Shown here piece by piece: positions 1 through 64,000 of a DNA stretch of 64,000 nucleotides. The notes beneath the pieces are model-generated. The model was given only the letters and a program-made list of their open reading frames with translations, was not told the DNA's origin and ran no database searches. The stretch's first letter is position 1. Every line of letters starts with the position of its first letter. Source of the stretch: Halorubrum aquaticum (GTDB taxonomy: Archaea > Halobacteriota > Halobacteria > Halobacteriales > Haloferacaceae); NCBI RefSeq assembly GCF_900113615.1, contig NZ_FOPZ01000004.1, positions 1 to 64,000 of the forward strand. The letters are read 5' to 3'. The position numbers and the translations under genes are program-made.

Positions 1-336
1 GTCGACCTCGAGGAACGCCTTCTTGGCGTCCATCACCTTGATGTAGACGACCGCGTCCGCGGTCACCGGCGAGTTGTCCCGCGTGATCGCCTCCTGGCGG
101 GGCACGTCCAGCGTCTGCGTCCGCATGTCGAACGCGTACGTCCGCGAGACGAACGGCGGAATGAAGTTGATGCCGGGCTCGAGCAGCTTCCGGTACTCGC
201 CGAACACCGTCAACGCCTCCTTGTCGTAGGCGTCGACGATCGCGACGGACTGCCAGAGCGTGACGACCACCAGCATGAGAAACAGGAGGCCGACGCTCAC
301 CAGTCCGAAACCGGTTTGGAGGGGAAGTGGGTCCAT
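1..336 (-). CDS. SPFH/band 7 (stomatin/prohibitin-type) membrane protein, C-terminus outside the window
   Basis: The 112 visible residues begin MDPLPLQTGF, carry one strong membrane segment at about residues 10-30, then enter the SPFH fold. The stretch around FGEYRKLLEPGINFIPPFV and the following RTQTLDVPRQEAIT segment are hallmarks of stomatin/prohibitin proteins. Such proteins sit on the membrane as oligomeric scaffolds and often help control membrane proteases. The reading frame is open to the left edge, so the rest of the SPFH domain and the coiled coil are missing. It is divergent from the archaetidylserine synthase gene, with about 120 bases between the two starts. Family assignment is firm; the specific role is unknown. 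Confidence 0.85.
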   Translation of the reverse strand, partial: MDPLPLQTGFGLVSVGLLFLMLVVVTLWQSVAIVDAYDKEALTVFGEYRKLLEPGINFIPPFVSRTYAFDMRTQTLDVPRQEAITRDNSPVTADAVVYIKVMDAKKAFLEVD

Positions 337-458
337 ACCACGGATTAGGCCATCGGACGCTTAATAGTTCGCCCACGGATCCGACCTCGGGGAGACGGAG
401 CGTCGACCACGCCGAACGGATAACAAACCCTAAAAGCGGGGTCGTCGACCGATCCGGT

Positions 459-1202
459 ATGTCTCTGCGGGTCGGCCGGTTGGGCCTCGCCGACGCGGTC
501 ACCGTGGCCAACGCCGCGGTCGGCTTCCTCGCGGTCGTCGCCGCCACGGTCGACGTCGCGTTGGCGGCCCGCCTGATCCTGTTAGCCGCCATCGCCGACG
601 GGCTCGACGGGGTGGTCGCCAGACACCGGGGGTCGACGCCGGCGGGACCGTACCTCGACTCGCTGGCGGACGTCGCCTCCTTCGGCGTCGCGCCCGCGGC
701 CCTCGTCGCCGCCGTCGTCCTCGAAGCGGACCCGTTCGCCGCCGACCCGCTCCTCCTCGGGGCCGGTGTGGGGGCCTCGGCGCTCTTCGTCGCGATGGCG
801 GTCGCCCGGCTCGGGCTGTACACGGCCTACGACAGCGGGAGCCGCGAGACCGTCGGCGTCCCGACGACGCTCGCGGCGACGGTCCTCGCCGCCGCGGTGC
901 TCGCGGGCTACACCGCGCCGATCCCGCTCGTCGTCGCGACCGCGGTCTTCGCGGTCCTCATGGGGTCGACGGTGACCTACCCCGACTTACACGCCCAGGA
1001 CGCGCTCGTGATGGGGTTCGTCCAGGCGGCGGTGGTGGTGACGCCGATCGCACACGCGCTCACGACCGCGCTCCCCCCGTGGATCGGCGAAGGGTTCGCG
1101 TTCGCGCTGTTGTTCCTCTCGGGCGGCTACCTCCTCTTAGGCCCGCACTTCTACTGGGGAGACGGCATCCGCCCGCCCGAGGAGGACGTCGATCGGGCCT
1201 GA
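459..1202 (+). CDS. pssA: CDP-alcohol phosphatidyltransferase, probable archaetidylserine synthase
   Basis: The protein has 247 residues and about six to seven hydrophobic helices. The CDP-alcohol phosphotransferase signature lies at residues 47-71 (D47-xx-D50-G51-xx-A54-R55 ... G63-xxx-D67-xxx-D71) and is followed by the VASFGVAPA stretch typical of phosphatidylserine/archaetidylserine synthases. It should transfer an archaetidyl group from CDP-archaeol to serine in the membrane. In Haloferax the PssA homologue is also needed for archaeosortase-dependent protein anchoring. I chose ATG 459 because an open frame further upstream adds only Arg-rich, non-homologous residues. A weak TATA-like stretch lies near 428-436. 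Confidence 0.85.
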   Translation: MSLRVGRLGLADAVTVANAAVGFLAVVAATVDVALAARLILLAAIADGLDGVVARHRGSTPAGPYLDSLADVASFGVAPAALVAAVVLEADPFAADPLLLGAGVGASALFVAMAVARLGLYTAYDSGSRETVGVPTTLAATVLAAAVLAGYTAPIPLVVATAVFAVLMGSTVTYPDLHAQDALVMGFVQAAVVVTPIAHALTTALPPWIGEGFAFALLFLSGGYLLLGPHFYWGDGIRPPEEDVDRA

Positions 1203-1296
1203 CGAAACGTCGACCCGCCCCGAGTCGGACGCCGGTCCGGACGGAGTTCGTGGTCGCGAGGAGCGGGGAGAAGGAAGGAGAGGTCGAGCGGGGCGT

Positions 1297-2028
1297 CTAG
1301 AGCAGGTCGCCGAAGTCCTTGTAACGGGTGATGTCGACGCCCTCGTCGGTGACGACGGCGACGTTGATCCCGTTGCCGGACGCGAGGTCGCGCTCGACGG
1401 CGGACTGGATCGCCTTCGCGGCGATGGTCTTCGCCTCGTCGACGGTGACGTCGTCGTGATACTCCTGTTCGAGGACACCGAGGGCGTACTGCGAGCCGGA
1501 GCCCGTGACCGTGTACTCCTCCTCGGTGGTTCCGCCGAGCGCGTCGATGGAGTAGATGTGGGAACCCTCGTCGTCAACGCCGCCCAGTATCGGCTGGACG
1601 ATGAAGAACGCGCCCGTGCGGAGGAGGTTCCCGGTGAGCGTCGAGAGCGCCTCCATCGACATGTCCTTGCCGCGGCGGGCCTCGTAGAGGTTGGTCTCGG
1701 CTTTGAGCGTCGAGATGAGGTTCTGTGCGGCGGAGACGGAGCCGGCGATGGTGAGCGCGCCGCGGGGGTGGACCTCCTCGACCTTCTGGACGTCCTTCGA
1801 GGAGACCATGCCGCCGAGGGAGGCGCGCATGTCCGTCGCCATCACGACGCCGTCGGCGGTGCGGATGCCGACCGTCGTCGTGCCGGTCTTCATCTCGCCC
1901 TCGCCGTCGGCCTGTGCGGCGCGACGCTCGCTGTGTTCGAACTCGCCGAGCTCCGGTCCGAAGACCGGCTGGTCGCGGCCGAGTTCGAGGGACGCCCCGT
2001 CGGAGAGATCGTCGGTCGGTGTTCGCAT
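1297..2028 (-). CDS. psmB: proteasome beta subunit
   Basis: This 243-residue protein is the catalytic beta subunit of the 20S proteasome. A propeptide of about 49 residues ends in MKTG and is followed by TTTVG, so Thr50 becomes the N-terminal nucleophile after autocleavage. Conserved blocks include VMATDMRASLG, ALTIAGSVSAAQ, GGVDDEGSHIYSID and VTGSGSQYALGVLE. The start at 2028 gives the MRTPT N-terminus seen in haloarchaeal PsmB. A CTTTATC box lies 26-32 bases upstream, which fits a leaderless transcript. An open frame runs much further upstream but encodes low-complexity Arg/Ser-rich sequence and is not part of the gene. Confidence 0.97.
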   Translation of the reverse strand: MRTPTDDLSDGASLELGRDQPVFGPELGEFEHSERRAAQADGEGEMKTGTTTVGIRTADGVVMATDMRASLGGMVSSKDVQKVEEVHPRGALTIAGSVSAAQNLISTLKAETNLYEARRGKDMSMEALSTLTGNLLRTGAFFIVQPILGGVDDEGSHIYSIDALGGTTEEEYTVTGSGSQYALGVLEQEYHDDVTVDEAKTIAAKAIQSAVERDLASGNGINVAVVTDEGVDITRYKDFGDLL

Positions 2029-2053
2029 TACCGCCTCGTTGGCCCCTCGCGCT

Positions 2054-2060
2054 GATAAAG
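2054..2060 (-). promoter_or_regulatory. TATA box of psmB
   Basis: Read on the minus strand this is CTTTATC, centred about 29 bases from the psmB start codon. That is the usual haloarchaeal spacing for a leaderless transcript. Confidence 0.7.
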
Positions 2061-2162
2061 GCAACCCTTCGGGGACCGGCCGCCGGTTCCGACGACCATA
2101 TCCGGGGCGGGCATTGGGCGGGGTATGAAGCGGGTCACGGAGCGTCGGACGGCGTGGACGTG

Positions 2163-2251
2163 GGAGCGACTGACGGTGCGGGATCGGAGCGGCTGACGGT
2201 ACGGGATCGGAGCGGCTGACCGTGTGGGATCGGGACGACTGACGGTGCGAG
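2163..2251. repeat. 23-bp imperfect tandem repeat, about 3.9 copies
   Basis: Units at 2163-2185, 2186-2208, 2209-2231 and a partial unit from 2232 share the core GGAGCGRCTGACGGTNCGGG with a few substitutions each. The array lies in the 274-base gap between the 57-residue membrane protein gene and psmB, upstream of the psmB TATA box. No coding function is visible. Confidence 0.85.
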
Positions 2252-2302
2252 GGCTCCGAGAAGGTCGGTGCGAACGAGTCGGCGAAAAAGCGGACGCTCG
2301 GG

Positions 2303-2476
2303 TTACTCCTCGACGTCCTCGATGGCCTCGGTGGTGGTCTCGACGAGCCGGCGGACCGGGAGGTTGATGCCGAGTTGCTTGCGGGCGAAGACGGCCACGG
2401 GGAACGCGGAGATCCCGATGGCAACGGTCGCCTGGTGGAGGCCGAAGAGGGCCGCCGTGCGGATGCGGTCGAACAT
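2303..2476 (-). CDS. small haloarchaeal membrane protein, 57 residues
   Basis: The product begins MFDRIRTAALF, has a hydrophobic segment at about residues 8-30 and ends in an acidic tail (TTTEAIEDVEE). This layout, one membrane helix, a basic patch (ARKQ) and an acidic C-terminus, is that of a small conserved haloarchaeal membrane protein. I know no function. The start at 2476 is supported by a strong TATATATA promoter 31-39 bases upstream. The gene is co-directional with psmB but separated from it by 274 bases and has its own promoter. Confidence 0.75.
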   Translation of the reverse strand: MFDRIRTAALFGLHQATVAIGISAFPVAVFARKQLGINLPVRRLVETTTEAIEDVEE

Positions 2477-2506
2477 GGGTCTTCGATAGCCCGCAGTCGA
2501 GGGGCA

Positions 2507-2515
2507 TATATATAC
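2507..2515 (-). promoter_or_regulatory. TATA box of the 57-residue membrane protein gene
   Basis: A run of alternating AT (TATATATA) stands out in GC-rich surroundings, 31-39 bases upstream of the start codon at 2476. Confidence 0.65.
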
Positions 2516-2776
2516 TTTGTGACCGCCGCGTCGATCCGATCCCGCCGCAGTCTAGCGATCTCGTCGAACGTTTCGGATCCGTTGAACGTTCGTCGTCGGA
2601 TCGCGATCGAGGCGTATCCCAAGCCGGTCGAACCCGACTCGTTTCCATAACTTATGAGAATCCCTCGTCGCGCATGCGCCTACCTGCGGCGGCTCCCGGC
2701 GGGTACCCGGCGTGGTCGTTCGCCGACCGAGCCGGTATCGAACGGGCTATTACGGGTCGCGTTCCTAGCGGATTCC

Positions 2777-3478
2777 GTGAAGAACGTCACCGATCGCACG
2801 CGAAACCCGTTCGGGATGCGGCCGGACTGTCCGTCGTTCGTCCCGGGGTACGGCGACGCCAACGCGGATTTCCACGTGATCGGCGACCACCCGGGTCTCC
2901 ACGGCGGCCTCGAGGAGGGGATCCCGTTCACCGGCGAGCCGTGGTCGCCGGCGTTTCTCGGGGTGCTGACCGACGCCGGGCTCCTCGCATCGGTCGACGA
3001 GGACGGCGATCCGTCCGGAGCCGGGAGCGAGGACGGCGCGGACCTGGTCGGAACGGGAGACGACGATCCCGGCCGGGTGTCGACGGACCGGACGTTCCTC
3101 TCGTACCTCCACATGTGTCTGCCCGACGGGGAGCCGACGCCGGCGTCGTACGACGACATGGAGCGGTACTTCGACGCGGAGCTTCGAGCGATCGCCGCGC
3201 ACGTCCTCCTCCCGGTGGGCGCGAGGGCGACCGACCACGTCCTTCGGCAGTACACCGCCCGCGCGTGGAAGACCGAGGTCGACATGGACGCGCTCCACGG
3301 CGAGGAGCTGCTCGGGTCGGGGTGGCTCGTCCTCCCGATCAAGGAGCCCGCGGAGTGGGACGACGGCGACGCCGACGCTCTGGTCGAGGCGCTCCGCCGA
3401 CTCCAGTCGACCGACTTCCGGCGCGAGAGCGACCTCGGCCGCTTCGTCGCCGGCAACGACCCGTACCTCGTCAGGTGA
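2777..3478 (+). CDS. uracil-DNA glycosylase superfamily protein
   Basis: From GTG 2777 the protein has 233 residues and starts VKNVTDRTRNPFGMRP. The motif VIGDHPGLHGGLE resembles the GD/EAPG-type motif 1 of the UDG superfamily and is followed by GIPFTGEPW. The N-terminal FVPGYGDANADFHVIGD block is typical of haloarchaeal members annotated as uracil-DNA glycosylase family. Such enzymes remove uracil from DNA, but catalysis here is inferred only from family resemblance. Residues about 77-103 form a Gly/Asp-rich insertion. The GTG start is preferred because an in-frame ATG at 2654 adds about 41 Arg-rich residues without family character; GCTATTAC lies about 27 bases upstream of the GTG. Confidence 0.7.
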   Translation: MKNVTDRTRNPFGMRPDCPSFVPGYGDANADFHVIGDHPGLHGGLEEGIPFTGEPWSPAFLGVLTDAGLLASVDEDGDPSGAGSEDGADLVGTGDDDPGRVSTDRTFLSYLHMCLPDGEPTPASYDDMERYFDAELRAIAAHVLLPVGARATDHVLRQYTARAWKTEVDMDALHGEELLGSGWLVLPIKEPAEWDDGDADALVEALRRLQSTDFRRESDLGRFVAGNDPYLVR

Positions 3479-3546
3479 GTCAGTGCCGGGAGCGGACGAC
3501 AGATGAGTCGGTGCCGGGAGCGGACGACAGATGAGTCGTCGCCGGG
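3476..3546. repeat. 28-bp tandem duplication beginning at a stop codon
   Basis: Units 3476-3503 and 3504-3531 are identical except for one base (TGAGTCAGTGCC versus TGAGTCGGTGCC) and a third partial unit follows to about 3546. The first unit begins with the TGA stop of the preceding gene, so the duplication does not change the protein. Confidence 0.85.
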
Positions 3547-3853
3547 GGACGACTCCGTAACGGTGATCGTACGCGCCCGCCCCGGAAGCGTCGAATTTCG
3601 ACCCACCTGTGGGAGTCGTACCGGACGTTCGTTCCGAACGATGTGGAAATCCTCGAAGATCGGTGTGTTTCCAACGGATCGGGTGGATATATTTGTCGCC
3701 ACTGCGCGGATTTTATACGATACCCGGCTTCCGTTTCGATGACGCCCGGACCGATCGGGCGTCGGCCGCAGGACTGGTACTCCAACGCGCGGCTTGGTCA
3801 GGGTCGGCCCGCTCGGGCCGGTCCCTTCGACGGGAGCGGAAGTCGAACGGTCC
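3547..3853. other. gap between two convergent genes
   Basis: This gap holds two AT-rich TATA-like stretches (about 3686-3694 and 3711-3719) but no credible gene. The open frames present have Arg/Pro-rich shadow composition. I assign no function. Confidence 0.5.
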
Positions 3854-5068
3854 CTACTCCTCGAGCAGCGCGTCGACGTACTGCCCGACGTGGTTCTCCA
3901 TCCGTCGCTTGAACCCGTTCCGTCTCGCCAGCCGGTCGATCTCCCGGGAGACGTACGTGCCGTACTGTACCGCCTTCTTGTCGGCGGTACGTACCGACTC
4001 CGGGACGCGTCCGGCCGCGGCACGCCGGAGCGCGACCTTCCGTTGGTCGGCCGTCGCGAGCAGGTCGCCCGGCAGCCGGAGTGTGGCGTCGACGACGCGG
4101 TCGTCGAGCAACGGCGCGACCGGCTCGACCCCGGCCGCCCGAAGCGCCAGCACGTCGCGTTCGAGCTGTGCGGGGAGGGTCCGGACGGTCTCGGTCCGCG
4201 CGCCTCGGACGGTGTCGGCGGAGACGCGGTCGTCGTCCGCGGGGTCGACGACCTTGCTGTAGCCCCCGAACAGCTCGTCGGCCCCCTGACCGACCGCCAG
4301 TCGGTCGATCCCGTCGCCCGCAGCCGCCTCGGCGGTCAGATATAGCGGGACGGCGATGTTGAGGTCCATGGGGTTCCGTCGGCCGGTGGCGGCGACGATC
4401 TCGGGGATCGCCCGCCGGAGGTCGTCGTGTGAGATCTCGACCACGCGCAGGTCGCGGTCCATCGCCGCCGCGGCCTCGCGCGCGGCCGAGACGTCGTGAC
4501 ACCCCTCGAAGCCCGCGACGTAACACGGCGCGTCCGGGACCGCGCCGGCGACGAGTCCCGAGTCGACCCCCCCGGAGAACGCGACGGCGAGCCGGCCGGT
4601 TTCCGGGTCGGCGTCCTCGGCGGCGACATCGGAGAGGGTCGCCTCGATCGCGGCGTCGACGGCCGCCTGGGCGGGCTTCGGCTCCGAGGCGGGAGGCGTC
4701 GGGAGCGACCAGCGGGGATCGCGTTCCGTCGCCGACGCGACCGACCCGGCCGGGATCGGCTCCGGGTCCCGGAGGTCCGTCCGGTCGAAGCTCCACGACC
4801 CGGGGCTGGTCGGATCGGCCGCGTCGGCCTCGACGAACAGGGGCTGGCGGCCGAGCACGTCGCGGACGAGGACGGGACCACGACCGTCGGGACCGCGACC
4901 GGCTGATTCACCGTCTTCGCCCGTCGAGGGCGGCGGGCTCGTCAGCAACCCGGCGAATCCGCGGGTCCCGGGGAGCGGGTCGCGGTCGCGGATCGCGTCG
5001 ACGACGAGGCCCGGGGACGCGCCCCGGAGACGGTCGGCGGCGCTCCCGTCACGTCGGTCGGCGGTCAT
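3854..5068 (-). CDS. asparagine synthase-like ATP-pyrophosphatase without glutaminase domain
   Basis: The 404-residue protein carries a PP-loop, AFSGGVDSG, at about residues 163-171, followed by VAGFEGCHDVSAA and AVGQGADELFGGYSKVV. These are the nucleotide- and substrate-binding blocks of the asparagine synthase C-terminal domain. There is no N-terminal Cys and no class II glutamine amidotransferase domain. It may therefore use free ammonia or modify another substrate, as many archaeal members do. The first 130 residues are Pro/Asp-rich and less conserved. It lies just downstream of the PHP gene (48 bases) and may be co-transcribed with it. Confidence 0.8.
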   Translation of the reverse strand: MTADRRDGSAADRLRGASPGLVVDAIRDRDPLPGTRGFAGLLTSPPPSTGEDGESAGRGPDGRGPVLVRDVLGRQPLFVEADAADPTSPGSWSFDRTDLRDPEPIPAGSVASATERDPRWSLPTPPASEPKPAQAAVDAAIEATLSDVAAEDADPETGRLAVAFSGGVDSGLVAGAVPDAPCYVAGFEGCHDVSAAREAAAAMDRDLRVVEISHDDLRRAIPEIVAATGRRNPMDLNIAVPLYLTAEAAAGDGIDRLAVGQGADELFGGYSKVVDPADDDRVSADTVRGARTETVRTLPAQLERDVLALRAAGVEPVAPLLDDRVVDATLRLPGDLLATADQRKVALRRAAAGRVPESVRTADKKAVQYGTYVSREIDRLARRNGFKRRMENHVGQYVDALLEE

Positions 5069-5116
5069 CGGGTCGCCCTCGCGTCATTTCGGCGGCCTCG
5101 AGTCACGGGAGCGACC

Positions 5117-5806
5117 TCACGACCGTCGCAGTCCGTCGATCGTCCGGAACGCCCGGCGTTTCGCCCCACCGGCGAACTGGCGGAGCGAGACGCGCCAGGG
5201 CGTGCGTTTCCCGACGACGCTGGTCCGGCCCGCGGCGACGGCCTCGAGGATCGCGTCGGCCGAACGCTCGTCCGCGCCGACCTCGGTGACCGCCTGACCG
5301 ACCATCTCGGAGATGTGCGCGTCGCTGCCGGCGGTCATCGGGAGGTTCCGGCGGACGGCGAACGTCTCCGCCTGCCGGTTCGCTCGCCCCGTGAAGAGTC
5401 GCGAGTTGTACACCTCGATCGCGTCGGCGCTCGCGAGCTGGTCCTCGGTGATGTGCGCGGCGACGCCGTGACGGGTCTTCTGGAAGGGGTGGGGGACGAC
5501 CGCGATCCCGCCGGCCTCGTGGATCCGGTCGAGGGTCTCGTCGAACGGCAGCCCGCTGGGGACGAGGTCGTCGATCCCGAACGCGAGCACGTGACCGGCC
5601 GCGGAGGTCACCTCCATGCCGACGATCCCCACGAGCCCGTGTTCGGAGGCCTTCTCGGCCGCCTCGATGCTCGCGTCGATCTCGTCGTGGTCCGTGACGG
5701 CGAGCGCGTCGAGACCGACCGCGGCGGCCTGCTCCAGGAGGAGGTCGACCGGGTCACGCCCGTCGTGGGACAGCGCCGAGTGGGAGTGCAGCTCGACCGA
5801 TAGCAC
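5117..5806 (-). CDS. PHP-domain metal-dependent phosphoesterase
   Basis: The protein (229 residues from GTG 5806) has the PHP metal-ligand motifs: ELHSHSALSHDG near the N-terminus, VTDHDE, then VPHPF and GSDAH. These ligands bind up to three metals and hydrolyse phosphoesters; the natural substrate is unknown. I chose GTG 5806 because CTTTTTAAG lies 22-30 bases upstream, whereas the earlier TTG at 5839 would place the TATA box inside the gene. Its nearest downstream neighbour is the asparagine-synthase-like gene. Confidence 0.8.
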   Translation of the reverse strand: MLSVELHSHSALSHDGRDPVDLLLEQAAAVGLDALAVTDHDEIDASIEAAEKASEHGLVGIVGMEVTSAAGHVLAFGIDDLVPSGLPFDETLDRIHEAGGIAVVPHPFQKTRHGVAAHITEDQLASADAIEVYNSRLFTGRANRQAETFAVRRNLPMTAGSDAHISEMVGQAVTEVGADERSADAILEAVAAGRTSVVGKRTPWRVSLRQFAGGAKRRAFRTIDGLRRS

Positions 5807-5827
5807 GGCTCTCCCTTCGGGAGTCGT

Positions 5828-5835
5828 CTTAAAAA
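5828..5835 (-). promoter_or_regulatory. TATA box of the PHP gene
   Basis: CTTTTTAAG on the minus strand lies 22-30 bases before GTG 5806 and is the reason for preferring that start. Confidence 0.6.
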
Positions 5836-5933
5836 GCAACCCGGTCCGACGCGGCGGCGGAGGCGCCGGAGGTGACGGAGTCGACGGAGGTGGTGGCAGA
5901 GGCGCCCGACGCGCGAGATCCTCGCGAGGGAAC

Positions 5934-6200
5934 TCAGAAGGCGCTCCCGCCGACCGTCTCCCGGTACGTCCCGGTTCCGCGGTGGGTCGACCCGTCCCAC
6001 GTCTCGACTGCGACCAGCACGCGGGTGTCCACCGCGTCGTCCGGCGCGCCCTCGATCCGGAGGATCGAGTCGCCGATACGGGCGGTCGCCTCGCCGCCCT
6101 TCTCGCCGGTGACCATCACCTCGATGGTGTCGCCCGGTTCGTAGTCGGGCGTCGAACTCCTGAACGACCAGCCGGCGAGGAACTTGTCGAGCGCGCTCAT
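5934..6200 (-). CDS. small conserved haloarchaeal protein, probably DUF7513
   Basis: This 88-residue protein begins MSALDKFLAGWSF and contains a short all-beta region (YEPGDTIEVMVTGEKGGEATARIGD) resembling a TRAM/OB-like barrel. The ending, THRGTGTYRETVGGSAF, is characteristic of a small haloarchaeal family that I believe is DUF7513; the name is from memory. The start codon overlaps the stop of the NhaC antiporter by four bases (ATGA), so the two are translationally coupled. The function is unknown; a link to the antiporter is suggested only by the overlap. Confidence 0.75.
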   Translation of the reverse strand: MSALDKFLAGWSFRSSTPDYEPGDTIEVMVTGEKGGEATARIGDSILRIEGAPDDAVDTRVLVAVETWDGSTHRGTGTYRETVGGSAF

Positions 6201-7735
6201 GCGCGCGACACCTCCCCGGAGGTCCGATCGGGAACGTACTCCCTCCCGAACCCGGTGACCGCCGCCACCAAGAAGACGATCACGAGGAACCAGCCGTGGA
6301 ACACGTACGGCACGACTTCGATCGGGTTGACGACCATCTCCGGACCGTACTCCGCGCCGAGTCCGTTCGGCCCGACCATGACCTGGTAGCCGACGAGGAC
6401 GCCGCCGGCCCACGGGAAGATGTAGCCGAGCGCCGACGTGTTGGCGTCCAGGATGTTCGCCCGTCGGTAGCCGTTGATGTTGAACTTCTCGCCGATCCGC
6501 GCGATGTACGGCGCGATCGCGATCTCGGCTGCGGTGTTGATCGTGATCATCCCGTTGATCGCGGCGGTGCCGAGCACCATCGTCACCTCGGCCCGGCGGA
6601 CGGTGGTCGCGACGGAGTTCAAGAGGAACTCCTGGATCGCCGCGAAGCCGCCGCCGCGGATCATGATCTGCGCCATCGACACGATGAGGAGCGTCAACAC
6701 GATGAGCGGGAAGAACCCGATCGCACCGGCGTAGAGGCTCCCGCCGACGCCCGCCGTGTCGCCGACCGCGACGAACGGCAGCGCGGTGAACGTCCCGGCC
6801 TCGGTCACGGTGAACACGAGAATATCGCTCACGGACGAGAGCCCGAGCGCGAGGTTGAAGCCGACCGCGACGACGAGACCCCAGGAGATCGCCTCGACGA
6901 TGTGTCGCCCCGCGACGGCGGTGGCGATCACGACACCCATCGAGATCAGGTGGACCAAACCGGGCGCGGTCGCCGTGTCACGGAGGGCCGCGGCGCCCTC
7001 CAGGCTCGCGCCCGACAGCACCGAACCCATGATCAGGTAGGCGATGAAGGCGGGCACCGCGGCGACGATCGCGTACTTGAACCGCGAAGCGACGACGCCG
7101 CCGATGTCCGCGTCCTGCGTCACCGCGCTCACGATCGTCGTGTCGCTGACGGGCGCGAGGTTGTCGCCGAAGACGGCGCCGGAGAGGATCGCCGCGAAGA
7201 GCAACACCGGGTTCGCGCCGATGAGGACGCCCGCCGGGAAAAAGAGCGTCACGAACGCGACGGTGGCCCCGTACCCCGTCCCGATCCCGGTCGCGAGCAG
7301 GCCACAGAGGACGAACGCGGCGGCCGGGAACGTCGCCGCGCCGACGTTGAGCGCGTCGGCGGCGAAGATGAGCCCCTCGACGAAGCCGCCGACCTGAAGC
7401 GTCTCGGCGAACATGCCCGCCCACAGCCACGCGACGATCGCCGTCGCGGCGACGCGTTGGGTCATCCCCTCGAAGATGGTGTCCGCGTACGTCTTCCAGT
7501 CGCCGCGCACGAAGAACATCCCGAGGATCGTTCCAATCAACGCCCCGATCACCAGCCCGTTCGTGTCGCCGATGCCGAGGACGCCGCTCTGGAAGACGGC
7601 CCAGAGGATGAAGAAGCCAAGCGGAACCGTGCTCGCCCACTTCCCGCCGTAGAAGCTGATCCGCGGTTCAGTCTTCGAACCGCCGGCGGCGCCCATCGAC
7701 GCGGACGGATCCTCACCGTCTGGTCGGTCTGTCAT
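6197..7735 (-). CDS. nhaC: NhaC-type Na+/H+ antiporter
   Basis: The 512-residue integral membrane protein has about 11-12 hydrophobic helices. The motif GAVFGDNLAPVSDTTIVSA, with acidic and Ser/Thr residues inside the membrane, is the signature of the NhaC family of sodium/proton antiporters. It should exchange Na+ for H+ across the cytoplasmic membrane, relevant to salt and pH homeostasis in a halophile. The N-terminal 30 residues are polar. A TTTAA-containing promoter-like stretch lies about 37-45 bases upstream. It leads a two-gene operon with the small 88-residue protein. Confidence 0.9.
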   Translation of the reverse strand: MTDRPDGEDPSASMGAAGGSKTEPRISFYGGKWASTVPLGFFILWAVFQSGVLGIGDTNGLVIGALIGTILGMFFVRGDWKTYADTIFEGMTQRVAATAIVAWLWAGMFAETLQVGGFVEGLIFAADALNVGAATFPAAAFVLCGLLATGIGTGYGATVAFVTLFFPAGVLIGANPVLLFAAILSGAVFGDNLAPVSDTTIVSAVTQDADIGGVVASRFKYAIVAAVPAFIAYLIMGSVLSGASLEGAAALRDTATAPGLVHLISMGVVIATAVAGRHIVEAISWGLVVAVGFNLALGLSSVSDILVFTVTEAGTFTALPFVAVGDTAGVGGSLYAGAIGFFPLIVLTLLIVSMAQIMIRGGGFAAIQEFLLNSVATTVRRAEVTMVLGTAAINGMITINTAAEIAIAPYIARIGEKFNINGYRRANILDANTSALGYIFPWAGGVLVGYQVMVGPNGLGAEYGPEMVVNPIEVVPYVFHGWFLVIVFLVAAVTGFGREYVPDRTSGEVSRA

Positions 7736-8089
7736 GAGGTACTCTCACCTACGAACCGATCTCACAGCGAGAATTTAAGGGCTGCTTTCCGTCGACGGGA
7801 CCCTCTCCGTCGCCGATTCCGGGCGAGACCGCGTGAACTCGACAAGAACACGCTTAAGAGTCCGGCCGTCGACCGGTCGAACGGGAACAGCACAGCTGCG
7901 GATCCGACGCGCCGGGGCCTCTTCGCCCACGGCTTGGGAACGTAGCGGTGCACCGTCGCTCCGGCGACGCGGCCGAGACGCCCGGTTTCGGGCTCTCGCC
8001 GGAACCGCTCGCGCTCGCGAGCGCTCCGAGAGCCGCGTCTCGCGGGGTGCGGTCACGTACTCGCGGTTGTGCCGTTCCAATTTCAACCA
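7736..8089. other. divergent promoter region with a long GC-rich leader before rps15
   Basis: This 354-base gap separates the antiporter from rps15. It has TTTAA near the antiporter side and CTTAAG near 7852-7857 that could serve rps15 with a leader of roughly 200 bases. I see no TATA box at the leaderless distance from the rps15 start. The segment around 8000-8050 is rich in short GCTCGCGAGC-type palindromes. No gene or known riboswitch is recognisable. Confidence 0.45.
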
Positions 8090-8554
8090 ATGGCACGAAT
8101 GCACACGCGCCGTCGCGGTTCGTCCGGTTCGGACAAGCCGGCGACGGACGAGAACCCGGAGTGGAGCGACGTCGACGCCGAGGACATCGAGTCCCGCGTC
8201 GTCGAACTGGCGGAACAGGGCGAGGACCCGAGCGTCATCGGGATCAAGCTGCGTGACGAGGGCGTCAAGGGCGTTCCGGTGCCCGACGTCAAGCTCGCCA
8301 CCGGCAAGAAGATCACCGAGATCCTCGAGGAACACGACGCCGAGCCCGACCTGCCCGAGGACCTGCGGAACCTGCTGGCCCGCGCGGTTCGTCTGCGCGA
8401 ACACATGGCCGAGAACGGCCAGGACCACCAGAACAAGCGCGCGCTCCAGAACACGGAGTCGAAGATCCGCCGGCTGGCGAACTACTACCGCGGCGACGAG
8501 ATCGACGAGGACTTCGTCTACACCTACGAGACCGCCGCCGAGCTCATCGAGTAA
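8090..8554 (+). CDS. rps15: 30S ribosomal protein S15
   Basis: The 154-residue product is the archaeal/eukaryotic long form of S15 (S15p/S13e). It starts MARMHTRRRGSSGSDKP and carries IGIKLRDEGVKGVPVPDVK, the LPEDLRNLLARAVRLREHM segment and ESKIRRLANYY near the C-terminus. It binds 16S rRNA in the small-subunit platform. ATG 8090 gives the standard archaeal N-terminus; an in-frame ATG seven codons upstream does not. The next gene, recJ-like, starts 74 bases downstream. Confidence 0.97.
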   Translation: MARMHTRRRGSSGSDKPATDENPEWSDVDAEDIESRVVELAEQGEDPSVIGIKLRDEGVKGVPVPDVKLATGKKITEILEEHDAEPDLPEDLRNLLARAVRLREHMAENGQDHQNKRALQNTESKIRRLANYYRGDEIDEDFVYTYETAAELIE

Positions 8555-8628
8555 CCACCGCATCGACCCGACTCACGACGCACCACACTGACCGAACCCA
8601 CCACGCCGACCACGACCGACCACCATCC

Positions 8629-9789
8629 GTGACCGAGACCACCGTCGAATCCGCGCCCGCCCCCGACGCGCTCGCCAGCGTCCTCGCCGACGCGCCGTTC
8701 GTCCGGCTCGTCGCGACCGACGACGGCGACGCGCTCGCGGCCGCCGGAACGCTCGCTCGCGCGCTCCGCGAGCGCGCGGTGCCGTTTCAGGTCCGGGTCG
8801 CCCGCGATCCGGTCCCCGACGCCGACGGCGACGACGTCGCGGTGGTCCTCGGAGCCGACCGGGGGCCACACGCGGTGCCCGGCTCGGGGCGGCCCGCGAG
8901 CACGACCGCCTTCGCGGTCGCCCGCGAGTTGGGCGTCGAGCCCGATCCGGCCGTCCCGCTGGCCGGCGTCGTCGCCGCGGGCTCGGTGCCCGGCACCGAC
9001 GGCTCGGGCGACGCGCTCGAGGCCGCCGAGCACGCCGGGACCGTCTCTCGACGGCCCGGCGTCGCGGTGCCCACCGCGGACCTGGCGGACGGGATCGCGG
9101 CCTCGACGCTGGTCCGGACGCCGTACTCCGGCGACGTCGAGGCGACGCGGGCCGTCCTCGCGGAACTCGGCCTCCCGGCCGATCTCGAGGAGGCGGATCA
9201 TCGGCGGCTGGCCTCGCGGGTCGCCGTCGACGCCGTCGCCGACGAGGACGCGAGTACGCGGAGCGCCTCGGCGGTCGAGCGCGCGCTCCGACCGTACGCG
9301 CTCGGCGCGGCGGCCACCCCGTTCGAGACGGTCGGCGGCTACGCCGACGTCCTCGAGGCCCTCGCACGCGAGGAGCCGGGGACGGGCGTCGCGCTGGCGC
9401 TCGCGACCGATCCGAGCGACGGGCTCCGGACGGCCGCCGTCGACGCCTGGCGCTCCCACGGGACCGCCGCCCACCGCGCGATCGACGCCGCGACGACCGG
9501 CCGATACGACGGCTGCCTCGTCGCCCGCGTCGACGCGCCGGAGAGCACGCTCCCGACGGTCGCCCGGCTGGTCCGGGACTTCCGGTCGCCCGAGTCCGTC
9601 GCGATCGTCCTCGACGAGTCGTCGGGGACGCTCGCCGCGGCCGCGACCGGGGATCACGGGATCGGCGACGCCTGCCGCTCGGCCGCCCGCGAGGCGGGCG
9701 GCGACGGCTGGGGGGACGGAACCCGTGGCGGGATCGCCGTCGACGGGGACCCGACGGACGCGCTGGCCGCGCTCCGGGGGGCGCTATGA
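8629..9789 (+). CDS. RecJ-like DHH-superfamily protein with degenerate catalytic motifs
   Basis: The 386-residue protein starts at GTG 8629. Its position between rps15 and pcc1 is that of the haloarchaeal recJ-like gene known in Haloferax as recJ3. Motif I appears as VATDDGDALAAAGTL and the DHH position reads GADRGPHAV, so the usual Asp/His ligands are largely lost. The C-terminal half (GCLVARVDAPESTLPTVARLVRDF then SVAIVLDES) fits a DHHA1 domain. Archaeal relatives bind the GINS complex like Cdc45. Because the metal ligands are degraded I expect a structural rather than nuclease role. The stop overlaps the pcc1 start by four bases. Confidence 0.7.
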   Translation: MTETTVESAPAPDALASVLADAPFVRLVATDDGDALAAAGTLARALRERAVPFQVRVARDPVPDADGDDVAVVLGADRGPHAVPGSGRPASTTAFAVARELGVEPDPAVPLAGVVAAGSVPGTDGSGDALEAAEHAGTVSRRPGVAVPTADLADGIAASTLVRTPYSGDVEATRAVLAELGLPADLEEADHRRLASRVAVDAVADEDASTRSASAVERALRPYALGAAATPFETVGGYADVLEALAREEPGTGVALALATDPSDGLRTAAVDAWRSHGTAAHRAIDAATTGRYDGCLVARVDAPESTLPTVARLVRDFRSPESVAIVLDESSGTLAAAATGDHGIGDACRSAAREAGGDGWGDGTRGGIAVDGDPTDALAALRGAL

Positions 9790-10124
9790 CGGGCGACGAT
9801 CCCGGGTCCCGGACCGCGGCGGTTCGGACGACCCACGCCGACGCCGAACTCGTCGCCGCCGCGCTCGCCCCCGACGACACCGACTCGATGGCGGTCAGCG
9901 TCGATGGCGACGCGATCGACTGCCGGATCGAGCGGCCGACGACGGGCGGGCTGCGCTCGACCGTCGACGACTACGTGGTGAACCTGCGGGTCGCGGAGCG
10001 GGTCATCGAACGAGCACGCGAACACCGAACCGCCGACGGGGCGGTCGGCACCGAGACGGCCGCCGACGGGGCGGAGACACGAGACACCGACACGGACACG
10101 CGACACACCGACACCAACACATGA
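9786..10124 (+). CDS. pcc1: KEOPS complex subunit Pcc1
   Basis: This 112-residue protein has the small Pcc1 fold: an N-terminal beta strand, DDTDSMAVSVDGDAIDCRIERP, and the conserved helix segment TVDDYVVNLRVAERV. Pcc1 is the dimerisation subunit of KEOPS, which makes the t6A modification at position 37 of ANN-decoding tRNAs. The last 30 residues are a Thr/Asp-rich tail with repeated DTD units. It overlaps the upstream recJ-like and the downstream rps3ae genes by four bases each (ATGA), indicating one translation-coupled unit. Confidence 0.88.
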   Translation: MTGDDPGSRTAAVRTTHADAELVAAALAPDDTDSMAVSVDGDAIDCRIERPTTGGLRSTVDDYVVNLRVAERVIERAREHRTADGAVGTETAADGAETRDTDTDTRHTDTNT

Positions 10125-10762
10125 GCGAACGATCAGTTTCCAAGAGCAGAGAACAGAAACGCTGGTACGACGTACTGGCACCCGAACAGTTCGACCGCGC
10201 GGAACTCGGCGAGACGCTCGCCGAGGAGCCCGATCAGGTGATCGGCCGCACGATCACGACCACGCTGGGCGAGCTCACCGGCGACTCCAGCGCGAACAAC
10301 ACGAAGCTCACGTTCAAGATCACGGACGTGGGCAGCGACACGGCCTACACCGAGTTCATCAAGTACGAGCTGACGCGCGATTACCTGCGCTCTCTCGTCC
10401 GCCGCGGCGCCTCGAAGGTCGAGGCGTCGATCACGGTCGTGACGACCGACGACTACCGGATCCGCGTCCAGCCGGTCGCGCTGACGACGAAGAAGGCCGA
10501 CCGCTCCCAGGAGAAGGCGATCCGCCGCGTCATGATCGACAAGGTCCACGCCGCCGCCGAGGAGCGGACCTTCGAGTCGTTCGTCGACGCGATCGTCGAC
10601 GGCAACCTCTCGTCGGCGGTCTACGCCGACGCGAAGACGATCTACCCGCTGCGCCGCGTCGAGGTCCAGAAGCTGACCCTCGAGGCGCGTCCCGAGGAGA
10701 TCGCCGCCGAGGAGGAGGCCGCGGTCGACGTCGACGCCGACGACGTCGCGGTCGACGAGTAG
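10121..10762 (+). CDS. rps3ae: 30S ribosomal protein S3Ae (S1e)
   Basis: The 213-residue protein starts MSERSVSKSREQKRWYDVLAPEQFD and contains the S3Ae blocks LTFKITDVGSDTAYTEF, LTRDYLRSLVRRGASKVEA and KAIRRVMIDKVHAAA. It is a small-subunit ribosomal protein of archaea and eukaryotes. The C-terminus is an acidic Val/Asp/Glu tail (about residues 190-213). It closes the rps15 - recJ-like - pcc1 - rps3ae block; the start overlaps the pcc1 stop. A short T-rich stretch about 30 bases after the stop (TTATTTCACTTCTC) may act as terminator. Confidence 0.96.
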   Translation: MSERSVSKSREQKRWYDVLAPEQFDRAELGETLAEEPDQVIGRTITTTLGELTGDSSANNTKLTFKITDVGSDTAYTEFIKYELTRDYLRSLVRRGASKVEASITVVTTDDYRIRVQPVALTTKKADRSQEKAIRRVMIDKVHAAAEERTFESFVDAIVDGNLSSAVYADAKTIYPLRRVEVQKLTLEARPEEIAAEEEAAVDVDADDVAVDE

Positions 10763-10838
10763 TCGCGACCGACGACGACCGATCCCTTCCGTTATTTCAC
10801 TTCTCGAGCGTCAGCGCCGATCTGACGGTTCGATAACC

Positions 10839-10900
10839 ATCAAACCCCAATATATCAAATATATCTTATTATTCTATGGCGAAACAAATTGAGGTTTGAT
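10839..10900. repeat. 12-bp inverted repeat in the AT-rich island
   Basis: The arms ATCAAACCCCAA and TTGAGGTTTGAT differ from perfect complementarity at one base and enclose an AT-rich 38-base loop. It could fold into a hairpin or be a pair of protein sites. Confidence 0.6.
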
Positions 10901-11193
10901 ACTATTACGTTTTCATCGGCTATTCATTCGAATCTCTTCTGTTATATGGGGAAATAACCTATATAAACGAGGAAAGTATCGAATAGGGGTTTCCCACAGC
11001 GATTAGAGAGATATCGATAATACGTGTATTCTAAAGAAGTAAACGCTTTCTTATATTATTGATCGCGACGTGTCCACAGTATCGACGGCCGTTCGATTCG
11101 CTCTCGGACCGAGTCGGGAACGGGCGGGTCGGTCGTTGAGGGCGATCGGGTCTTCGGATCGCGGAACCCCACACGACGGGGATCGCCGGTAAC

Positions 11194-11201
11194 CATTATT
11201 G
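11194..11201 (+). promoter_or_regulatory. TATA-like box of the UspA gene
   Basis: CATTATTG lies 23-30 bases upstream of ATG 11224, the spacing expected for a leaderless haloarchaeal gene. Confidence 0.5.
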
Positions 11202-11223
11202 GGTAGGCCCGAAAACGGGGGGT

Positions 11224-11625
11224 ATGTACGAGATCCTGGCGGCCATAGACGAGGATGCGGACGGAGTCGGCGCGCAGATCGACGCGATCGGGGAGATCGC
11301 GGACGCCTCCGACGAGGTCGTCGTCCACCTCCTTCACGTGTTCACCGACAACCCGACCGGCGCGTCGGTCACGCAGGTCGAGTCCGCTCGCGAGGCGATC
11401 AAACGACTGGAGGAGCGCGGTATCACGGTTCACGCCGAGGAGACCAGCGGCGACCCGGCGACGCAGGTCCTCGAACACGCCGAGCGGGAGGACGTCGACC
11501 AGATCTGCGTCGGCGGGCGGAAGCGCTCGCCGACGGGAAAGGCGCTCTTCGGCAGCGTCACCCAGGACGTGATCCTCGGGACCGAGCGGCCGGTCTTAGT
11601 CTGTGGACGCGGGTCGGGGTCGTAG
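11224..11625 (+). CDS. universal stress protein UspA family
   Basis: The 133-residue protein begins MYEILAAIDEDADG and ends with the ATP-binding loop CVGGRKRSPTGKALFGSVTQDVIL, the GxxxRSxxGxxxxGSV-type motif of ATP-binding Usp domains, followed by ERPVLV. It is a single-domain cytosolic Usp. A TATA-like box precedes it, and no operon partner is visible: the AT-rich gap lies upstream and the dispersed repeat downstream. Confidence 0.9.
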   Translation: MYEILAAIDEDADGVGAQIDAIGEIADASDEVVVHLLHVFTDNPTGASVTQVESAREAIKRLEERGITVHAEETSGDPATQVLEHAEREDVDQICVGGRKRSPTGKALFGSVTQDVILGTERPVLVCGRGSGS

Positions 11626-12146
11626 AACGTATCACGCGGGGATGTTTTTGCGTTTCTGTGGGTGAATCAACCGATATGTTTCGACTGCTTGTTGGACGGT
11701 TGTTTCGTGAGAGATCGGGCTGATGAGAACGAGTGCGTTGCTGGTGGAGCGAACATCACCAAAGCCCCAGTCGCGAGGACTCACGTGACTCGCTGTGGTC
11801 CTCGTCGCTCACTATGTTCGCTCCTGCGGTCCTTGCGTCGTCAGGCTTCGTCCTCGCGACTGCCCCTTTGAATCCCACCCCGCACAGCCCCGCACCTCAC
11901 GCCTCCCCAGCCTCGCGGCTCGTTCCACTCGCCGCGTCCCTCGCGGGCGGTTCGCGGTCGCCTACGGCGACCATTCACCGGCGCAGGGCGAGAGCGAAGC
12001 TCTCGCTTGAAGCCGGCGGCTCCGCCGCCGGCGACGCCACCGCAATCGATCGCCCACTCCTTAGACTATCTCGCTCACTGAGACCGACATGGTACACCCG
12101 CCGGAACCGCTACAGATATTGGGATGCCCCGAATCGATGGGCGCAA
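11626..12146. other. gap holding hairpin-module repeat copy A
   Basis: The first 130 bases after uspA have no recognisable feature. From 11758 to about 12032 lies the dispersed hairpin element described as copy A. The last 100 bases include CAGATATTG near 12112-12120, a possible TATA box for phzF. Confidence 0.6.
11758..12032 (+). repeat. dispersed modular hairpin element, copy A
   Basis: The element contains four blocks that recur in reverse orientation at 60317-60500: a 20-base block ending CAGTCGCGAGG (from 11759), CGACTGCCCCTTTGA (from 11857), a 29-base block at 11887-11915 that is identical in both copies, and TCCCTCGCGGGC (11937-11948). Between blocks lie short perfect stems with three-base loops: GGTCGCC-TAC-GGCGACC (11956-11972), GCGAGAGC-GAA-GCTCTCGC (11988-12006) and GCCGGCGGC-TCC-GCCGCCGGC (12012-12032). 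A 12-base perfect inverted pair (AGTCGCGAGGAC at 11769-11780 and its complement at 11850-11861) encloses a variable segment. Confidence 0.85.
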
Positions 12147-13031
12147 ATGTCGACCAACCGAGTCCACTTCGTGGACGTGTTCGCACAGGGGAAGTACACG
12201 GGGAATCAACTGGCGGTCGTCCGCGACGCATCGAACCTCTCCACCGACGAGATGCTCGCGTTCACCCGCGAGACGAACTTCTCCGAAGCGACGTTCATCG
12301 AATCGTCCGACGCGACGGAGAACGGATACGACGTCCGGATCTTCGACCCCGCCGAGGAGATCCCCTTCGCCGGCCACCCGACGCTCGGAACGGCGTTCGT
12401 CATCCGCGAACACCTCCGGGACGACCTCCCGGAGGAAGTCGTCTTGAACCTCGGCGTCGGCGAGATCCCCGTTTGGGTCGAGGACCACGACGGCGACGAG
12501 ACCTACTGGATGCGTCAGATCCAGCCGACCTTCGAGGACGAGTTCCCCCCGGAGCTGTTCGCGGAGATCCTCGGTCTCGACGTATCGGACGTCGACGATT
12601 CCCGTCCGATCCGGCTCGTCTCGACCGGTCTTCCCACCGTCGTCGTCCCCTTGAACTCCCTCGATGCCGTCCGACGAGCCGAGACGCAACCGGAGCCGTA
12701 CTACGACCGGCTCATCGATTCCCACGGCAACGTGAACGTGCTCGTGTTCTCCACCGAGACGTCCGAGGACAACGACCTACACGTCCGCGTCTTCGCCGAC
12801 TGCTCCGGCGTCCCGGAGGACCCCGCGACGGGCTCCTCGAACGGGTGTCTCGCCGCCTATCTCGTCGAACACGACTACTTCGACACGGACGATATCGAGG
12901 TCACCGTCGAACAGGGCTACGAGATGGGACGCCCCTCGCTCCTCCGGCTTCGAGCGTCGAAGGGACCGGAGGGTATCGACGTCGAAGTCGGCGGACGCGT
13001 GAGTTCAGTTCTGGAGGGACGGCTCCACTGA
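12147..13031 (+). CDS. PhzF family isomerase/epimerase
   Basis: The 294-residue protein has the PhzF pattern: VHFVDVFAQGKYTGNQLAVV at the N-terminus, TNFSEATFI with the catalytic Glu, IPFAGHPTLGTAFVI, and DPATGSSNGCLAAYL in the second half. PhzF-like enzymes have two diaminopimelate-epimerase-like halves and catalyse cofactor-free isomerisations; the substrate is unknown. ATG 12147 gives the expected start MSTNRVHFVD. The long frame upstream runs through the hairpin repeat and is not coding. It is the first gene after the repeat and is co-directional with hbd. Confidence 0.9.
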   Translation: MSTNRVHFVDVFAQGKYTGNQLAVVRDASNLSTDEMLAFTRETNFSEATFIESSDATENGYDVRIFDPAEEIPFAGHPTLGTAFVIREHLRDDLPEEVVLNLGVGEIPVWVEDHDGDETYWMRQIQPTFEDEFPPELFAEILGLDVSDVDDSRPIRLVSTGLPTVVVPLNSLDAVRRAETQPEPYYDRLIDSHGNVNVLVFSTETSEDNDLHVRVFADCSGVPEDPATGSSNGCLAAYLVEHDYFDTDDIEVTVEQGYEMGRPSLLRLRASKGPEGIDVEVGGRVSSVLEGRLH

Positions 13032-13157
13032 TCAACGACCACTACAGGGATCGCTCCTCTGCCCGCTTCGACGTTCACCTCACTTCGTCGCGTGCTCACC
13101 GTTCGGAGACTTCCCGACTCGATACGCTAATGTACGTGGTTACTCACGATGTGAACG

Positions 13158-14042
13158 ATGCGTGTAAGCGTACTCGGAGCCGGGACCATGGGCCACGGTA
13201 TCGCACAGGTCGCCGCGATGGCGGGATACGACGTGACGATCCGTGACATCGAGGAGTCCATCCTCGAGTCGGGCGTCGACGCGATCGAGTCGAACCTCCA
13301 GGGCGGCGTCGACCGGGACAAGCTGACCGCCGAGGAGAAGGCGGCGGCCCTGGATCGGATCGAGACGACCACGTCGCTTCCCGACGCCGTCGGCGACGCG
13401 TCGTTCGTCGTCGAGGCGGTCCCCGAGAGGATGGACCTGAAACGCGAGACGTTCGAGGAGGTGGCCGCCAACGCGCCGGCGGAGGCGGTGATCGCGACCA
13501 ACACCTCCTCGCTTTCGATCACCGAGATCGCGAGCGTCCTCGACCGGCCCGGCCGGGCGATCGGCCTCCACTTCTTCAACCCCGTCCACATCATGGGGCT
13601 CGTGGAGATCGTCGTCGCCGAGCAGACCGACGACGCGACGGTGGAAGCGGCGACGGAGTTCGTCGAGGCGATCGACAAGGAGCCGGTGACCGTCACCGAC
13701 TCGGCCGGGTTCGCCTCCTCGCGGCTCGGCGTCGCGGTCGGGGTCGAGGCGATCCGGATGCTCGAGGAGGGGGTCGCGGGGCCGGAGGACATCGACGCCG
13801 CGATGGAGCTCGGATACAACCACCCGATGGGTCCGATCGAGCTGTGTGACGTGGTCGGGCTCGACGTGCGACTGGACATCCTCGAGTACCTCCGCGAGGA
13901 GCTCGGCGAGCGCTTCCGCCCGCCGCAACTCCTCAAGCGCAAGGTCCGGGCCGGCAAGCTCGGGCGGAAGTCAGGCGAGGGGTTCTACGTCTGGGAGGAC
14001 GGCGAGGTCGTCGGCGTGAGTGGCGACTGGGGTGAGCAGTGA
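13158..14042 (+). CDS. hbd: 3-hydroxyacyl-CoA dehydrogenase
   Basis: The 294-residue protein starts with the NAD-binding Rossmann motif VLGAGTMGHGIAQVAA and carries VVEAVPERMDLKRETF, NTSSLSITEIA, GLHFFNPVHIMGLVEIV (catalytic His) and ELCDVVGLDVRLDILEYL. It oxidises 3-hydroxyacyl-CoA to 3-oxoacyl-CoA in beta-oxidation and could serve as a PaaH-like enzyme for 3-hydroxyadipyl-CoA in this neighbourhood. GCTAATGTA, 24-32 bases upstream, suits a leaderless start. The stop overlaps the following enoyl-CoA hydratase start, so the two form an operon. Confidence 0.93.
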   Translation: MRVSVLGAGTMGHGIAQVAAMAGYDVTIRDIEESILESGVDAIESNLQGGVDRDKLTAEEKAAALDRIETTTSLPDAVGDASFVVEAVPERMDLKRETFEEVAANAPAEAVIATNTSSLSITEIASVLDRPGRAIGLHFFNPVHIMGLVEIVVAEQTDDATVEAATEFVEAIDKEPVTVTDSAGFASSRLGVAVGVEAIRMLEEGVAGPEDIDAAMELGYNHPMGPIELCDVVGLDVRLDILEYLREELGERFRPPQLLKRKVRAGKLGRKSGEGFYVWEDGEVVGVSGDWGEQ

Positions 14043-14869
14043 TGGCGGGAACGTCGACGGCGACCGAGTCGGCGGCGGCGGAAAGCGAGACTCTCTCCGC
14101 GTCGGTGGGCGACCGCGTCGAGGGCGTCGCGACGGTGACGCTCTCGCGGCCCGAGGCGCGAAACGCGCTCAACGCGGAGCTTCGGGAGGACCTCATCGCG
14201 GTCCTCGACGCGGTCGCGGACGACGACGCGGTCCGGGTCGTCGTGTTGACCGGAGACGACGAGAGCGGCGCGTTCGTCGCCGGCGCGGACGTGACCGAGC
14301 TCCGCGAGCGCGACGCGCTCGAACAGCGCGAGGCGAGCGAGCGACCGAGGGTCTTCGAGCACGTCGCGGACTGTCCGAAGCCGGTCATCGCCCGCGTGAA
14401 CGGACACGCGCTCGGCGGCGGGCTCGAGCTCGCGTTGGCGTGTGACGTCCGGATCGCGGCCGAGGACGGAAAGATCGGCCAGCCCGAGATCAACCTCGGG
14501 ATCATCCCCGGCGGCGGCGGCACCCAGCGGCTTCCCCGGCTCGTGGGGACGGGACAGGCGATGAAGCTGATCCTCTCGGGCGAGCTCCTCGACGCGGCGG
14601 AGGCCGCCGACGTCGGGATCGTCGAGGAGGCGTACCCGGCGGCGGAACTCGACGACCGCGTCTACGACCTCGCCGGGTCGATGGCCGAGAAGAGCCCGGT
14701 CGCCCTCGAGTTCGCGAAGACCGCGGTCCAGGCGAGCGAACGCATGGACCTCGAGACCGGGATCGACTACGAGGCCGAGCTGTTCGCCCAGCTGTTCGCG
14801 ACCGCGGACAAGGACGAGGGCATAGACGCGTTCCTCGAGGACCGCGAGCCGGAGTGGAAAGGGCGCTGA
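14042..14869 (+). CDS. enoyl-CoA hydratase/isomerase
   Basis: This crotonase-fold protein (275 residues from ATG 14042; a GTG at 14039 is an alternative) has a 25-residue Ser/Ala-rich N-terminal tail. It then shows LSRPEARNALNAELRE, AFVAGADVTEL with the oxyanion-hole region, NGHALGGGLELALACDVRIA and GIIPGGGGTQRLPRLVG. It hydrates 2-enoyl-CoA to 3-hydroxyacyl-CoA, the step before the hbd product encoded just upstream with a one-base overlap. The C-terminus (TADKDEGIDAFLEDREPEW) is standard. Confidence 0.92.
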   Translation: MAGTSTATESAAAESETLSASVGDRVEGVATVTLSRPEARNALNAELREDLIAVLDAVADDDAVRVVVLTGDDESGAFVAGADVTELRERDALEQREASERPRVFEHVADCPKPVIARVNGHALGGGLELALACDVRIAAEDGKIGQPEINLGIIPGGGGTQRLPRLVGTGQAMKLILSGELLDAAEAADVGIVEEAYPAAELDDRVYDLAGSMAEKSPVALEFAKTAVQASERMDLETGIDYEAELFAQLFATADKDEGIDAFLEDREPEWKGR

Positions 14870-14905
14870 CTCGTTCGGTCGCACGAATTCGCACGACACC
14901 GCCGA

Positions 14906-15391
14906 CTACGCCGGTTCTCCCGTCTCGTCCGCGCGCTCGCGCCGTTCGATCAGTTCGTGGTTCTCCAGAGTCAACACCGTCTCACCGGCGTCGTTCGTGA
15001 CCGTGATCGACTCGTGGATTATCCCGGTCTCCGGGTCGCTCTCCGAGGGTCGGGTGTCGAGTATCTCGTCGACGACGCCGATCTCGTCGCCCGGGCGGAC
15101 CGGCGCGTGCCACCGCACGTCGTCGATCCCGAGCCCCGCGATCACCGCGCGGTCCCGCCGGACCGCCTCGACGAGCAGTCGGACCGAGAGCGAGAGCGTG
15201 TGGTAGCCGCTGGCGACGAGCCCGCCGAACCGTCCCTCGGCGGCCGCGTCCGGGTCGGTGTGCATCGGGAGGGGATCGAACTCCTCGGCGAACTCGACCA
15301 CGTCGCGTTCGGTGACGACCGTGCTCCCGCAGTCGATGACGGTTCCCGGCTCCACGTCCTCGAAATAGACGGCGTCCGCGTCCTCGCTCAT
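14906..15391 (-). CDS. MaoC-like (R)-hydratase, possible PaaZ hydratase counterpart
   Basis: From ATG 15391 the protein has 161 residues with a single hot-dog MaoC domain. YFEDVEPGTVIDCGSTVVTERDVVEFAEEFDPLPMHTDP contains the D-x5-H hydratase motif, followed by FGGLVASGYHTLSL. MaoC proteins hydrate enoyl-CoAs. In the phenylacetate pathway the second domain of PaaZ is a MaoC-type oxepin-CoA hydrolase, and this free-standing protein could take that role with the separate aldehyde dehydrogenase at 30.7-32.2 kb; that is inference. ATAAATGG (about 15430-15437) is a likely TATA element. An in-frame ATG at 15430 overlaps it and is less likely the start. Confidence 0.82.
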   Translation of the reverse strand: MSEDADAVYFEDVEPGTVIDCGSTVVTERDVVEFAEEFDPLPMHTDPDAAAEGRFGGLVASGYHTLSLSVRLLVEAVRRDRAVIAGLGIDDVRWHAPVRPGDEIGVVDEILDTRPSESDPETGIIHESITVTNDAGETVLTLENHELIERRERADETGEPA

Positions 15392-15462
15392 GGGATCCGG
15401 ATCGCCGCGGGCTCGCTTGCGTCTTTCCATTTATCGCGGTGAAAGGGGACGGTCCGGTCCCG

Positions 15463-16254
15463 TCACTCCCCGGAGAAGTCCGGGTCGCGGTCCGCACGGA
15501 AGGCGTCGACGCCCTCCTCGTGGTCGGCCGTCCGCAGGAGCGTGCTCTGTGCGAGCGACTCGAGCACCCCCGCGGTTCGCAGGTCGCTGTCGCGAGCCTC
15601 GTTTATCACGCGTTTCGTCAGGCCGATGGCCTGCGTCGGGCCGTCGGCCAGGTCCGCGGCGTACTCGCTCGCGGCCGCCTCGGGGTCCGCCTCGACGCGC
15701 TCGACGAGCCCGATCTCGCGGGCGCGCTCGCCGTCGATCAGCTCGCCGCTGAAGATCAGGTCCTTCGCCCGGCCGGGGCCGACGAGCTGGACGAACCGCG
15801 AGCAGCCGCCGAGCCCGGGGATGAGCCCGATGTTGTGCTCGGGAAACCCGAGCGTGGCGTCCGGGGCCGCGATCCGGACGTCACACGCCAACGCGAGCTC
15901 GAGCCCGCCGCCCACGCACGTTCCCTCGATCGCGGCGAGCACGGGCGTCTCGGTCGTCTCGATCCGCTCGAACGCGCGGCCGAGCACGCGGGAGTTCGTC
16001 CGGAACTCGGCGGTGGTCCACTCGCGGGCCGTCTCGAAGAGCCCGACGTCGGCCCCGACCGAGAACACGTCCGCGTCGCCGGCGACGACCCCGGCGTCGA
16101 CCTCGGGCTCGTCGAGGACGGCGACCGCCTCGGAGAGGTCCGCACGCATCGACTGGCTGATCGCGTTCACGGGCGGATTCGCGAGCCGGATCGTGGCGAC
16201 GCCGTCCTCGACGGCGACGTCGACCGTCTCGAAGTCGTAGTCGTCGGTCGACAC
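15463..16254 (-). CDS. enoyl-CoA hydratase/isomerase
   Basis: The 263-residue crotonase starts at GTG 16254 (MSTDDYDFETVDV). Typical blocks are LANPPVNAISQSMRADL, VFSVGADVGLFE, EGTCVGGGLELALACDVRIA and FPEHNIGLIPGLGGCSRFVQLVG, ending in EGVDAFRADRDPDF. It should hydrate or isomerise an enoyl-CoA. It sits one base downstream of the Liv-type ATPase gene livF and so belongs to the transporter operon, linking uptake with degradation of the imported acid. Confidence 0.92.
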   Translation of the reverse strand: MSTDDYDFETVDVAVEDGVATIRLANPPVNAISQSMRADLSEAVAVLDEPEVDAGVVAGDADVFSVGADVGLFETAREWTTAEFRTNSRVLGRAFERIETTETPVLAAIEGTCVGGGLELALACDVRIAAPDATLGFPEHNIGLIPGLGGCSRFVQLVGPGRAKDLIFSGELIDGERAREIGLVERVEADPEAAASEYAADLADGPTQAIGLTKRVINEARDSDLRTAGVLESLAQSTLLRTADHEEGVDAFRADRDPDFSGE

Positions 16255-16255
16255 G

Positions 16256-16969
16256 TCACTTCACCCCGAGATAGGTCTCCATCGCCTCGCGGTCGTTCAA
16301 CAGCTCCGTCGCGGGCGACTCGTGGACCACCTCGCCCGTCTCGATGACGTACGCGCGGTCGGCCAGCCCGAGCGCCATCTCGGCGTTCTGCTCGACGAGG
16401 AGGACCGTGACTCCCTCGTCGTTGAGCTCCCGGATGATGTCCGCCACGTCCTCGACGATCTGGGGCGCGAGCCCCTCGCTCGGCTCGTCGAGGAGCAGCA
16501 GGTCGGTCTCGGGGCCGACGAGCGCGCGGGCGATCGCGAGCATCTGCTGTTCGCCGCCGCTCATCGTGCCCGCGTGCTGGTCGCGACGCTCGTCGAGTCG
16601 GGGGAACCGCTCGTAGACCCGCTCGATCTGCGTCGTGCGGTCCTCCTCGCCGCCACGGGCGGCGAGCCGCAGGTTCTCCGCGACCGTCAGGCCGCCGAAC
16701 ACCCGGCGCTCCTCGGGGACCCACGAGATCCCGCGTTGGCGCACGTCGTGCGGGTCGAGGTCCTGTATCTCCTCGCCGTCCATCTCGATCGTCCCCTCGG
16801 CCGCGGGGGTGAGACACATCACGCTCCGGAGCGTGGTGGTCTTGCCGGCCCCGTTGCGGCCGACGAGCGCGACGACCTCCCCGGCGTCGACCGAGAGTGA
16901 CACGTCGAACAGGACGTGGCTCTCGCCGTAATAGGTGTCTATCCCGTCGACGGAGAGCAGCTCGGACAT
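16256..16969 (-). CDS. livF: branched-chain-type ABC transporter ATP-binding protein LivF
   Basis: The 237-residue ABC ATPase has Walker A GRNGAGKTT, signature MSGGEQQMLAIARAL, Walker B LLLLDEPSEGLAP and the switch His region LLVEQNAEMAL (Asn at the usual His position, as in LivF proteins). It powers import together with LivG. The start at 16969 gives MSELLSVDGIDTYYG and lies two bases from the livG stop. The last of five importer genes, it is followed directly by an enoyl-CoA hydratase. Confidence 0.92.
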   Translation of the reverse strand: MSELLSVDGIDTYYGESHVLFDVSLSVDAGEVVALVGRNGAGKTTTLRSVMCLTPAAEGTIEMDGEEIQDLDPHDVRQRGISWVPEERRVFGGLTVAENLRLAARGGEEDRTTQIERVYERFPRLDERRDQHAGTMSGGEQQMLAIARALVGPETDLLLLDEPSEGLAPQIVEDVADIIRELNDEGVTVLLVEQNAEMALGLADRAYVIETGEVVHESPATELLNDREAMETYLGVK

Positions 16970-16970
16970 C

Positions 16971-17723
16971 TCACTCACCCCCCAGGTAGGCGCGCTGGAC
17001 CGCCTCGTTCTCACTGATCTCCGCCGGCGTTCCGCGGGCTATCAGTTCGCCTTTGTTCATCACGGCGATCCGTTCGGAGATGTTCATGACGATGTCCATG
17101 TCGTGTTCGATGAGGACGACCGTCGCGTCCTCGGCGATGTCCTCGATGAGCGAGACGGTCGCGTTCGTCTGCTCCGGGCCCATCCCGGCGGTCGGTTCGT
17201 CCATCAACAGGAGGTCCGGGTCGGTCGCGAGCGCGATCCCGATCTCGAGGTGTCGACGCTGCCCGTACGCGAGGTTCGCCGCCGTCTGATCGGCGACGTC
17301 GAGCAGACCGACCCGATCTAACACCGCCTCCGCCTCGTCGGCCGCGTCCGAGAGCGAGGCGTGGTGCCGCAGGAAGTCGTCGGGACCGAACCCGGTCCGG
17401 TCGGCCTGCGTCGCCAGCCGGACGTTCTCGAGCGCCGAGAGCTCCGAGAAGAAGTTCGTGATCTGGTAGGACCTGACGATCCCCCGGGAGACGATCTCGT
17501 GGGGGGAAAGCCCGCCGATCTCCTCGCCGCGGAACTCGATCGAGCCCTCGGTCGGCGCGTGCTTGCCGGTGAAGAGGTTGAACAGCGTGGTCTTGCCGGC
17601 CCCGTTCGGACCGATGATCGAGCTGATTCCCCCCTCCGGGATCGACAGCGACACGTCGCTGACGGCGGTCAGTTTGCCGAAGCGTTTCGTCACGGAGTCG
17701 GTGCGGAGCAGCGGGTCGCTCAT
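16971..17723 (-). CDS. livG: branched-chain-type ABC transporter ATP-binding protein LivG
   Basis: The 250-residue ATPase has Walker A GPNGAGKTT, the Q-loop RSYQITNFF, a modified signature LAYGQRRHLEIGIAL as usual for LivG, Walker B LLLMDEPTAGM and IEHDMDIVM. The C-terminal NEAVQRAYLG matches LivG. It overlaps livM by four bases. In this region the importer more likely carries an aromatic or branched carboxylate than leucine, but the sequence does not prove the substrate. Confidence 0.93.
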   Translation of the reverse strand: MSDPLLRTDSVTKRFGKLTAVSDVSLSIPEGGISSIIGPNGAGKTTLFNLFTGKHAPTEGSIEFRGEEIGGLSPHEIVSRGIVRSYQITNFFSELSALENVRLATQADRTGFGPDDFLRHHASLSDAADEAEAVLDRVGLLDVADQTAANLAYGQRRHLEIGIALATDPDLLLMDEPTAGMGPEQTNATVSLIEDIAEDATVVLIEHDMDIVMNISERIAVMNKGELIARGTPAEISENEAVQRAYLGGE

Positions 17724-18799
17724 TTCATCACCTTCTCACGGTAGTTCGCCAACGCGTCCCGGACGTTTCCGATCGCGTCCTCGGGGTCCTCCCACAGGGA
17801 GACCAGCGCGCCCGCGATCCCTCGGGGCGCGAAGATCACGACGACGACGAAGACGGACCCGAGGATCACCTCCCAGGCCGCGAAGCCGCTGAGCTGTTCT
17901 TCGAGCAGCACCACGACGCCCGCTCCGAGCATCGGGCCCCACAGGGTTCCGAGCCCGCCGAGAAGTAACATCACGACGAGCTCGCCGCTCAAGGTCCAGT
18001 TGAGCAGTTGGGGCTGTGCCAGGCTCTGGAACGGGACGTACAGGCCGCCGGCGAGTCCGGCGAACCCGCCGCTTATCGCGAACCCGATCACCTTGTACCG
18101 GCGGACGTCGTATCCGATGAACGCCATCCGGTCCTCGTTCTCGCGGACGCCCTGAAGCACGCGCCCGAACGGCGAGTTCGCGAGCCGAACGATGGACAGA
18201 AGCGACAGGGCGACCAGCCCGAGCGTGAGGAAGTAGTAGTTCATCCGATCGGAGAGGTCGAGCAACCCGAACGTCTCGAGCGTCGCGAGCCCGACGATCC
18301 CGTTGTCGCCGCCGGTGACGGTCTCCACGCCGAGCAGGGTCGACGGCAGGTCCGCGAAGGCGATGACGTAGAAGATCTGTGCGAACGCCAGCGTCAACAT
18401 CGCGAAGTAGATCCCGCGGGCGCGGACGCTGAACCAGCCGATGAAGGCGGCGACGACGACGCCGGTGAGGACCGCCGCCGGCAACACCACGAGCGCGTTG
18501 GCCGTGACGTGCGTGATCAACAGCGCGGCGGCGTACCCCCCCGTCCCGAACATCGCCGCGTGGCCGAACGACAGCAGACCGGCGTACCCGAAGACGAAGT
18601 CGAGGCTGAGCGCCAACAGCGCGAACACGAGGATCTGGATCAGCAGGTACAGCCAGAACGGCCGAACCGCCGACGCGACCGGCCCCAGAACCGCGAGCGC
18701 GGCGATCAACGCGAGTATCCCGAAGCGACCCCGGTTCGAGAGGATCCCGTCGGTGCTCGACCCGGTCTCACGCGGATCGAAGGCGTCGAGGAGGCTCAT
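17720..18799 (-). CDS. livM: branched-chain-type ABC transporter permease LivM
   Basis: The 359-residue membrane protein has about nine hydrophobic helices. ALSLDFVFGYAGLLSFGHAAMFGTGGY is the classic LivM signature, and RARGIYFAMLTLAFAQ and LGGLGTLWGPMLGA are further conserved blocks. It forms the translocation channel with LivH. The start at 18799 is directly adjacent to the livH stop, and the stop overlaps the livG start. Confidence 0.93.
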   Translation of the reverse strand: MSLLDAFDPRETGSSTDGILSNRGRFGILALIAALAVLGPVASAVRPFWLYLLIQILVFALLALSLDFVFGYAGLLSFGHAAMFGTGGYAAALLITHVTANALVVLPAAVLTGVVVAAFIGWFSVRARGIYFAMLTLAFAQIFYVIAFADLPSTLLGVETVTGGDNGIVGLATLETFGLLDLSDRMNYYFLTLGLVALSLLSIVRLANSPFGRVLQGVRENEDRMAFIGYDVRRYKVIGFAISGGFAGLAGGLYVPFQSLAQPQLLNWTLSGELVVMLLLGGLGTLWGPMLGAGVVVLLEEQLSGFAAWEVILGSVFVVVVIFAPRGIAGALVSLWEDPEDAIGNVRDALANYREKVMK

Positions 18800-19678
18800 C
18801 TATGCGGCCTCCGTGGCGCCGAACAGGCCGTTCGGTCTGATCATCAGCACGACCGCCATCATGGTGAACAGGAAGATGTCCGTGACGGACGGCGCGATGA
18901 GCGCCCCGTAGGCGGTGACGAGTCCGACCGCGAGCGCGGCGTAGACCGCGCCCTTGAAGCTCCCGAGCCCGCCGATGACGACGATCACGAACGTCTCGAT
19001 GATGACGCCGAACCCCATGCCGGGGTTGACGGAGCGGGAGGCACCCAACAGGACGCCCGCGACCCCCGCGAGCACCGCGCCGAAGACGAAGACGCCGGTG
19101 AACACCTTCGAGACGTCGATGCCGAGCGCGTCGACCATCTCGGTGTCGTGCGCGCTCGCACGCATCAGGATGCCGAGGTCGCTCCGGTCGATCATGAGCC
19201 AGACCGCGGCGATGAGCAGGGTGCTGACCGCGAGCACGAACAGCCAGTACACCGGGTACTCCACCGGCCCGATCTGGACCGTGCCCGCAAGCGACGCCGG
19301 CGCCTCTATTCGGAGCGACTGCCCGCCCCAGATCTCGACGACCAGTCCCTGGATCATCACCGCGAGACCGAACGTCAACAGGATGTGATACAGCGGGTTC
19401 CGGCCGTACAGCGCGCGAAGCCCGAACACCTCGATGACCGCGCCGATCACGCCCACGGCGAGGGGCGCGATCAGGAGCGCCAGCCAGAAGCTCCCGAACT
19501 GGGCGGAGACGGTGACGCCGAGGTACGCGCCCATCATGTACAGCGAGCCGTGCGCGAAGTTGATCACGTCGAGCATGCCGAAGATGAGCGTCAGTCCGGC
19601 GGCGACGAGCGCGAGCGTCATCCCGAGCTGGACGCCGAGCATGGTCGCTCTGAGGACGCTCGAGAACTCGACGAACAT
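18800..19678 (-). CDS. livH: branched-chain-type ABC transporter permease LivH
   Basis: From ATG 19678 the protein has 292 residues and about eight membrane helices. GLTLIFGMLDVINFAHGSLYMMGAY is the LivH signature and GGLGSFKGAVYAALAVGL is near the C-terminus. The earlier in-frame start at 19729 would add 17 Arg-rich residues inconsistent with a LivH N-terminus. The gene begins 66 bases downstream of the binding-protein gene. Confidence 0.92.
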   Translation of the reverse strand: MFVEFSSVLRATMLGVQLGMTLALVAAGLTLIFGMLDVINFAHGSLYMMGAYLGVTVSAQFGSFWLALLIAPLAVGVIGAVIEVFGLRALYGRNPLYHILLTFGLAVMIQGLVVEIWGGQSLRIEAPASLAGTVQIGPVEYPVYWLFVLAVSTLLIAAVWLMIDRSDLGILMRASAHDTEMVDALGIDVSKVFTGVFVFGAVLAGVAGVLLGASRSVNPGMGFGVIIETFVIVVIGGLGSFKGAVYAALAVGLVTAYGALIAPSVTDIFLFTMMAVVLMIRPNGLFGATEAA

Positions 19679-19744
19679 CAGGGATCGCCCCCGTGTGCGG
19701 ACGCGGTCGGGTCGCCGTACCGGTCCCATGGTCCCACCATCGAC

Positions 19745-20989
19745 TTAGAGCGAGCAGCCCCAATCGGGGAGTTCGATGTCGTCGATGGTCGCGACGACCT
19801 CGTTTTCCACGCCGTCGTCGCCCTGAACGACCTCCCGGACGTCCATGCTCTGGAGCGGTTCGTTCGTGTCGGGGTCGAAGCTGAACTCCCCGCGCGGGCT
19901 GTCGAGCTCCGCGCCCGAGAGCGCCGACGCGAGGTCGGACGCGTCCGTCGAGTCCGCGTTGGACGCCGCGATGTCAAGCGCCTGTGCGGAGTCGTAGCCC
20001 TGACAGGCGTACACGTTCGGCTGGCGGTCGTGCTCCTCGCTGTAGTTCGAGACGAACGTCTGGTTCCGGTCCGTCTCCTTCGTCGCGGTGTAGTGAAGCA
20101 GCGAGTACTTCCCGAGGGCGGCCTCGCCCTGTGCGGGCAGGGTGTCCTCGGAGAGCAGGAAGCCGCTGCCGGTCTGTGTGAGCTCGTCGTCGAGGCCGAA
20201 GTCGCTGAACTGCGAGATGTAGTTGACCGCGTCGCTGCCGGCGAAAAAGGAGAAGGCGGCGTCGGCGCCGCTGCTCTCGATGTCGCCGAGGAACGGCGAG
20301 TAGTCGTCGGTGCCGAGCGGGGCGGCCACCTCGTCGACGACCTCGCCGCCGGCCTCCTCGAACGCCTCCTGGAAGAAGTTCTTGGAGTTCTGCCCGAAGG
20401 CGTAGTCCGCGTACGACAACACGACGTTGTCCGCGACGTTCTCGTACACCCACTGGGCCAGCGGGGCCGACGTCTGCCAGTCGTTGAAGGAGGTCCGGAA
20501 GTGGAGGTCCATACAGCCGTCCTGCGTGACGCGGTAGTCGCCCGCGTTGGCGTTGAGCCAGATCGCGCTCGACTCCTGTTGAACCGTCTGCATCATCGCG
20601 ATCGCGACCGCGCTCGAGACGGGACCGACCAGCGCGTCGACGCCCTCCTGTACGAGGAACTCGTTGGTGATCGTGACGCCCGTGTCGGTCTCCCCGGCGG
20701 TGTCACGCTGGACGGTCTCGACCTCGTAGCCGCCCAGCTGTCCGTCGTTCTGTTCGAGGTAGAGGTCGAAGCCGTTCATGATGCTCTCGCCGAGGAGCGC
20801 GTACGTCCCCGAGGTCGGCAACACGTGGCCGACGGTGAGAGTGTCGCTGCCGCCGCCGCCGGCACAGCCGGCCAGCGCCGTCGCCCCCGCCGCGGCACCG
20901 CTGACGAGGAACCGGCGGCGCGACGTCGTCGACGCCGAACGGTTCGTGGATCCTCGACTGCCCGTACTGGTCCCTGAGTCGTGAGACAT
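19745..20989 (-). CDS. livJ: ABC transporter substrate-binding lipoprotein (LivJ/K type)
   Basis: The 414-residue protein has a Tat signal (TSRRRFLVSGAAAGA) ending in a lipobox-like ALAGC followed by a Gly-rich linker, so it is exported folded and lipid-anchored. The mature part begins LTVGHVLPTSGTYALLGESIMNGFDLY and continues VDALVGPVSSAVA, the periplasmic-binding-protein type I fold of Liv binding proteins. It captures the importer substrate outside the cell. ATG 20989 is preferred over GTG 20995 because a TATATATTTT box lies 24-33 bases upstream. It leads the livJHMGF-ech operon and is divergent from the CoA-transferase genes. Confidence 0.93.
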   Translation of the reverse strand: MSHDSGTSTGSRGSTNRSASTTSRRRFLVSGAAAGATALAGCAGGGGSDTLTVGHVLPTSGTYALLGESIMNGFDLYLEQNDGQLGGYEVETVQRDTAGETDTGVTITNEFLVQEGVDALVGPVSSAVAIAMMQTVQQESSAIWLNANAGDYRVTQDGCMDLHFRTSFNDWQTSAPLAQWVYENVADNVVLSYADYAFGQNSKNFFQEAFEEAGGEVVDEVAAPLGTDDYSPFLGDIESSGADAAFSFFAGSDAVNYISQFSDFGLDDELTQTGSGFLLSEDTLPAQGEAALGKYSLLHYTATKETDRNQTFVSNYSEEHDRQPNVYACQGYDSAQALDIAASNADSTDASDLASALSGAELDSPRGEFSFDPDTNEPLQSMDVREVVQGDDGVENEVVATIDDIELPDWGCSL

Positions 20990-21012
20990 ATCCACACCCT
21001 CGTCGAAGCTCC

Positions 21013-21022
21013 GTATATATTT
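21013..21022 (-). promoter_or_regulatory. TATA box of the liv operon
   Basis: AAAATATATA on the minus strand, 24-33 bases before the livJ ATG at 20989. Confidence 0.65.
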
Positions 21023-21063
21023 TTCGTTACAGATGATCGGCGGGACGGCCGACGCCGTCGGGA

Positions 21064-21070
21064 TTTATAT
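21064..21070 (+). promoter_or_regulatory. TATA box of the CoA-transferase operon
   Basis: TTTATAT lies 26-32 bases before ATG 21096, giving a leaderless start. The two divergent TATA boxes of the liv and CoA-transferase operons are only about 50 bases apart. Confidence 0.65.
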
Positions 21071-21095
21071 GACACGATCGTAGACGTGAGAGCAC

Positions 21096-21992
21096 ATGTC
21101 AGCAGAACCCTCGGAGTCACTCTCCGATGCGGTGTCACGGATCCCGCCGGGTAGCTCCGTCGCGACCGGCCTCGCGCTCGAACACGCGATCCCGTTCGCG
21201 GCGGGACACGAACTCGCCCGGCAGGGGATAGACGACCTCACGCTGATCGGCCCGATAAGCGACCTCCTCTTCGACCAGCTGATCGGCTGCGGGGCGGTCT
21301 CGCGGGTCCGGGCGGCGTGGGTCGGGAACGTCAGCGCGGGCACCGGCTATCGGTTCCGGGAGGCCGTCGAGAACGACGAGATCGACGTCGAGAACCACTC
21401 GAACTTCAGCATCGCGCTCGCGTTACGGGCGGGGGCGCTCGGCGTTCCGTTCCTTCCTACCCGGTCGCTTCTCGGGAGCGACGTCTTCGCCGAGAGCGAC
21501 TGCTTCGAGGCCGGCACCGACCCCTTCGGCGGGGAGGAGGTGGCGTACGTCCCGGCGATCGAGCCGGACTGGGCGATCGTCCACGCCCAGCGGGCCAGCC
21601 CGGAGGGAGACGTCCACCTGTGGGGGAACACGGGGATCGTCGACCCGGCGGTCGGCGCGGCCGAGAACGTGCTCGTGACCGCGGAGGAGGTCGTCGACCC
21701 GGAGACCATCCACAGCGACCCGAGCCGGACCGCGATCACCAGAGAGCAGGTGTCGGCGGTGGTCGAGTGTCCGTGGGGGGCACACCCCTCGCCCGTGGCG
21801 GGTCACTACAACCGCGACAACGAGTACTACCTGCGCTATCACGGCGCGACGGACACGCAGGCGGCCTTCGACGAGTGGGCCGACGAGTGGGTGTACGGGG
21901 TCGACGACCGCGAGGAGTACATGCGGGGTGTCGACGCGGACCTGTCGATCACCGAGCCCACGGTCGCCGCGGAGGTGCGCTATGGCCAGTGA
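21096..21992 (+). CDS. CoA-transferase subunit A (glutaconate CoA-transferase type)
   Basis: The 298-residue protein belongs to family I CoA-transferases, alpha subunit. It contains SRIPPGSSVATGLALEH, DDLTLIGPISDLLFDQL, RALALRAGALGVPFLPTRSLLGS-like sequence, EPDWAIVHAQRASPEGDVHLWG and AENVLVTAEEVVDPE. With the next gene (11-base overlap) it should move CoA between an acyl-CoA and a free acid. The related IpdA is a ring-opening hydrolase instead; subunit B retains the transferase Glu, which favours a true transferase. It is divergent from the liv operon. Confidence 0.85.
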   Translation: MSAEPSESLSDAVSRIPPGSSVATGLALEHAIPFAAGHELARQGIDDLTLIGPISDLLFDQLIGCGAVSRVRAAWVGNVSAGTGYRFREAVENDEIDVENHSNFSIALALRAGALGVPFLPTRSLLGSDVFAESDCFEAGTDPFGGEEVAYVPAIEPDWAIVHAQRASPEGDVHLWGNTGIVDPAVGAAENVLVTAEEVVDPETIHSDPSRTAITREQVSAVVECPWGAHPSPVAGHYNRDNEYYLRYHGATDTQAAFDEWADEWVYGVDDREEYMRGVDADLSITEPTVAAEVRYGQ

Positions 21993-22752
21993 GGCGTACA
22001 CGCCGCGGGAGCTGATGGTGAGCGCGGCCGCCGACGAGATCGAGGACGGCGACACCGCGTTCGTGGGGATGCGGCTCCCGCTCATCGCCTTCCAGCTCGC
22101 CGTCAGCACGCACGCGCCCGACTCGATGGCGGTCTACGAGAGCGGCGTGGTACGGGACGGTCCCGCGGACGGGTTCATCCACACGATGTGTGACCTCCCG
22201 AACCTGAACCGGGCGGTCTCGACGACCGGGATGTTGGACATCATGAGCCGGCTCCAGCGCGGGGACGTCGACGTGGGCTTCCTCGGCGGGGCGGAGGTCG
22301 ACCGATACGGCAACCTGAACACGACCCGGGTGCGCGCCGGCGATCGCGAGATCCGGCTCCCCGGCAGCGGCGGGGCCTGCGACATCGCCTGTATGGCCGG
22401 GCGGACGGTGTTGTTGATGCCACACGAGTCCCGCCGGTTCGTCGAGGAGGTGAACTACGTCACGAGCCCGGGACACGCCGACGACGGCTCGGGGCGGGAG
22501 AATCACCCGGCACCGGGTGGCGGCCCCGACGCGCTCGTCACCTCGAAGGCGACCTTCGGGTTCGCCGACGGCAAGCTGTTCCTCCGGAGCGTCCACCCCG
22601 GCGTCGACCGCGAGGCGATGCTCGCGGACTTCCCGTGGGAGGTACGGACCGCGCCGGAGGTCGGGGAGGGACCGGTGACGACGACGCCGGAACCGACGGC
22701 GGAGGAACTCGATCTGATCCGGACGTTCGATCCCGACGGCTTCTGGACCTAA
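21982..22752 (+). CDS. CoA-transferase subunit B (glutaconate CoA-transferase type)
   Basis: From ATG 21982 the subunit has 256 residues. MAVYESGVV places Glu53 at the position of the catalytic Glu54 of glutaconate CoA-transferase subunit B, and GFLGGAEVDRYGNLNTTRV is the usual conserved loop. This Glu forms the covalent CoA thioester. The start lies inside the end of subunit A. About 100 bases separate its stop from the CoA-ligase promoter, so the two could share a transcript or be independent. Confidence 0.85.
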   Translation: MASEAYTPRELMVSAAADEIEDGDTAFVGMRLPLIAFQLAVSTHAPDSMAVYESGVVRDGPADGFIHTMCDLPNLNRAVSTTGMLDIMSRLQRGDVDVGFLGGAEVDRYGNLNTTRVRAGDREIRLPGSGGACDIACMAGRTVLLMPHESRRFVEEVNYVTSPGHADDGSGRENHPAPGGGPDALVTSKATFGFADGKLFLRSVHPGVDREAMLADFPWEVRTAPEVGEGPVTTTPEPTAEELDLIRTFDPDGFWT

Positions 22753-22848
22753 ACGCGCCACGGGGACGGCGCGGACCGTCTCGGCTCTCGCGACGACGCG
22801 ATCGGCTCTCCCGAAGAAATGACCGGATAGCAACCGTTAAGTGTTCCA

Positions 22849-22853
22849 TTTAA
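22849..22853 (+). promoter_or_regulatory. TATA-like box of the CoA-ligase gene
   Basis: TTTAA, 23-27 bases before ATG 22876, decides this start over the GTG at 22858. Confidence 0.5.
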
Positions 22854-22875
22854 GATCGTGAGGATAGACACACAG

Positions 22876-24498
22876 ATGCAGTCCAACGTCCCGACGGAGT
22901 ACCTGCCAGACGAATCGGACTCGCCGGATTACGTATACCCGATCCCCGAGGCACACTACCCTCGGGAGATCAACACCGCGGACCAGCTCGTCGATCGCCA
23001 CGTCCGCGAGGGCCGGGGAGATAACGTCGCCGTCTACTTCGAGGACGAGACGATCACCTACGAGGAGCTTCAAGAACGGGTCAACCGGATGGGCAACGCG
23101 CTCCGGGAGCTCGGCGTCGAGTCCGGCGACCGGGTCCTGGTGCGGTTCCCGAACCGCCCCGAGCCGGTGATCACGTGTCTCGCCGTCCAGAAGATCGGGG
23201 CCGTCGCCATGCCGTCGATGAAGCTGCTCCGCGCCAAGGAACTCCGGTACATCGTCAACAACGCCGAGGCGACCACGGTCGTCGTCTACGACGACCTGCT
23301 TGACGAGGTGGACGAGGCGCTGCCCGACCTCGACACCGTCGAAGACGTCGTCGTGGCGGAGCGGAACGGGATCGAACACGACCACCGCAGCTACGACGAG
23401 CTGATGGACGCTGCGAGCCCCGAGCTTGAGGCCGCGGACACCGAGCGCGACGACCTCGCGTTGATGCTGTACACGAGCGGCACCACCGGGCGGCCGAAGG
23501 GGGCGATCCACACCCACCGGCAGATGCTCGCGACGGCGGACACGTACGCGCGGTACTGCCTCGAGCCGACCGAGGACGACGTGTTCGGCGGCAACCCGCC
23601 GCTGCCGTTCGCGTACGGGTTCGGCGACCTCGTCACGTTCCCGCTCCGGTTCGGCGCGAGCACGAGCCTGACGCAGGACGCGAGCCCGGGCGACCTGCTC
23701 GAGTCGGTCGAGAACCACGGGATCTCCGTGCTGTGTTCGATCCCGACGGCGTTCAACCAGATGCTCGCGAAGTTCCCCGACGGGCCCGAGGAGTACGACG
23801 TCTCCTCGCTGCGGGTCGGGATGAGCGCCGGCGAGCCGCTGACGCCGACGACGTTCGAGCAGTTCCGCGAGGAGTACGGGATCAAGCTGCTCGACGGGAT
23901 CGGAACCACCGAGATGCTCCACATCTTCGTGAGCCACCATCACGAGGGCGAGGTCGACCCGACGGCGACCGGGTTCCCCGTTCCCGGCTACGAGTGTAAG
24001 ATCGTCGACCCGGACACCGGCGAGGAGTGCGAGCGCGGCGAGCCGGGGATGCTCGCGGTCCGCGGGCCGACCGGCATCGAGTACTGGAACCGTCCGGAGA
24101 AGCAGGACGAGTCGGTCGAGGACGGCTGGTCGTTCCCCGGCGACATCTTCGTCCAGCGGGAGGACGGCCGGCTGGAGTACAAGTCGCGCGCGGACGACCT
24201 CATCGTCTCCAGCGGCTACAACATCCCCGGCCCGGAGGTCGAAGCCGTCGTGGAGGAACACGAGGCCGTCGCCGAGGTCGCCGTCGTGGGCGCACCCCAC
24301 GAGCAGCGCGGCGAGATCGTGAAGGCGTTCGTCGTCACGACCGAGGGGACGACCGGCGACGACGAGCTCGTCGAGGAGATCCAGAACCACGTGAAGAACA
24401 CGCTGGCCCCGTACAAGTACCCGCGTGCGGTCGAGTTCGTCCCGGAACTACCCCGGACCGAGACGGGCAAGATCCGTCGGAAGGAACTGCGCGAGTAG
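22876..24498 (+). CDS. AMP-forming acyl/aryl-CoA ligase (benzoate-CoA ligase-like)
   Basis: This 540-residue adenylate-forming enzyme has the P-loop YTSGTTGRPKG at residues 199-209, PLPFAYGFGDLVTFPL, DGIGTTEMLHIF (A5 motif), DGWSFPGDIF with the adenosine-binding Asp, and the catalytic Lys in PRTETGKIRRKEL. The GFGDL and TEMLHIF stretches resemble benzoate- and aminobenzoate-CoA ligases. It should activate a carboxylic acid, probably aromatic, to its CoA thioester at the cost of ATP to AMP, feeding the paa genes downstream. It ends facing the ferredoxin gene. Confidence 0.85.
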   Translation: MQSNVPTEYLPDESDSPDYVYPIPEAHYPREINTADQLVDRHVREGRGDNVAVYFEDETITYEELQERVNRMGNALRELGVESGDRVLVRFPNRPEPVITCLAVQKIGAVAMPSMKLLRAKELRYIVNNAEATTVVVYDDLLDEVDEALPDLDTVEDVVVAERNGIEHDHRSYDELMDAASPELEAADTERDDLALMLYTSGTTGRPKGAIHTHRQMLATADTYARYCLEPTEDDVFGGNPPLPFAYGFGDLVTFPLRFGASTSLTQDASPGDLLESVENHGISVLCSIPTAFNQMLAKFPDGPEEYDVSSLRVGMSAGEPLTPTTFEQFREEYGIKLLDGIGTTEMLHIFVSHHHEGEVDPTATGFPVPGYECKIVDPDTGEECERGEPGMLAVRGPTGIEYWNRPEKQDESVEDGWSFPGDIFVQREDGRLEYKSRADDLIVSSGYNIPGPEVEAVVEEHEAVAEVAVVGAPHEQRGEIVKAFVVTTEGTTGDDELVEEIQNHVKNTLAPYKYPRAVEFVPELPRTETGKIRRKELRE

Positions 24499-24543
24499 TC
24501 GACCCTCGTTCCGCCGTTTTCTCGTTTCCCCCGCCAGGTGCGC

Positions 24544-24561
24544 GTATACGATCTCGTATAC
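24544..24561. promoter_or_regulatory. palindromic operator-like site 1
   Basis: GTATACGATCTCGTATAC is a perfect 8+2+8 dyad. It is the best of three copies in this gap. Confidence 0.7.
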
Positions 24562-24697
24562 TCCGATCGCGAGCGACGAGTCGGCGATCGTACACGATCG
24601 TCGCGGAGCGCTCGATCGGGCGATGGAATCCACGCTCTCGAGCCACGTGTCTTCGAGAGAACGCCGCCTAAACCGGCCTGAAATCACGGACATTGGC

Positions 24698-24715
24698 GTA
24701 TACGTAATCGTATAC
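24698..24715. promoter_or_regulatory. palindromic operator-like site 2
   Basis: GTATACGTAATCGTATAC matches site 1 with one arm mismatch. Confidence 0.7.
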
Positions 24716-24808
24716 GGCTTCGGCAGAGATGCGAGATCTTCGAACGATCGTCCTTCGAGGACGGATATCGGACGGGATCCGGGCGGAACGGGATCCGACA
24801 CGCGGGTA

Positions 24809-24831
24809 TAACACGAACTTAGTCCGTGTCA
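24809..24831. promoter_or_regulatory. 23-base TAACAC dyad, copy 1
   Basis: TAACACGAAC-TTAGTCCGTGTCA pairs at 9 of 11 positions about its centre and overlaps a TATAAC sequence. A second copy lies 49 bases downstream. Confidence 0.6.
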
Positions 24832-24857
24832 CAACGATCTCGCGCGGATCGCAGCTA

Positions 24858-24880
24858 TAACACACACTAAGTCCGTGTTA
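24858..24880. promoter_or_regulatory. 23-base TAACAC dyad, copy 2
   Basis: The second copy (TAACAC, 11 bases, GTGTTA) pairs at 9 of 11 positions and shares the core TAGTCCGTGT / AAGTCCGTGT with copy 1. It too overlaps TATAAC. Confidence 0.6.
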
Positions 24881-24909
24881 CGGTTGCCCCGGTGGCGTAT
24901 TCGAATTCC

Positions 24910-24927
24910 GTATACAATATCGTATAC
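24910..24927. promoter_or_regulatory. palindromic operator-like site 3
   Basis: GTATACAATATCGTATAC matches site 1 with one arm mismatch. The right arm is perfect. Confidence 0.7.
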
Positions 24928-25116
24928 ATACATCGAACGAGCCCCACGGGTCAGGACCTCCATGGAAGCGCCACGCCTACACGACGTGGCCCGCATCGCA
25001 CGGGATCGATCGACGGGATACCCCGCCCGTCGGAGTTCGATGGGTGGAGAAGAGCGGAAGGCTGTCGGGAGGCGGAGTCGAAACGGGAGAAGACGATCCG
25101 GAGACGATCGGGGCTT

Positions 25117-25401
25117 TCAGGGACTCTCGTCCGTCTGTAGCTTCAGATCCGAGAGGGGGCGGCCGATACAGGTCAACACGTACCCCTCCTCCTTCTCGCC
25201 GTCGGAGAGGAACATCCCCTCGGTCTGGTCGACCTCGCCGTCGCCCTCACACTTCGCCGAGCAGACGCCGCAGACGCCCATCCGGCACTGGTAGGGGAGA
25301 TCGATGCCGATCTCCTCGGCCGCCTCCAGAACGGACTTGTCGGCCGGCACCTCGATCGTCTTCCCGCGGTCGACGAGCTCGACTGTGTACGTCTCTACCA
25401 T
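25117..25401 (-). CDS. plant-type 2Fe-2S ferredoxin
   Basis: The 94-residue protein has the plant-type cluster motif YQCRMGVCGVCSAKC plus a distal Cys in VLTCIGRPLSDL. It is short, acidic and lacks the reductase module, resembling the C-terminal ferredoxin domain of PaaE rather than the longer haloarchaeal core ferredoxins with an N-terminal insertion. Next to paaABCD it could donate electrons to the oxygenase, with the reductase encoded elsewhere; this is inference. It lies six bases downstream of the GNAT gene and is therefore probably co-transcribed with it. Confidence 0.88.
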   Translation of the reverse strand: MVETYTVELVDRGKTIEVPADKSVLEAAEEIGIDLPYQCRMGVCGVCSAKCEGDGEVDQTEGMFLSDGEKEEGYVLTCIGRPLSDLKLQTDESP

Positions 25402-25407
25402 GGCGCT

Positions 25408-25902
25408 CTACCGGTTCCCCGCGGACGTCTCGTAGACGTGTTCGACCGGCTCGAAGCCGAGCTCCTCGTACAGTTCGGCGGCCTCGTCGTCGCCCTCGAG
25501 CACGTCGATGCGGAAGAACTCCACCTCGTGGGGCGGCCCGGAGAACCACTCGTCGGCCGTCTCCAGGAGCGCCTTCCCGACGCCCTGGCCGCGGTGGTCG
25601 GGGTCGACGTAGTGGCCGTTGATGTAGCCGTGGTCCTGGAGCCGGAAGATCGGGTGATCGCCCATCACGCGGGCCTCGAGGACGCCGATCAGTTCCCCCG
25701 ACGACGACTCCTCCGCGACGACGACGGTGCCGTACTTCGAGTCGACGAGCTGGTTCTCGAAGTAGCGGATCCAGCGCTCGTCCGCGTTCTCCTTGTGGCG
25801 GTACCGGTCGTCGTACTCGGAGAGGTGATCGGTGAACCCGTGCCAGAGTTCGATCAGGTCCTCCGCGTCCTCGCTCGTCGCGTGTCGCACCTCGTATGCC
25901 AT
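25408..25902 (-). CDS. GNAT family N-acetyltransferase
   Basis: The 164-residue protein has the GNAT fold: YEVRHATSEDAEDLIELWHGF at the N-terminus, GHYVDPDHRGQGVGKALLE with the acetyl-CoA pyrophosphate-binding Q/RxxGxG/A loop (RGQGVGKAL), and AAELYEELGFEPV. The acceptor is unknown. It is the first gene of a two-gene unit with the ferredoxin and starts about 170 bases from the divergent paaA gene. A TGATAAAAAA box lies 22-31 bases upstream. Confidence 0.88.
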   Translation of the reverse strand: MAYEVRHATSEDAEDLIELWHGFTDHLSEYDDRYRHKENADERWIRYFENQLVDSKYGTVVVAEESSSGELIGVLEARVMGDHPIFRLQDHGYINGHYVDPDHRGQGVGKALLETADEWFSGPPHEVEFFRIDVLEGDDEAAELYEELGFEPVEHVYETSAGNR

Positions 25903-25923
25903 GTGCGCCCCGTCGTCCCCGAC

Positions 25924-25933
25924 TGATAAAAAA
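25924..25933 (-). promoter_or_regulatory. TATA box of the GNAT-ferredoxin unit
   Basis: TTTTTTATCA on the minus strand, 22-31 bases before the GNAT start codon. Confidence 0.6.
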
Positions 25934-26000
25934 GATCGTGTCGACGGGTTCTCACGGAGTCGAACGGAGCACCGACGGATCGGCGTCCAGAGGCGTCATC

Positions 26001-26018
26001 GATACGCGAATCGTATAC
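26001..26018. promoter_or_regulatory. operator-like half-site upstream of paaA
   Basis: TCGTATAC (26011-26018) is identical to the right arm of the three palindromes at 24.5-24.9 kb; the left side (GATACGCG) is degenerate. It ends eight bases before the paaA TATA box, a position where a bound regulator could block or recruit TBP/TFB. Confidence 0.5.
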
Positions 26019-26026
26019 AGAAAACA

Positions 26027-26034
26027 ATTATAAT
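26027..26034 (+). promoter_or_regulatory. TATA box of the paa operon
   Basis: ATTATAAT lies 36-43 bases before the paaA ATG, implying a leader of about 10-15 bases. Confidence 0.6.
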
Positions 26035-26069
26035 GCTGGCCTCCGAACGGTCAATCAGTCGATCCGACC

Positions 26070-26990
26070 ATGCCTACAGAGAAACAGTTGAAAAAGCAGC
26101 TTCAGAACGGCAAGATGATCGAATCCGAGGAGGAGATGACGGAGGGCTACAAGAAGGCCCTGAAGCGGATCCTGCTCGTCTCGGGGGACACCGAGCTGAT
26201 GAGCGCGCCCGCCTACTACGACCAGTCGCTGAACGCGCCCTCGATCGACGCCCGCGCGTCGTGTATCAGCGTCGTCCAGGACGAGCTCGGCCACGGCCAC
26301 ATCGCCTACCGCCTGCTCGAGGACCTCGGCGAGGACCGCCAGGAACTGATCTACGAGCGCGAACCCCACGAGTTCCGGAACACGTACGGGTTCGACCAGC
26401 ATCTCGAGAACTTCGCGGAGCTCGTGACCGCCCACGGCATCTTCGACCGCGCGGGGATGGTCCTGCTCGGCGACATCTACGAGAACACGTCGTACGCGCC
26501 CTGGAAGCGCGCGCTGACGAAAGTCGAGAAGGAGGAGCAGTTCCACCTCCGGCACGGCGAGACGTGGATGCGCCGGCTGTCCAACAAGAGCGACAAGACC
26601 CACGAGCGGCTCCAGGACGCCGTCGACTGGATGTTCCCCATGGGCGTCGAGTGGTTCGGCATGTCCGACGAACAGAAGCGCAACACCGAGCAGCTCGACT
26701 ACCGCATCAAGGGCAAGTCGAACGACGAGCTCAGACAGGACTGGCTCTCGCGGACCCTCCCGCTGATGGAGGAGCTCGACCTCGACGTGCCGGCCCACTA
26801 CGACGAGGAGGCCGACGAGTACGTCCTCGAGTACGACATGCCGGTCGCGTTCGACCAGGAGAACAAGGAGTGGCGCTTCGACGAGCCGATCTCCTGGGAC
26901 GACGTCATCGACCGGTGGCGGAACCGCGGACCGGCCAACGAGAAGTACGTGAACATGATCCAGTCCGGCGAAGTGAGCGTACAGGTGTAA
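26070..26990 (+). CDS. paaA: phenylacetyl-CoA epoxidase-type oxygenase, catalytic subunit PaaA
   Basis: The 306-residue protein matches PaaA in length and carries two ExxH di-iron ligand pairs, E72-L-G-H75 in VVQDELGHGH and E156-Q-F-H159 in KEEQFHLRHGE, plus other carboxylates between. PaaA is the oxygen-activating subunit that epoxidises the ring of phenylacetyl-CoA. It heads an operon with paaD-, paaB-, paaC- and zinc-ribbon genes, each overlapping or nearly touching the next. Another aryl-CoA cannot be excluded: the neighbouring ligase looks benzoate-like, and BoxB proteins, which are longer, are distant relatives. Confidence 0.88.
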   Translation: MPTEKQLKKQLQNGKMIESEEEMTEGYKKALKRILLVSGDTELMSAPAYYDQSLNAPSIDARASCISVVQDELGHGHIAYRLLEDLGEDRQELIYEREPHEFRNTYGFDQHLENFAELVTAHGIFDRAGMVLLGDIYENTSYAPWKRALTKVEKEEQFHLRHGETWMRRLSNKSDKTHERLQDAVDWMFPMGVEWFGMSDEQKRNTEQLDYRIKGKSNDELRQDWLSRTLPLMEELDLDVPAHYDEEADEYVLEYDMPVAFDQENKEWRFDEPISWDDVIDRWRNRGPANEKYVNMIQSGEVSVQV

Positions 26991-26991
26991 C

Positions 26992-27384
26992 ATGTCGACG
27001 AAACAACGAACCGGCGGCACCTCGGGACCGGCTCGGAAAAGCGAGTTCGTCGAGCGGCGTCGATCCGATGCCTCGACCTTCGAGGACCGGTTGTGGGCGG
27101 AACTCGACGAGATCCCGGACCCGCACATCCCGGTGAGCCTCGTCGAGATGGCGATGGTCTACGACGTGTCGGCCGACGACGGCCACGTCGACGTGGAGAT
27201 GTCCTTTCCGTGTATGGGCTGTCCGGCCTACGACATGATCAAGAACGACGTCCGGAGCTGTCTGCGCGTCGTCGACGGCGTCGACTCCGTCGACGTCGAC
27301 GTGGTCTGGGACCCGGTGTGGTCGAAGGACATGCTCACGGAATCGGTGCGTGAGAAGATGCGGAACTCGGGGATCAGCCTATGA
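26992..27384 (+). CDS. paaD: PaaD-type MIP18 (DUF59) protein without its zinc ribbon
   Basis: The 130-residue protein consists of a Ser/Arg-rich tail of about 30 residues and a MIP18/DUF59 domain: LDEIPDPHIPVSLVEMAMVYDV, then FPCMGCPAYDMI and WDPVWSKDMLTESVREKM. PaaD proteins help mature the iron centre of the oxygenase. Bacterial PaaD has a C-terminal zinc ribbon; here the protein ends before it, and a separate gene four positions on (28351-28518) encodes that ribbon. It starts two bases after the paaA stop and overlaps paaB. Confidence 0.85.
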   Translation: MSTKQRTGGTSGPARKSEFVERRRSDASTFEDRLWAELDEIPDPHIPVSLVEMAMVYDVSADDGHVDVEMSFPCMGCPAYDMIKNDVRSCLRVVDGVDSVDVDVVWDPVWSKDMLTESVREKMRNSGISL

Positions 27385-27596
27385 CGGGAACGACGAAGTA
27401 CGCGGTGTTTGGTCGGCGAAACGAGGGGGACGACACCCTCCACCTCGGCACCGTCAGCGCCCACAGCGACCGGCTGGCGAAGACGTACGCGTACAACACC
27501 TACGACGAGGAGGACTGGAACTACCTCGCGGTCGTGCGTGAGGAGGACCTGCTGGAGGTCGAACACGGCAACGTCCGCCGGGAGGTGCCACAATGA
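27381..27596 (+). CDS. paaB: phenylacetyl-CoA epoxidase subunit PaaB
   Basis: This 71-residue protein matches the small PaaB fold: YAVFGRRNEGDDTLHLGTVSAH, AYNTYDEEDWNYLAVVREEDLLEV. PaaB joins PaaA and PaaC in the multicomponent oxygenase and is non-catalytic. Its start overlaps the paaD stop by four bases and its stop overlaps the paaC start by four bases, so synthesis of the three is coupled. Confidence 0.85.
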   Translation: MTGTTKYAVFGRRNEGDDTLHLGTVSAHSDRLAKTYAYNTYDEEDWNYLAVVREEDLLEVEHGNVRREVPQ

Positions 27597-28351
27597 GCGA
27601 GTGGCCCGCGGCGGCCGTCGACTACGTCCAGGCGATCACGGACACGAAGCTCGTGTTGGGCCACCGCTACGCGCAGTGGAGCCTCGCCGGCCCCTCGCTC
27701 GAGGACGACATCGGCGGCTCGAGCGCGGCACAGGAGGAGGTCGGCCACGTCCGACAGCTCTTCCGCAAGCTCGAGTCGCAGGGCCGGGACGGCGACTGGC
27801 TCCGGGGCGACCGAGACCCGGAGGAGTTCGCCAACGCCTCGTGTCTCGACGCGATCGACGGCGACTGGACGGCGTACATGGCCACCATCGCCCCGGTCGA
27901 CCGCGCGGCGTGGTACATGCTCGACGCGATCGACCGCGAGGACATGGAGGGGATGATCACGAAGATGGGCGAGGACGAGTACTTCCATCTGGAGTACCAC
28001 GACGCCCGCCTGGAGACGCTGGCGGCCGAAGACCCGGAGACGCTCCAGTCCACGCTGGAGGAGACGATCCCCTCGGCGCTCGCGCTCGTCGGTCCCGAGG
28101 GACTCGACGACGATCCCCTCGTGGACGCCGGGTTCACGAACCAGTCGGTCGCGGACGTCAGGGAACGGTTCATCGACCACTACCGCGACCTCTTCGCCGA
28201 GACGGACGTCTCGCTGGAGGGTGTCGACTGGGACGCGCCGGACGCGGACGCGTGGGACGAGACCAGACGCCGCGTCGGGGAGGGCGGGGTCAGAGCGGAG
28301 GACCTCGTCCAGATCCGCGGGGAACGCAACGCCGAGTTCGCGATCGAGTGA
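27593..28351 (+). CDS. paaC: phenylacetyl-CoA epoxidase structural subunit PaaC
   Basis: The 252-residue ferritin-like protein aligns in style with PaaC: LVLGHRYAQWSLAGPSLEDDI, SAAQEEVGHVRQLFRKL, ISSUED in this form by EDEYFHLEYHDARLETL and ending with VQIRGERNAEF. PaaC pairs with PaaA as the structural, non-catalytic subunit that helps bind the CoA substrate. It is translationally coupled to paaB and to the next small gene. Confidence 0.87.
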   Translation: MSEWPAAAVDYVQAITDTKLVLGHRYAQWSLAGPSLEDDIGGSSAAQEEVGHVRQLFRKLESQGRDGDWLRGDRDPEEFANASCLDAIDGDWTAYMATIAPVDRAAWYMLDAIDREDMEGMITKMGEDEYFHLEYHDARLETLAAEDPETLQSTLEETIPSALALVGPEGLDDDPLVDAGFTNQSVADVRERFIDHYRDLFAETDVSLEGVDWDAPDADAWDETRRRVGEGGVRAEDLVQIRGERNAEFAIE

Positions 28352-28518
28352 TGAGCGACTCCGAGGACCCGACCGTCGAGTGTCCGCACTGCGGGTCGGC
28401 CGACGTCGACAAGGAGTCGGCGTTCGGCAGCGAGATCTCGAAGACGCAGTACTACTGCAACGGCTGTCACACCGTCTTCGAGCGGATCAAGTACGACGGG
28501 AAACAGCCCGGCGAGTGA
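28351..28518 (+). CDS. free-standing zinc ribbon equivalent to the PaaD C-terminus
   Basis: The 55-residue product contains one zinc ribbon, CPHCGSAD ... YYCNGCHTVFERIK, preceded by VDKESAFGSEISKTQ. Bacterial PaaD ends in a very similar CPxCGS...FGS...YxCxxCxxPF domain, so this appears to be the missing ribbon of the paaD product encoded by its own gene. The start overlaps the paaC stop (TGATG). No other domain is present. Confidence 0.8.
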   Translation: MSDSEDPTVECPHCGSADVDKESAFGSEISKTQYYCNGCHTVFERIKYDGKQPGE

Positions 28519-28651
28519 GGACGGCCGCGGCGATCGTCGCGGCGGCGGCCAGCCCTTCTTCCACCGTTAGCGGCGTGTGAGCGCCGTTTCGACCGTCACG
28601 AACGATCGTAATGAGAACATACATATACGACGGATTCGATCGGTGGATCGT

Positions 28652-29494
28652 ATGAAATCGTTCAGCGAGCTGGATCTAGAGTATTTCCAGACTGACCTGG
28701 AGGACCACGTCGGAACCATTCGCCTCGACCGCCCGCCGGCGAACGCGCACAACATCGACGTGTTGCTCGAGTTACAGCGCGTGGTCGAGACGGTCCGGTT
28801 CGACGAGAGCGTCCGCGCGGCGCTGTTCGGCAGCGCGAGCGAGAAGTTCTTCTCGACCGGCTTCGACATCAAGGAGCTCCAGAGCGAGTCCGGCAAGCAG
28901 GTCGGCTACGCGAGCCAGACGAGCAAGGAGATCATCATGAAGATGCGGACGACGGACACCATCTTCATCGCGATGGTGAACGGTCACTGCATGGGCGGCG
29001 GCCTGGAGCTCGCGCTCGCGTGTGACTTCCGGTTCGTCGGCGACGACGACGGCTACAACGTCGGCATGCCCGAGATCCACCTCGGCCTCATCGCCGGCGA
29101 GGCGGGCACCCAGCTGCTCCCGCGCTACATCGACCGGTCGACCGCGCTGAAGATGATGATCACCGGCGAGACGCTCACGCCGGCGGAGGCGACCGAGCGG
29201 GACATCTTCGACGAGATCCACCCGCCCGACGAGGTCGAGGACGCCGCCCGCGAGTTCGCCGAGCAGATCGTCGAGAAGTCCCACATGGCCGTCGGCCACA
29301 ACAAGCTGGCCGTCAACGAGGGGCTCGAACTGCCGCTCTGGGACGCGCTCGCACACGAGCGGGAGCTCCAGAACCGGCTTCTCGGCTCCGACGTGGCGAA
29401 GGAGGGCGTCGACGCCTTCCTCGGCGACCACGACCCCGACTTCCTCGGCGTCGAACTCGGCGACAAGGAGCCGGGCGCGCCCGACGAGGAGTAG
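28652..29494 (+). CDS. enoyl-CoA hydratase/isomerase (possible PaaG/PaaF)
   Basis: From ATG 28652 the 280-residue crotonase has IRLDRPPANAHNIDVLLEL, FFSTGFDIKELQ, NGHCMGGGLELALACDFRFV and EIHLGLIAGEAGTQLLPRYI. In a paa setting it may be the ring-isomerising PaaG (1,2-epoxyphenylacetyl-CoA to oxepin-CoA) or the hydratase PaaF; I cannot decide from motifs alone. CATACATATACG, 24-35 bases upstream, serves as promoter, so it is not strictly part of the paaA operon. Confidence 0.88.
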   Translation: MKSFSELDLEYFQTDLEDHVGTIRLDRPPANAHNIDVLLELQRVVETVRFDESVRAALFGSASEKFFSTGFDIKELQSESGKQVGYASQTSKEIIMKMRTTDTIFIAMVNGHCMGGGLELALACDFRFVGDDDGYNVGMPEIHLGLIAGEAGTQLLPRYIDRSTALKMMITGETLTPAEATERDIFDEIHPPDEVEDAAREFAEQIVEKSHMAVGHNKLAVNEGLELPLWDALAHERELQNRLLGSDVAKEGVDAFLGDHDPDFLGVELGDKEPGAPDEE

Positions 29495-29503
29495 CGCCCC
29501 GAT

Positions 29504-30658
29504 TCAGAGGCCGAGCGCCTCGCCCGCGACCGTCGTCTTCTGTATTTCCGTCGTACCGCCGATGATGCTCAGGATCTTCGCGTCCCGGTAGTACCGCTCC
29601 AGGGGGAGGTCCGTGCGGTATCCCTTCCCGCCGTGGACCTGGATCGCGTTTCGCGTGACGAACTCGGCGGCCTCGCTGGCGACGTACTTCGCCTTGCTCG
29701 AGGTCCGGGTGTCGCCCTCACCGTCGGCGATCGCCTTCGCGGAGTCGTACACCAGGTGGCGCGCGCCGTCGAGCTCGGCGTCCATGTCCGCGACGAGCAC
29801 CTGGACCGCCTGGTAGTTCCCGACCGGCTGGCCGCCCTGTTCGCGGTCGCCCGCGTACGCGATGGCCTGATCGAAGGCCGCGCGCGCGATGCCGGTCCCG
29901 ATCGCCCCGAGGCCGGTCCGGGCCATGTCGATGGTGCCCATGGCGATCCGAAAGCCCTGGCCGACCTCGCCGAGCAGCGCATCGTCGGCGACGCGCACGT
30001 CCGAGAGGGTGGAGTCGCCGGTGACGTGGCCGCGCATCCCCATGAACTCGACGCGGTCGAACGCGAACCCGTCCCGATCGTCGGTGCCGGGCACGAGGAA
30101 GACGCTGACGCCGTGTCCGTCCTCGGGGGCGGGCTTCTTCCGGGCGACGACGAGGTGGAGGTCGGCGACGCCCGCGTTCGTCCCGAACGACTTCTCGCCG
30201 GAGAGCAGGTACCCCTCGTCGTCGGCGACCGCGACGGTCGACAGCTCGCTCGGCGAACTGCCGGCGTCGGGCTCGGTGAGCAGCATCGATCCGACCGTCT
30301 CGCCGCGCGCCATGGGTTCGAGGTACCGTTCCTTCTGGTCGTCCGTGCCGAACTCGGCGACGGGGAGCGCGGCGAAGGTGTGGCCCTGGATCGTCTCGGC
30401 GACCGCGCCCGACGCCTCGGCGATCCGCTCGACCGCGAGACAGTACGAGAGGAAGTCGGACCCCTCGCCGCCGTACGCCTCCGGGAGGAGGATCCCGAGC
30501 AGCCCCCGGTCGCCCGCCTCCTCGATCACCTCCCGCGGGAACTCGTCGGTGCGTTCGATGCGGTCGGCCGCCGGTTCCACGACCTCGGTCGCGAACGCCG
30601 CGGCCCGGTCCCGTATCTCGCGATGCTCGTCGGTGAGCGCGCTCTCGATGAGGCTCAT
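29504..30658 (-). CDS. acyl-CoA dehydrogenase without the usual C-terminal catalytic Glu
   Basis: The 384-residue flavoprotein has the ACAD blocks LLTEPDAGSSPSELST, YLLSGEKSFGTNAGVADL, AIQVHGGKGYRTDLPLERYYRDAKI and IGGTTEIQKTTVAGEALGL. In short/medium-chain enzymes the motif is YEGTxEIQ with Glu as base; here it reads IIGGTTEIQ, with Gly in its place. Long-chain and isovaleryl types use a Glu on another helix; the matching stretch here is GTIDMARTGLGA with Asp. It should oxidise an acyl-CoA at C2-C3, but the base is uncertain. It converges on the enoyl-CoA hydratase gene. Confidence 0.87.
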   Translation of the reverse strand: MSLIESALTDEHREIRDRAAAFATEVVEPAADRIERTDEFPREVIEEAGDRGLLGILLPEAYGGEGSDFLSYCLAVERIAEASGAVAETIQGHTFAALPVAEFGTDDQKERYLEPMARGETVGSMLLTEPDAGSSPSELSTVAVADDEGYLLSGEKSFGTNAGVADLHLVVARKKPAPEDGHGVSVFLVPGTDDRDGFAFDRVEFMGMRGHVTGDSTLSDVRVADDALLGEVGQGFRIAMGTIDMARTGLGAIGTGIARAAFDQAIAYAGDREQGGQPVGNYQAVQVLVADMDAELDGARHLVYDSAKAIADGEGDTRTSSKAKYVASEAAEFVTRNAIQVHGGKGYRTDLPLERYYRDAKILSIIGGTTEIQKTTVAGEALGL

Positions 30659-30738
30659 ACGGCCCTACACGCGCGGGCAGTCCGGATAAAGGTTCAAGAA
30701 TGAGGCGAGGAACGTCTCGACCCCCCGTCGGAGCCGGC

Positions 30739-32190
30739 CTACTCCAGGTTGACGTTGACGTTCTTCGTCTGGGTGTACTCGCGGAGCGCCTCCGTCCCCT
30801 GCTCGCGGCCGAGCCCGCTCTCCTTGAAGCCGCCGAACGGCGTCTGCGGCTGCGTGACGGGGTACTCGTTGACGCTCACCATGCCGTACTCGAGCGCGTC
30901 GGCGACGCTGTGAGCCGTCTCGAGGTCGCTCGTCCAGATCCCGGCCATGAGCCCGTACGGCGAGTCGTTCGCGATCTCGATCGCCTCCTCGCGGTCGGCG
31001 AACTCGATCACGGACAACACCGGCCCGAAGATCTCCTCACGGGCGATCGTCATGTCGTTCGTCACGTCGGTGAAGACGGTCGGCTCGACGAAGTGGCCGG
31101 TTTCCCTATCGTCGGGGACGCCCCCGCCGCAGGCGACCGTCGCGCCCTCCTCCTTGCCGCTCTCGATGTACTCGAGCACCTCCGCCTGCTGGCTCTCGCT
31201 GACGGTCGGTCCCATCCGCCCGTCGTCGTCGATGCCGCTTCCGAGCGGGGTCGACTCGGCGCGCTCGACGACGCGGTCGACGACCTCGTCGTGGACCGAC
31301 TCGTGAACGAGGAGCCGCGAGCCGGCCCAACACATCTGGCCGGCGTTCATGAAGATCCCGTAGTGACAGCCCGCTGCCGCGGCATCGAGGTCGGCGTCGG
31401 GGAAGACGACGTTCGGTCCCTTCCCGCCGAGTTCGAGCGTAACGCCGGTCACGTTCGCGGCGGCGCGCTCCATCACGCCCTTGCCGACGCCGGTGCTGCC
31501 CGTGAACGCGACGTGTGCCACGTCCGGGTGTCCGGCGAGGCGGTTCCCCGCGACGCTCCCGCGGCCGGGAACGACGTTCAGGACGCCGTCCGGGAGCCCC
31601 GCCTCCTCCGCGGCGACCGCGTAGTAGAGCGCGGAGAGCGGCGTGGTGCTGGACGGTTTGAGCACCGCGCTGTTGCCGCAGGCCAGCGCGGGCGCGAGGC
31701 TCCGGCCGGCGAGCTGGAACGGGTAGTTCCACGGGATCACGTGTCCGGTGACGCCGACGGGCTCGCGGACGGTGTAGTTCAGCCGGTCGCCGGGGACGGG
31801 AACCTGATCGCCCTGGATCTTGTCGGTCCAGCCGGCGTAGTAGCGGAACGTCTCGACCACCATCTCGACGTCGAGGGAGGCCTCGAACGGGGTCTTCCCG
31901 TTATCGTGGGACTCGACCGCGATGATCTCGTCTTCCCGCTCCTCGATGGCGTCGGCCATCGCGTGGAGGCGGGCGCCGCGCTCGCGCGGGTCGAGCGACC
32001 GCCACTCGCCGTCGCGGGCCATCGCGTCGTCCGCGGCGGCGACGGCGCGGTCCACGTCCGCCTCGCCCGCCTCCGCGACCTCGGCGTACGGCTCCTCCGT
32101 CGCGGGGTCCTCGGTCCCGAACGTCGCGCCGTCCTCGGCCTCGGTCCACTCGCCGTCGATATACAGCTCTCTCGGGCCGGTGTAGCTCAT
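30739..32190 (-). CDS. NAD(P)+-dependent aldehyde dehydrogenase
   Basis: The 483-residue enzyme has the ALDH sequence signature: PWNYPFQLAGRSLAPALACGNSAVLKPS, FTGSTGVGKGVME, the catalytic Glu in LELGGKGPNVVF, and the nucleophile Cys in NAGQMCWAGSR, with EEIFGPVLSVIEF and SPYGLMAGIWTSD. It oxidises an aldehyde to an acid. In PaaZ an ALDH domain is fused to a MaoC domain; here a separate ALDH in the same region could oxidise the ring-opened semialdehyde, or it may simply serve with the adjacent alcohol dehydrogenase. It has its own start and is divergent from that gene. Confidence 0.92.
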   Translation of the reverse strand: MSYTGPRELYIDGEWTEAEDGATFGTEDPATEEPYAEVAEAGEADVDRAVAAADDAMARDGEWRSLDPRERGARLHAMADAIEEREDEIIAVESHDNGKTPFEASLDVEMVVETFRYYAGWTDKIQGDQVPVPGDRLNYTVREPVGVTGHVIPWNYPFQLAGRSLAPALACGNSAVLKPSSTTPLSALYYAVAAEEAGLPDGVLNVVPGRGSVAGNRLAGHPDVAHVAFTGSTGVGKGVMERAAANVTGVTLELGGKGPNVVFPDADLDAAAAGCHYGIFMNAGQMCWAGSRLLVHESVHDEVVDRVVERAESTPLGSGIDDDGRMGPTVSESQQAEVLEYIESGKEEGATVACGGGVPDDRETGHFVEPTVFTDVTNDMTIAREEIFGPVLSVIEFADREEAIEIANDSPYGLMAGIWTSDLETAHSVADALEYGMVSVNEYPVTQPQTPFGGFKESGLGREQGTEALREYTQTKNVNVNLE

Positions 32191-32321
32191 GCGGTTCGGG
32201 CTCTATCCTTGACGGATAAAACGCTGTGGACGCCGGAACCGGACGGGCCGAAGCGAGCGTTGGGAGCCATCCACGGGATCGAGGGCGGACGTGAACCGAA
32301 CGCGAACCGGACGAATGCTTA

Positions 32322-32335
32322 TGTGTAACTACACA
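32322..32335. promoter_or_regulatory. palindrome at the alcohol dehydrogenase promoter
   Basis: TGTGTA-AC-TACACA is a perfect 6+2+6 dyad ending just before ATG 32337, at the expected transcription start. It is a candidate operator. Confidence 0.5.
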
Positions 32336-32336
32336 C

Positions 32337-33461
32337 ATGGTACACGTGGACATGGAAATCGATGCCGCGGTCGTACGGGAGGAGTCCGGGCCGTTCGAGA
32401 TCGAGACGCTGGAACTGGACGAGCCGCAGGCGGGGGAGGTGCTGGTCCGCGTCGTCGGCGCGGGGCTGTGTCACACGGACATCGCCGTCAGGGACCAGTA
32501 CTACCCGACCCCGCTGCCGGCGGTGTTGGGCCACGAGGGTTCGGGCGTCGTCGAGGCGGTCGGGGAGGGCGTCACGAAGGTCGAGCCCGGCGACGGGGTC
32601 GTGCTCACCTTCGATCACGACGGGACCTGCCGGAACTGCCGGGAGGGCGACGTGGCGTACTGCGACGACTTCTTCGCACACAACTTCGCGGGACGGCGCG
32701 TCTCGGACGGGTCCTCGCCGATCCACGACGGCGGCGAGGCGGTCAGCGGGATGTTCTTCGGCCAGTCGTCCTTCGCGACCCACGCGCTGGCCACGGAACG
32801 GAACGTCGTCCCCGTCGACGACGACGTTCCCCTCGAGCTCCTGGGCCCGCTCGGCTGTGGCGTCCAGACGGGCGCGGGCGCGGTCATCAACACGCTCGAC
32901 CCGCAGGCGGCCTCCTCCATCGTCGTGTTCGGGACCGGGTCCGTCGGGCTGAGCGCGGTCATGGCGGCGGACCTGAAGGGCTGTACCGACGTCGTCGCCG
33001 TCGACCTCATGGAGTCCAGACGCGAGAAGGCGCTCGAGCTCGGCGCGACCCACGCGATCGATCCGACGAGCGTCGACGACACGGTCGACGCGGTCCACGA
33101 GCACCTCGGCGGCGGGGCGGACTACAGCGTCGAGACGACCGCGAACACGGACGTCTTCCGGCAGGCAGTCGACTGCCTGCGCCAGAACGCCGACTGCGCG
33201 GTCGTCGGCGCGCCGCCGCTCGGGACCGAGGTCGAACTCGACGTGAACAACGTCCTGTTCGGGCGGAACGTCAAGGGGGTCATCGAGGGGAACTCCAACC
33301 CGGACCTCTTCATCCCCGACCTGATCGAGCTCTACCGCGCCGGGAAGTTCCCGTTCGACGAGCTCGTCACCTACTACGACTTCGAGGACATCGAGAAGGC
33401 GATCGAAGAACAGGAGGCCGGCGAGGTCATCAAGCCGGTCCTCCGCATGAGCGAGCCCTGA
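32337..33461 (+). CDS. zinc-dependent alcohol dehydrogenase, aryl-alcohol type
   Basis: The 374-residue MDR-family enzyme has the catalytic zinc ligands GLCHTDI and GHEGSGVV, the Rossmann motif VFGTGSVGLSAVMAA and the LGCGVQTGAGAVIN stretch typical of benzyl/aryl alcohol dehydrogenases. The structural zinc lobe reads DGTCRNCREGDVAYC, so three of the usual four Cys are present and the first is Asp. It interconverts an alcohol and aldehyde using NAD. ATG 32352 is an alternative start five codons in. It is divergent from the aldehyde dehydrogenase gene, a logical pair. Confidence 0.9.
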   Translation: MVHVDMEIDAAVVREESGPFEIETLELDEPQAGEVLVRVVGAGLCHTDIAVRDQYYPTPLPAVLGHEGSGVVEAVGEGVTKVEPGDGVVLTFDHDGTCRNCREGDVAYCDDFFAHNFAGRRVSDGSSPIHDGGEAVSGMFFGQSSFATHALATERNVVPVDDDVPLELLGPLGCGVQTGAGAVINTLDPQAASSIVVFGTGSVGLSAVMAADLKGCTDVVAVDLMESRREKALELGATHAIDPTSVDDTVDAVHEHLGGGADYSVETTANTDVFRQAVDCLRQNADCAVVGAPPLGTEVELDVNNVLFGRNVKGVIEGNSNPDLFIPDLIELYRAGKFPFDELVTYYDFEDIEKAIEEQEAGEVIKPVLRMSEP

Positions 33462-33534
33462 CGAGTCCGAGCGGCGTCGTCGGCGGCGGACCGGATCCCT
33501 ATGGATTTTTACTGTCGGACCGAAACGGGGACCC

Positions 33535-34704
33535 ATGCGAGACGCGTATGTGCTCGGAGCCGGGCAGTCGTCGTTCGGCTCGTTTCCGGAGGAGACGTAC
33601 CTCTCCCTGTTCGACGACGCCTTCGACGCGGCGCTCGACAGCGTCGACGGCGAGTTCGACCCGGGAGCGATAGATGAGGCGTACCTCGGCACCCTCGGCG
33701 TCGGCGGCCGCCAGATCGGGTTGAGCGGCCCCGCGGTGACCGAACACCTCGGGCTCCACGGCGTGCCGACGACGCGCGTGGAGAACGCGTGTGCCGCGAG
33801 CGGCTTCGCCTTCCGGCAGGCGGTCACCGCCGTCAAGTCGGGGGTCGTCGACGTCGCGCTCGCCGGCGGCTACGAGGTGATGACCGACGCCAGCTCCGAC
33901 CACACCCGGTGGTGGCTCGGCGTCAGCGGCGAGACCGAGTGGGAGCGCACGAGCGGCACGACGTTCGCCGGGGTGTACGCCCAGATGGCGAGCGCGCACA
34001 TGGACGAGTACGGGACGACCGCCGAGGACCTGAGCCGCGTCGCCGTGAAGAACCACGGGAACGGGGCGAAGAACCCGAAGGCGCACCTCGGGTTCGAGTG
34101 TTCGCTCGAGGACGCGGTCTCCGCGCCGAGCGTCGCCGACCCGCTGAACCTCTATCACTGCTGTCCGACGACCGACGGCGCGAGCGCGGTGCTCGTCGCG
34201 AGCGAGGAGGTCGCCCGCGAGGCGAGCGACGCGCCGGTCCGGGTCGCCGGCGCGGGCGCGGCCAGCGGACGGGTCGGGCTGTTCCAGCGCGAGTCGCTGA
34301 CGAGCATTCCGGCGAGCGTCAGCGCGGGCGAGGCGGCCTACGAGCAGGCGGGGATCGGCCCCGACGACCTCGACTTCGCGGAGGTACACGACTGTTTCGC
34401 CATCGCCGAGCTGCTCGCCTACGAGGACCTGGGGTTCTGTGAGCGCGGCGAGGCCGGCCGGCTCCTCCGGGAGGGCGTCACCGACCCCGACGGCGAGCTG
34501 CCGACGAACACGAGCGGCGGCCTCAAATCGAAGGGTCACCCGATCGGCGCGACCGGAACCGGCCAGATCGTCGAGGCGTTCAAACAGCTCCGCGGGGAGG
34601 CGTACGTCCAGGTCGACGACCCGCAGTACGGGCTGACGCACAACGTGGGTGGAAGCGGGGGCGGCGTCACCGTCCACGTGCTCGAACGGGGTGAGTCGGC
34701 GTGA
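33535..34704 (+). CDS. thiolase (SCP2/acetyl-CoA acetyltransferase type)
   Basis: The 389-residue thiolase has nucleophile Cys86 in RVENACAASG, HDCFAIAELLAYEDLG, GGLKSKGHPIGATG with the catalytic His, and a C-terminal HNVGGSGG where many bacterial thiolases have CxG. This form pairs with DUF35 OB-fold proteins in archaea. The next gene, overlapping by four bases, supplies a DUF35 domain. Together they probably cleave or condense a 3-oxoacyl-CoA, for example 3-oxoadipyl-CoA in a paa pathway. The upstream alcohol dehydrogenase is 73 bases away. Confidence 0.88.
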   Translation: MRDAYVLGAGQSSFGSFPEETYLSLFDDAFDAALDSVDGEFDPGAIDEAYLGTLGVGGRQIGLSGPAVTEHLGLHGVPTTRVENACAASGFAFRQAVTAVKSGVVDVALAGGYEVMTDASSDHTRWWLGVSGETEWERTSGTTFAGVYAQMASAHMDEYGTTAEDLSRVAVKNHGNGAKNPKAHLGFECSLEDAVSAPSVADPLNLYHCCPTTDGASAVLVASEEVAREASDAPVRVAGAGAASGRVGLFQRESLTSIPASVSAGEAAYEQAGIGPDDLDFAEVHDCFAIAELLAYEDLGFCERGEAGRLLREGVTDPDGELPTNTSGGLKSKGHPIGATGTGQIVEAFKQLRGEAYVQVDDPQYGLTHNVGGSGGGVTVHVLERGESA

Positions 34705-36137
34705 GGGGGATCGCCGCCGCCGGGGCGTACGTGCCCCGATTCCGGCTCCCGGGCGACGAGATCGCGATCGCGTGGGGGACGAGCCACGCGAGCGGGATCG
34801 AGCGGAAGGCCGTGCCCGCCGCCGACGAGGACGCCCTGACGATGGCCGTCGAGGCGGCCGAGCGCGCGCTCTCGAGCGACGCGGTCGACCGGGACGAGCT
34901 GACGCTCGCGACCGCGGCGACGACGACGCCCCCGACCGAGGAGGGCGAGTTGCTCCCGCGGCTCGCGCGGGCGCTCGACCTCCCCCGGTCGGTGGCGACG
35001 GCGACGGTCGGCGGCCACACGGCGGCCGGGGCCGAGGCGCTCTCGCGGGCGCTCGACGCCGAGGGGCCGGCCCTCGTCGTAGCCGCCGACGCTCCGGAGG
35101 GCGAGCCGGCCGAGGGGGACCACCCGCTCGGCGCCGGCGCTGCGGCGTTCGTCGTCGCCGACGACGCGTCCGCGCCGGTAACGGAGACCGCCTGGCACAC
35201 CGAGGAGACGCCCGGCGTCCGGTTCCGCGAGCGGGGCGGGCGCGACGTGGAGTCGCTCGACGTCACGACCTACCAGCGGAACGCGATCCGCGAGGCCGTC
35301 ACGAGCGCGGCGGCGTCGCTGGCGCTCGATCCGGCCGACGCCGACGCCGCAGCGGTCCACCAGCCGGACGGGCGGTTCCCGTACCGGGCGACCGCGGACC
35401 TCCCGGTCTCCAACGAGGCGGTCGCGGCGGGAACCGTCGTCGACCGGATCGGCGACGCCGGTGCCGCCACGGTCCCGCTCGGGCTGCTCGCCGCCCTCGA
35501 CGCCGGAAGCGGTGACGGTGGAGACGCCGACGCGGAGGCCGGCGGCCGATCGCTCGCGGCCTTCTTCGGCGGCGGCACCGCGGTCGCGGTCGCGGTCGAG
35601 GGCGGCCTCGACGTCGAGGGGATCGACGATCTCGAGGGCGGGACCGAGATCGACTACGCGTCGTACCTCCGCGAGCGGGGGTACGTCGTGAACGGCGAGG
35701 TCGCCGGCGGGGGCGCGCACGTCAGCCTCCCGAACTGGCGGCGCTCGCTGGACCAGCGCTACCGCCTCGTCGCCGGCGTCTGTCCCGACTGCGGCGGCGT
35801 CTCGTTCCCGCCGGAGGGGGCCTGTCAGTCGTGTCACTCGCGGGTCGAGTTCGAGGAGTTCGAGGCCCCGCGGACCGGGACGGTCCGCGCGCTGACGGTC
35901 ATCGGCCAGGGCGGCGCGCCGCCGGAGTTCGCGGAGCTCCAGCAGCGCGACGGCGCGTACGCCGTGGCGATCGTCGAGCTCGACGCCGAGGCGGGGCGCG
36001 TCCGCCTCCCCGCGCAGGTCACCGACGCGGACCCGGCGGACGTCGCCGTCGGCGACGAGGTGCGGGCGACGGTCCGCCGGATCTACGAGCAGGAGGGCGT
36101 TCCCCGCTACGGCGTCAAGTTCGAGCCGACGGCGTGA
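34701..36137 (+). CDS. HMG-CoA synthase-like domain fused to a DUF35 zinc-ribbon/OB-fold domain
   Basis: The 478-residue protein (GTG start overlapping the thiolase stop) has an N-terminal thiolase-fold region of the HMG-CoA synthase type (GIAAAGAYVPRFRLP, ATAATTTPPTEEGELLPRLA). A rubredoxin-like zinc ribbon follows with Cys361, Cys364, Cys375 and Cys378, then an OB fold to the C-terminus. The synthase part contains no Cys at all before residue 361; the expected nucleophile loop reads ATVGGHTAAG. It cannot use the normal acyl-Cys mechanism and is probably a scaffold that channels CoA intermediates with the thiolase. Its last 31 bases overlap the convergent gene. Confidence 0.8.
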   Translation: MRGIAAAGAYVPRFRLPGDEIAIAWGTSHASGIERKAVPAADEDALTMAVEAAERALSSDAVDRDELTLATAATTTPPTEEGELLPRLARALDLPRSVATATVGGHTAAGAEALSRALDAEGPALVVAADAPEGEPAEGDHPLGAGAAAFVVADDASAPVTETAWHTEETPGVRFRERGGRDVESLDVTTYQRNAIREAVTSAAASLALDPADADAAAVHQPDGRFPYRATADLPVSNEAVAAGTVVDRIGDAGAATVPLGLLAALDAGSGDGGDADAEAGGRSLAAFFGGGTAVAVAVEGGLDVEGIDDLEGGTEIDYASYLRERGYVVNGEVAGGGAHVSLPNWRRSLDQRYRLVAGVCPDCGGVSFPPEGACQSCHSRVEFEEFEAPRTGTVRALTVIGQGGAPPEFAELQQRDGAYAVAIVELDAEAGRVRLPAQVTDADPADVAVGDEVRATVRRIYEQEGVPRYGVKFEPTA

Positions 36138-37057
36138 TCGCCGGGACGGGTCCGGTACTCGACCGGGTCGTCCCCGCAGCGTTCGACCGCGCCGATCGCC
36201 TCGAGCCGTCTGAGGTGTGCGGACGCCTCGCCCGCGCCGAACTTCGCGTGTATCCCCGCCATCTCGCCGAACAGTTGCTTCGCGACCGTCCACGGCGTGG
36301 CCGCGCCCGCCGCGGGAAGCGCGTCGACGACCCGTCGAGCGCGCTCGCGGTGGTGTTCGCGGACCGACGCCGCCTCGCGCGTCACGTCGACCGTCGTCCC
36401 GTGGCCGGGCTCGCCGCGGTCGAAGGCGTCGTCGACGCGGTCGACGGAGCGGAGGTACGCCGCGAGCGGGTCGTCGGTCCGCGTGTCGCTCCCGCCGACG
36501 TTCGGCGTGTACGTCGGCAACAGCAGGTCGCCGAGGAAGGGCGTGTCACGGTACGCGAAGGCGGCGTGGCCCGCGGTGTGGCCGGGCGTGGCGAGCGCCT
36601 CGACGCCCGCGACGACGTCCCCGTCTGACAGCTCGCGGACGTCGTACACGTCGGGAAGCGGCGAGGGGCGGTCCGCCTCGACGAGCGCGGTCCGCACCGT
36701 CTCCGGCACGCCCCACCGGCGGAGCGCGTCGGCGTCGCGCTCGAGCCTGCGGGCGCGTTCGTCCGCGTACGACGCGACGAGCGGGGCGTCGGCCGCGTGC
36801 ATGGCGATCCGGGCGTCCGCGGCCTCGGCGAGCCGGGTCGACAGCCCGGCGTGGTCGGCGTGCCAGTGGGTCACGAGCACGTGGTCGACGTCCGCCAGCA
36901 CGAGGCCGGCGTCGTCGATCCCCGCGCACAACGCCGCCCACGGCTCGTCTCCCGGCGGTCCGGGATCGATGACGACCCCCGCATCGGGGAGGACGTACGC
37001 GCCGTTGACGCCCTCGGGCGAGCCCGTTCCGACGGCGACGCGCACCGCGTCCGTCAC
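36107..37057 (-). CDS. metallo-beta-lactamase-fold hydrolase with C-terminal winged helix
   Basis: The 316-residue protein has the MBL metal motif THWHADHAG, then ATPGHTAGHAAF, a GDLLLP metal Asp and EPGHGTTVD. After about residue 230 a helical tail (TPWTVAKQLFGE ... AHLRRLEAIGAVER) resembles the winged helix of LACTB2-type proteins. It may hydrolyse a thioester, lactone or phosphodiester. It starts at GTG 37057, overlapping the upstream UbiD-like stop by four bases, so it is the last gene of the UbiD operon. That context makes a CoA-thioesterase role plausible but unproven. Confidence 0.82.
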   Translation of the reverse strand: MTDAVRVAVGTGSPEGVNGAYVLPDAGVVIDPGPPGDEPWAALCAGIDDAGLVLADVDHVLVTHWHADHAGLSTRLAEAADARIAMHAADAPLVASYADERARRLERDADALRRWGVPETVRTALVEADRPSPLPDVYDVRELSDGDVVAGVEALATPGHTAGHAAFAYRDTPFLGDLLLPTYTPNVGGSDTRTDDPLAAYLRSVDRVDDAFDRGEPGHGTTVDVTREAASVREHHRERARRVVDALPAAGAATPWTVAKQLFGEMAGIHAKFGAGEASAHLRRLEAIGAVERCGDDPVEYRTRPGDHAVGSNLTP

Positions 37058-38499
37058 GCGCCGTCACCCCCGGACGCGAGGTCGTCGCTCCCCGTCGACG
37101 ACGGCCCGCCCTCGGGTTCATCGTCCGCCGTGAGCGACTCCCACCGCTCGAGCGCGGACTCGCGGACGCCATCCGGGAAGGAGGACTCGAAGGTGACCCG
37201 CGGCGCGATGTAGTCCTCGTCCCACCGGGGGTCCCAGATGGCGCTGATGTACAGCCGCGATCCGGTCGCCCCGTCACGGCGGTAGACCGGCGCGGTCGCC
37301 GCCGGGGCGTTTGGGTCGCTGAACACCCAGTCGTTGCCCGGATGCGCCTTCACCCACATGTCGTCGAGCGCACGGGCGAGGTCGGTCGGCCGCGCGTACT
37401 CGTCCAACACGAGCACCTTGTCGAAGTAGTCGGAAAACGAGAACAGCGCGTTCGCGAGCTGCCAGTCGAAGCCGGCGTACAGGATCTCACTCGAGACGAG
37501 ACAGAGGCCGAGCCGGCTCTCGACGGGGAGCTGTACCCACGACACCGGCGAAACCCCCCAGTAGCCGTTGACGCGGCGGTACAGCGTCGCCGCCTCGACG
37601 AGGCTCATCAGGTGGACGTCGTCCGCGAGCGGCGCGCCGAGCGGGACGAACGGCACCGTCGGGTCCTCCCGGAGCCGGATCCCCTCGGCCTCGAACGAGA
37701 GCGTGGCGGTCTCGGTCGCCCGCTCCCAGGTCGCCTCCGGGCCGGACACCGGCTCGTCGGTCGGGGCGGCGACGCCGTCGATCCGCACCTCCGCGCTCGC
37801 CGGCACGATCCGCCCGTCGACCCGTGCGAGCGGGACGTCCGCGAGCCCGGCGGCGCGCTCCGGCACGGCGGGGACGGTCCGGTCCTGCGTCCACCCCTGA
37901 AGCGCGGCGACGAGCGTCGCCGCCTCGACGCCGAGGGACACGCTCGCGGCCTGCCCGCCCTCGAACCACTCGCCGACGGCGCGGGGAACGACCACTCTGA
38001 GCGTCGAGCCGCGGTGAACGGTGCCCCGGACCGGAGCCCACGTCGTGGTGTCGTCGCGCTCGACCGCGACGATGCCCTGAGTGACCCCCTGTCTCCCGTC
38101 GTCGTCGACGCCGGGGAGGCCGAGCGCGTAGAGGTCGTCCCCGGCGTCACGGTCGGCGGCCGGGTCGAGAGAGACCGCGTCCGCGAGCGGGGTCGTCTCC
38201 CATCGCGAGAGCACGTCGAGTAAGTCGACGCAGCCGACGTCGTGGCCGAGCCCGAGCCCGGCGGCGATCCGTCGCCACGGACGGTTCTCCCGTCCGGAGA
38301 TCTGGTCGGGACCGGCGTAGACGCCGCTCGCGTACGCGACCCGACCCGCGGTCTCGTCGAACCGGAGCGCGGCGCAGTTGTGTGCGAGCGCCTCCGTCGC
38401 GACGACCGCCGCCTCGGTGTCCCAGTGGACCCGCGACCCGATCTCGAGGAGGTCGTCCCGCTCCCGGAGGTCGGCGAGGTGTTCGGAGAGGGTCGTCAC
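37054..38499 (-). CDS. UbiD-like protein with a degenerate active site
   Basis: From GTG 38499 the protein has 481 residues and follows the UbiD layout: a start similar to its neighbour (LSEHLADLRERDDLLEI), NRPWRRIAAGLGLG, FEGGQAASVSLGVEAA and FDWQLANALFSFSDYFDKVLVLDEY near the end. The prFMN/catalytic block that reads DEGPFGDYFGY in the neighbour is replaced by DEPVSGPEATWERA, so the catalytic Glu-x-Pro-Phe-Gly is gone. I infer a non-catalytic subunit partnering the intact UbiD encoded just upstream, whose stop overlaps this start. The last 25 residues are Ser/Gly/Asp-rich. Confidence 0.75.
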   Translation of the reverse strand: MTTLSEHLADLRERDDLLEIGSRVHWDTEAAVVATEALAHNCAALRFDETAGRVAYASGVYAGPDQISGRENRPWRRIAAGLGLGHDVGCVDLLDVLSRWETTPLADAVSLDPAADRDAGDDLYALGLPGVDDDGRQGVTQGIVAVERDDTTTWAPVRGTVHRGSTLRVVVPRAVGEWFEGGQAASVSLGVEAATLVAALQGWTQDRTVPAVPERAAGLADVPLARVDGRIVPASAEVRIDGVAAPTDEPVSGPEATWERATETATLSFEAEGIRLREDPTVPFVPLGAPLADDVHLMSLVEAATLYRRVNGYWGVSPVSWVQLPVESRLGLCLVSSEILYAGFDWQLANALFSFSDYFDKVLVLDEYARPTDLARALDDMWVKAHPGNDWVFSDPNAPAATAPVYRRDGATGSRLYISAIWDPRWDEDYIAPRVTFESSFPDGVRESALERWESLTADDEPEGGPSSTGSDDLASGGDGA

Positions 38500-39998
38500 G
38501 GCTCGACCTCCGCCGGATCGATCCCCGGCAGTCCCTCGGGGCTCGCGCCGGCCTCGACGAGCAGGGTCCGCGCCCAGTACCGCGTCTCCTCGTCGGCCAC
38601 CTCCGCGGCCGCCTCCGCGTCGTCGTCGCGGTCGCGGGTGGCGTCGATGTACGCCTTGGCGGTCTTGGCCTTCGAGGTGCCCGTCTGGGCGTTCCCCTTC
38701 TCGTCGGGCGTCTGGTAGATGTTGAGCGGCACCTTCGGCATCGACGCGACGCCGAACTGGTGGAAGTCCTCGTCGGGGTCCGCGTGTAGCGCGAGCGCCT
38801 CCAGCACGGCGCGCTGGTCGAGCGGGTCGACGTCGCCGTCGACGAACACGAAGAAGTCGACGTGGAGCATGCCCCAGGTGGTGAAGATGAAGTTCGCCAG
38901 GTCGTGGAGCTCGCCGGGGTCCGTCGCGTCGGTCGAGATGACGTAGACGGTCCGCGGCGTCGACTGCCAGGGGACACAGCGGTCCACGTCGAACCCGCCG
39001 GCGCGCAGCCCGAGCGTCGCGTCCGGCCCGACACAGCCGATCTCCATCGAGCTGGTGGAGTTCTCCGTGTGCCCCACGCCCGTCCCCTCGACACAGAACG
39101 GGATGATCGGGTCCGCCCGGCGGGTGATCGCCGTCACCTCGAGGGCGGGCATCGACCGCCGCGGCCCGTGCATGTAGCCGAAGTAGTCCCCGAATGGCCC
39201 CTCGTCGCGGCGCACGCCGGGAACGATCTCGCCCTCGATGACGAGCTCCGCGTCGGCCGGGACGAGGAGGTCGTTCGTCTCGCAGGGCACCACGTCGATC
39301 GGAGTGCCCTTCAGACCGCCGGCGAAGGAGACCTCGTTTCTGCCCGTCGGGATCCACATCACCGAGCTGTACTGTACCGCCGGGTCGGCCCCGACGACGA
39401 TGGCGACCGGCATCGGCTCGTCGCGCCGCTCGTACTTGTAGTAGAAGAGGTTCGGCGTCTGCTCGCCGGCGAGCAGGAGCACGCTCGCGGTCCGGCTGTC
39501 GTGGACCATCACGCGGTGATACGAGTAGTCGATCCACTCCGAGTCGGGGTCCGGTGCCACGAGCGTGTGGAGGTTCGAGTACCGCCCGCCGTCGCCCGCG
39601 TGGATGTACGGCCACGGGTAATCGAGCAGGTCCACCTCCTCGCCCGTCTCTTTCACCTCCTTACACGGCGCGTCGGTCCGGTCGACCGTCTCCGGCGGCC
39701 GCTGCTCTTTGAGCCGCCGGATCGTCTCGTCGTAGAACTCCCGGCTCGAGGCGTCCGGAGGGATGTCCATCCCGAGGGCGATCCGGTCCCACGGGCGGCG
39801 CTGTGAGCCGCGGTAGGGGTCCCCCACGAGCCGCGCGCCGTCCGCCGACTCGAAGAAGGGGATGGGGCCGTCGTTCTCGTTCGCGAGCATCGTGAGCGCG
39901 CTCGCCTCCAGGTTCCACGACACGGGCTCGTCGACGCGCACGAGTTCGTCCCGCGCCTCGATCCGCCGGAGGTACCCGCGGAAGCCGTCGACCGTCAT
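38496..39998 (-). CDS. UbiD family prenylated-FMN-dependent (de)carboxylase
   Basis: From ATG 39998 the protein has 500 residues and the full UbiD pattern: GDPYRGSQRRPWDRIALGMDIP, VPADAELVIEGEIVPG, DEGPFGDYFGYMHGPRRS with the catalytic Glu residues, and EIGCVGPDATLGLRAGG. It should decarboxylate (or carboxylate) an unsaturated or aromatic acid using prenylated FMN; no UbiX prenyltransferase is in the window. It is coupled at both ends: its start overlaps the small upstream gene by four bases and its stop overlaps the degenerate UbiD gene. Its place beside the aromatic-acid genes suggests an aromatic substrate. Confidence 0.9.
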   Translation of the reverse strand: MTVDGFRGYLRRIEARDELVRVDEPVSWNLEASALTMLANENDGPIPFFESADGARLVGDPYRGSQRRPWDRIALGMDIPPDASSREFYDETIRRLKEQRPPETVDRTDAPCKEVKETGEEVDLLDYPWPYIHAGDGGRYSNLHTLVAPDPDSEWIDYSYHRVMVHDSRTASVLLLAGEQTPNLFYYKYERRDEPMPVAIVVGADPAVQYSSVMWIPTGRNEVSFAGGLKGTPIDVVPCETNDLLVPADAELVIEGEIVPGVRRDEGPFGDYFGYMHGPRRSMPALEVTAITRRADPIIPFCVEGTGVGHTENSTSSMEIGCVGPDATLGLRAGGFDVDRCVPWQSTPRTVYVISTDATDPGELHDLANFIFTTWGMLHVDFFVFVDGDVDPLDQRAVLEALALHADPDEDFHQFGVASMPKVPLNIYQTPDEKGNAQTGTSKAKTAKAYIDATRDRDDDAEAAAEVADEETRYWARTLLVEAGASPEGLPGIDPAEVEP

Positions 39999-40492
39999 CC
40001 GCCGTCGCTCCCGCCGGTCAGTTCGCGTTGCTCGCGCTGTACCTTCAGATCGACGTACTCGTTGACGAGTTCCGGGTAGCGCTCGGAGAGGTGCTCGTAC
40101 ATCACCTTGCGGCTGGCCTCCGAGATGGACGAGTAGACGCCGACCTCGACGAGATACGCCAGGAGCGTCTTCACCTCGTCGGAGCGCGTGTTGATCACGT
40201 TCGCGCCCTCGGCGGTCTCCTCCATCACCCGTTCGAGCGTCTCCCTGTCGACCCCCTCCGCGTCGATGTCGGTCTCCAACACCTCGATGTACCACTGTTC
40301 CTCGGTGTTCTCGTGGGGACCGCTGACGACCGTCAGCGGGACCGGGTCGGACAGCTCCGCCGCGTCCCGACTCACGTACGCTCGCGTGCTGAAGATCTCC
40401 TTCGTCTCGGCGTCGGTCACCTGAATGCTGACCTCCCCCTGTTCGGGATCGGGCGGGAGGTTGGTCTCGGACGTGACGTATTCGTCGGGCAT
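39995..40492 (-). CDS. unknown 165-residue protein leading the UbiD operon
   Basis: I do not recognise this family. The first 60 residues look beta-rich (EVSIQVTDAETKEIFSTRAYVS). The second half is helical, and VKTLLAYLVEVGVYSSISEASRKVMYEHLSERYPEL resembles the helices of ribbon-helix-helix-like proteins (first 20 of these residues are the most similar part). No Cys, signal peptide or membrane segment is present. It overlaps the intact UbiD gene by four bases, so it is probably a subunit or assembly partner. Small accessory subunits are known for some UbiD systems (VdcD, LpdD), but I see no clear match. Confidence 0.7.
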   Translation of the reverse strand: MPDEYVTSETNLPPDPEQGEVSIQVTDAETKEIFSTRAYVSRDAAELSDPVPLTVVSGPHENTEEQWYIEVLETDIDAEGVDRETLERVMEETAEGANVINTRSDEVKTLLAYLVEVGVYSSISEASRKVMYEHLSERYPELVNEYVDLKVQREQRELTGGSDGG

Positions 40493-40574
40493 GCTGAGAT
40501 ATGTCCCTACTCGAATCCCGCGCGTAAAGTATTATCCTGTCGGGCGGAGCGCCGCCGAACGACGGCGAGTCGCC

Positions 40575-42353
40575 TCACGGCGACGCGTCGGCGCTGACGA
40601 CGTCCCACTCCGAGGGGTCGACGACGGACGCCTCGAGGGCGTCGTGTTCGGGATATGCGGTGAACACGAGGTACTCCGCCCGTCCGTCGAGGTACTCGAC
40701 GAGCGTCGAGAGGTTCCCCGCGGAGAGCCCGCCGAGCCGGTCGAGAAGCAGGACTGGGACGTCCTCGCCGACCTCGAACGCCTCGTGGCCGGCCAGCGCG
40801 GCGACGATCCCGAGCAGCTCCAGTTCCCCCTCGCTCAGCGCGTCGAGCGAGGCGGTCCGGCCGTCACGGGCGACGACCAGCTCGAACTCGCTCGTCAGCC
40901 GCGCGGTCTCGAAGCTCGTGTCGAACCGCTCGAGGAGGTCGGCGATCGCCTCGTCGAACGCCTCGCGCGTCCGGCGTTTCATCTCGGTCTTCCGGTTCCG
41001 TAGCTCCTCGATCTCCTCGCTCAGCGCCTCCCGCTCGTCCGCCAGCGTCGAGCGTTTGTCGGCGCGACGCTCCAGGTCCTCCAGCTCCTCGCGGCGCTCC
41101 TCGAGTTCGGTCTCCACCCGCGCGAGGTCGCTCGCGACGTCCGTGACCTCCTCGTCGCGCTCGGCGACCGTCTCCTCGAGCGACTCGATCCGCCCATCGA
41201 GCTCCGAGCGGTGATCGCGCGCGGACTCGAGGCTCTCCTCGCGGTCGGCCAGCTTGGCCTCGAGGTCGCCGATCCGGCGGTCGAGCTCGTCGCGACGCTT
41301 CGTCGCGTCCCGGATCCGGTCGCGGCGTTCCTCGAGCTCCTCCACGCGGTCGTCGTACTCGGCGCGCTCGGCGGTGAGCTCGGAGATGCGGTCGCTGAGG
41401 TCCTCGAGGCGCTCGCGGAGGCTCTCCTCGTCGGTCTCGGTCCCGCAGAGCCAGCAGGCGACGTCGTCGCCGAGCAGCCCGCGGTCGCGGTCGGTGAGCA
41501 GTTCGACGCGGCCCTCCGTCAGCACCCGGCGGTTCGCGGAGTAGACGGCCCGCAACAGTTCCACGTCGGTTCGGATCGACTCCCGACGGTCACGGATCCG
41601 CGAGAGCTCCTCGCTTACGTCCTCCTCGGGCACCGTGAGCGACTCGCGCTCCTCGCGGAGTTCGGCCAGCGTCCCCTCGATGCGCTCGACCGCGTCGGAG
41701 AGGCGGTCGACCCGCCGTTCGGTGCGGGAGCGTTCCGCGCGCAGGCGACTCAGCTCCTCGCGTTCGGCCTCCTCGCCGTCGGCGTCGTCCGGCTCCGTGA
41801 GCGACTCCCGGCGCTCTCTCAGCTCCTCCAGCCGGGCGTCGAGCCGGGTCACCTCCTCCTGGACCGACGGGAGCCGGCTCGCGGCGTCCTCGGCATTCGA
41901 CAGCTCGGCGTCGACGCTCGACCGCTCGGACCGTAGCTCGGCGATCCGCTCCTCGATGTTCTCGAACTCCAGCGGCCGGGTCAACAGGTCCGCGAGGTCC
42001 TCGCCGCGGCGGACCGCGTCGCGGATCGCGTTGTCCTCGTCGAGGAACGCGTACAGGTCCGCCCGGATCCGGTCGTACTCGTCGGAGAGCAGTCCGGACC
42101 CGCTGCTGACGACGGTTCCGTCCCGTCGCTCCAGTTCGACGACGTGGGTCCCGTCGGGGGTCTCGAGTTCGACCCGGCCCGCGTCGGCGTTCTCGGTGAG
42201 CGGCGCGGCCGTTCCCATGGCCGTCTCGATGGCCTGGAGGAAGCTCGACTTTCCCTGCCAGTTCGCGGCGCGCACGACGTTGTTCCCTGGGTCGATCCTC
42301 GCGGACCCCTCGCGGATGCCGGCGACGTTCTCGATCGTGAGCTCCCAACCCAT
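40575..42353 (-). CDS. archaea-specific SMC-related (Sph/Rad50-like) ATPase
   Basis: The 592-residue protein has ATPase halves at the two ends, a long Arg/Glu-rich coiled coil between (about residues 125-500) and a zinc-hook-like CWLCG near residue 306. Walker A is unusual (ANWQGKSS, lacking the first Gly), the signature region is SEGELELLGIVAAL, and Walker B reads VPVLLLDRLGG with Arg after the Asp. This matches haloarchaeal SMC-related proteins found next to rdfA. It is divergent from rdfA, with 82 bases between starts. It may act in chromosome organisation or cell-shape control; the altered motifs make ATP turnover uncertain. Confidence 0.83.
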   Translation of the reverse strand: MGWELTIENVAGIREGSARIDPGNNVVRAANWQGKSSFLQAIETAMGTAAPLTENADAGRVELETPDGTHVVELERRDGTVVSSGSGLLSDEYDRIRADLYAFLDEDNAIRDAVRRGEDLADLLTRPLEFENIEERIAELRSERSSVDAELSNAEDAASRLPSVQEEVTRLDARLEELRERRESLTEPDDADGEEAEREELSRLRAERSRTERRVDRLSDAVERIEGTLAELREERESLTVPEEDVSEELSRIRDRRESIRTDVELLRAVYSANRRVLTEGRVELLTDRDRGLLGDDVACWLCGTETDEESLRERLEDLSDRISELTAERAEYDDRVEELEERRDRIRDATKRRDELDRRIGDLEAKLADREESLESARDHRSELDGRIESLEETVAERDEEVTDVASDLARVETELEERREELEDLERRADKRSTLADEREALSEEIEELRNRKTEMKRRTREAFDEAIADLLERFDTSFETARLTSEFELVVARDGRTASLDALSEGELELLGIVAALAGHEAFEVGEDVPVLLLDRLGGLSAGNLSTLVEYLDGRAEYLVFTAYPEHDALEASVVDPSEWDVVSADASP

Positions 42354-42435
42354 AGCGGCCCTTCGTAGCGGCCGCGTTAAGTTTTACTACTGCGGAACCC
42401 GACGGTCGGGTAACCGATGCGAGGACCCCAACCGC

Positions 42436-43125
42436 ATGAGTTGTAAGATCGACGCCGCGATCGACGAGTACGGGGTCGACGTCGCCCAGTCGGGGTACGA
42501 CGGCGTCGACGACTACCTGCTCCGGCGGTGGCGCGGCGACGACGGCCGGTCGGCCGACGGCTACCGGACGCTGACCGACTGGTTCAACAAGCGCCTGCTC
42601 AAGCGGGTGTACGACGAGCACAACCGCGAGGCGACGGGCGTCCGGCTCGAGGGCGAGTACGAGGCGCTGCGGTCCGACGACGACCTCGTCCGCCGGGAGG
42701 TCGCCGACGACCTCCGAGGGGACGGGATCGAGGTCGAGGAACTGACCGCGAGCATGCCCTCGTGGAGCACGATGCGCCACCACCTGAACGACTGTCTCGA
42801 GGGGTCGAAACCGACTGAGACGGCGACCTCGGAGTGGGAACTCGAGAGCGTCCGGATCGCCGCCGACCGCGCCGCGGAGAAGGCCGAGAAGGCGGTGGGA
42901 TCGCTGGCTTCGAAGGGGGAACTCGCGGACGGCGACGACGTCGAGATCGACGTCGACATCCAGTTGACCTGCCCCGTCTGTCACGTCCGGACCCCGTTCC
43001 GGGAGGCCGTCGACCGCGGGTACGTCTGTCGGGAACACGCGGAGAGGGAACGGGCGGAGGGGATCGACGGGGACGCGAGCGTGGAGGAAGCCGCGAACGC
43101 GGGCGCGAACGGCGACCGCTCGTAA
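42436..43125 (+). CDS. rdfA: rod-determining factor RdfA
   Basis: The 229-residue protein begins MSCKIDAAIDEYGVD and has the features of RdfA from Haloferax: GYRTLTDWFNKRLLKRVYDEH, a central SMPSWSTMRHHLNDCLEG segment, and a C-terminal zinc-binding region CPVCHVRTPF ... YVCREH. RdfA is needed for rod formation in Haloferax volcanii. The acidic tail (last 25 residues) is low complexity. The gene is divergent from the SMC-related gene, the arrangement known for this factor. A TTTTACT element about 48-55 bases upstream may be the promoter. Confidence 0.85.
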   Translation: MSCKIDAAIDEYGVDVAQSGYDGVDDYLLRRWRGDDGRSADGYRTLTDWFNKRLLKRVYDEHNREATGVRLEGEYEALRSDDDLVRREVADDLRGDGIEVEELTASMPSWSTMRHHLNDCLEGSKPTETATSEWELESVRIAADRAAEKAEKAVGSLASKGELADGDDVEIDVDIQLTCPVCHVRTPFREAVDRGYVCREHAERERAEGIDGDASVEEAANAGANGDRS

Positions 43126-43176
43126 CGATCGACGAACCGACCGATCGACGGATCGATCGGCCGTGACCGCCGCGTC

Positions 43177-43941
43177 TCAGTCGAAGTCCGGGCGGCGTCC
43201 CTCGAGGAACGCCGCGACGCCCTCCCGGTGGGCGTCGGTGTCGTACGCGAGCGTCTGGAAGTGGGCCTCGCGGCGGAGCCCGTCGTCGATCGGCTGCCCG
43301 AGGTTCTCGTGGAGCGCCTCCTTCGCCAGCGCGAGGTTCTCGGTCGGCCGGGCGGCGAGCGTCTCGAGGAGGTCGTCGACGGTCGCCTCGAGTTCGCCGT
43401 CGGGGGCGACCTCGTTTATCAGGTCGAGCGCCGCGGCGCGCTCGGCGTCGATCAGTTCGCCGGTGAACGCGAGCTCCTTCGCGGTTCTGAGCCCGACGAG
43501 CCGGGGGAGCGTCACGGTCCCGCCGAGGTCGGGGACGAGCCCGACGTTGATGAACGACGCGCCGAAGCGCGCGTCGGGAGCGGCGTACGCGAAGTCCGCG
43601 GCCGCGACGAGCGAGAGGCCCGCGCCGACCGCGTCGCCGTTCACCTTCGCGACCACGGGCAGGGGCGCGGTGAGGACGGCCTCCGCGACCCGTCCCAACG
43701 TCCCGCGGACCCGGTCGTACGCCTCCCGGGCGCTCTCCTCGCGATCGGCCATCGCCTGAACGTCCCCGCCGGCGCTGAACGCGCTGCCGGTGCCGGTGAT
43801 CACGACCGCGTCGAGCGCGTCGGGGTCGAGTCCCTCGAGCGCGCCCGCGAGATTGCGGGCGACGTCGGCGGTGAGCGCGTTCTTCGAGTCGGGGCGGTCG
43901 AACGTGACGTGTCTGACGCCGTTCTCGTCGCGAACGTCCAT
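43177..43941 (-). CDS. enoyl-CoA hydratase/isomerase
   Basis: This 254-residue crotonase has FDRPDSKNALTADVARNL, AFSAGGDVQAMADRE, VNGDAVGAGLSLVAAADF and FINVGLVPDLGGTVTLPRLVG. The second oxyanion-hole segment is GAGLSL instead of GGGLEL, as in PaaG-like and isomerase-type members. It is separate from the main catabolic region, lying beyond the rdfA gene. A TATATATT box lies 24-31 bases upstream. Confidence 0.9.
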   Translation of the reverse strand: MDVRDENGVRHVTFDRPDSKNALTADVARNLAGALEGLDPDALDAVVITGTGSAFSAGGDVQAMADREESAREAYDRVRGTLGRVAEAVLTAPLPVVAKVNGDAVGAGLSLVAAADFAYAAPDARFGASFINVGLVPDLGGTVTLPRLVGLRTAKELAFTGELIDAERAAALDLINEVAPDGELEATVDDLLETLAARPTENLALAKEALHENLGQPIDDGLRREAHFQTLAYDTDAHREGVAAFLEGRRPDFD

Positions 43942-44693
43942 GTGGGTACCGTGCGAGCGGCGCGTATATATTGGTTGGCAGCGCGCCCGACGGTTCGTCG
44001 GCTCGATCGGGTCGATCGGGTCGACCGGATCGGTCGGCTGGATCGACGAAAGATAAGAGAAAAATAATACCTATCAATCAGTCACTTCAGGGCAAATCGT
44101 GTGGGGAGAGGGGATCGCCGTGACGTGCCTCGGGTAGATCGACCGATCGATCACCCGTCGTCGCCGGCGCGGAGGGCGTTCACGAGGGAGCTATCGGGCG
44201 TATTCGGCCGATATTCCGGTAAAACCGCCGAACAGCCGGCCGTCGTGTCACTCCCAGGGATCACGGGTATCCGACTGAGTCCCACCCCGTAACACGCGAC
44301 ACGGAATCGCACTTCACGCCTCCTCGTCCTCGAATTCTGGGTCTCACCGGAATCGCCGACGGGCCGTCTAGATCTCCCGCACGCTCCGTCTCGCGCACCG
44401 TTTCGTGCGCCGGCGAATGCTCTCGAAGGCACACCACCGCGAACGTAGCCGATTCGGATGGATCGGAATCTGACGCCCGTTAACATAAAATATTACATAT
44501 TATTTAGTATAATATTAAGATATTTGATATATAGTGCTGCCGTGGCTGACGGTTGACGACGAAGGGCGACCGTGGAGACGCGCGGTCGAAGGAGCTGGGC
44601 GACGACGGTCGGCCGGTCTCGTCATCGATCGACCGTCGACCGGCGATATCCCGGAGACGAAACGTTGAAACGCCGTTCGGGCGAACCACGGGT
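43942..44693. other. 750-base gap with an AT-rich block
   Basis: No convincing gene is visible. Features are short GATCGGGTC-type repeats at about 44003-44045, an AAAAATAATACC stretch near 44070, and an extreme AT-rich block at 44481-44534 with a 7-base inverted repeat (AATATTA at 44489-44495, TAATATT at 44510-44516). The block contains ATATTTGATATAT (44520-44532), which occurs inverted in the AT-rich island at 10850-10862. It lies about 160 bases upstream of rpo11. Confidence 0.5.
43965..43972 (-). promoter_or_regulatory. TATA box of the enoyl-CoA hydratase at 43.2-43.9 kb
   Basis: AATATATA on the minus strand, 24-31 bases before the start codon at 43941. Confidence 0.65.
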
Positions 44694-44972
44694 ATGGAAC
44701 TGCGGGTCATCGAGAAGACCGACACGGAACTCCGCATCGAGATCGCCGGCGAGGACCACACGTTCATGAACGTGCTGAAGGGCGCGCTGTTGGAGGCCGA
44801 CGACGTCGCCGCCGCGACCTACGACATGAACCCCGAACAGTCCGGCGGCCAGACCGAGCCCGTCCTCACGGTGAAAGCCGAGTCCGGCGACCCCCTCGAC
44901 GCCGTCGAGGCGGCGGCGACCTCGATCACGGACCGGACGGACGCGCTTCGCGACGCCGTCACGGCCGCCTGA
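44694..44972 (+). CDS. rpo11: DNA-directed RNA polymerase subunit L (Rpo11)
   Basis: The 92-residue protein starts [33 protein letters not shown], the Rpb11-like fold of archaeal subunit L, which dimerises with Rpo3 in polymerase assembly. The segment [16 protein letters not shown] corresponds to the conserved strand-turn of the dimer interface. An open frame extends upstream but lacks family similarity. It is followed 62 bases later by hicB. Confidence 0.94.
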
Positions 44973-45034
44973 ATTCGACTGACCGGCTCAGGTTCGTCCG
45001 AACCCTTTTGATGTGGTGCGGTCTATTCGGCGAT

Positions 45035-45334
45035 ATGAGCACGGATACGGGCAGGAACGGCGAGGATCCGTCCCCCGCGACACACATCACGCTCGAGCTG
45101 GCGGAGGACGGTGAGATGTGGATCGTCACCGACGAGGAGACGGGGGTGACGACGCAGGGAGAGACGCGCGAGCACGCCTTGGAGATGATCGACGAGGCAG
45201 TCGCGCTTCACAAGGGTGAGACGGGTGATCCCATCACCGACGACGATCTCCGCGAGTGGGGGATCGATCCCGAGACGGTCGACGACGAGGTCGGCGTCCC
45301 GGACGTGCCGTGGTTCGACGCGGAAGGGGAATGA
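45035..45334 (+). CDS. hicB: HicB-family antitoxin
   Basis: The 99-residue protein has the HicB partial RNase H-like fold: ITLELAEDGEMWIVTDEETGVTTQGETREHALEMIDEAVALH, then a short acidic tail (DPETVDDEVGVPDVPWFDAEGE). HicB neutralises the HicA ribonuclease. An ATG nine codons upstream is possible but adds Cys/Trp residues not typical of the family. The stop overlaps the start of the hicA remnant by four bases, the normal order for this haloarchaeal pair being antitoxin first. Confidence 0.85.
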   Translation: MSTDTGRNGEDPSPATHITLELAEDGEMWIVTDEETGVTTQGETREHALEMIDEAVALHKGETGDPITDDDLREWGIDPETVDDEVGVPDVPWFDAEGE

Positions 45335-45576
45335 CCCGACGGCAGTTCTCAGGTGAGGAGGTCGCTTCCGTACTGATCGAGAACGGCTAGCGACCGGTGG
45401 ATCGGACGGGGAGTCACCTGAAGCTCAGATACGAACATCCGGAGACGGATGAGATCAGAGTCGTCAGCATCCCGCTCCACGACGAGATCCGAGCAGGGAC
45501 GCTCCGGAACGTCGCAGACCAGTGCGGCGCGCTCGACTTCGACGAGTTCTGTAAGTGGATCAACCGGAATCGCTGA
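45331..45576 (+). pseudogene. hicA: HicA toxin gene interrupted by an in-frame amber codon
   Basis: Read through, this 81-codon frame gives a complete HicA: MTRRQFSGEEVASVLIENG, a stop, then RPVDRTGSHLKLRYEH with the catalytic His of the GSH motif, VVSIPLHDEIRAGTLRNV and DEFCKWINRNR. Codon 20 (TAG at 45388-45390) stands where HicA proteins have an aromatic residue (usually NGF/NGY), so a single base change from TAC or TAT explains it. The rest of the frame is intact and the start overlaps hicB. A GTG at 45397 could restart translation of residues 23-81. Toxin activity is probably lost; the antitoxin gene remains. Confidence 0.85.
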
Positions 45577-45679
45577 TGAGTGAATGGATCCATCGGATCC
45601 GATCACGTGAGACGCGCGATATCGTGTCGGGCGACCGCGAGGGACCATAGCTAAGTATCGAGTCCCCGATCAATGGTGT

Positions 45680-46726
45680 ATGCCGCCGAGTGTACTCATG
45701 TTAGGTTGGGGGTATCCGCCGAACGTCACCGGCGGGTTGGACGTCCACGTCGGGGAGCTGTTCTCCGGGCTGCGCGACGAGTTCGACGTCGACGCCAAGC
45801 TGGTGTTGCCCGCGGAATTGACGCCCGAGGACGAGCCGAGGCTCGAGGGCGTCGAGACCGGCGAGGGCGACGTGGCGACGCGGGTGGGCCGTCTCAGCGA
45901 CCGCTTCGTCGAACTCGCGCCGGACTACGACGTGATCCACACCCACGACTGGTTCGGCTACGGACCGGGACGGGAGGCGTCGCGGGCCTCCGACGCGACG
46001 TGGGTGTCCTCGTTCCACTCGCTGGCGAGCGACCGGAACATCGATCCGCCGACGCGCGAGGTCGAGACCGAGCGCCGGCTCGCGAACGCCGCCGACACCA
46101 ACATCGCCGTGAGCGAGATCGTCCGCGAGGACATCCGGGAGCTGTACGGGGCCGACTCGCGGGTCGTCTACAACGGCTTCTCGACGCCGAAGTTCTCCGG
46201 GAAGGACGTGCGCGAGGACCTCGGGATCGACGGCGAGATGTTGTTCTTCGTCGGACGGCACACTGACCAGAAGGGCATCTCACACCTGCTGTACGCGATG
46301 AAGAAGCTCCGCGGCCGCGACGTCACGCTCGTCGTGGGCGGCTCGGGTCACCAGACCGAACAGCTGAAGCGGTTCGTCGAGCTGGTCGGAATCGAGGAGA
46401 AGGTCGAGTTCGTGGGTTACGTGCCCGAGGCGGAACTCGGCGACTACTACGCCGCGAGCGACGCGTTCGTCTCCCCCTCCTTCTCGGAGCCGTTCGGGAT
46501 CACGATCACCGAGGCGCTGGAGGCGGGCACGCAGGTCGTCTCGACGCGATGCGGCGCCGCGGAGATCCTCCCCGAGGACTGTCTGATCGAGGTCACGCCG
46601 GACTCGGAGTCGATCGTCGACGGGCTCACGGCCGCGCTCGACCGGGAGTCGCCGCCGGAGTACGAGCGCCGCGACTGGTCGGCGGTCGCCGAGGACACGC
46701 TCGCGGTCTACGAGGACGTGGCCTGA
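45680..46726 (+). CDS. GT4-family glycosyltransferase (glycogen/starch synthase-like start)
   Basis: The 348-residue GT-B enzyme begins MPPSVLMLGWGYPPNVTGGLDVHVGELFSGL, as in glycogen-synthase-like GT4 proteins. It contains DVIHTHDWFGYGPG, FFVGRHTDQKGISHLLYAM and the nucleotide-sugar-binding SPSFSEPFGITITEALEAG with the EX7E motif. It transfers a sugar from a nucleotide donor; the acceptor is unknown. CTAAGTAT, 22-29 bases upstream, is the likely promoter. Confidence 0.88.
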   Translation: MPPSVLMLGWGYPPNVTGGLDVHVGELFSGLRDEFDVDAKLVLPAELTPEDEPRLEGVETGEGDVATRVGRLSDRFVELAPDYDVIHTHDWFGYGPGREASRASDATWVSSFHSLASDRNIDPPTREVETERRLANAADTNIAVSEIVREDIRELYGADSRVVYNGFSTPKFSGKDVREDLGIDGEMLFFVGRHTDQKGISHLLYAMKKLRGRDVTLVVGGSGHQTEQLKRFVELVGIEEKVEFVGYVPEAELGDYYAASDAFVSPSFSEPFGITITEALEAGTQVVSTRCGAAEILPEDCLIEVTPDSESIVDGLTAALDRESPPEYERRDWSAVAEDTLAVYEDVA

Positions 46727-46747
46727 GCGGGCCGACCGACGACTCCA

Positions 46748-47092
46748 CTACTCCCCTCGATACACGTCGAACTCCGTCACCGGCTCCGGGTGCCGGATCC
46801 GGAAGCCGTCGGCGGTCTCAATGACCCCCCTCGTGCTTTCGACGGCCCCGCGGTACGGGGTTCCGTCGTCGTCCTCGCGGGCCGCCGCGCCCTGATACGG
46901 CGACGTGTACGGCGACGCGTACGACGACTCCGAGACCGGGTCGTCGAAGCTCTCCGGCGGGAGGTAGATCCGCTCGCCGCCCGCCGAGCGCACGACCACC
47001 GCCACGTCCCGCGTCCCGGTCACGTCGATGACGGTCCGTTCCGCCGTGACGCGCGTGTCGATCCCGACCTCGCTCGCGTCGATGTCGGCCAT
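46748..47092 (-). CDS. conserved haloarchaeal protein of unknown function, 114 residues
   Basis: I do not recognise a named family. The product starts MADIDASEVGIDTRVTAERTVIDVTGTRDVAVVVR, is beta-rich and acidic, and has a Ser/Tyr/Pro-rich central segment with repeated SPY units (SSYASPYTSPYQ, about residues 56-67). No signal peptide, Cys or membrane helix is present. It converges on the glycosyltransferase and is divergent from the rpa operon. Confidence 0.7.
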   Translation of the reverse strand: MADIDASEVGIDTRVTAERTVIDVTGTRDVAVVVRSAGGERIYLPPESFDDPVSESSYASPYTSPYQGAAAREDDDGTPYRGAVESTRGVIETADGFRIRHPEPVTEFDVYRGE

Positions 47093-47178
47093 GTCCTTCC
47101 CTGCGGACGGGAACGGTTTAGCTGTGCCGGACGGGAGGGGGTGAACCCTTTTGTGTGGTGGCGTCGAACTCGCGACCG

Positions 47179-48453
47179 ATGGACGTCAACAGCCATGCCG
47201 AGGAGCTCGCCTCCGACCTCGGCGTCGACAAGGCGGAGGTCAAAGCGGACCTGGAGAACCTACTCGAGTACAGCGTCCCGATCGACGAGGCCAAACAGAG
47301 CGTCCGCCGGAAACACGGCGGCGGTGGCGGCGGGTCGAGTCCGACGCCGGAGTCGGTCGACCTCGCCGAGATCACCACCGACCACGGCAACGTCACGGTC
47401 ACGGTCCGGGTGCTCACCCGCGGCACCCGAACGATCCGGTATCAGGGCGACGACCTCACGATCCGCGAGGGGGAACTCGCCGACGGGACGGGGACGATCT
47501 CCTACACCGCCTGGCAGGACTTCGGGTTCGAGCCGGGCGACTCGCTCACGATCGGCAACGCCGGCGTCCGCGAGTGGGACGGCGAGCCCGAGCTCAACCT
47601 CAACGAGTCGACGACGGTCGCGATCGCCGACGAACCCGTCGAGGTCGACCGGGAGATCGGCGGCGACCGGGACCTCGTCGAGGTCTCGGCCGGCGACCGC
47701 GGCCGCAACGTGGAGGTCCGGGTCCTGGAGGTCGAAGCGAAGACCATCTCGGGACGCGACGGCGAGACGGAGATCCTCGAGGGCGTCGTCGGCGACGGGA
47801 CCGGAAAACTCCCCTTCACCGACTGGGACCCGAGCCCGGAGCTGGAGGCCGGCGCGAGCCTCCGGATCGAGGACGTGTACGCCCGCGAGTTCCGGGGGGT
47901 CCCCTCGATCAACCTCACCGAGTTCACGACGGTGACCCCGCTCTCCGAGCCCGTCGAGGTCGCGGAGAGCGCGCCGCGGCTGTCGGTCGCGGACGCGGTC
48001 GCCTCCGGGGGGGTGTTCGACGTCGAACTGGTCGGGAACGTCCTCGAGGTGCGCGACGGCTCCGGGCTCATCGAGCGCTGTCCGGAGTGCGGGCGCGTGA
48101 TCCAGAACGGCCAGTGTCGCAGCCACGGCGAGGTCGACGGCGAGGACGACCTCCGCGTGAAGGCGATCCTCGACGACGGCACCGACACCGTCACCGTCGT
48201 GCTCGACGACGAGCTCACGGCCGAGGTGTACGGCGGCGGGCTGGAGGACGCGCTCGCGGCCGCGACCGAGGCGATGGACAAGGACGTCGTCGCGGAGTCG
48301 ATCGCCGACGCGCTCGTGGGCGGGGCCTACCGCGTCCGCGGGAGCCTCTCGGTCGACGAGTACGGCGCGACGCTCGACGCCACGGCCTTCGTCCCGGCCG
48401 ACGACGACCCGGCCGATGCGGCCCGCGCGGCGCTCGCGGAGGTGCGCGAATGA
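47179..48453 (+). CDS. rpa1: replication protein A (single-stranded DNA-binding protein)
   Basis: The 424-residue protein has an N-terminal helical segment (MDVNSHAEELASDLGVDKAEVKADLENLLEY) and three OB folds (around residues 60-165, 165-265 and 270-400). A zinc finger, CPECGRVIQNGQCRSH, lies near residue 300. It coats single-stranded DNA during replication and repair. ATG 47179 is chosen because the earlier GTG adds eight unrelated residues and CCTTTTG lies about 28 bases upstream. The downstream order rpaP - phosphoesterase is that of the Haloferax rpa1 operon. Confidence 0.9.
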   Translation: MDVNSHAEELASDLGVDKAEVKADLENLLEYSVPIDEAKQSVRRKHGGGGGGSSPTPESVDLAEITTDHGNVTVTVRVLTRGTRTIRYQGDDLTIREGELADGTGTISYTAWQDFGFEPGDSLTIGNAGVREWDGEPELNLNESTTVAIADEPVEVDREIGGDRDLVEVSAGDRGRNVEVRVLEVEAKTISGRDGETEILEGVVGDGTGKLPFTDWDPSPELEAGASLRIEDVYAREFRGVPSINLTEFTTVTPLSEPVEVAESAPRLSVADAVASGGVFDVELVGNVLEVRDGSGLIERCPECGRVIQNGQCRSHGEVDGEDDLRVKAILDDGTDTVTVVLDDELTAEVYGGGLEDALAAATEAMDKDVVAESIADALVGGAYRVRGSLSVDEYGATLDATAFVPADDDPADAARAALAEVRE

Positions 48454-50087
48454 GCGACGACGGGCCGGGCACCCGCGAGGTGGCCCACCGACTGTTCGCC
48501 GCGGAGTTCGACGACGCCTCGCTGTCGTACTCCGAGAGCGACGAGGAGCGGGCCCCGAACTACGTGGTGACGCCGACAGGCGCGCGGGTCAACCGGCTGT
48601 TCGCGGTGGGCGTGCTCACCGAGGTCGAGCGCGTCAACGACCAGACGAGCCGCGGGCGGGTCGTCGACCCCTCCGGCGCGTTCGTGACGTACGCCGGCCA
48701 GTACCAGCCGGACGAACAGGCGTTCCTCGAACGCGCCGAGACGCCCGCGTTCGTCGCGCTGACGGGCAAGGCCCGGACGTTCGAGCCGGAGGACTCGGAC
48801 CGGGTGTTCACCTCCGTCCGCCCCGAGAGCCTCAGCGAGGTCGACGCCGACACCCGCGACCGGTGGGTCGTCTCCGCGGCCGAGGCGACGCTCGACCGGC
48901 TCGCGGTCCTCGAGCGGGCACTCGAGTCGGACCTCCGCGGGGAGGACCTGCGGGGCGCGCTCGAAGCCGGCGGCGCGCCGGCGGCGCTCGCGGCGGGCGT
49001 TCCCAAGGCGATCGAACACTACGGCACCTCCTCCGCGTACGTCGAGGCGATCCGGCGGCTGGCGGTCGACGCGCTGGAGCTGATCGCGGGCGAGCGCGAC
49101 GAGGTCCGCGCGCCCGACGTCGCGCCCGACGCCGGCGGCGACGCGACGATCGGTCCCCTGCCGGACACCGACGTGCGGGTCGAGGCGGCAGCGACCGCCG
49201 GGACGGCCGAGACGACGGTCGAGTCGTCGGACGAGCCGGCGGAAACGTCGAGCGAGCCGGCGGAAACGTCGAGCGAGTCAACCGAAACGACGACCGCCTC
49301 GGAGGCGGACGCCCCGTCGGTTCCCGACGACGCCTCGACGGCAACCGACTCCTCGGCCGACGCTTCCGCAACGACCGGGGGAGCGGGGACTACCGGCGAC
49401 GAGACCGTGGCCGAAGGCGATCTCGATGACGGCCTCGATGACTTCAACGACTCCGACGATCCCGGCGACTCCGACGACGGGACCGGCCTCGGGGACTTCG
49501 ACGACGGTGGGGGCGACGACGGTGACGGCGCCGAGACGGCGGCGGAGACAGAGACGACGGCGGAGGCGGAGACGGACGAGATGTACGAACTCGACGAGGC
49601 GGAACGCGAGGAGATCGAATCCGAGTTCGGCACCGACTTCTCGACCGGGTCCGAAGTCGACGAGCCGGGTGAAGCCGACATCGACGTGCCCGGACCCGAC
49701 GAGCTTTCCGAGGGCGTCGAGACCGGCGGAGCGGACGATTCCGACCCCACAGGCGAGGCCGGCGAGCCAGGGTCGGCGAGCGGAACGAACGCCGCAAGCG
49801 ACGATGGTGGGGACGTCGGCGACGCCGACTCCGCTGACGACACCGATCCCGACGACGACGCGGATATTGCGGACGACGCCGATCCCGCCGACGTCGACCT
49901 CGAGGCCGCGGCGGTCGAGGAGATGGAGGCGCTCGACGACGGCGACGGCGCGGACCGCGAGGCGGTCGTCGAGGCGGTCGCGTCCGAGTACGGCGTCGAC
50001 CCCGAAACCGTCGAGGACGCCGTCCAGGACGCGCTGATGGGCGGGAAGTGTTACGAACCGGGAGAGGGCCTGCTCAAGGCGATCTGA
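48450..50087 (+). CDS. rpap1: RPA-associated protein RpaP (COG3390)
   Basis: The 545-residue protein has a conserved N-terminal OB-type region (REVAHRLFAAEFDDASLSYSESDEERAPNYVVTPTGARVNRLFAVG; each part matches COG3390), a helical region to about residue 225, a long Asp/Glu/Ser/Thr linker (about 240-490) and a helical C-terminal module, EAVASEYGVDPETVEDAVQDALMGGKCYEPGEGLLK. It works with RPA in DNA damage response in Haloferax. Its start overlaps the rpa stop. The linker contains a 21-base tandem repeat. Confidence 0.85.
   Translation: MSDDGPGTREVAHRLFAAEFDDASLSYSESDEERAPNYVVTPTGARVNRLFAVGVLTEVERVNDQTSRGRVVDPSGAFVTYAGQYQPDEQAFLERAETPAFVALTGKARTFEPEDSDRVFTSVRPESLSEVDADTRDRWVVSAAEATLDRLAVLERALESDLRGEDLRGALEAGGAPAALAAGVPKAIEHYGTSSAYVEAIRRLAVDALELIAGERDEVRAPDVAPDAGGDATIGPLPDTDVRVEAAATAGTAETTVESSDEPAETSSEPAETSSESTETTTASEADAPSVPDDASTATDSSADASATTGGAGTTGDETVAEGDLDDGLDDFNDSDDPGDSDDGTGLGDFDDGGGDDGDGAETAAETETTAEAETDEMYELDEAEREEIESEFGTDFSTGSEVDEPGEADIDVPGPDELSEGVETGGADDSDPTGEAGEPGSASGTNAASDDGGDVGDADSADDTDPDDDADIADDADPADVDLEAAAVEEMEALDDGDGADREAVVEAVASEYGVDPETVEDAVQDALMGGKCYEPGEGLLKAI
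49233..49274. repeat. 21-bp tandem duplication inside rpaP
   Basis: Units 49233-49253 and 49254-49274 are identical and encode EPAETSS twice within the acidic linker. The frame is kept. Confidence 0.85.
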
Positions 50088-50899
50088 TGGCCACGGTCGA
50101 GCCGGTCGTCGGCGAGCCGGCGGCCGTCGCCGACCTCGGCGGGGAACGGGCGCTGCTCGTCGCGGACGTCCACGCCGGTATCGAGGTCGGCCTCCGCTAC
50201 GAGCGCGGGGTGGAACTCGAGAGTCGCGCCGACGAGCGCCGGGACCGCCTGTGTTCGCTGATCGACGGGACGGGCGTCGACCGGCTCGTCGTCCTCGGCG
50301 ACCTCGCACACCGGGTCGGCGCGCCCGAGGGGGAAGAACGCGAGGAACTGGCGGCGCTCGTGTCGGCGGTCACCGAGCGCGTCCCGCTGACGCTGGTCGA
50401 AGGGAACCACGACGCCGGCGTCGCGGACGCGTTCGCCGACGACGTCGACGTGATCGAACCCGGCGGCGGGCGGCTCGGGACGGGAATCGAAACCGGGCAC
50501 GGCGAGACCGAAGGTGGAATCGCCGTGCTCCACGGACACACCCGACCGGACCCGTCGCTCCGTTCTGCGGAGGTGGTCTGTATGGGTCACGAGCATCCGC
50601 AAGTCAGACTCGAGGACGCCGTCGGCGGGTCCCGAACCGAACGCGCGTGGCTTCGCGGCCCGTTGAAGCCGTCCGTCTTCGGCGACGGGGACGCCGGCGA
50701 CGGGTCGGGAACCGAATCGAGTCCTCCGAGCTCCGGCCCCGAACTCGTCGTGTTCCCGGCGTTCAACGAGCGCTCCGGCGGTACGTGGATCAACGTCGAG
50801 GGCGGGTCGTTCCTCGCACCGTTCCTCCCGGAGGGGCTCGCCGCCGGCGACGCGTACCTCCTCGACGGGACGCGGCTCGGGGACTTCCGGCGTGTCTGA
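50087..50899 (+). CDS. rpe: calcineurin-like metallophosphoesterase of the rpa operon
   Basis: The 270-residue protein has the metallophosphoesterase motifs in order: LVADVHAG (DxH), VLGDLAHR (GDxxH-like), EGNHDAG (GNHD), LHGHTRP and MGHEHPQV. It has a low-complexity Gly/Ser/Asp insert near residue 205. The gene is the third of the rpa1-rpap1-rpe operon known in Haloferax; its ATG overlaps the rpaP stop by one base. A role in nucleic acid end processing is possible but unproven. Confidence 0.88.
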   Translation: MATVEPVVGEPAAVADLGGERALLVADVHAGIEVGLRYERGVELESRADERRDRLCSLIDGTGVDRLVVLGDLAHRVGAPEGEEREELAALVSAVTERVPLTLVEGNHDAGVADAFADDVDVIEPGGGRLGTGIETGHGETEGGIAVLHGHTRPDPSLRSAEVVCMGHEHPQVRLEDAVGGSRTERAWLRGPLKPSVFGDGDAGDGSGTESSPPSSGPELVVFPAFNERSGGTWINVEGGSFLAPFLPEGLAAGDAYLLDGTRLGDFRRV

Positions 50900-50926
50900 C
50901 GGGAGGGCGGGGCCGGGGCTACGGGA

Positions 50927-52021
50927 TCACTCGATCGGGTCCTCGGCGAGCGGCCAGCCCTCCTCGACCGCCGCGGCGTGTTCCGCCGGCGTCCGCGCGT
51001 TGCGGTAGAGGTGTTCGAGGTTCTCCAGCGTGCGCCGCACGTCGTACTGCTCGACGGCCGCTCTCGTGTCCCTATCCGTCGAGAGACACGTCTCGATCGC
51101 CTCGGCCATCCCCTCGAGGTCGCCGCGCGTGAACCGTTCGCCGTTTCCGAGGCCGATCGTCTGGTCGAACGGCGCGACGTCGGCGGCGGCGACGGGGGTT
51201 CCACAGGCGTTCGCCTCGAGCGTGGACAGTCCCAGCGTGTCGCCGGTGGAGGCCGTCACGAACGCGTCGATGGAGGAGTAGAAGGTCGGCAAGTCCTCGC
51301 GCGGGAGGAAGTCGCGGATCTCCACGTTCGAGGGTGCGTCGCGCTCCAGCGGCTCGCGGCGCGGCCCCTCGCCGACGACGACGAACCGGTACTCCGGGAG
51401 CCGCTTCGCGACTCGCAGGACCTCCTCGACGTTCTTCTCCATGCTGAGCCGACCGCTGTACCCGATCACGGTGTCGTCGGGGTACCAGTCCGTCCCGCTC
51501 GGTTCGAAGAAGTCCATGTCGATCCCGACCGGGAGCGGGACGTGCTCGACGTCGCGGTCGATCCGCTTCGTGGAGGCCGTCACGACGTCGAACGTCCGGA
51601 GGAACGCGTTCTCGAACGGGACGTACAGCCGGGAGAGGGCCGACGCGATCGCCTCGGACCCGACGCTCTGGTGGAAGTACTCCTCGAGGGGCGTGTGGTG
51701 GGTGTACACCGAGGGGAGGTCGTGTTTCCGGGCGTAGTACCGTCCGAGCATTCCGACCGGCGCGGGGCCGTGACAGTGGACCACGTCGAGCTCCGGCAGC
51801 GTCGAGAGCCGGCGGTACGTCGGGATCCGGTATCCCTCGTAGAACGGGTTCGGGAGGGACCTGACCGGGATCTCCCGATCGCCGGGCTCGTAGTCGCCGT
51901 CGGGATAGACCACGTACACCTCGTGGCCCCGCGCCTCGAGCTTCTCGCGCCAGAGGTCGATGGTGTAGGTGACGCCGTCGATCCCGGGGAAGTAGCTGTC
52001 GGTGAAGAAGCCGATCCGCAC
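50927..52021 (-). CDS. GT4-family glycosyltransferase
   Basis: The 364-residue enzyme (GTG start) begins MRIGFFTDSYFPGIDGVTYTIDLW, with DVVHCHGPAPVGMLG, YTHHTPLEEYF, IGYSGRLSMEKNVEEVLRVA and DTLGLSTLEANACGTPVAA carrying the EX7E-type donor-binding motif. The N-terminal GxDGVT loop and HTPLEEY segment resemble diacylglycerol/glycolipid glycosyltransferases. Its start is adjacent to the stop of the next GT4 gene, so the two form an operon with the sulfatase-fold gene. Confidence 0.88.
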   Translation of the reverse strand: MRIGFFTDSYFPGIDGVTYTIDLWREKLEARGHEVYVVYPDGDYEPGDREIPVRSLPNPFYEGYRIPTYRRLSTLPELDVVHCHGPAPVGMLGRYYARKHDLPSVYTHHTPLEEYFHQSVGSEAIASALSRLYVPFENAFLRTFDVVTASTKRIDRDVEHVPLPVGIDMDFFEPSGTDWYPDDTVIGYSGRLSMEKNVEEVLRVAKRLPEYRFVVVGEGPRREPLERDAPSNVEIRDFLPREDLPTFYSSIDAFVTASTGDTLGLSTLEANACGTPVAAADVAPFDQTIGLGNGERFTRGDLEGMAEAIETCLSTDRDTRAAVEQYDVRRTLENLEHLYRNARTPAEHAAAVEEGWPLAEDPIE

Positions 52022-53008
52022 TCAGACCACCTCCTCGTACAGCGAGCGGTAACGCTCCGCGACCGTCTCGAGCGCGAACTCCTCGCTGCGCTCGGCCGCG
52101 TTCGTCCCGAGTCGATCACGGAGTTCGGAGTCGTCGAGCCGCTCTATCGCCTCGACGAAGGCGTCGACGCCGGCGTCCGCCGCGGTCTTCAGACACTCCC
52201 GGCCGTCCTCGAGCCACTCGAACGTCTCGATGTCGCGGACGACGACCGGCTTCCCGGTCGTCATCGCCTCGAGCAGAGCGATGCCCTCGTTCTCCTCGTG
52301 GGTCGGGAAACAGAACACGTCGCCGGCGGCGTAGGCTCCGCGGATATCGTCGACGTAGCCGGTGAACGTACAGTTCTCCGGCGACTCCTCGATCAGTTCG
52401 GTCGTCTCCCGTCCCTTCAACGAGAGGTCCAGCGGGCCGAACCACGCGAAGTCGACGTCGGGCATCCGGCGGGCCGTCTCGACGAACGTCTCGAGGCCCT
52501 TGCGTTTGATCACGTGGCCGACGAGGAAGACGACGGGTTCCTCGAGGTCGTACCGGTCGCGGTAGGTCGCGGAGAGCGACTCGAATCCAGCGAGCTTCTC
52601 GCGGTCGACGCCGTTCGAGATGACCGTCGTCGGGGCGTCGGCGTACGACTCGATCACGCCCCGGTTGTACTCGGAGGGGCAGACGAGCGCGTCCGCGAGC
52701 CCGTAGGCCCACTCGAGGTACGGCCGGAGCGGCCTCGCGAGCGCGTTCGTGAACCGGAAGCTGTCCCCGAAGTCCTCGGCGGTCACGTGGGTGTTCGCGA
52801 CGACCGGCACGCCGCGGCGGGCCGCGCGTCGCGCGTACCACGCCGACCGGGGGCCGAGCAGGTTACAGTGAAACACGTCGGCCTCGAGCGTCGGCTCGGT
52901 CGTGTACTCGATCCCGAGTCGGTCGAGCATCTTCCGCTGGTGGGCGACGGACTCGCGGATCCCGCCGGTGACCCGCGACTCGAACTCGAAGTAGTGGCTG
53001 ACCTTCAT
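52022..53008 (-). CDS. GT4-family glycosyltransferase
   Basis: The 328-residue protein starts MKVSHYFEFESRVTGGIRESVAHQ and has DVFHCNLLGPRSAWYARRAAR, VCPSEYNRGVIESY, FLVGHVIKRKGLETFVETA and PTHEENEGIALLEAMTTGKPVVV with the EGIALLEA donor motif. It is a second, divergent GT-B enzyme of the glycan cluster. It starts 10 bases downstream of the sulfatase-fold gene. Confidence 0.88.
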   Translation of the reverse strand: MKVSHYFEFESRVTGGIRESVAHQRKMLDRLGIEYTTEPTLEADVFHCNLLGPRSAWYARRAARRGVPVVANTHVTAEDFGDSFRFTNALARPLRPYLEWAYGLADALVCPSEYNRGVIESYADAPTTVISNGVDREKLAGFESLSATYRDRYDLEEPVVFLVGHVIKRKGLETFVETARRMPDVDFAWFGPLDLSLKGRETTELIEESPENCTFTGYVDDIRGAYAAGDVFCFPTHEENEGIALLEAMTTGKPVVVRDIETFEWLEDGRECLKTAADAGVDAFVEAIERLDDSELRDRLGTNAAERSEEFALETVAERYRSLYEEVV

Positions 53009-53018
53009 CGTCCGGCAG

Positions 53019-53885
53019 TCACTTCACTTCGAGCCACGGCACCTCCATCAGCGGCGGGATGTGCGTCTCGATGTGGTGTTCCCAGACGCCCTCCTCGCCG
53101 AACGCCTCGCCGTGGTCGGCGGTGACGACGACGGTCCCGTCGAGTTCCTCGACCAGGTCGGCGACGGACTCCAAGGCGATCCGCAGGTTCTCCTCGTAGA
53201 GCCGGAGCGCGGCCACGCGAGTCCCGTCCGTCACGAGGTCCTTGGGGTCGAGCTCCAGCCACAGCCCGGCCTTCTGGGCGAACTCGCTGTCGTCCAGCCG
53301 GCTCTCGATCCTCGGGCGGATCGAGTCGCTCAGCGAGGAGAGCAGCCCGTCGCCTCCGTCGCCGCCGTCCTCGTTCGCTTCCTCCTCCTGGCGTTTGATC
53401 CCCTTCTGGATCTGTTTGAGCTTCTGCCCCTTGCCGCGCGAGAGGTACGGCGCGTGCGGCTGCATGTAGTGGAGCACGGTGCGGTCGGCCCGCTCGACGG
53501 CCTCCTGCTCGTCGCGGAACGCCGCCGCGATCCCCTCGGGCGGGACGGTACCGAGGTCGTCGTCCCAGCCGGTCTTCCAGACGTCGTGGATGTCGCTGAT
53601 GTGGTCGGAGGCGGTCCACTCGTAGTCACAGCTCGCACCCCACTTGAGCTCGTTCAGCGGGATTCCCAGGTCGTTGATGAAGGGGTTCCCGGAGAAGTAC
53701 GCGATGTCGTGGTCGCCGGTGAACGTCCGGTAGGCCCACTCGGGCGTCGAGGACCCGACGCTCCAGCGCTTCTCTAGGTCGCCCTCGAGGTAGTCGTCGT
53801 AGACGTCACGGAACACGTCGTATCGGCACGCATCGAGTACCAGACAGTAGTCCCACTCCGATTCGAGGAAACGCTGGTCTTCCAT
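53019..53885 (-). CDS. alkaline phosphatase/sulfatase-superfamily protein
   Basis: The 288-residue protein has the superfamily frame WDYCLVLDACRYDVF near the N-terminus (metal-binding Asp), GSSTPEWAYRTF, VLHYMQPHAPYL and VVVTADHGEAFGEEGVWEHH near the C-terminus. A Gly/Asp-rich insert lies near residue 175. Proteins like this in archaeal glycan clusters are often called sulfatases; they may transfer or remove a phospho- or sulfo-group on a surface sugar. The classic sulfatase CxPSR motif is absent. It heads an operon with two GT4 genes and is divergent from the AglD-like gene. Confidence 0.82.
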   Translation of the reverse strand: MEDQRFLESEWDYCLVLDACRYDVFRDVYDDYLEGDLEKRWSVGSSTPEWAYRTFTGDHDIAYFSGNPFINDLGIPLNELKWGASCDYEWTASDHISDIHDVWKTGWDDDLGTVPPEGIAAAFRDEQEAVERADRTVLHYMQPHAPYLSRGKGQKLKQIQKGIKRQEEEANEDGGDGGDGLLSSLSDSIRPRIESRLDDSEFAQKAGLWLELDPKDLVTDGTRVAALRLYEENLRIALESVADLVEELDGTVVVTADHGEAFGEEGVWEHHIETHIPPLMEVPWLEVK

Positions 53886-54035
53886 CGGTTGCGGGTACGT
53901 TTCGGATCGAACGTTGTATTCTTATTGGTCCGCGGATCGGCGAGCGATTCGCGCCGTCGATCCGCCGACTCCGCGGACGGACCGCGGCCGTAGCCGATCA
54001 GACGTTTCAAGTTCGCTACCGCGATATGGTCGGGT

Positions 54036-55055
54036 ATGGCCGACGGCAACCGTCGCGTGCTGTTTCTCGGGTCGCTCGCGGCGGTCGCCGTCCTCGCGGT
54101 CCTGTTCTTCCTCGTCGGCGCGGGCGACGTCGTCGACACCCTGTCGACGGCTGACCCGGCGTACGTGGCGGCGACCGTGGCGTTCGCGCTCTGCTGGCTC
54201 GTCGCCTGGGGGCTGATGCTCCGGACCGTCCTCGGCTCGCTCGGCGTCTCCGTCCCCGTCCACACGTCGGTTCTCGTCTACGTCGGGGCCGTCTTCGCGA
54301 ACAACGTGACCCCGTTCGGGCAGGCGGGCGGCGAGCCCGTCGCCGCGCTGCTCATCTCGAAGGTCTCCGACTGCCGCTACGAGACCGGGCTCGCCGGCAT
54401 CGCGAGCGTCGACGTCCTCAACGTCGTCCCGTCGCTCTCGCTCGTCCTCGTCGGCGTCGGCTACTACGCGACCACCGCCGCCGTCGGCGACCGGCTCGGG
54501 ACGGCGGTCGTCTCCGCCGTCGCGTTGGTCGGCGGGGTCGTGTTGGTTATCTCCGTCGTCTGGCGCTACCGGGAAGCGGTCGTCGAGCGCCTCCCCGCCG
54601 TCGTCTCCCCGTGGGTCGGTCGGATCACACGGGGTCGGTACGACGCGGCGGAACTGGAGGCCGACCTGACGGAGCGTCTGGACCGGTTCTTCGCGGACAT
54701 CGAACGCGTCGGAACGGACCGGTGGGGACTCTCGATCGTCGTCGGGCTGTCGCTTCTGGGCTGGCTCGCACAGGCGGTCGCGCTGACGGCGGCGTTCGCC
54801 GCGATCGGCCACGCGATCCCGCCGTACGTGGTGCTGTTCGCGATCCCGCTCGCGAATCTCGCGGGCGCAACGCCGATGCCGGGCGGACTCGGCGGTATCG
54901 AGGCCGCCTACGTGGCGCTGCTCGTGCCGACGACCGGGATCGAGGCCTCGGCGATCACTGCGGCCGTGATCGTGTTCCGCGGCGCGACCTACTGGGTCCC
55001 GGTCGTCCTCGGCGGGATCGTGACCTCTGCGCTCGGCGTGCGAACGCTCCGGTGA
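54036..55055 (+). CDS. lysylphosphatidylglycerol synthase/UPF0104-type membrane protein (AglD C-terminal-like)
   Basis: The 339-residue integral membrane protein has about eight helices. It contains the conserved FANNVTPFGQAGGEPVAALLI and ATPMPGGLGGIEAAYVALLV segments of the LPG_synthase_TM family. The same module forms the C-terminus of AglD in haloarchaeal protein glycosylation and of putative lipid-linked sugar flippases. Next to glycosyltransferases and an epimerase, transport of a glycolipid across the membrane is a reasonable guess. The gene stands alone between divergent and co-directional neighbours. Confidence 0.86.
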   Translation: MADGNRRVLFLGSLAAVAVLAVLFFLVGAGDVVDTLSTADPAYVAATVAFALCWLVAWGLMLRTVLGSLGVSVPVHTSVLVYVGAVFANNVTPFGQAGGEPVAALLISKVSDCRYETGLAGIASVDVLNVVPSLSLVLVGVGYYATTAAVGDRLGTAVVSAVALVGGVVLVISVVWRYREAVVERLPAVVSPWVGRITRGRYDAAELEADLTERLDRFFADIERVGTDRWGLSIVVGLSLLGWLAQAVALTAAFAAIGHAIPPYVVLFAIPLANLAGATPMPGGLGGIEAAYVALLVPTTGIEASAITAAVIVFRGATYWVPVVLGGIVTSALGVRTLR

Positions 55056-55145
55056 CTCGGGAGGGACGTTTCGACGTCTCGAAACGAACGTCTCGGACCT
55101 CGGAGATCCGGTATCGATATACCCCCAAGTCGGAAACGGGCGGAC

Positions 55146-56075
55146 ATGCAGGACGCACGCGTGCTCGTGACCGGCGGGGCGGGCTTCATCGGGTCGAACC
55201 TCGCGAACGCGCTGGCCGCCGACAACGACGTCATCGCGCTCGATAACGGGTTCCTCGGGACGCCGGAGAACCTCGCGGACGACGTGAGCTACGTCGAGGC
55301 GGACGTCCTCGACGACGACCTCCCGACCGACGTGGACGCGGTCTTCCACCTCGCCGCGCTGTCGAGCCGACAGATGCTCGAGGAGCAGCCGCGGCGCGGC
55401 GCCCGCGTCAACGTCGAGGGGTTCGTGAACGTCGTCGAGCAGGCGACTGCGGACGGCTGTGAGACCGTCGTCTACGCCTCGACCTCCTCCATCTACGGGA
55501 GCCGGACGGAGCCCTCCTCCGAGGACCTCGACGTGGAGGCCTCGACGGGATACGACGCCTCGATGCTCTCACGCGAGCGCTACGCGGAGTACTACGACGA
55601 GTTCAACCCGGAGCTGACGCTCGCCGGCATGCGCTTCTTCTCGGTGTATCAGGGGTACGGCGGGGCCGAGGCGCACAAGGAGGGGTACGCGAACACGGTC
55701 TCGCAGTTCGCCGACGAGATCGCACACGGACGCGCACCCGTGCTGTGGGGCGACGGCAGCCAGACCCGTGACTTCACCCACGTCGACGACGTGGTCCGTG
55801 CGCTCGAGCTCGCCGCCGACCACGAGCTGTCGGGCGTGTACAACGTCGGCACGGGCGACCCCCGCTCGTTCAACGAGACGGTCGATCTGATCAACGAGGC
55901 GCTGGACACCGACGTCGACCCCGAGTACGAGCCCGTTCCGCTGGACAACTACGTCTACCACACGTGCGCGGACAGCTCGCGGATCCGCGCGGCGACGGGG
56001 TGGGAACCGGAGATCGACTTCGAGGAGGGCGTCGAACGCGTCTGCGCGCCGTATCTCTCCGAAGAAGACGAGTAG
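55146..56075 (+). CDS. extended-SDR NAD-dependent sugar epimerase/dehydratase with altered YxxxK motif
   Basis: The 309-residue protein has the Rossmann motif VTGGAGFIGSNLANAL, DAVFHLAALSSRQ, the STSSIYG catalytic Ser region and GDGSQTRDFTHVDDVVRAL. The catalytic motif, usually YxxSK, reads YDASMLSRERYAEYY: Tyr and Ser are present but the Lys position is Met. It should act on a nucleotide sugar for the glycan cluster; if the Met is real, activity may be weak or rely on another residue. It lies 90 bases after the AglD-like gene in the same direction. Confidence 0.86.
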   Translation: MQDARVLVTGGAGFIGSNLANALAADNDVIALDNGFLGTPENLADDVSYVEADVLDDDLPTDVDAVFHLAALSSRQMLEEQPRRGARVNVEGFVNVVEQATADGCETVVYASTSSIYGSRTEPSSEDLDVEASTGYDASMLSRERYAEYYDEFNPELTLAGMRFFSVYQGYGGAEAHKEGYANTVSQFADEIAHGRAPVLWGDGSQTRDFTHVDDVVRALELAADHELSGVYNVGTGDPRSFNETVDLINEALDTDVDPEYEPVPLDNYVYHTCADSSRIRAATGWEPEIDFEEGVERVCAPYLSEEDE

Positions 56076-56116
56076 CGAACGGAGACGACCCACACGACGC
56101 CGTCGAGACGACGACC

Positions 56117-56593
56117 CTACTCGACCGGCCGGAACCGGAACCCGTCCCACGACTGGCTCGCGGGCTCGCGGATCCCCGCGCCGGGCTCGCGGAGCTCGTC
56201 GGCGTGGACGGGTTCGACGCGGTCGCCGATGGCGACGTCGAACGTCCCGCCGTCGGGGTCGTCGGGGTCGACCGCGACCTGTCCGAGCGCGCGCACCGGC
56301 GGGCCGTCGTACCCCTCGCCCATCTCGAACTCGACGATCGCGAGCGTGTTGGGCTCGCGGACCCCCGGCGGCGTCGCCGTGGAGGTCGTCCACGTGACGA
56401 CGCGGGCCTCGTGTGCGCGGAGGTCGACCGTCCCCGTCCGCTCCGCGCCGTTCGGCCCGACCGGATGCGGCGGATAGGTGACCGTCCCGTCGGCGTACTC
56501 GGCCGCCTCGAAAGTCGGTTCGTCGCTCGTCTCCCCGTTCGTGTCCGCGTTCGTTCCGCCTTCGTTCGTCTCGTCCGCGTTCGTGTCGTTCAT
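56117..56593 (-). CDS. OB-fold beta subunit of haloarchaeal beta-ketothiolase
   Basis: The 158-residue protein has an Asn/Thr/Asp-rich N-terminal tail of about 25 residues, then a DUF35-type OB fold (TGTVDLRAHEARVVTWTT, NTLAIVEFEMGEG, ALGQVAVDPDD, IGDRVEPVHADEL). No Cys is present, so the zinc ribbon seen in most DUF35 proteins is lost. It overlaps the thiolase alpha gene by four bases. Haloarchaeal BktB/PhaA thiolases consist of a thiolase alpha subunit and such an OB-fold beta subunit that is essential for activity. Confidence 0.8.
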   Translation of the reverse strand: MNDTNADETNEGGTNADTNGETSDEPTFEAAEYADGTVTYPPHPVGPNGAERTGTVDLRAHEARVVTWTTSTATPPGVREPNTLAIVEFEMGEGYDGPPVRALGQVAVDPDDPDGGTFDVAIGDRVEPVHADELREPGAGIREPASQSWDGFRFRPVE

Positions 56594-57750
56594 TGGCTTC
56601 CCTCCAGGACCGTCGTCGTCACGCAGTTCCCGAACCCGCCGACGTTACACGCGAGCCCCACGTCCGCCTCGACCTGCCGCGGGCCGGCGTCGCCGGTGAC
56701 CTGTTCGAATATCTCGTACACCTGTGCGACGCCGCTCGCGCCGAGGGGGTGGCCCTTCGATTTGAGCCCGCCGGAGGTGTTGATCGGGAGGTCGCCGTCA
56801 CGGTCGGTGACGCCCTCCTCGACCGCCCTCCAGCCCTCGCCCTTCTCGAAGAAGCCGAGGTCCTCGCTCTGGAGGAACTCGAGGATGGTGAACATGTCGT
56901 GGAGCTCCGCGACGTCGACGTCGTCGGGACCGATCCCGGCCATGTCGTAGGCGATCTCCGAGGAGTCGACGACGCCGCCCATCGTCGTCGGGTCCGCGCG
57001 CTCGTGGACGACGTGGGTGTCCGTCGCGCCGCCGACCCCCGAGACGACCGCGTACTCGTCCGCGGGGACGTACTCCTCGGCGACCGACTCCGGGCAGAAC
57101 ACGAGCGCGGCGGAGCCGTCCGTGATCGGACAGAAGTCGTACAGCCGCAAGGGGTCTGCGACAACCGGCGACTCGAGGACCGTCTCGAGGTCGACCTCCT
57201 TGCGGAACTGCGCGTGGGGGTTGTCGACGCCGTTAGAGTGGTTCTTGACCGCGACCTTCCCGAGGCTCTCTCGGGGGGCGTCGTACTCCTCGAGGTAGAG
57301 TCGCGCCGTGAGCCCCGCGAAGGAGGGGAGCGTCACGCCGTGTTTGTACTCGACCGGGTGCGTGAGCGAGGCGATCACGTCGGTCGCCTCCGCGGTGCTC
57401 CGGTGGGTCATCTTCTCGCCGCCGACGAGCATCGTCAGGTCGCTCGCGCCGGAGGCGACCGACTGCCAGGCGGCGTAGACGCCCGCGCCGCCCGACGAGG
57501 AGGTCTGGTCGATCCGGGCGGTGTACGCCGGCATGGCCGCGAGGTCGTGTGCGAGGGCGTTCGGGACGCCCGTCTGTCCCTCGAACTCGCCGCTGGCCAT
57601 GTTCGAGACGTACAGGTGGTCGAGGTCGTCGCCGGCGATCCCGGCGTCGGCGAGCGCCGCCTCCCCGGCCTCCGCGAGCAACTCGCGCACCCACGCGTCG
57701 CGCTGCCCGAACCGCGTCATCGACGCGCCGATGATCGCTACGCGTTCCAT
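56590..57750 (-). CDS. haloarchaeal-type beta-ketothiolase alpha subunit with Ser nucleophile
   Basis: The 386-residue thiolase starts MERVAIIGASMTRFGQRDAWVRELL and carries GGLKSKGHPLGASG and HDMFTILEFLQSEDLG. At the nucleophile loop the sequence is RIDQTSSSGG, with Ser84 where Cys is usual, and the C-terminal motif reads ACNVGGFGN. This Ser-His-type thiolase with an OB-fold partner has been described for BktB of Haloferax mediterranei, which makes 3-oxoacyl-CoA for polyhydroxyalkanoate. It is therefore probably a condensing enzyme rather than part of aromatic degradation. The beta-subunit gene follows with a four-base overlap. Confidence 0.87.
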   Translation of the reverse strand: MERVAIIGASMTRFGQRDAWVRELLAEAGEAALADAGIAGDDLDHLYVSNMASGEFEGQTGVPNALAHDLAAMPAYTARIDQTSSSGGAGVYAAWQSVASGASDLTMLVGGEKMTHRSTAEATDVIASLTHPVEYKHGVTLPSFAGLTARLYLEEYDAPRESLGKVAVKNHSNGVDNPHAQFRKEVDLETVLESPVVADPLRLYDFCPITDGSAALVFCPESVAEEYVPADEYAVVSGVGGATDTHVVHERADPTTMGGVVDSSEIAYDMAGIGPDDVDVAELHDMFTILEFLQSEDLGFFEKGEGWRAVEEGVTDRDGDLPINTSGGLKSKGHPLGASGVAQVYEIFEQVTGDAGPRQVEADVGLACNVGGFGNCVTTTVLEGSQ

Positions 57751-57841
57751 GTGTCGAGGTTCCCTCGGCGTGACAAAAGCGTACCTCTCCGCGGTCGACG
57801 TGGGTGGCCGTCGGGACCCGCGGATCCCGGGAGTGCCGGCC

Positions 57842-60226
57842 TCACTCCGCCCGCCGGCCGGCGTGACCCGGGTAGTCGCGCTCGAAGCGCGATCCCAGCT
57901 CCTCGCGGTCGAGCCGGATCACGACCGGTCGGCCGTGCGGGCAGGCGTAGGGGTTCTCACACGCGTCGAGCCGGTCGAGGAGGTCGACGACGCGGCCCTC
58001 CGTCAGCGACGTGTTCCCCGTCACCGAGGGGTAACACGCGAGGTCGGCGAGCAGCTCGTCGACTGCGTCGGTCACGGGGTTCGATCCCGGGGCGTCCGCG
58101 GCGGAACCGTCCTCCTCGGCCGACTCCGCGGTCCGGGCCGCGTCCGTGACGAACTCCGTGAGGACGTCCCGGAGGAGTTCGGGGTCGAGCGCGGCGTCGA
58201 AGACCGCGGGGACCGCCTCGACGACGACCTCGCGCTCGCCCGCGCGCTCGGCGCGGAACCCGACCCCCGACAGTTCCTCGAGGAACTCGCCGAACAGCGC
58301 CGCCTCCCGCGCCGTCAACTCGACTGTCACCGGCTCCGCGAGCGCCTGGGCGGGGGGGCCGTCGGCGAACTCCCGTCTGAGCCGCTCGTAGTTCACCCGC
58401 TCGTCGGCGGCGTGCTGGTCGATCAACACCAGTCCGTCGGGGGCCTCCGCGACGACGTAGGTGTCGTGAAGCTGGCCGAGCACGCGCAGCGACGGCAGCG
58501 AGTCGTACGCGCGCTCGTCGCTCGTCTCCTCGCCGGCGAGGGTGCGCTGGCTCGTCGTGGAGCGTCGTGGCGTCGGGTCGGCGTCCGGAACGCGATCGGC
58601 GTCGGACTCGGGACCGGCATCGGACTCGAAGCCGGAATTCGAACCGGAATCGGCGGCGACCCCGGAAGCGTCGGCGAGCGATCCGTGGCTCCCGAGCGAG
58701 CCCCGGTCGTCTTCCGAGTTCCGGTCATCGTCGCCCGCCTCCGTGCCGCCCGCCTCCGTGCCGCCCGCCTCCGCGCCGCCGGACTGCCAACTCCGCGGCG
58801 AAGGACGGTCCGATTCGGACGAAGTCACACCGGCGTCACGGTCCGCATCGTCGTGGCGGTCCACGTCGCGCGTGAGATCCGTGTCGCCGTCGCGGTCCGG
58901 TTCGCCGCCATGACTCGCGTCGTCGCCGCGGCTCGAATCGCGGTCTGCGCCGGCGTCACTTCCCGAGTCGCCGGCGAGTCCCTCGACCGCCCAGGCGTCC
59001 TCGTCGTCCGGCTCGAGTTCCGTCGCCGACCCGTTCTTCGGGTCGATCTCGGCGGTGGTTCCCGTGTCGGTTCCGTCCCCCTCGTCTCCGCGCCGTCCAC
59101 CCGCAGCCCCCGCCCCGCCGACGACCTCGCCGTCGGTGCTCTCGGGGGCCACGTCGACTTCGTCGGGCGCGGACCGTCCGCGCGGCGCGGTCGACCGGAT
59201 GAGGCCGTGATCGAGCAGCGCCGATTCGACGGCCGACTCGACGGCCGCCCTGACACCCGCCTCCCGGTCGAACCGGACCTCCAGCTTCCGCGGGTGGACG
59301 TTGACGTCCACCTCGTCGGGCGGGACCTCGACGAAGAGCACCGCGAAGGGGTAGCGGTCGGGCGCGAGTTGGCCGCCGTACGCCTCCAACACCGCCTCGC
59401 GGAGCGCGCCGGCCGTGACGTACCGGTCGTTGACGTACGTCGCGAGGTAGTCGCGGGCCGACCGGGTCGTCTCCGGGTGCGAGACGAGGCCGGTGACGCG
59501 CGTCGCCGGGGGAGCCCCCTCCTCCTCCGACTCCGGCTCCCAGTCGACCTCGAGCATCGACTCGGCGACTTCCCGACCGTAGACTGCCAGCACGGCCGAC
59601 CGGAGGTCGCCGTTGCCCTCGGTCGCGAACGTCTCGCGGCCGTCGTGTTCGAGCGAGACGGCCACGTCGGGGTTCGCGAGCGCGTACCCCGTGACCACCG
59701 TGTTGACGTGGTCGAACTCCGTGGACACCCGCTTGAGGAACTTCTTGCGGGCGGGCGTGTTGTAGAAGAGGTCATCCACCTCGACGGTCGTGCCCGTCGG
59801 GCAGCCCGCGGGCCGCACTTCGCCGACGTCGCCGCCTTCGACCGTGACCTCCGCACCCACGTCCGCGTCCGGCGGGCGCGACCGGACCGTGAGTCGGGAG
59901 ACCGCGCCGACCGTGTACAGCGCCTCGCCGCGGAACCCGAGCGTCCCGACGCCCGCCTCGAGGTCCTCGATGTCGCCGATCTTCGAGGTGGCGTGTTCGG
60001 CGACGGCCGCCTCGAGTTGGTCGGCCGGGATCCCGACGCCGTCGTCGCGGACACGGATCCCCTCGGTGCCGCCGGCCTCGACCGAGACGGCGACCCGGGT
60101 CGCGCCCGCGTCGAGGCTGTTCTCGATCAGCTCCTTGACGACGCTGGCCGGCCGCTCGACCACCTCGCCCGCCGCGATCCGCTGGATCGTCCGCTCGTCC
60201 AACCGTTCGATCTCGGGCGGCTCCAT
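57842..60226 (-). CDS. mutL: DNA mismatch repair protein MutL with endonuclease motif
   Basis: From ATG 60226 the protein has 794 residues. The N-terminal GHKL ATPase shows KELIENSLDAG, RDDGVGI and GFRGEAL; the transducer domain follows to about residue 335. A long Asp/Ser/Glu/Gly-rich linker (about 340-580) includes EAGGTEAGGTEAGD repeats. The C-terminal domain has DQHAADERVNYE (about residue 602), which fits the DQHA-xx-E-xxxx-E endonuclease motif, and CPHGRPVVIRL (about residue 759), the second metal motif. It should nick DNA in mismatch repair with MutS, which is not in the window. The long frame upstream of the start enters the hairpin repeat and is not coding. Confidence 0.93.
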   Translation of the reverse strand: MEPPEIERLDERTIQRIAAGEVVERPASVVKELIENSLDAGATRVAVSVEAGGTEGIRVRDDGVGIPADQLEAAVAEHATSKIGDIEDLEAGVGTLGFRGEALYTVGAVSRLTVRSRPPDADVGAEVTVEGGDVGEVRPAGCPTGTTVEVDDLFYNTPARKKFLKRVSTEFDHVNTVVTGYALANPDVAVSLEHDGRETFATEGNGDLRSAVLAVYGREVAESMLEVDWEPESEEEGAPPATRVTGLVSHPETTRSARDYLATYVNDRYVTAGALREAVLEAYGGQLAPDRYPFAVLFVEVPPDEVDVNVHPRKLEVRFDREAGVRAAVESAVESALLDHGLIRSTAPRGRSAPDEVDVAPESTDGEVVGGAGAAGGRRGDEGDGTDTGTTAEIDPKNGSATELEPDDEDAWAVEGLAGDSGSDAGADRDSSRGDDASHGGEPDRDGDTDLTRDVDRHDDADRDAGVTSSESDRPSPRSWQSGGAEAGGTEAGGTEAGDDDRNSEDDRGSLGSHGSLADASGVAADSGSNSGFESDAGPESDADRVPDADPTPRRSTTSQRTLAGEETSDERAYDSLPSLRVLGQLHDTYVVAEAPDGLVLIDQHAADERVNYERLRREFADGPPAQALAEPVTVELTAREAALFGEFLEELSGVGFRAERAGEREVVVEAVPAVFDAALDPELLRDVLTEFVTDAARTAESAEEDGSAADAPGSNPVTDAVDELLADLACYPSVTGNTSLTEGRVVDLLDRLDACENPYACPHGRPVVIRLDREELGSRFERDYPGHAGRRAE

Positions 60227-60609
60227 CACTGCTCGTGGGTGAGGGCAGCGAGTACTTGAAACCGTCCCCGGCGGGTCGACGACGTACGATCCGATCGAAA
60301 CCAAGCGGTGGCGCGCCCGGGAGCGGGCCGGCGGCCCGCTCCCGGCCCGCGAGGGAGTCGGTCGCCTCCGGCGACCGACGAGGCTGGGGAGGCGTGAGGT
60401 GCGGGGCCGTGCGGTGTGGGTGGGAATCAAAGGGGCAGTCGCCGGCGGCTCCGCCGCCGGCTGCCAGAGGCGCGGAGCGCCTCGCGGCTGGGGCTTTGGA
60501 CGTGTTCACCGCCTCGACACCGACGTAGACCGAATGGTCCGCTCACACTCACGGCTCGCTCCGCTCGCCGTTCGTGATCCGAGGCGCTCGCTGCGCTCGC
60601 GCCTCGCCA
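60227..60609. other. gap between mutL and tRNA-Leu holding hairpin repeat copy B
   Basis: The segment 60317-60500 is the dispersed hairpin element copy B. The stretch from 60500 to 60609 is also rich in imperfect palindromes such as CGAGGCGC ... GCGCCTCG (60582-60606 region) but I cannot tell whether it belongs to the element. No gene is present. Confidence 0.55.
60317..60500 (-). repeat. dispersed modular hairpin element, copy B (reverse orientation)
   Basis: Read on the minus strand this element shows the same blocks in the same order as copy A: the 20-base block CCAAAGCCCCAGCCGCGAGG (60482-60501), CGACTGCCCCTTTGA, a 29-base block identical to copy A (60379-60407) and TCCCTCGCGGGC (60345-60356). 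Perfect stems with three-base loops fill the spaces: CCGGGAGCGGGCC-GGC-complement (60317-60345), GTCGGTCGCC-TCC-complement (60357-60379), GCCGGCGGC-TCC-complement (60441-60461) and GAGGCGC-GGA-complement (60467-60483). Confidence 0.85.
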
Positions 60610-60694
60610 TGCGCGGGACCGGATTCGAACCGGCGGACCCCTACGGGATAGCGTCCTAAGCGCTACGCCTTTGGCCTGGCTCGGCAACCCGCGC
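60610..60694 (-). tRNA. tRNA-Leu, anticodon UAG
   Basis: Read on the minus strand it begins GCGCGGGTTGCCGAGCCAGG and ends with CCCGCGC plus discriminator A. The acceptor stem pairs perfectly. The anticodon arm is TAGCG-CTTAGGA-CGCTA, giving anticodon TAG. The variable arm is long (class II, as required for Leu) and the T arm reads GCCGG-TTCGAAT-CCGGT. CCA is not encoded and there is no intron. Confidence 0.95.
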
Positions 60695-60808
60695 GCGACC
60701 ACTCGTAGGCGGAACCGCCTCAAGAACCTAACGAACGGACCCGGATTCGGGGACCGATACGTCACGATCCACGGACCGTTTTTGTACCTCGGCCGCCAAC
60801 CCCGGGAC

Positions 60809-61117
60809 ATGTACCGGGCGAGTGACCGCGTCGACAACGCCGAATGGATCGACCACCTCGAGGAGGCGTGTGCTGACCTCGACCTCGACGACGACGCGTG
60901 CTCGACCGCGACCGACCTGTTCCTCTCGGAGATCCCCGATGAGGAGCGCTCGAAGGCCGCGACCGCCGCCGCCAGCCTCTACGCCGCCGCGCTGATCCGC
61001 GGCCAGGAACGCCCCCAATCAACCGTCGCAGACGCCATGGGCGTCTCGCGGCTCTCCGTCCAGCAACGCTGGAAACCCCTCCTCGAGAACGCCGGCTTCA
61101 CCCCGCCGACGTGGTGA
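60809..61117 (+). CDS. small TFB-like protein with one cyclin-type repeat
   Basis: The 102-residue protein begins MYRASDRVDNAEWIDHLEEACADLDLD. It contains AAASLYAAALIRGQERPQSTVADAMGVSRLSVQQRWKPLL (each half conserved), which resembles the second cyclin-like repeat of TFB with its helix-turn-helix (VAxxxGVSxxxVxxRxxxLL). It lacks the N-terminal zinc ribbon, B-finger and first repeat. It may be a DNA-binding regulator derived from TFB; the function is unknown. A TTTTTGTAC box lies 22-30 bases upstream. The gene converges on fibrillarin. Confidence 0.75.
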   Translation: MYRASDRVDNAEWIDHLEEACADLDLDDDACSTATDLFLSEIPDEERSKAATAAASLYAAALIRGQERPQSTVADAMGVSRLSVQQRWKPLLENAGFTPPTW

Positions 61118-61147
61118 GGGCGTCGACATCGGACGCTCCTCCGCATC

Positions 61148-61786
61148 TCACTTCGGCGTCGCCACGACCCCGAGGTGGTCCTCGTGGAACCGGTCCAGCC
61201 GCTCGGTCTCGAGCACCTCGTAGGTACCCCGCAACTCGGCGAGCACGTCCGCGAACACGTCGTCCGGATCGGCAGTGACGTCCTCGCTGCGGGCTTTCAC
61301 CGCTAGCAGCAGCCGCCCGTCGTCGGCGAGGAATCGGGCGTTTCGGGTCGCGACCGCCGCCTGCCCGCGGGTCGCGACGTCCTGAACGATCGCGTCGAGG
61401 TCGCGCTCGACGACGTGCGCGTACGTCTCCGGCTTTCGGGCGTCCTTCAGGAGGGGAAACAGCCGGTCGCGGGACTCGGCCACGTCGAGGAGGTCCCGCG
61501 TCGGCCGGGGCGCGAACTCCACGGCGTACGTCGGGCCGGCGAAGTCCGCGACGTGACTGACGGTCGTCCCCGCGGCCGCGCCGAGGTACAACACCGTCTC
61601 GCCGCCGGAGAGGCCGGCGTCGAACCCGAGTTCCAACATCCCGCCGAGCTTCGACCGCTCGGGGCCCCACGCGCGCCACTCGCCGTCGGTCGGCTCGCCG
61701 TAGACCGGCGGGCCGCGGGTCGCAAGTCGCGTCTCGCCGTCGAACGACCGGCGCTCGACGCCCACGGGAAGGTCAGGGTCACTCAT
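61148..61786 (-). CDS. flpA: fibrillarin-like rRNA/tRNA 2'-O-methyltransferase
   Basis: The 212-residue protein is archaeal fibrillarin: WRAWGPERSKLGGMLELGFDAG, the SAM-binding VLYLGAAAGTTVSHVADFAG, VYAVEF-like YAVEFAPRPTRDLL and RDLDAIVQDVATRGQAAVA. With Nop5, L7Ae and C/D box RNAs it methylates ribose 2'-OH groups of rRNA and tRNA. Its start overlaps the nop5 stop by eight bases, the usual archaeal order. Confidence 0.94.
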   Translation of the reverse strand: MSDPDLPVGVERRSFDGETRLATRGPPVYGEPTDGEWRAWGPERSKLGGMLELGFDAGLSGGETVLYLGAAAGTTVSHVADFAGPTYAVEFAPRPTRDLLDVAESRDRLFPLLKDARKPETYAHVVERDLDAIVQDVATRGQAAVATRNARFLADDGRLLLAVKARSEDVTADPDDVFADVLAELRGTYEVLETERLDRFHEDHLGVVATPK

Positions 61787-62651
61787 TCGCGTTCACCTCC
61801 TCGGACGCCGCGCGCGCCCGGATCGTCGCCATCCGCTCGCGGAGGTCCTCGTGGAGCACCTCGCGGTACTCCCCCGAGTAGTGGTCCGCACGTGCCGCGA
61901 GCGCCAGCTTCCCCGCGAGCGCCCGGGCGGCCGACCCGCGGTCCTCGGGGCGGGTCCCCCGGACGAACTCGTGGGTGTAGATGATCCCGTGTTTCGGCGA
62001 GGGGGCCCGCCCCGAGAGGTGCGCGAACAGCGCGTCCTCCGCGCCGAGCACCTGAACGGTCCCCGAGGGCTTCTTCGCCAGCGGCTCGAGCCCCCCGGCG
62101 AGCGCGATCAGCCGCGCCGCGAGCTCCGGCCCGGCCATGTCGGCGAGGTTCGGCGCGACCGCGGGCGCGACCCGGTCGACGGTGGCCGACAGCTCGTCCC
62201 GCTCGTCGGCGAGGTCGACCGCGCGCGCCGACAGCGAGACGACCCGTCGCTCGAGGTCGCCGTCGGGCTCCCGCGCGGCGATCTCGCGTGCGCCGGCGAT
62301 CCCGAGCTCGGCGTCGTCGAAGCGGCTTCCCGCCCACTCGGCCGCCCGCTCGGCCAGTTCGTTCGCGACGCGCTCGCAGTCGTCCATCGCCCGGACGGCG
62401 TGGATCAACTGCTGATCGTCGGCACGCTCACGTTCGCGTACTTCCTGCCGCGTCGCGTGTATCGTCGCCTCGTGGAGTCGGTCGTAGTACTCCTCCTCCG
62501 AATCAGCATACCCGGACTCGACGGCGATCCGTGGCCAGTCCTCCGGCTCTTCGGCGCTTCCCCTGAGTATCTCCGCCTCCGCGGCATCGAGGTCCTCCGG
62601 ATCGAGATCCGAAAACCACCCCGCGTTCGCGGCGTCCGGTTCGTTGGTCAT
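61779..62651 (-). CDS. nop5: Nop5/Nop56-like C/D box RNP core protein
   Basis: From ATG 62651 the protein has 290 residues. An N-terminal acidic domain and a coiled coil lead to the Nop domain with NLADMAGPELAARLIALAGGLEPLAKKPSGTVQVLGAE and the short ending IIYTHEFVRGTRPEDRGSAAR. It scaffolds fibrillarin on C/D box guide RNA. It lacks the basic KKE-rich tail found in many Nop5 proteins, as expected in haloarchaea. A GCATAAAC box lies 25-32 bases upstream. Confidence 0.92.
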   Translation of the reverse strand: MTNEPDAANAGWFSDLDPEDLDAAEAEILRGSAEEPEDWPRIAVESGYADSEEEYYDRLHEATIHATRQEVRERERADDQQLIHAVRAMDDCERVANELAERAAEWAGSRFDDAELGIAGAREIAAREPDGDLERRVVSLSARAVDLADERDELSATVDRVAPAVAPNLADMAGPELAARLIALAGGLEPLAKKPSGTVQVLGAEDALFAHLSGRAPSPKHGIIYTHEFVRGTRPEDRGSAARALAGKLALAARADHYSGEYREVLHEDLRERMATIRARAASEEVNANE

Positions 62652-62675
62652 TATTGGTCCATAGACGGCCTTCTC

Positions 62676-62683
62676 GTTTATGC
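62676..62683 (-). promoter_or_regulatory. TATA-like box of the nop5-fibrillarin operon
   Basis: GCATAAAC on the minus strand lies 25-32 bases before the nop5 ATG. Confidence 0.5.
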
Positions 62684-62893
62684 GTTCCCGAACGGCCGGG
62701 GCAAGACGCGGAACCGTCGTCCCGGGCGTGCGTCCGAACTCGGCCAGACACGAACGGATCGGTCGGACGGGTTCCTCCCGGTGACCGATCGAGGACGTGT
62801 TTAAGCGGCGATCGATGGAAACGATTCGCTGTCGAGGGGACACCAAGATCGACTCTCCGAATTCGCGGGACGATCAAGTGCCGCTGACCGTGA

Positions 62894-63604
62894 TCAGCCG
62901 GATTCCTTCCAGTCGTGCGGATCTCCTTCCCTGAACTCCCCTTTCGCTTCCCTGTCCCGAGGCCAGAGTACGATCATAACGGCTGTCGCGTAATAGAGAG
63001 CGATGACGGTCACGACGAGAGTTCCAGGGACGCCGGCGATCGTGGCCGTCGTCAGTGGGCTCTCGTTCGGCGCGAACGCCGTGATTCGGAACAGCCACGC
63101 GACGAGTAGGACAGCCAGAAGCGGGAGGTAGATCCGCTGAAGACGGTTCGCCGTGGCTTCCACCATCGACACTTTCAGCGTCGGCGTCCGATAGTCCCGA
63201 CTGAGTTTGCTTCGCCAGTCCTCGTGTTCGACGCCCGCTGACGGATCGAGCGCGTCCGCAAGCAAGTTCTGTTGGAAGAGGCGCACTCGTGAGCGATAGA
63301 CGTCGTAGTCACGATACCGCCGTGCCTCGATCAACAGGAAGAGAGAGACGGCGAGAATACCGACGAGGACGATGTAATGTGGATTGTCGGTACTGGAAAA
63401 CGCGAACGTGAGGATCGCAGCCACGACCGTCACACCCCAAGTAGTCGTCTGGTCAAGGCGTGATCGCCACGTCGTCTCCCGGTCCAGTTCTCCGCGATAG
63501 GCATCACCCAATATCGAACTCAGCTCCGTGCTGTGATCGGCGATCTCGCTGCCGAGTTCGGCTTCCTCTGCCGGTTCCGAGTCGTCCGGCGATTCATCGG
63601 TCAT
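62894..63604 (-). CDS. DUF2270 integral membrane protein
   Basis: From ATG 63604 the protein has 236 residues. A polar acidic N-terminus (MTDESPDDSEPAEEAELGSE) leads to the DUF2270 hallmark LSSILGDAYRGELDRETTWRSRLDQTT, then two membrane helices (about residues 60-95), a soluble middle with ARRYRDYDVYRSRVRLFQQNLLADALDPSAG and RTPTLKVSMVEA, and two more helices near the C-terminus. The function is unknown. An earlier in-frame start would add 30 residues that overlap the upstream regulator gene. Its GC content looks somewhat lower than that of the neighbours. Confidence 0.85.
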   Translation of the reverse strand: MTDESPDDSEPAEEAELGSEIADHSTELSSILGDAYRGELDRETTWRSRLDQTTTWGVTVVAAILTFAFSSTDNPHYIVLVGILAVSLFLLIEARRYRDYDVYRSRVRLFQQNLLADALDPSAGVEHEDWRSKLSRDYRTPTLKVSMVEATANRLQRIYLPLLAVLLVAWLFRITAFAPNESPLTTATIAGVPGTLVVTVIALYYATAVMIVLWPRDREAKGEFREGDPHDWKESG

Positions 63605-63665
63605 ACAGATGGAGACGAGACCAGCAATGATAGGGCTTCCACGGTCCGTTCCTCGTTGAAGGAGA

Positions 63666-64000
63666 TCACCTGCTGATTTCGGCCGGTTGATCATCCGCCA
63701 TCAACGTGTCCTGAACGAGGGCGTCGATGCCCCGTCGCAACCGTTCGGAGAGCGCCTGATGAGAGACGCCCAAGTCCGCAGCGACGTCGACGAGCTCGAC
63801 TCCCCGGGGGACCGTGTAGAACCCCTGCTTCCAAGCGGTCGTCAACGCCACGAACTGCGGGTCGGTGAGTCCGTACCGGCCCGCCGGTTGGCCGCTCATC
63901 TCGCGGATCGCGATCATCTCCAGATCGATGTCGTGCTCCTTACAGTGGGCCATCGTTTCGCTCACGCCGTCGTGGGTCGGGAACATGAGCCGTACGACCC
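63666..64000 (-). CDS. C-terminal part of a Bat-type HTH regulator (HTH_10), N-terminus outside the window
   Basis: The frame is open to the right edge; the first visible residues VVRLMFPTHDGVSETMAHCKEH fit the middle of a bacterio-opsin-activator-type protein. The C-terminus is the HTH_10 domain: YGLTDPQFVALTTAWKQGFYTVPRGVELVDVAADLGVSHQALSERLRRG (conserved core DVAADLGVSHQALSERLRRG). Such proteins are haloarchaeal transcription regulators that often respond to redox or light through N-terminal PAS/GAF domains, which are not visible here. An internal ATG at 63986 is unlikely to be the true start. Confidence 0.82.
   Translation of the reverse strand, partial: VVRLMFPTHDGVSETMAHCKEHDIDLEMIAIREMSGQPAGRYGLTDPQFVALTTAWKQGFYTVPRGVELVDVAADLGVSHQALSERLRRGIDALVQDTLMADDQPAEISR

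Follow-up and report, generated by a model that had tools for sequence, protein, structure and literature searches.

UbiD chemistry comprises C-H carboxylation and decarboxylation, involves aromatic and unsaturated acids, and is believed to require prFMN supplied by UbiX, a flavin prenyltransferase (UbiX/Pad1) that acts as the prFMN synthase. In the non-oxidative decarboxylases VdcBCD and LpdBCD, subunit B is itself a UbiX homologue, and in each operon the UbiD gene is accompanied by one for a small accessory protein; LpdBCD has the prFMNH2 chaperone LpdD. Fdc1 and HudA are single-subunit prFMN UbiD decarboxylases. UbiX is a conserved partner of UbiD enzymes, and those that have been characterized use prFMN (PMC10865409). 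Other systems contain several UbiD-like subunits. Phenylphosphate carboxylase (PpcABCD) and the phenylphosphoamidate carboxylase of Desulfatiglans anilini each have two in one enzyme; in the latter these are about 52% identical, Mn2+ is required, a ubiX-like gene is present in the genome, and FMN was reported to be sufficient in place of prFMN (PMC7500099). The naphthalene carboxylase of the anaerobic bacterium N47 is encoded by a nine-gene cluster with four UbiD-like subunits, is proposed to use prFMN, and passes its carboxylic acid product to a CoA ligase (PMC12016498).

The operon described here lies in the window, by which we mean the whole 64,000-nucleotide stretch of Halorubrum aquaticum DNA that was analyzed. 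We use UbiD1 for its intact UbiD, UbiD2 for its degenerate UbiD, and trio for these two together with the small protein. The genes, in order of transcription, are as follows:

39995-40492, minus strand: small protein, 165 aa, ATG start, first gene of the operon
38496-39998, minus strand: UbiD1, full-length UbiD-family protein, 500 aa, ATG start
37054-38499, minus strand: UbiD2, degenerate UbiD, 481 aa, GTG start
36107-37057, minus strand: MBL-fold hydrolase, 316 aa, GTG start

Each of the three junctions is a stop/start overlap of 4 bases (ATGA, GTGA, and GTGA), and the location, gene order, and junctions of the four-gene operon proposed in an earlier, sequence-only reading were reproduced. 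In the host genome (3.18 Mb, 99.5% complete), which is close to Halorubrum cibi DSM 19504 (99% over UbiD2), UbiD1, UbiD2, and the small protein are all single-copy. The MBL hydrolase possesses an intact HxHxDH motif, read as THWHADH.

That reading had suggested that this composition is without known precedent, and we likewise found no description of a small protein, UbiD1, and UbiD2 together in open-licence PMC papers. By analogy, the nearest precedent would be the two-UbiD-subunit enzyme of D. anilini, although identity between UbiD1 and UbiD2 is no more than about 24-29% where they can be matched, UbiD2 has no catalytic block, and UbiX is absent throughout. Two UbiD-like subunits are co-encoded, as in phenylphosphate carboxylase, at 85 of 87 loci; scores against the TIGR02723 and TIGR02724 equivalogs were nevertheless below cut-off (147 vs. 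565 and 110 vs. 469, respectively), and no phosphatase-like gene, corresponding to the delta subunit of that enzyme, was seen among the conserved neighbors of the trio. The N47 carboxylase resembles the trio in its several UbiD-like subunits and its link to a CoA ligase, but differs in its anaerobic bacterial host, its proposed use of prFMN, and the remainder of its subunit set. The trio resembles the VdcBCD/LpdBCD systems in joining UbiD with a small protein but lies outside that group: UbiX is missing, and the small protein gave no LpdD-like match by Foldseek or in family searches. Fdc1 and HudA share their fold and the E-R-E/D network with UbiD1, whose Mn2+ and prFMN phosphate ligands, in contrast, are replaced, which is always paired with UbiD2, and which resides in genomes without UbiX.

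For the comparative analysis, loci were fetched, genes were called with a codon-usage model, proteins were clustered, and gene order was mapped, the genomes being mostly drafts. The trio is present in 86 of 394 Halobacteria genomes, its carriers including Haloferax sulfurifontis and Haloarcula; UbiD2 was matched in 89 of the 394, with 86 strong matches, and the small protein occurs in the same 86 genomes as strong UbiD2. The three genes are contiguous in 85/87 loci, the UbiD1-UbiD2 overlap measures exactly 4 bases in 69 of the approximately 81 loci with both genes called whole, and an overlap of 4 bases between the small protein and UbiD1 genes is seen in 45 loci. Given the recurrence of these overlaps and the contiguity, the arrangement is no chance feature, and with dN/dS values of 0.05-0.24 across the small protein, UbiD1, and UbiD2, selection acts on the whole trio. 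When ~85,000 species genomes were scanned, UbiD2 was recovered at 65 loci, every one in Halobacteria and none in bacteria or other archaea, although this search was pattern-based and distant members could escape it. The MBL gene, which had been taken as a component of the system, was found within about 10 kb of the trio in only 34/87 loci; we therefore treat it as optional and outside the core system, and reject it as a fourth subunit. The expectation that all four genes would be conserved together thus holds for the trio and fails for the hydrolase: the operon is a conserved trio with an optional MBL passenger.

The distribution of UbiX separates the trio from other haloarchaeal UbiD genes. 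UbiX (TIGR00421) exceeded its cut-off in 32/394 Halobacteria genomes, and the UbiD domain PF01977 was found in 118/394; these 118 divide into 86 trio genomes, none of which has UbiX (0/86), and 32 non-trio genomes, all of which do (32/32), an exact set equality with zero overlap. If the genomes are treated as independent, such a split would arise by chance with a probability of ~1e-29, a figure that their relatedness makes larger; the split also holds within single genera (e.g., g1, g6, and g27). Outside the Halobacteria, in a sample of the same phylum, a UbiX match was obtained in 144/144 UbiD-bearing genomes, of which 142 exceed the cut-off. UbiX is likewise present in all controls that bear UbiD (9/9), whereas in Haloferax volcanii, also used as a control, neither UbiX nor a UbiD domain was detected. 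One might suspect that UbiX is hidden by draft assembly or by divergence, but a permissive search for the Flavoprotein domain (PF02441) gave exactly one gene per genome, both in the host and in 40 further trio genomes, which led us to reject this explanation; we read the host gene as CoaBC, and the other 40 are nearly all in frames of CoaBC size. Nor did the conserved neighbors at the 87 loci include a candidate prFMN maturation gene that is universal beside the trio.

UbiD1 itself is intact, as had been proposed: all three UbiD Pfam domains (PF20695, PF01977, and PF20696) are over cut-off, PF01977 with E=2.9e-66, and its profile matches HudA with E=2.3e-62. AnFdc1 coordinates Mn2+ through N168, H191, E233, and K391 and binds its cofactor through Q190, with R173, E277, and E282 also associated with the cofactor (PMC4947166); the E282D variant is still active, an acid being needed at both 277 and 282 (PMC5818171). 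Equivalent residues in UbiD1 were assigned by sequence alignment of 43 diverse members, with that of K391 taken from an alignment to Trichoderma Fdc. The E-R-D network is retained (R162, E266, and D271), as is E222, and the equivalents of R173, E233, E277, and D282, together with G-P-x-G, are kept in 43/43 sequences. At the cofactor and metal end, the positions H161, E179, Q180, W215, and W375 are remodelled and invariant; in AnFdc1 numbering, the fixed changes in 43/43 sequences are A172->H, Q190->E, H191->Q, P226->W, and K391->W, while the N168 equivalent is variable. Out of the ligand set plus Q190, E233 alone is kept.

The individual substitutions should not be given equal weight. In HudA, which is a genuine prFMN enzyme, S aligns with N168 and an H lies near K391, and because this protein differs at these two positions, H191->Q and Q190->E carry most of the argument. 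With one exception, the UbiX-linked haloarchaeal UbiDs keep N168 together with H or D at position 191, and in our tree the cassette UbiD1s form a single clade (100/100) apart from them. Since the changes are invariant, the E-R-D network is kept, and the sequences form one clade, the UbiD1 pocket is, as far as the alignment can tell, rebuilt and fixed, not decaying. A metal could yet be held by a D or E nearby, and the conserved E179 adjoins Q180.

With no prFMN synthase and with the phosphate/Mn2+ end of the cofactor site rebuilt, the cofactor of the trio is probably not UbiX-made prFMN, and unmodified FMN would be the first candidate. The prFMN dependence assumed in the sequence-only reading sits poorly with a UbiX count of 0/86 and the loss of three of the four AnFdc1 Mn2+ ligands. 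A bolder reading, which we put forward tentatively and at slightly less than even confidence, is that this widespread haloarchaeal UbiD branch dropped prFMN and that UbiD1 would carboxylate or decarboxylate with plain FMN or another cofactor, in an obligate complex with a pseudo-UbiD. We consider it unlikely, if still worth serious attention, that the trio instead forms a conventional prFMN-dependent heteromeric UbiD, with UbiD1 as an ordinary (de)carboxylase and its prFMN coming from a non-orthologous enzyme or from some other source. Such an enzyme would account for R173, E277, D282, and E233 being kept in 43/43 UbiD1s and would behave as characterized UbiD enzymes do (PMC10865409), but it has to contend with 86/86 trio genomes having no UbiX, with the 41 tested having no second Flavoprotein-domain gene, with the invariant replacement of the H191 and Q190 equivalents and the loss of those of N168 and K391, and with the search for a maturation candidate universal beside the trio having found none. 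If prFMN was indeed dropped, the trio would represent a naturally occurring exception, on the scale of whole genomes, to the rule that links UbiX and UbiD, and a clade in which UbiX absence is perfect and phylogenetically broad and the site is rebuilt offers a direct test of prFMN-free UbiD chemistry. The same clade would allow the role of a pseudo-UbiD subunit to be probed.

UbiD2 retains the UbiD fold with little of its active site. UbiD_C is matched at 2.4e-12, UbiD_N falls just under cut-off, and PF01977 is absent; an AF2 model nonetheless matches HudA (E=3.2e-23, TM 0.62-0.70), the UbiD2 profile matches Fdc1 (8.3e-22), and the best single-sequence PDB match is ShVdcC (7ae4). The E-G-P-F-G-E/D block is absent, in agreement with the earlier observation that E-x-P-F-G is missing, the equivalents of E233, E277, and E282 are lost, and there are no metal ligands, so that by alignment the set of prFMN ligands and catalytic acids is not retained. 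This is not the picture of a decaying pseudogene, a possibility that we rejected on the basis of a dN/dS of 0.08-0.24, which indicates purifying selection, and a conserved C-terminal domain, in which 33% of positions are near-invariant as compared with 9% elsewhere. In the HudA structure paper the C-terminal domain is the dimerization domain (PMC7976604).

Because the intact and the degenerate UbiD invariably occur together as coupled genes, and because UbiD2 keeps mainly the oligomerization domain, a UbiD1-UbiD2 heteromer would be the simplest reading. To this extent the heteromer proposed earlier survives, since the two are always co-encoded and translationally coupled and the UbiD2 C-terminal domain is kept, whereas the prFMN attached to that proposal is not supported. 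Alternatively, the two could be separate proteins, UbiD1 acting as a homodimeric enzyme and UbiD2 as a pseudoenzyme that serves the same pathway independently, as a sensor or scaffold, as the missing catalytic residues of UbiD2 would allow; we regard this as quite improbable, given that the 4-base coupling in 69 loci, contiguity in 85/87, and the concentration of UbiD2 conservation in the oligomerization domain all fit a stoichiometric partner. In the heteromer that we prefer, UbiD1 would be the catalytic subunit, working through its E-R-D acid-base network, and UbiD2 a pseudo-UbiD partner that oligomerizes through its conserved C-terminal domain; the cofactor would be something other than UbiX-made prFMN, with FMN as the first candidate.

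The small protein matches no curated family over cut-off and has no Pfam RHH match. Its AF2 model (pLDDT 83.7) comprises an N-terminal beta domain (strands 5-74) and C-terminal helices that resemble a ribbon-helix-helix (RHH) domain at about residues 97-138. Foldseek matched it to the RHH protein SegB (prob 0.96/0.91, TM(target) 0.64/0.66, about 70 columns), and some family members weakly match ParD (0.0023) and the haloarchaeal regulator CdrS (0.0021), both below family cut-offs; the likeness to SegB, ParD, and CdrS is confined to the C-terminal part, and the N-terminal beta domain is additional. The invariant R103 and near-invariant N101 resemble the N-x-R strand of Arc. An LpdD-like chaperone, VdcD, and UbiX were ruled out as identities, neither sequence nor fold searches giving a match. 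An RHH DNA-binding regulator is more likely than a catalytic subunit, and a regulatory role strikes us as fairly probable; in the scheme that we propose, it would be an autoregulator with its own N-terminal domain. Visual inspection of the 87 regions preceding the small gene revealed no operator common to them, and the conservation seen is promoter-like and at clade level only. Genome G214 has a lone small-protein copy away from UbiD genes (L090) and a further UbiD1-UbiD2 pair without a called small gene (L108), an arrangement that fits a small protein working in trans and may be read in that way.

The neighborhood points toward acyl-CoA metabolism, with an acyl-CoA ligase or acyl-CoA dehydrogenase within about 10 kb of the trio at 85/87 loci. 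Two contexts recur. In type I (35 loci, including the host genome), the trio, often followed by the MBL gene, adjoins an operon for a PaaA/PaaC/PaaD-like di-iron oxygenase, with enoyl-CoA hydratase, acyl-CoA dehydrogenase, and a synthetase of the benzoate-CoA-ligase family as further neighbors; in type II (43 loci), it accompanies acyl-CoA synthetase, acyl-CoA dehydrogenase, biotin carboxylase, carboxyltransferase, and MaoC hydratase. The relevant features of the window are as follows:

22876-24498, plus strand: acyl-CoA synthetase of the benzoate-CoA-ligase family (TIGR02262, 392.8 bits, cut-off 375)
26070-28518, plus strand: genes for a PaaA/PaaD/PaaB/PaaC-like di-iron acyl-CoA oxygenase, a group conserved next to type I cassettes
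28652-30658: enoyl-CoA hydratase (plus strand) and acyl-CoA dehydrogenase (minus strand)
33535-36137, plus strand: thiolase and an HMG-CoA-synthase-like/OB-fold protein, oriented convergently to the operon

As to the reaction, its direction, and its substrate, we infer that the complex would carboxylate or decarboxylate, supplying or removing a carboxylate beside the acyl-CoA ligase and acyl-CoA dehydrogenase, and that it may feed the Paa-like di-iron acyl-CoA oxygenase route in type I and a biotin carboxylase/MaoC hydratase route in type II. The UbiD pair might instead catalyze another reaction of acyl-CoA catabolism, for instance the isomerization or hydration of an acyl intermediate, and both the rebuilt and fixed cofactor-end residues and the beta-oxidation-like character of the two contexts would suit this; we nevertheless think it very unlikely, as the E-R-D network is strictly kept and decarboxylation by Fdc1 requires acidic residues at 277 and 282 (PMC5818171). 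For the proposal as a whole, namely a UbiD heteromer that is specific to haloarchaea and independent of UbiX, encoded together with its probable regulator, we judge the chances to be even, and it would link an unannotated regulator and UbiD pair to haloarchaeal aromatic and acyl-CoA catabolism.

The Paa-like group should be named with caution: TIGR02156 gave 131 bits against an equivalog cut-off of 280, and PaaD_haloarch 107 against 180, and since these scores are under the cut-offs, we describe the group as a relative of phenylacetyl-CoA epoxidase and not necessarily that enzyme. At the other end of the operon, the 3' end of the OB-fold gene runs 31 bases into that of the MBL gene.

One haloarchaeal genome (G214) carries several copies, loci L090 and L108 among them; here one small-protein gene is solitary, and one pair of full-length (UbiD1) and degenerate (UbiD2) genes has no adjoining small gene (L090, L108).

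On one side of the cassette, at 34701-36137, an HMG-CoA-synthase-like domain and a ChsH2-type zinc ribbon/OB-fold domain form one fused gene, whose 3' end overlaps the convergent MBL-fold hydrolase gene by 31 bases. Also adjoining the cassette, at 40575-43125, are an archaea-specific SMC-related protein (ASRP; family match of 459 bits against a cut-off of 300) and, transcribed divergently from it, an RdfA-like gene, which we take to be the rod-determining factor RdfA. ASRP is found alongside 8 of the 87 cassette loci, and an RdfA-like gene alongside nine.

A larger acyl-CoA catabolic island spans 12147-24498 and includes:

3-hydroxyacyl-CoA dehydrogenase (family match)
enoyl-CoA hydratases (family matches)
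branched-chain-amino-acid type ABC transporter (sequences inspected)
CoA-transferase-like subunits (sequences inspected)

A PaaABCD-like di-iron oxygenase operon occupies 26070-28518, with a benzoate-CoA-ligase family gene nearby at 22876. Its subunits score far under the equivalog cut-offs for PaaA and haloarchaeal PaaD, and the operon possibly encodes an acyl-CoA oxygenase with a different specificity.

UbiD genes of haloarchaea that possess the prFMN synthase UbiX likewise adjoin Paa-like, ferredoxin and GNAT genes (loci L160 and L161), and these neighbours suggest that the UbiX-dependent UbiDs of some species may act in pathways resembling those of the UbiX-less UbiDs in others.
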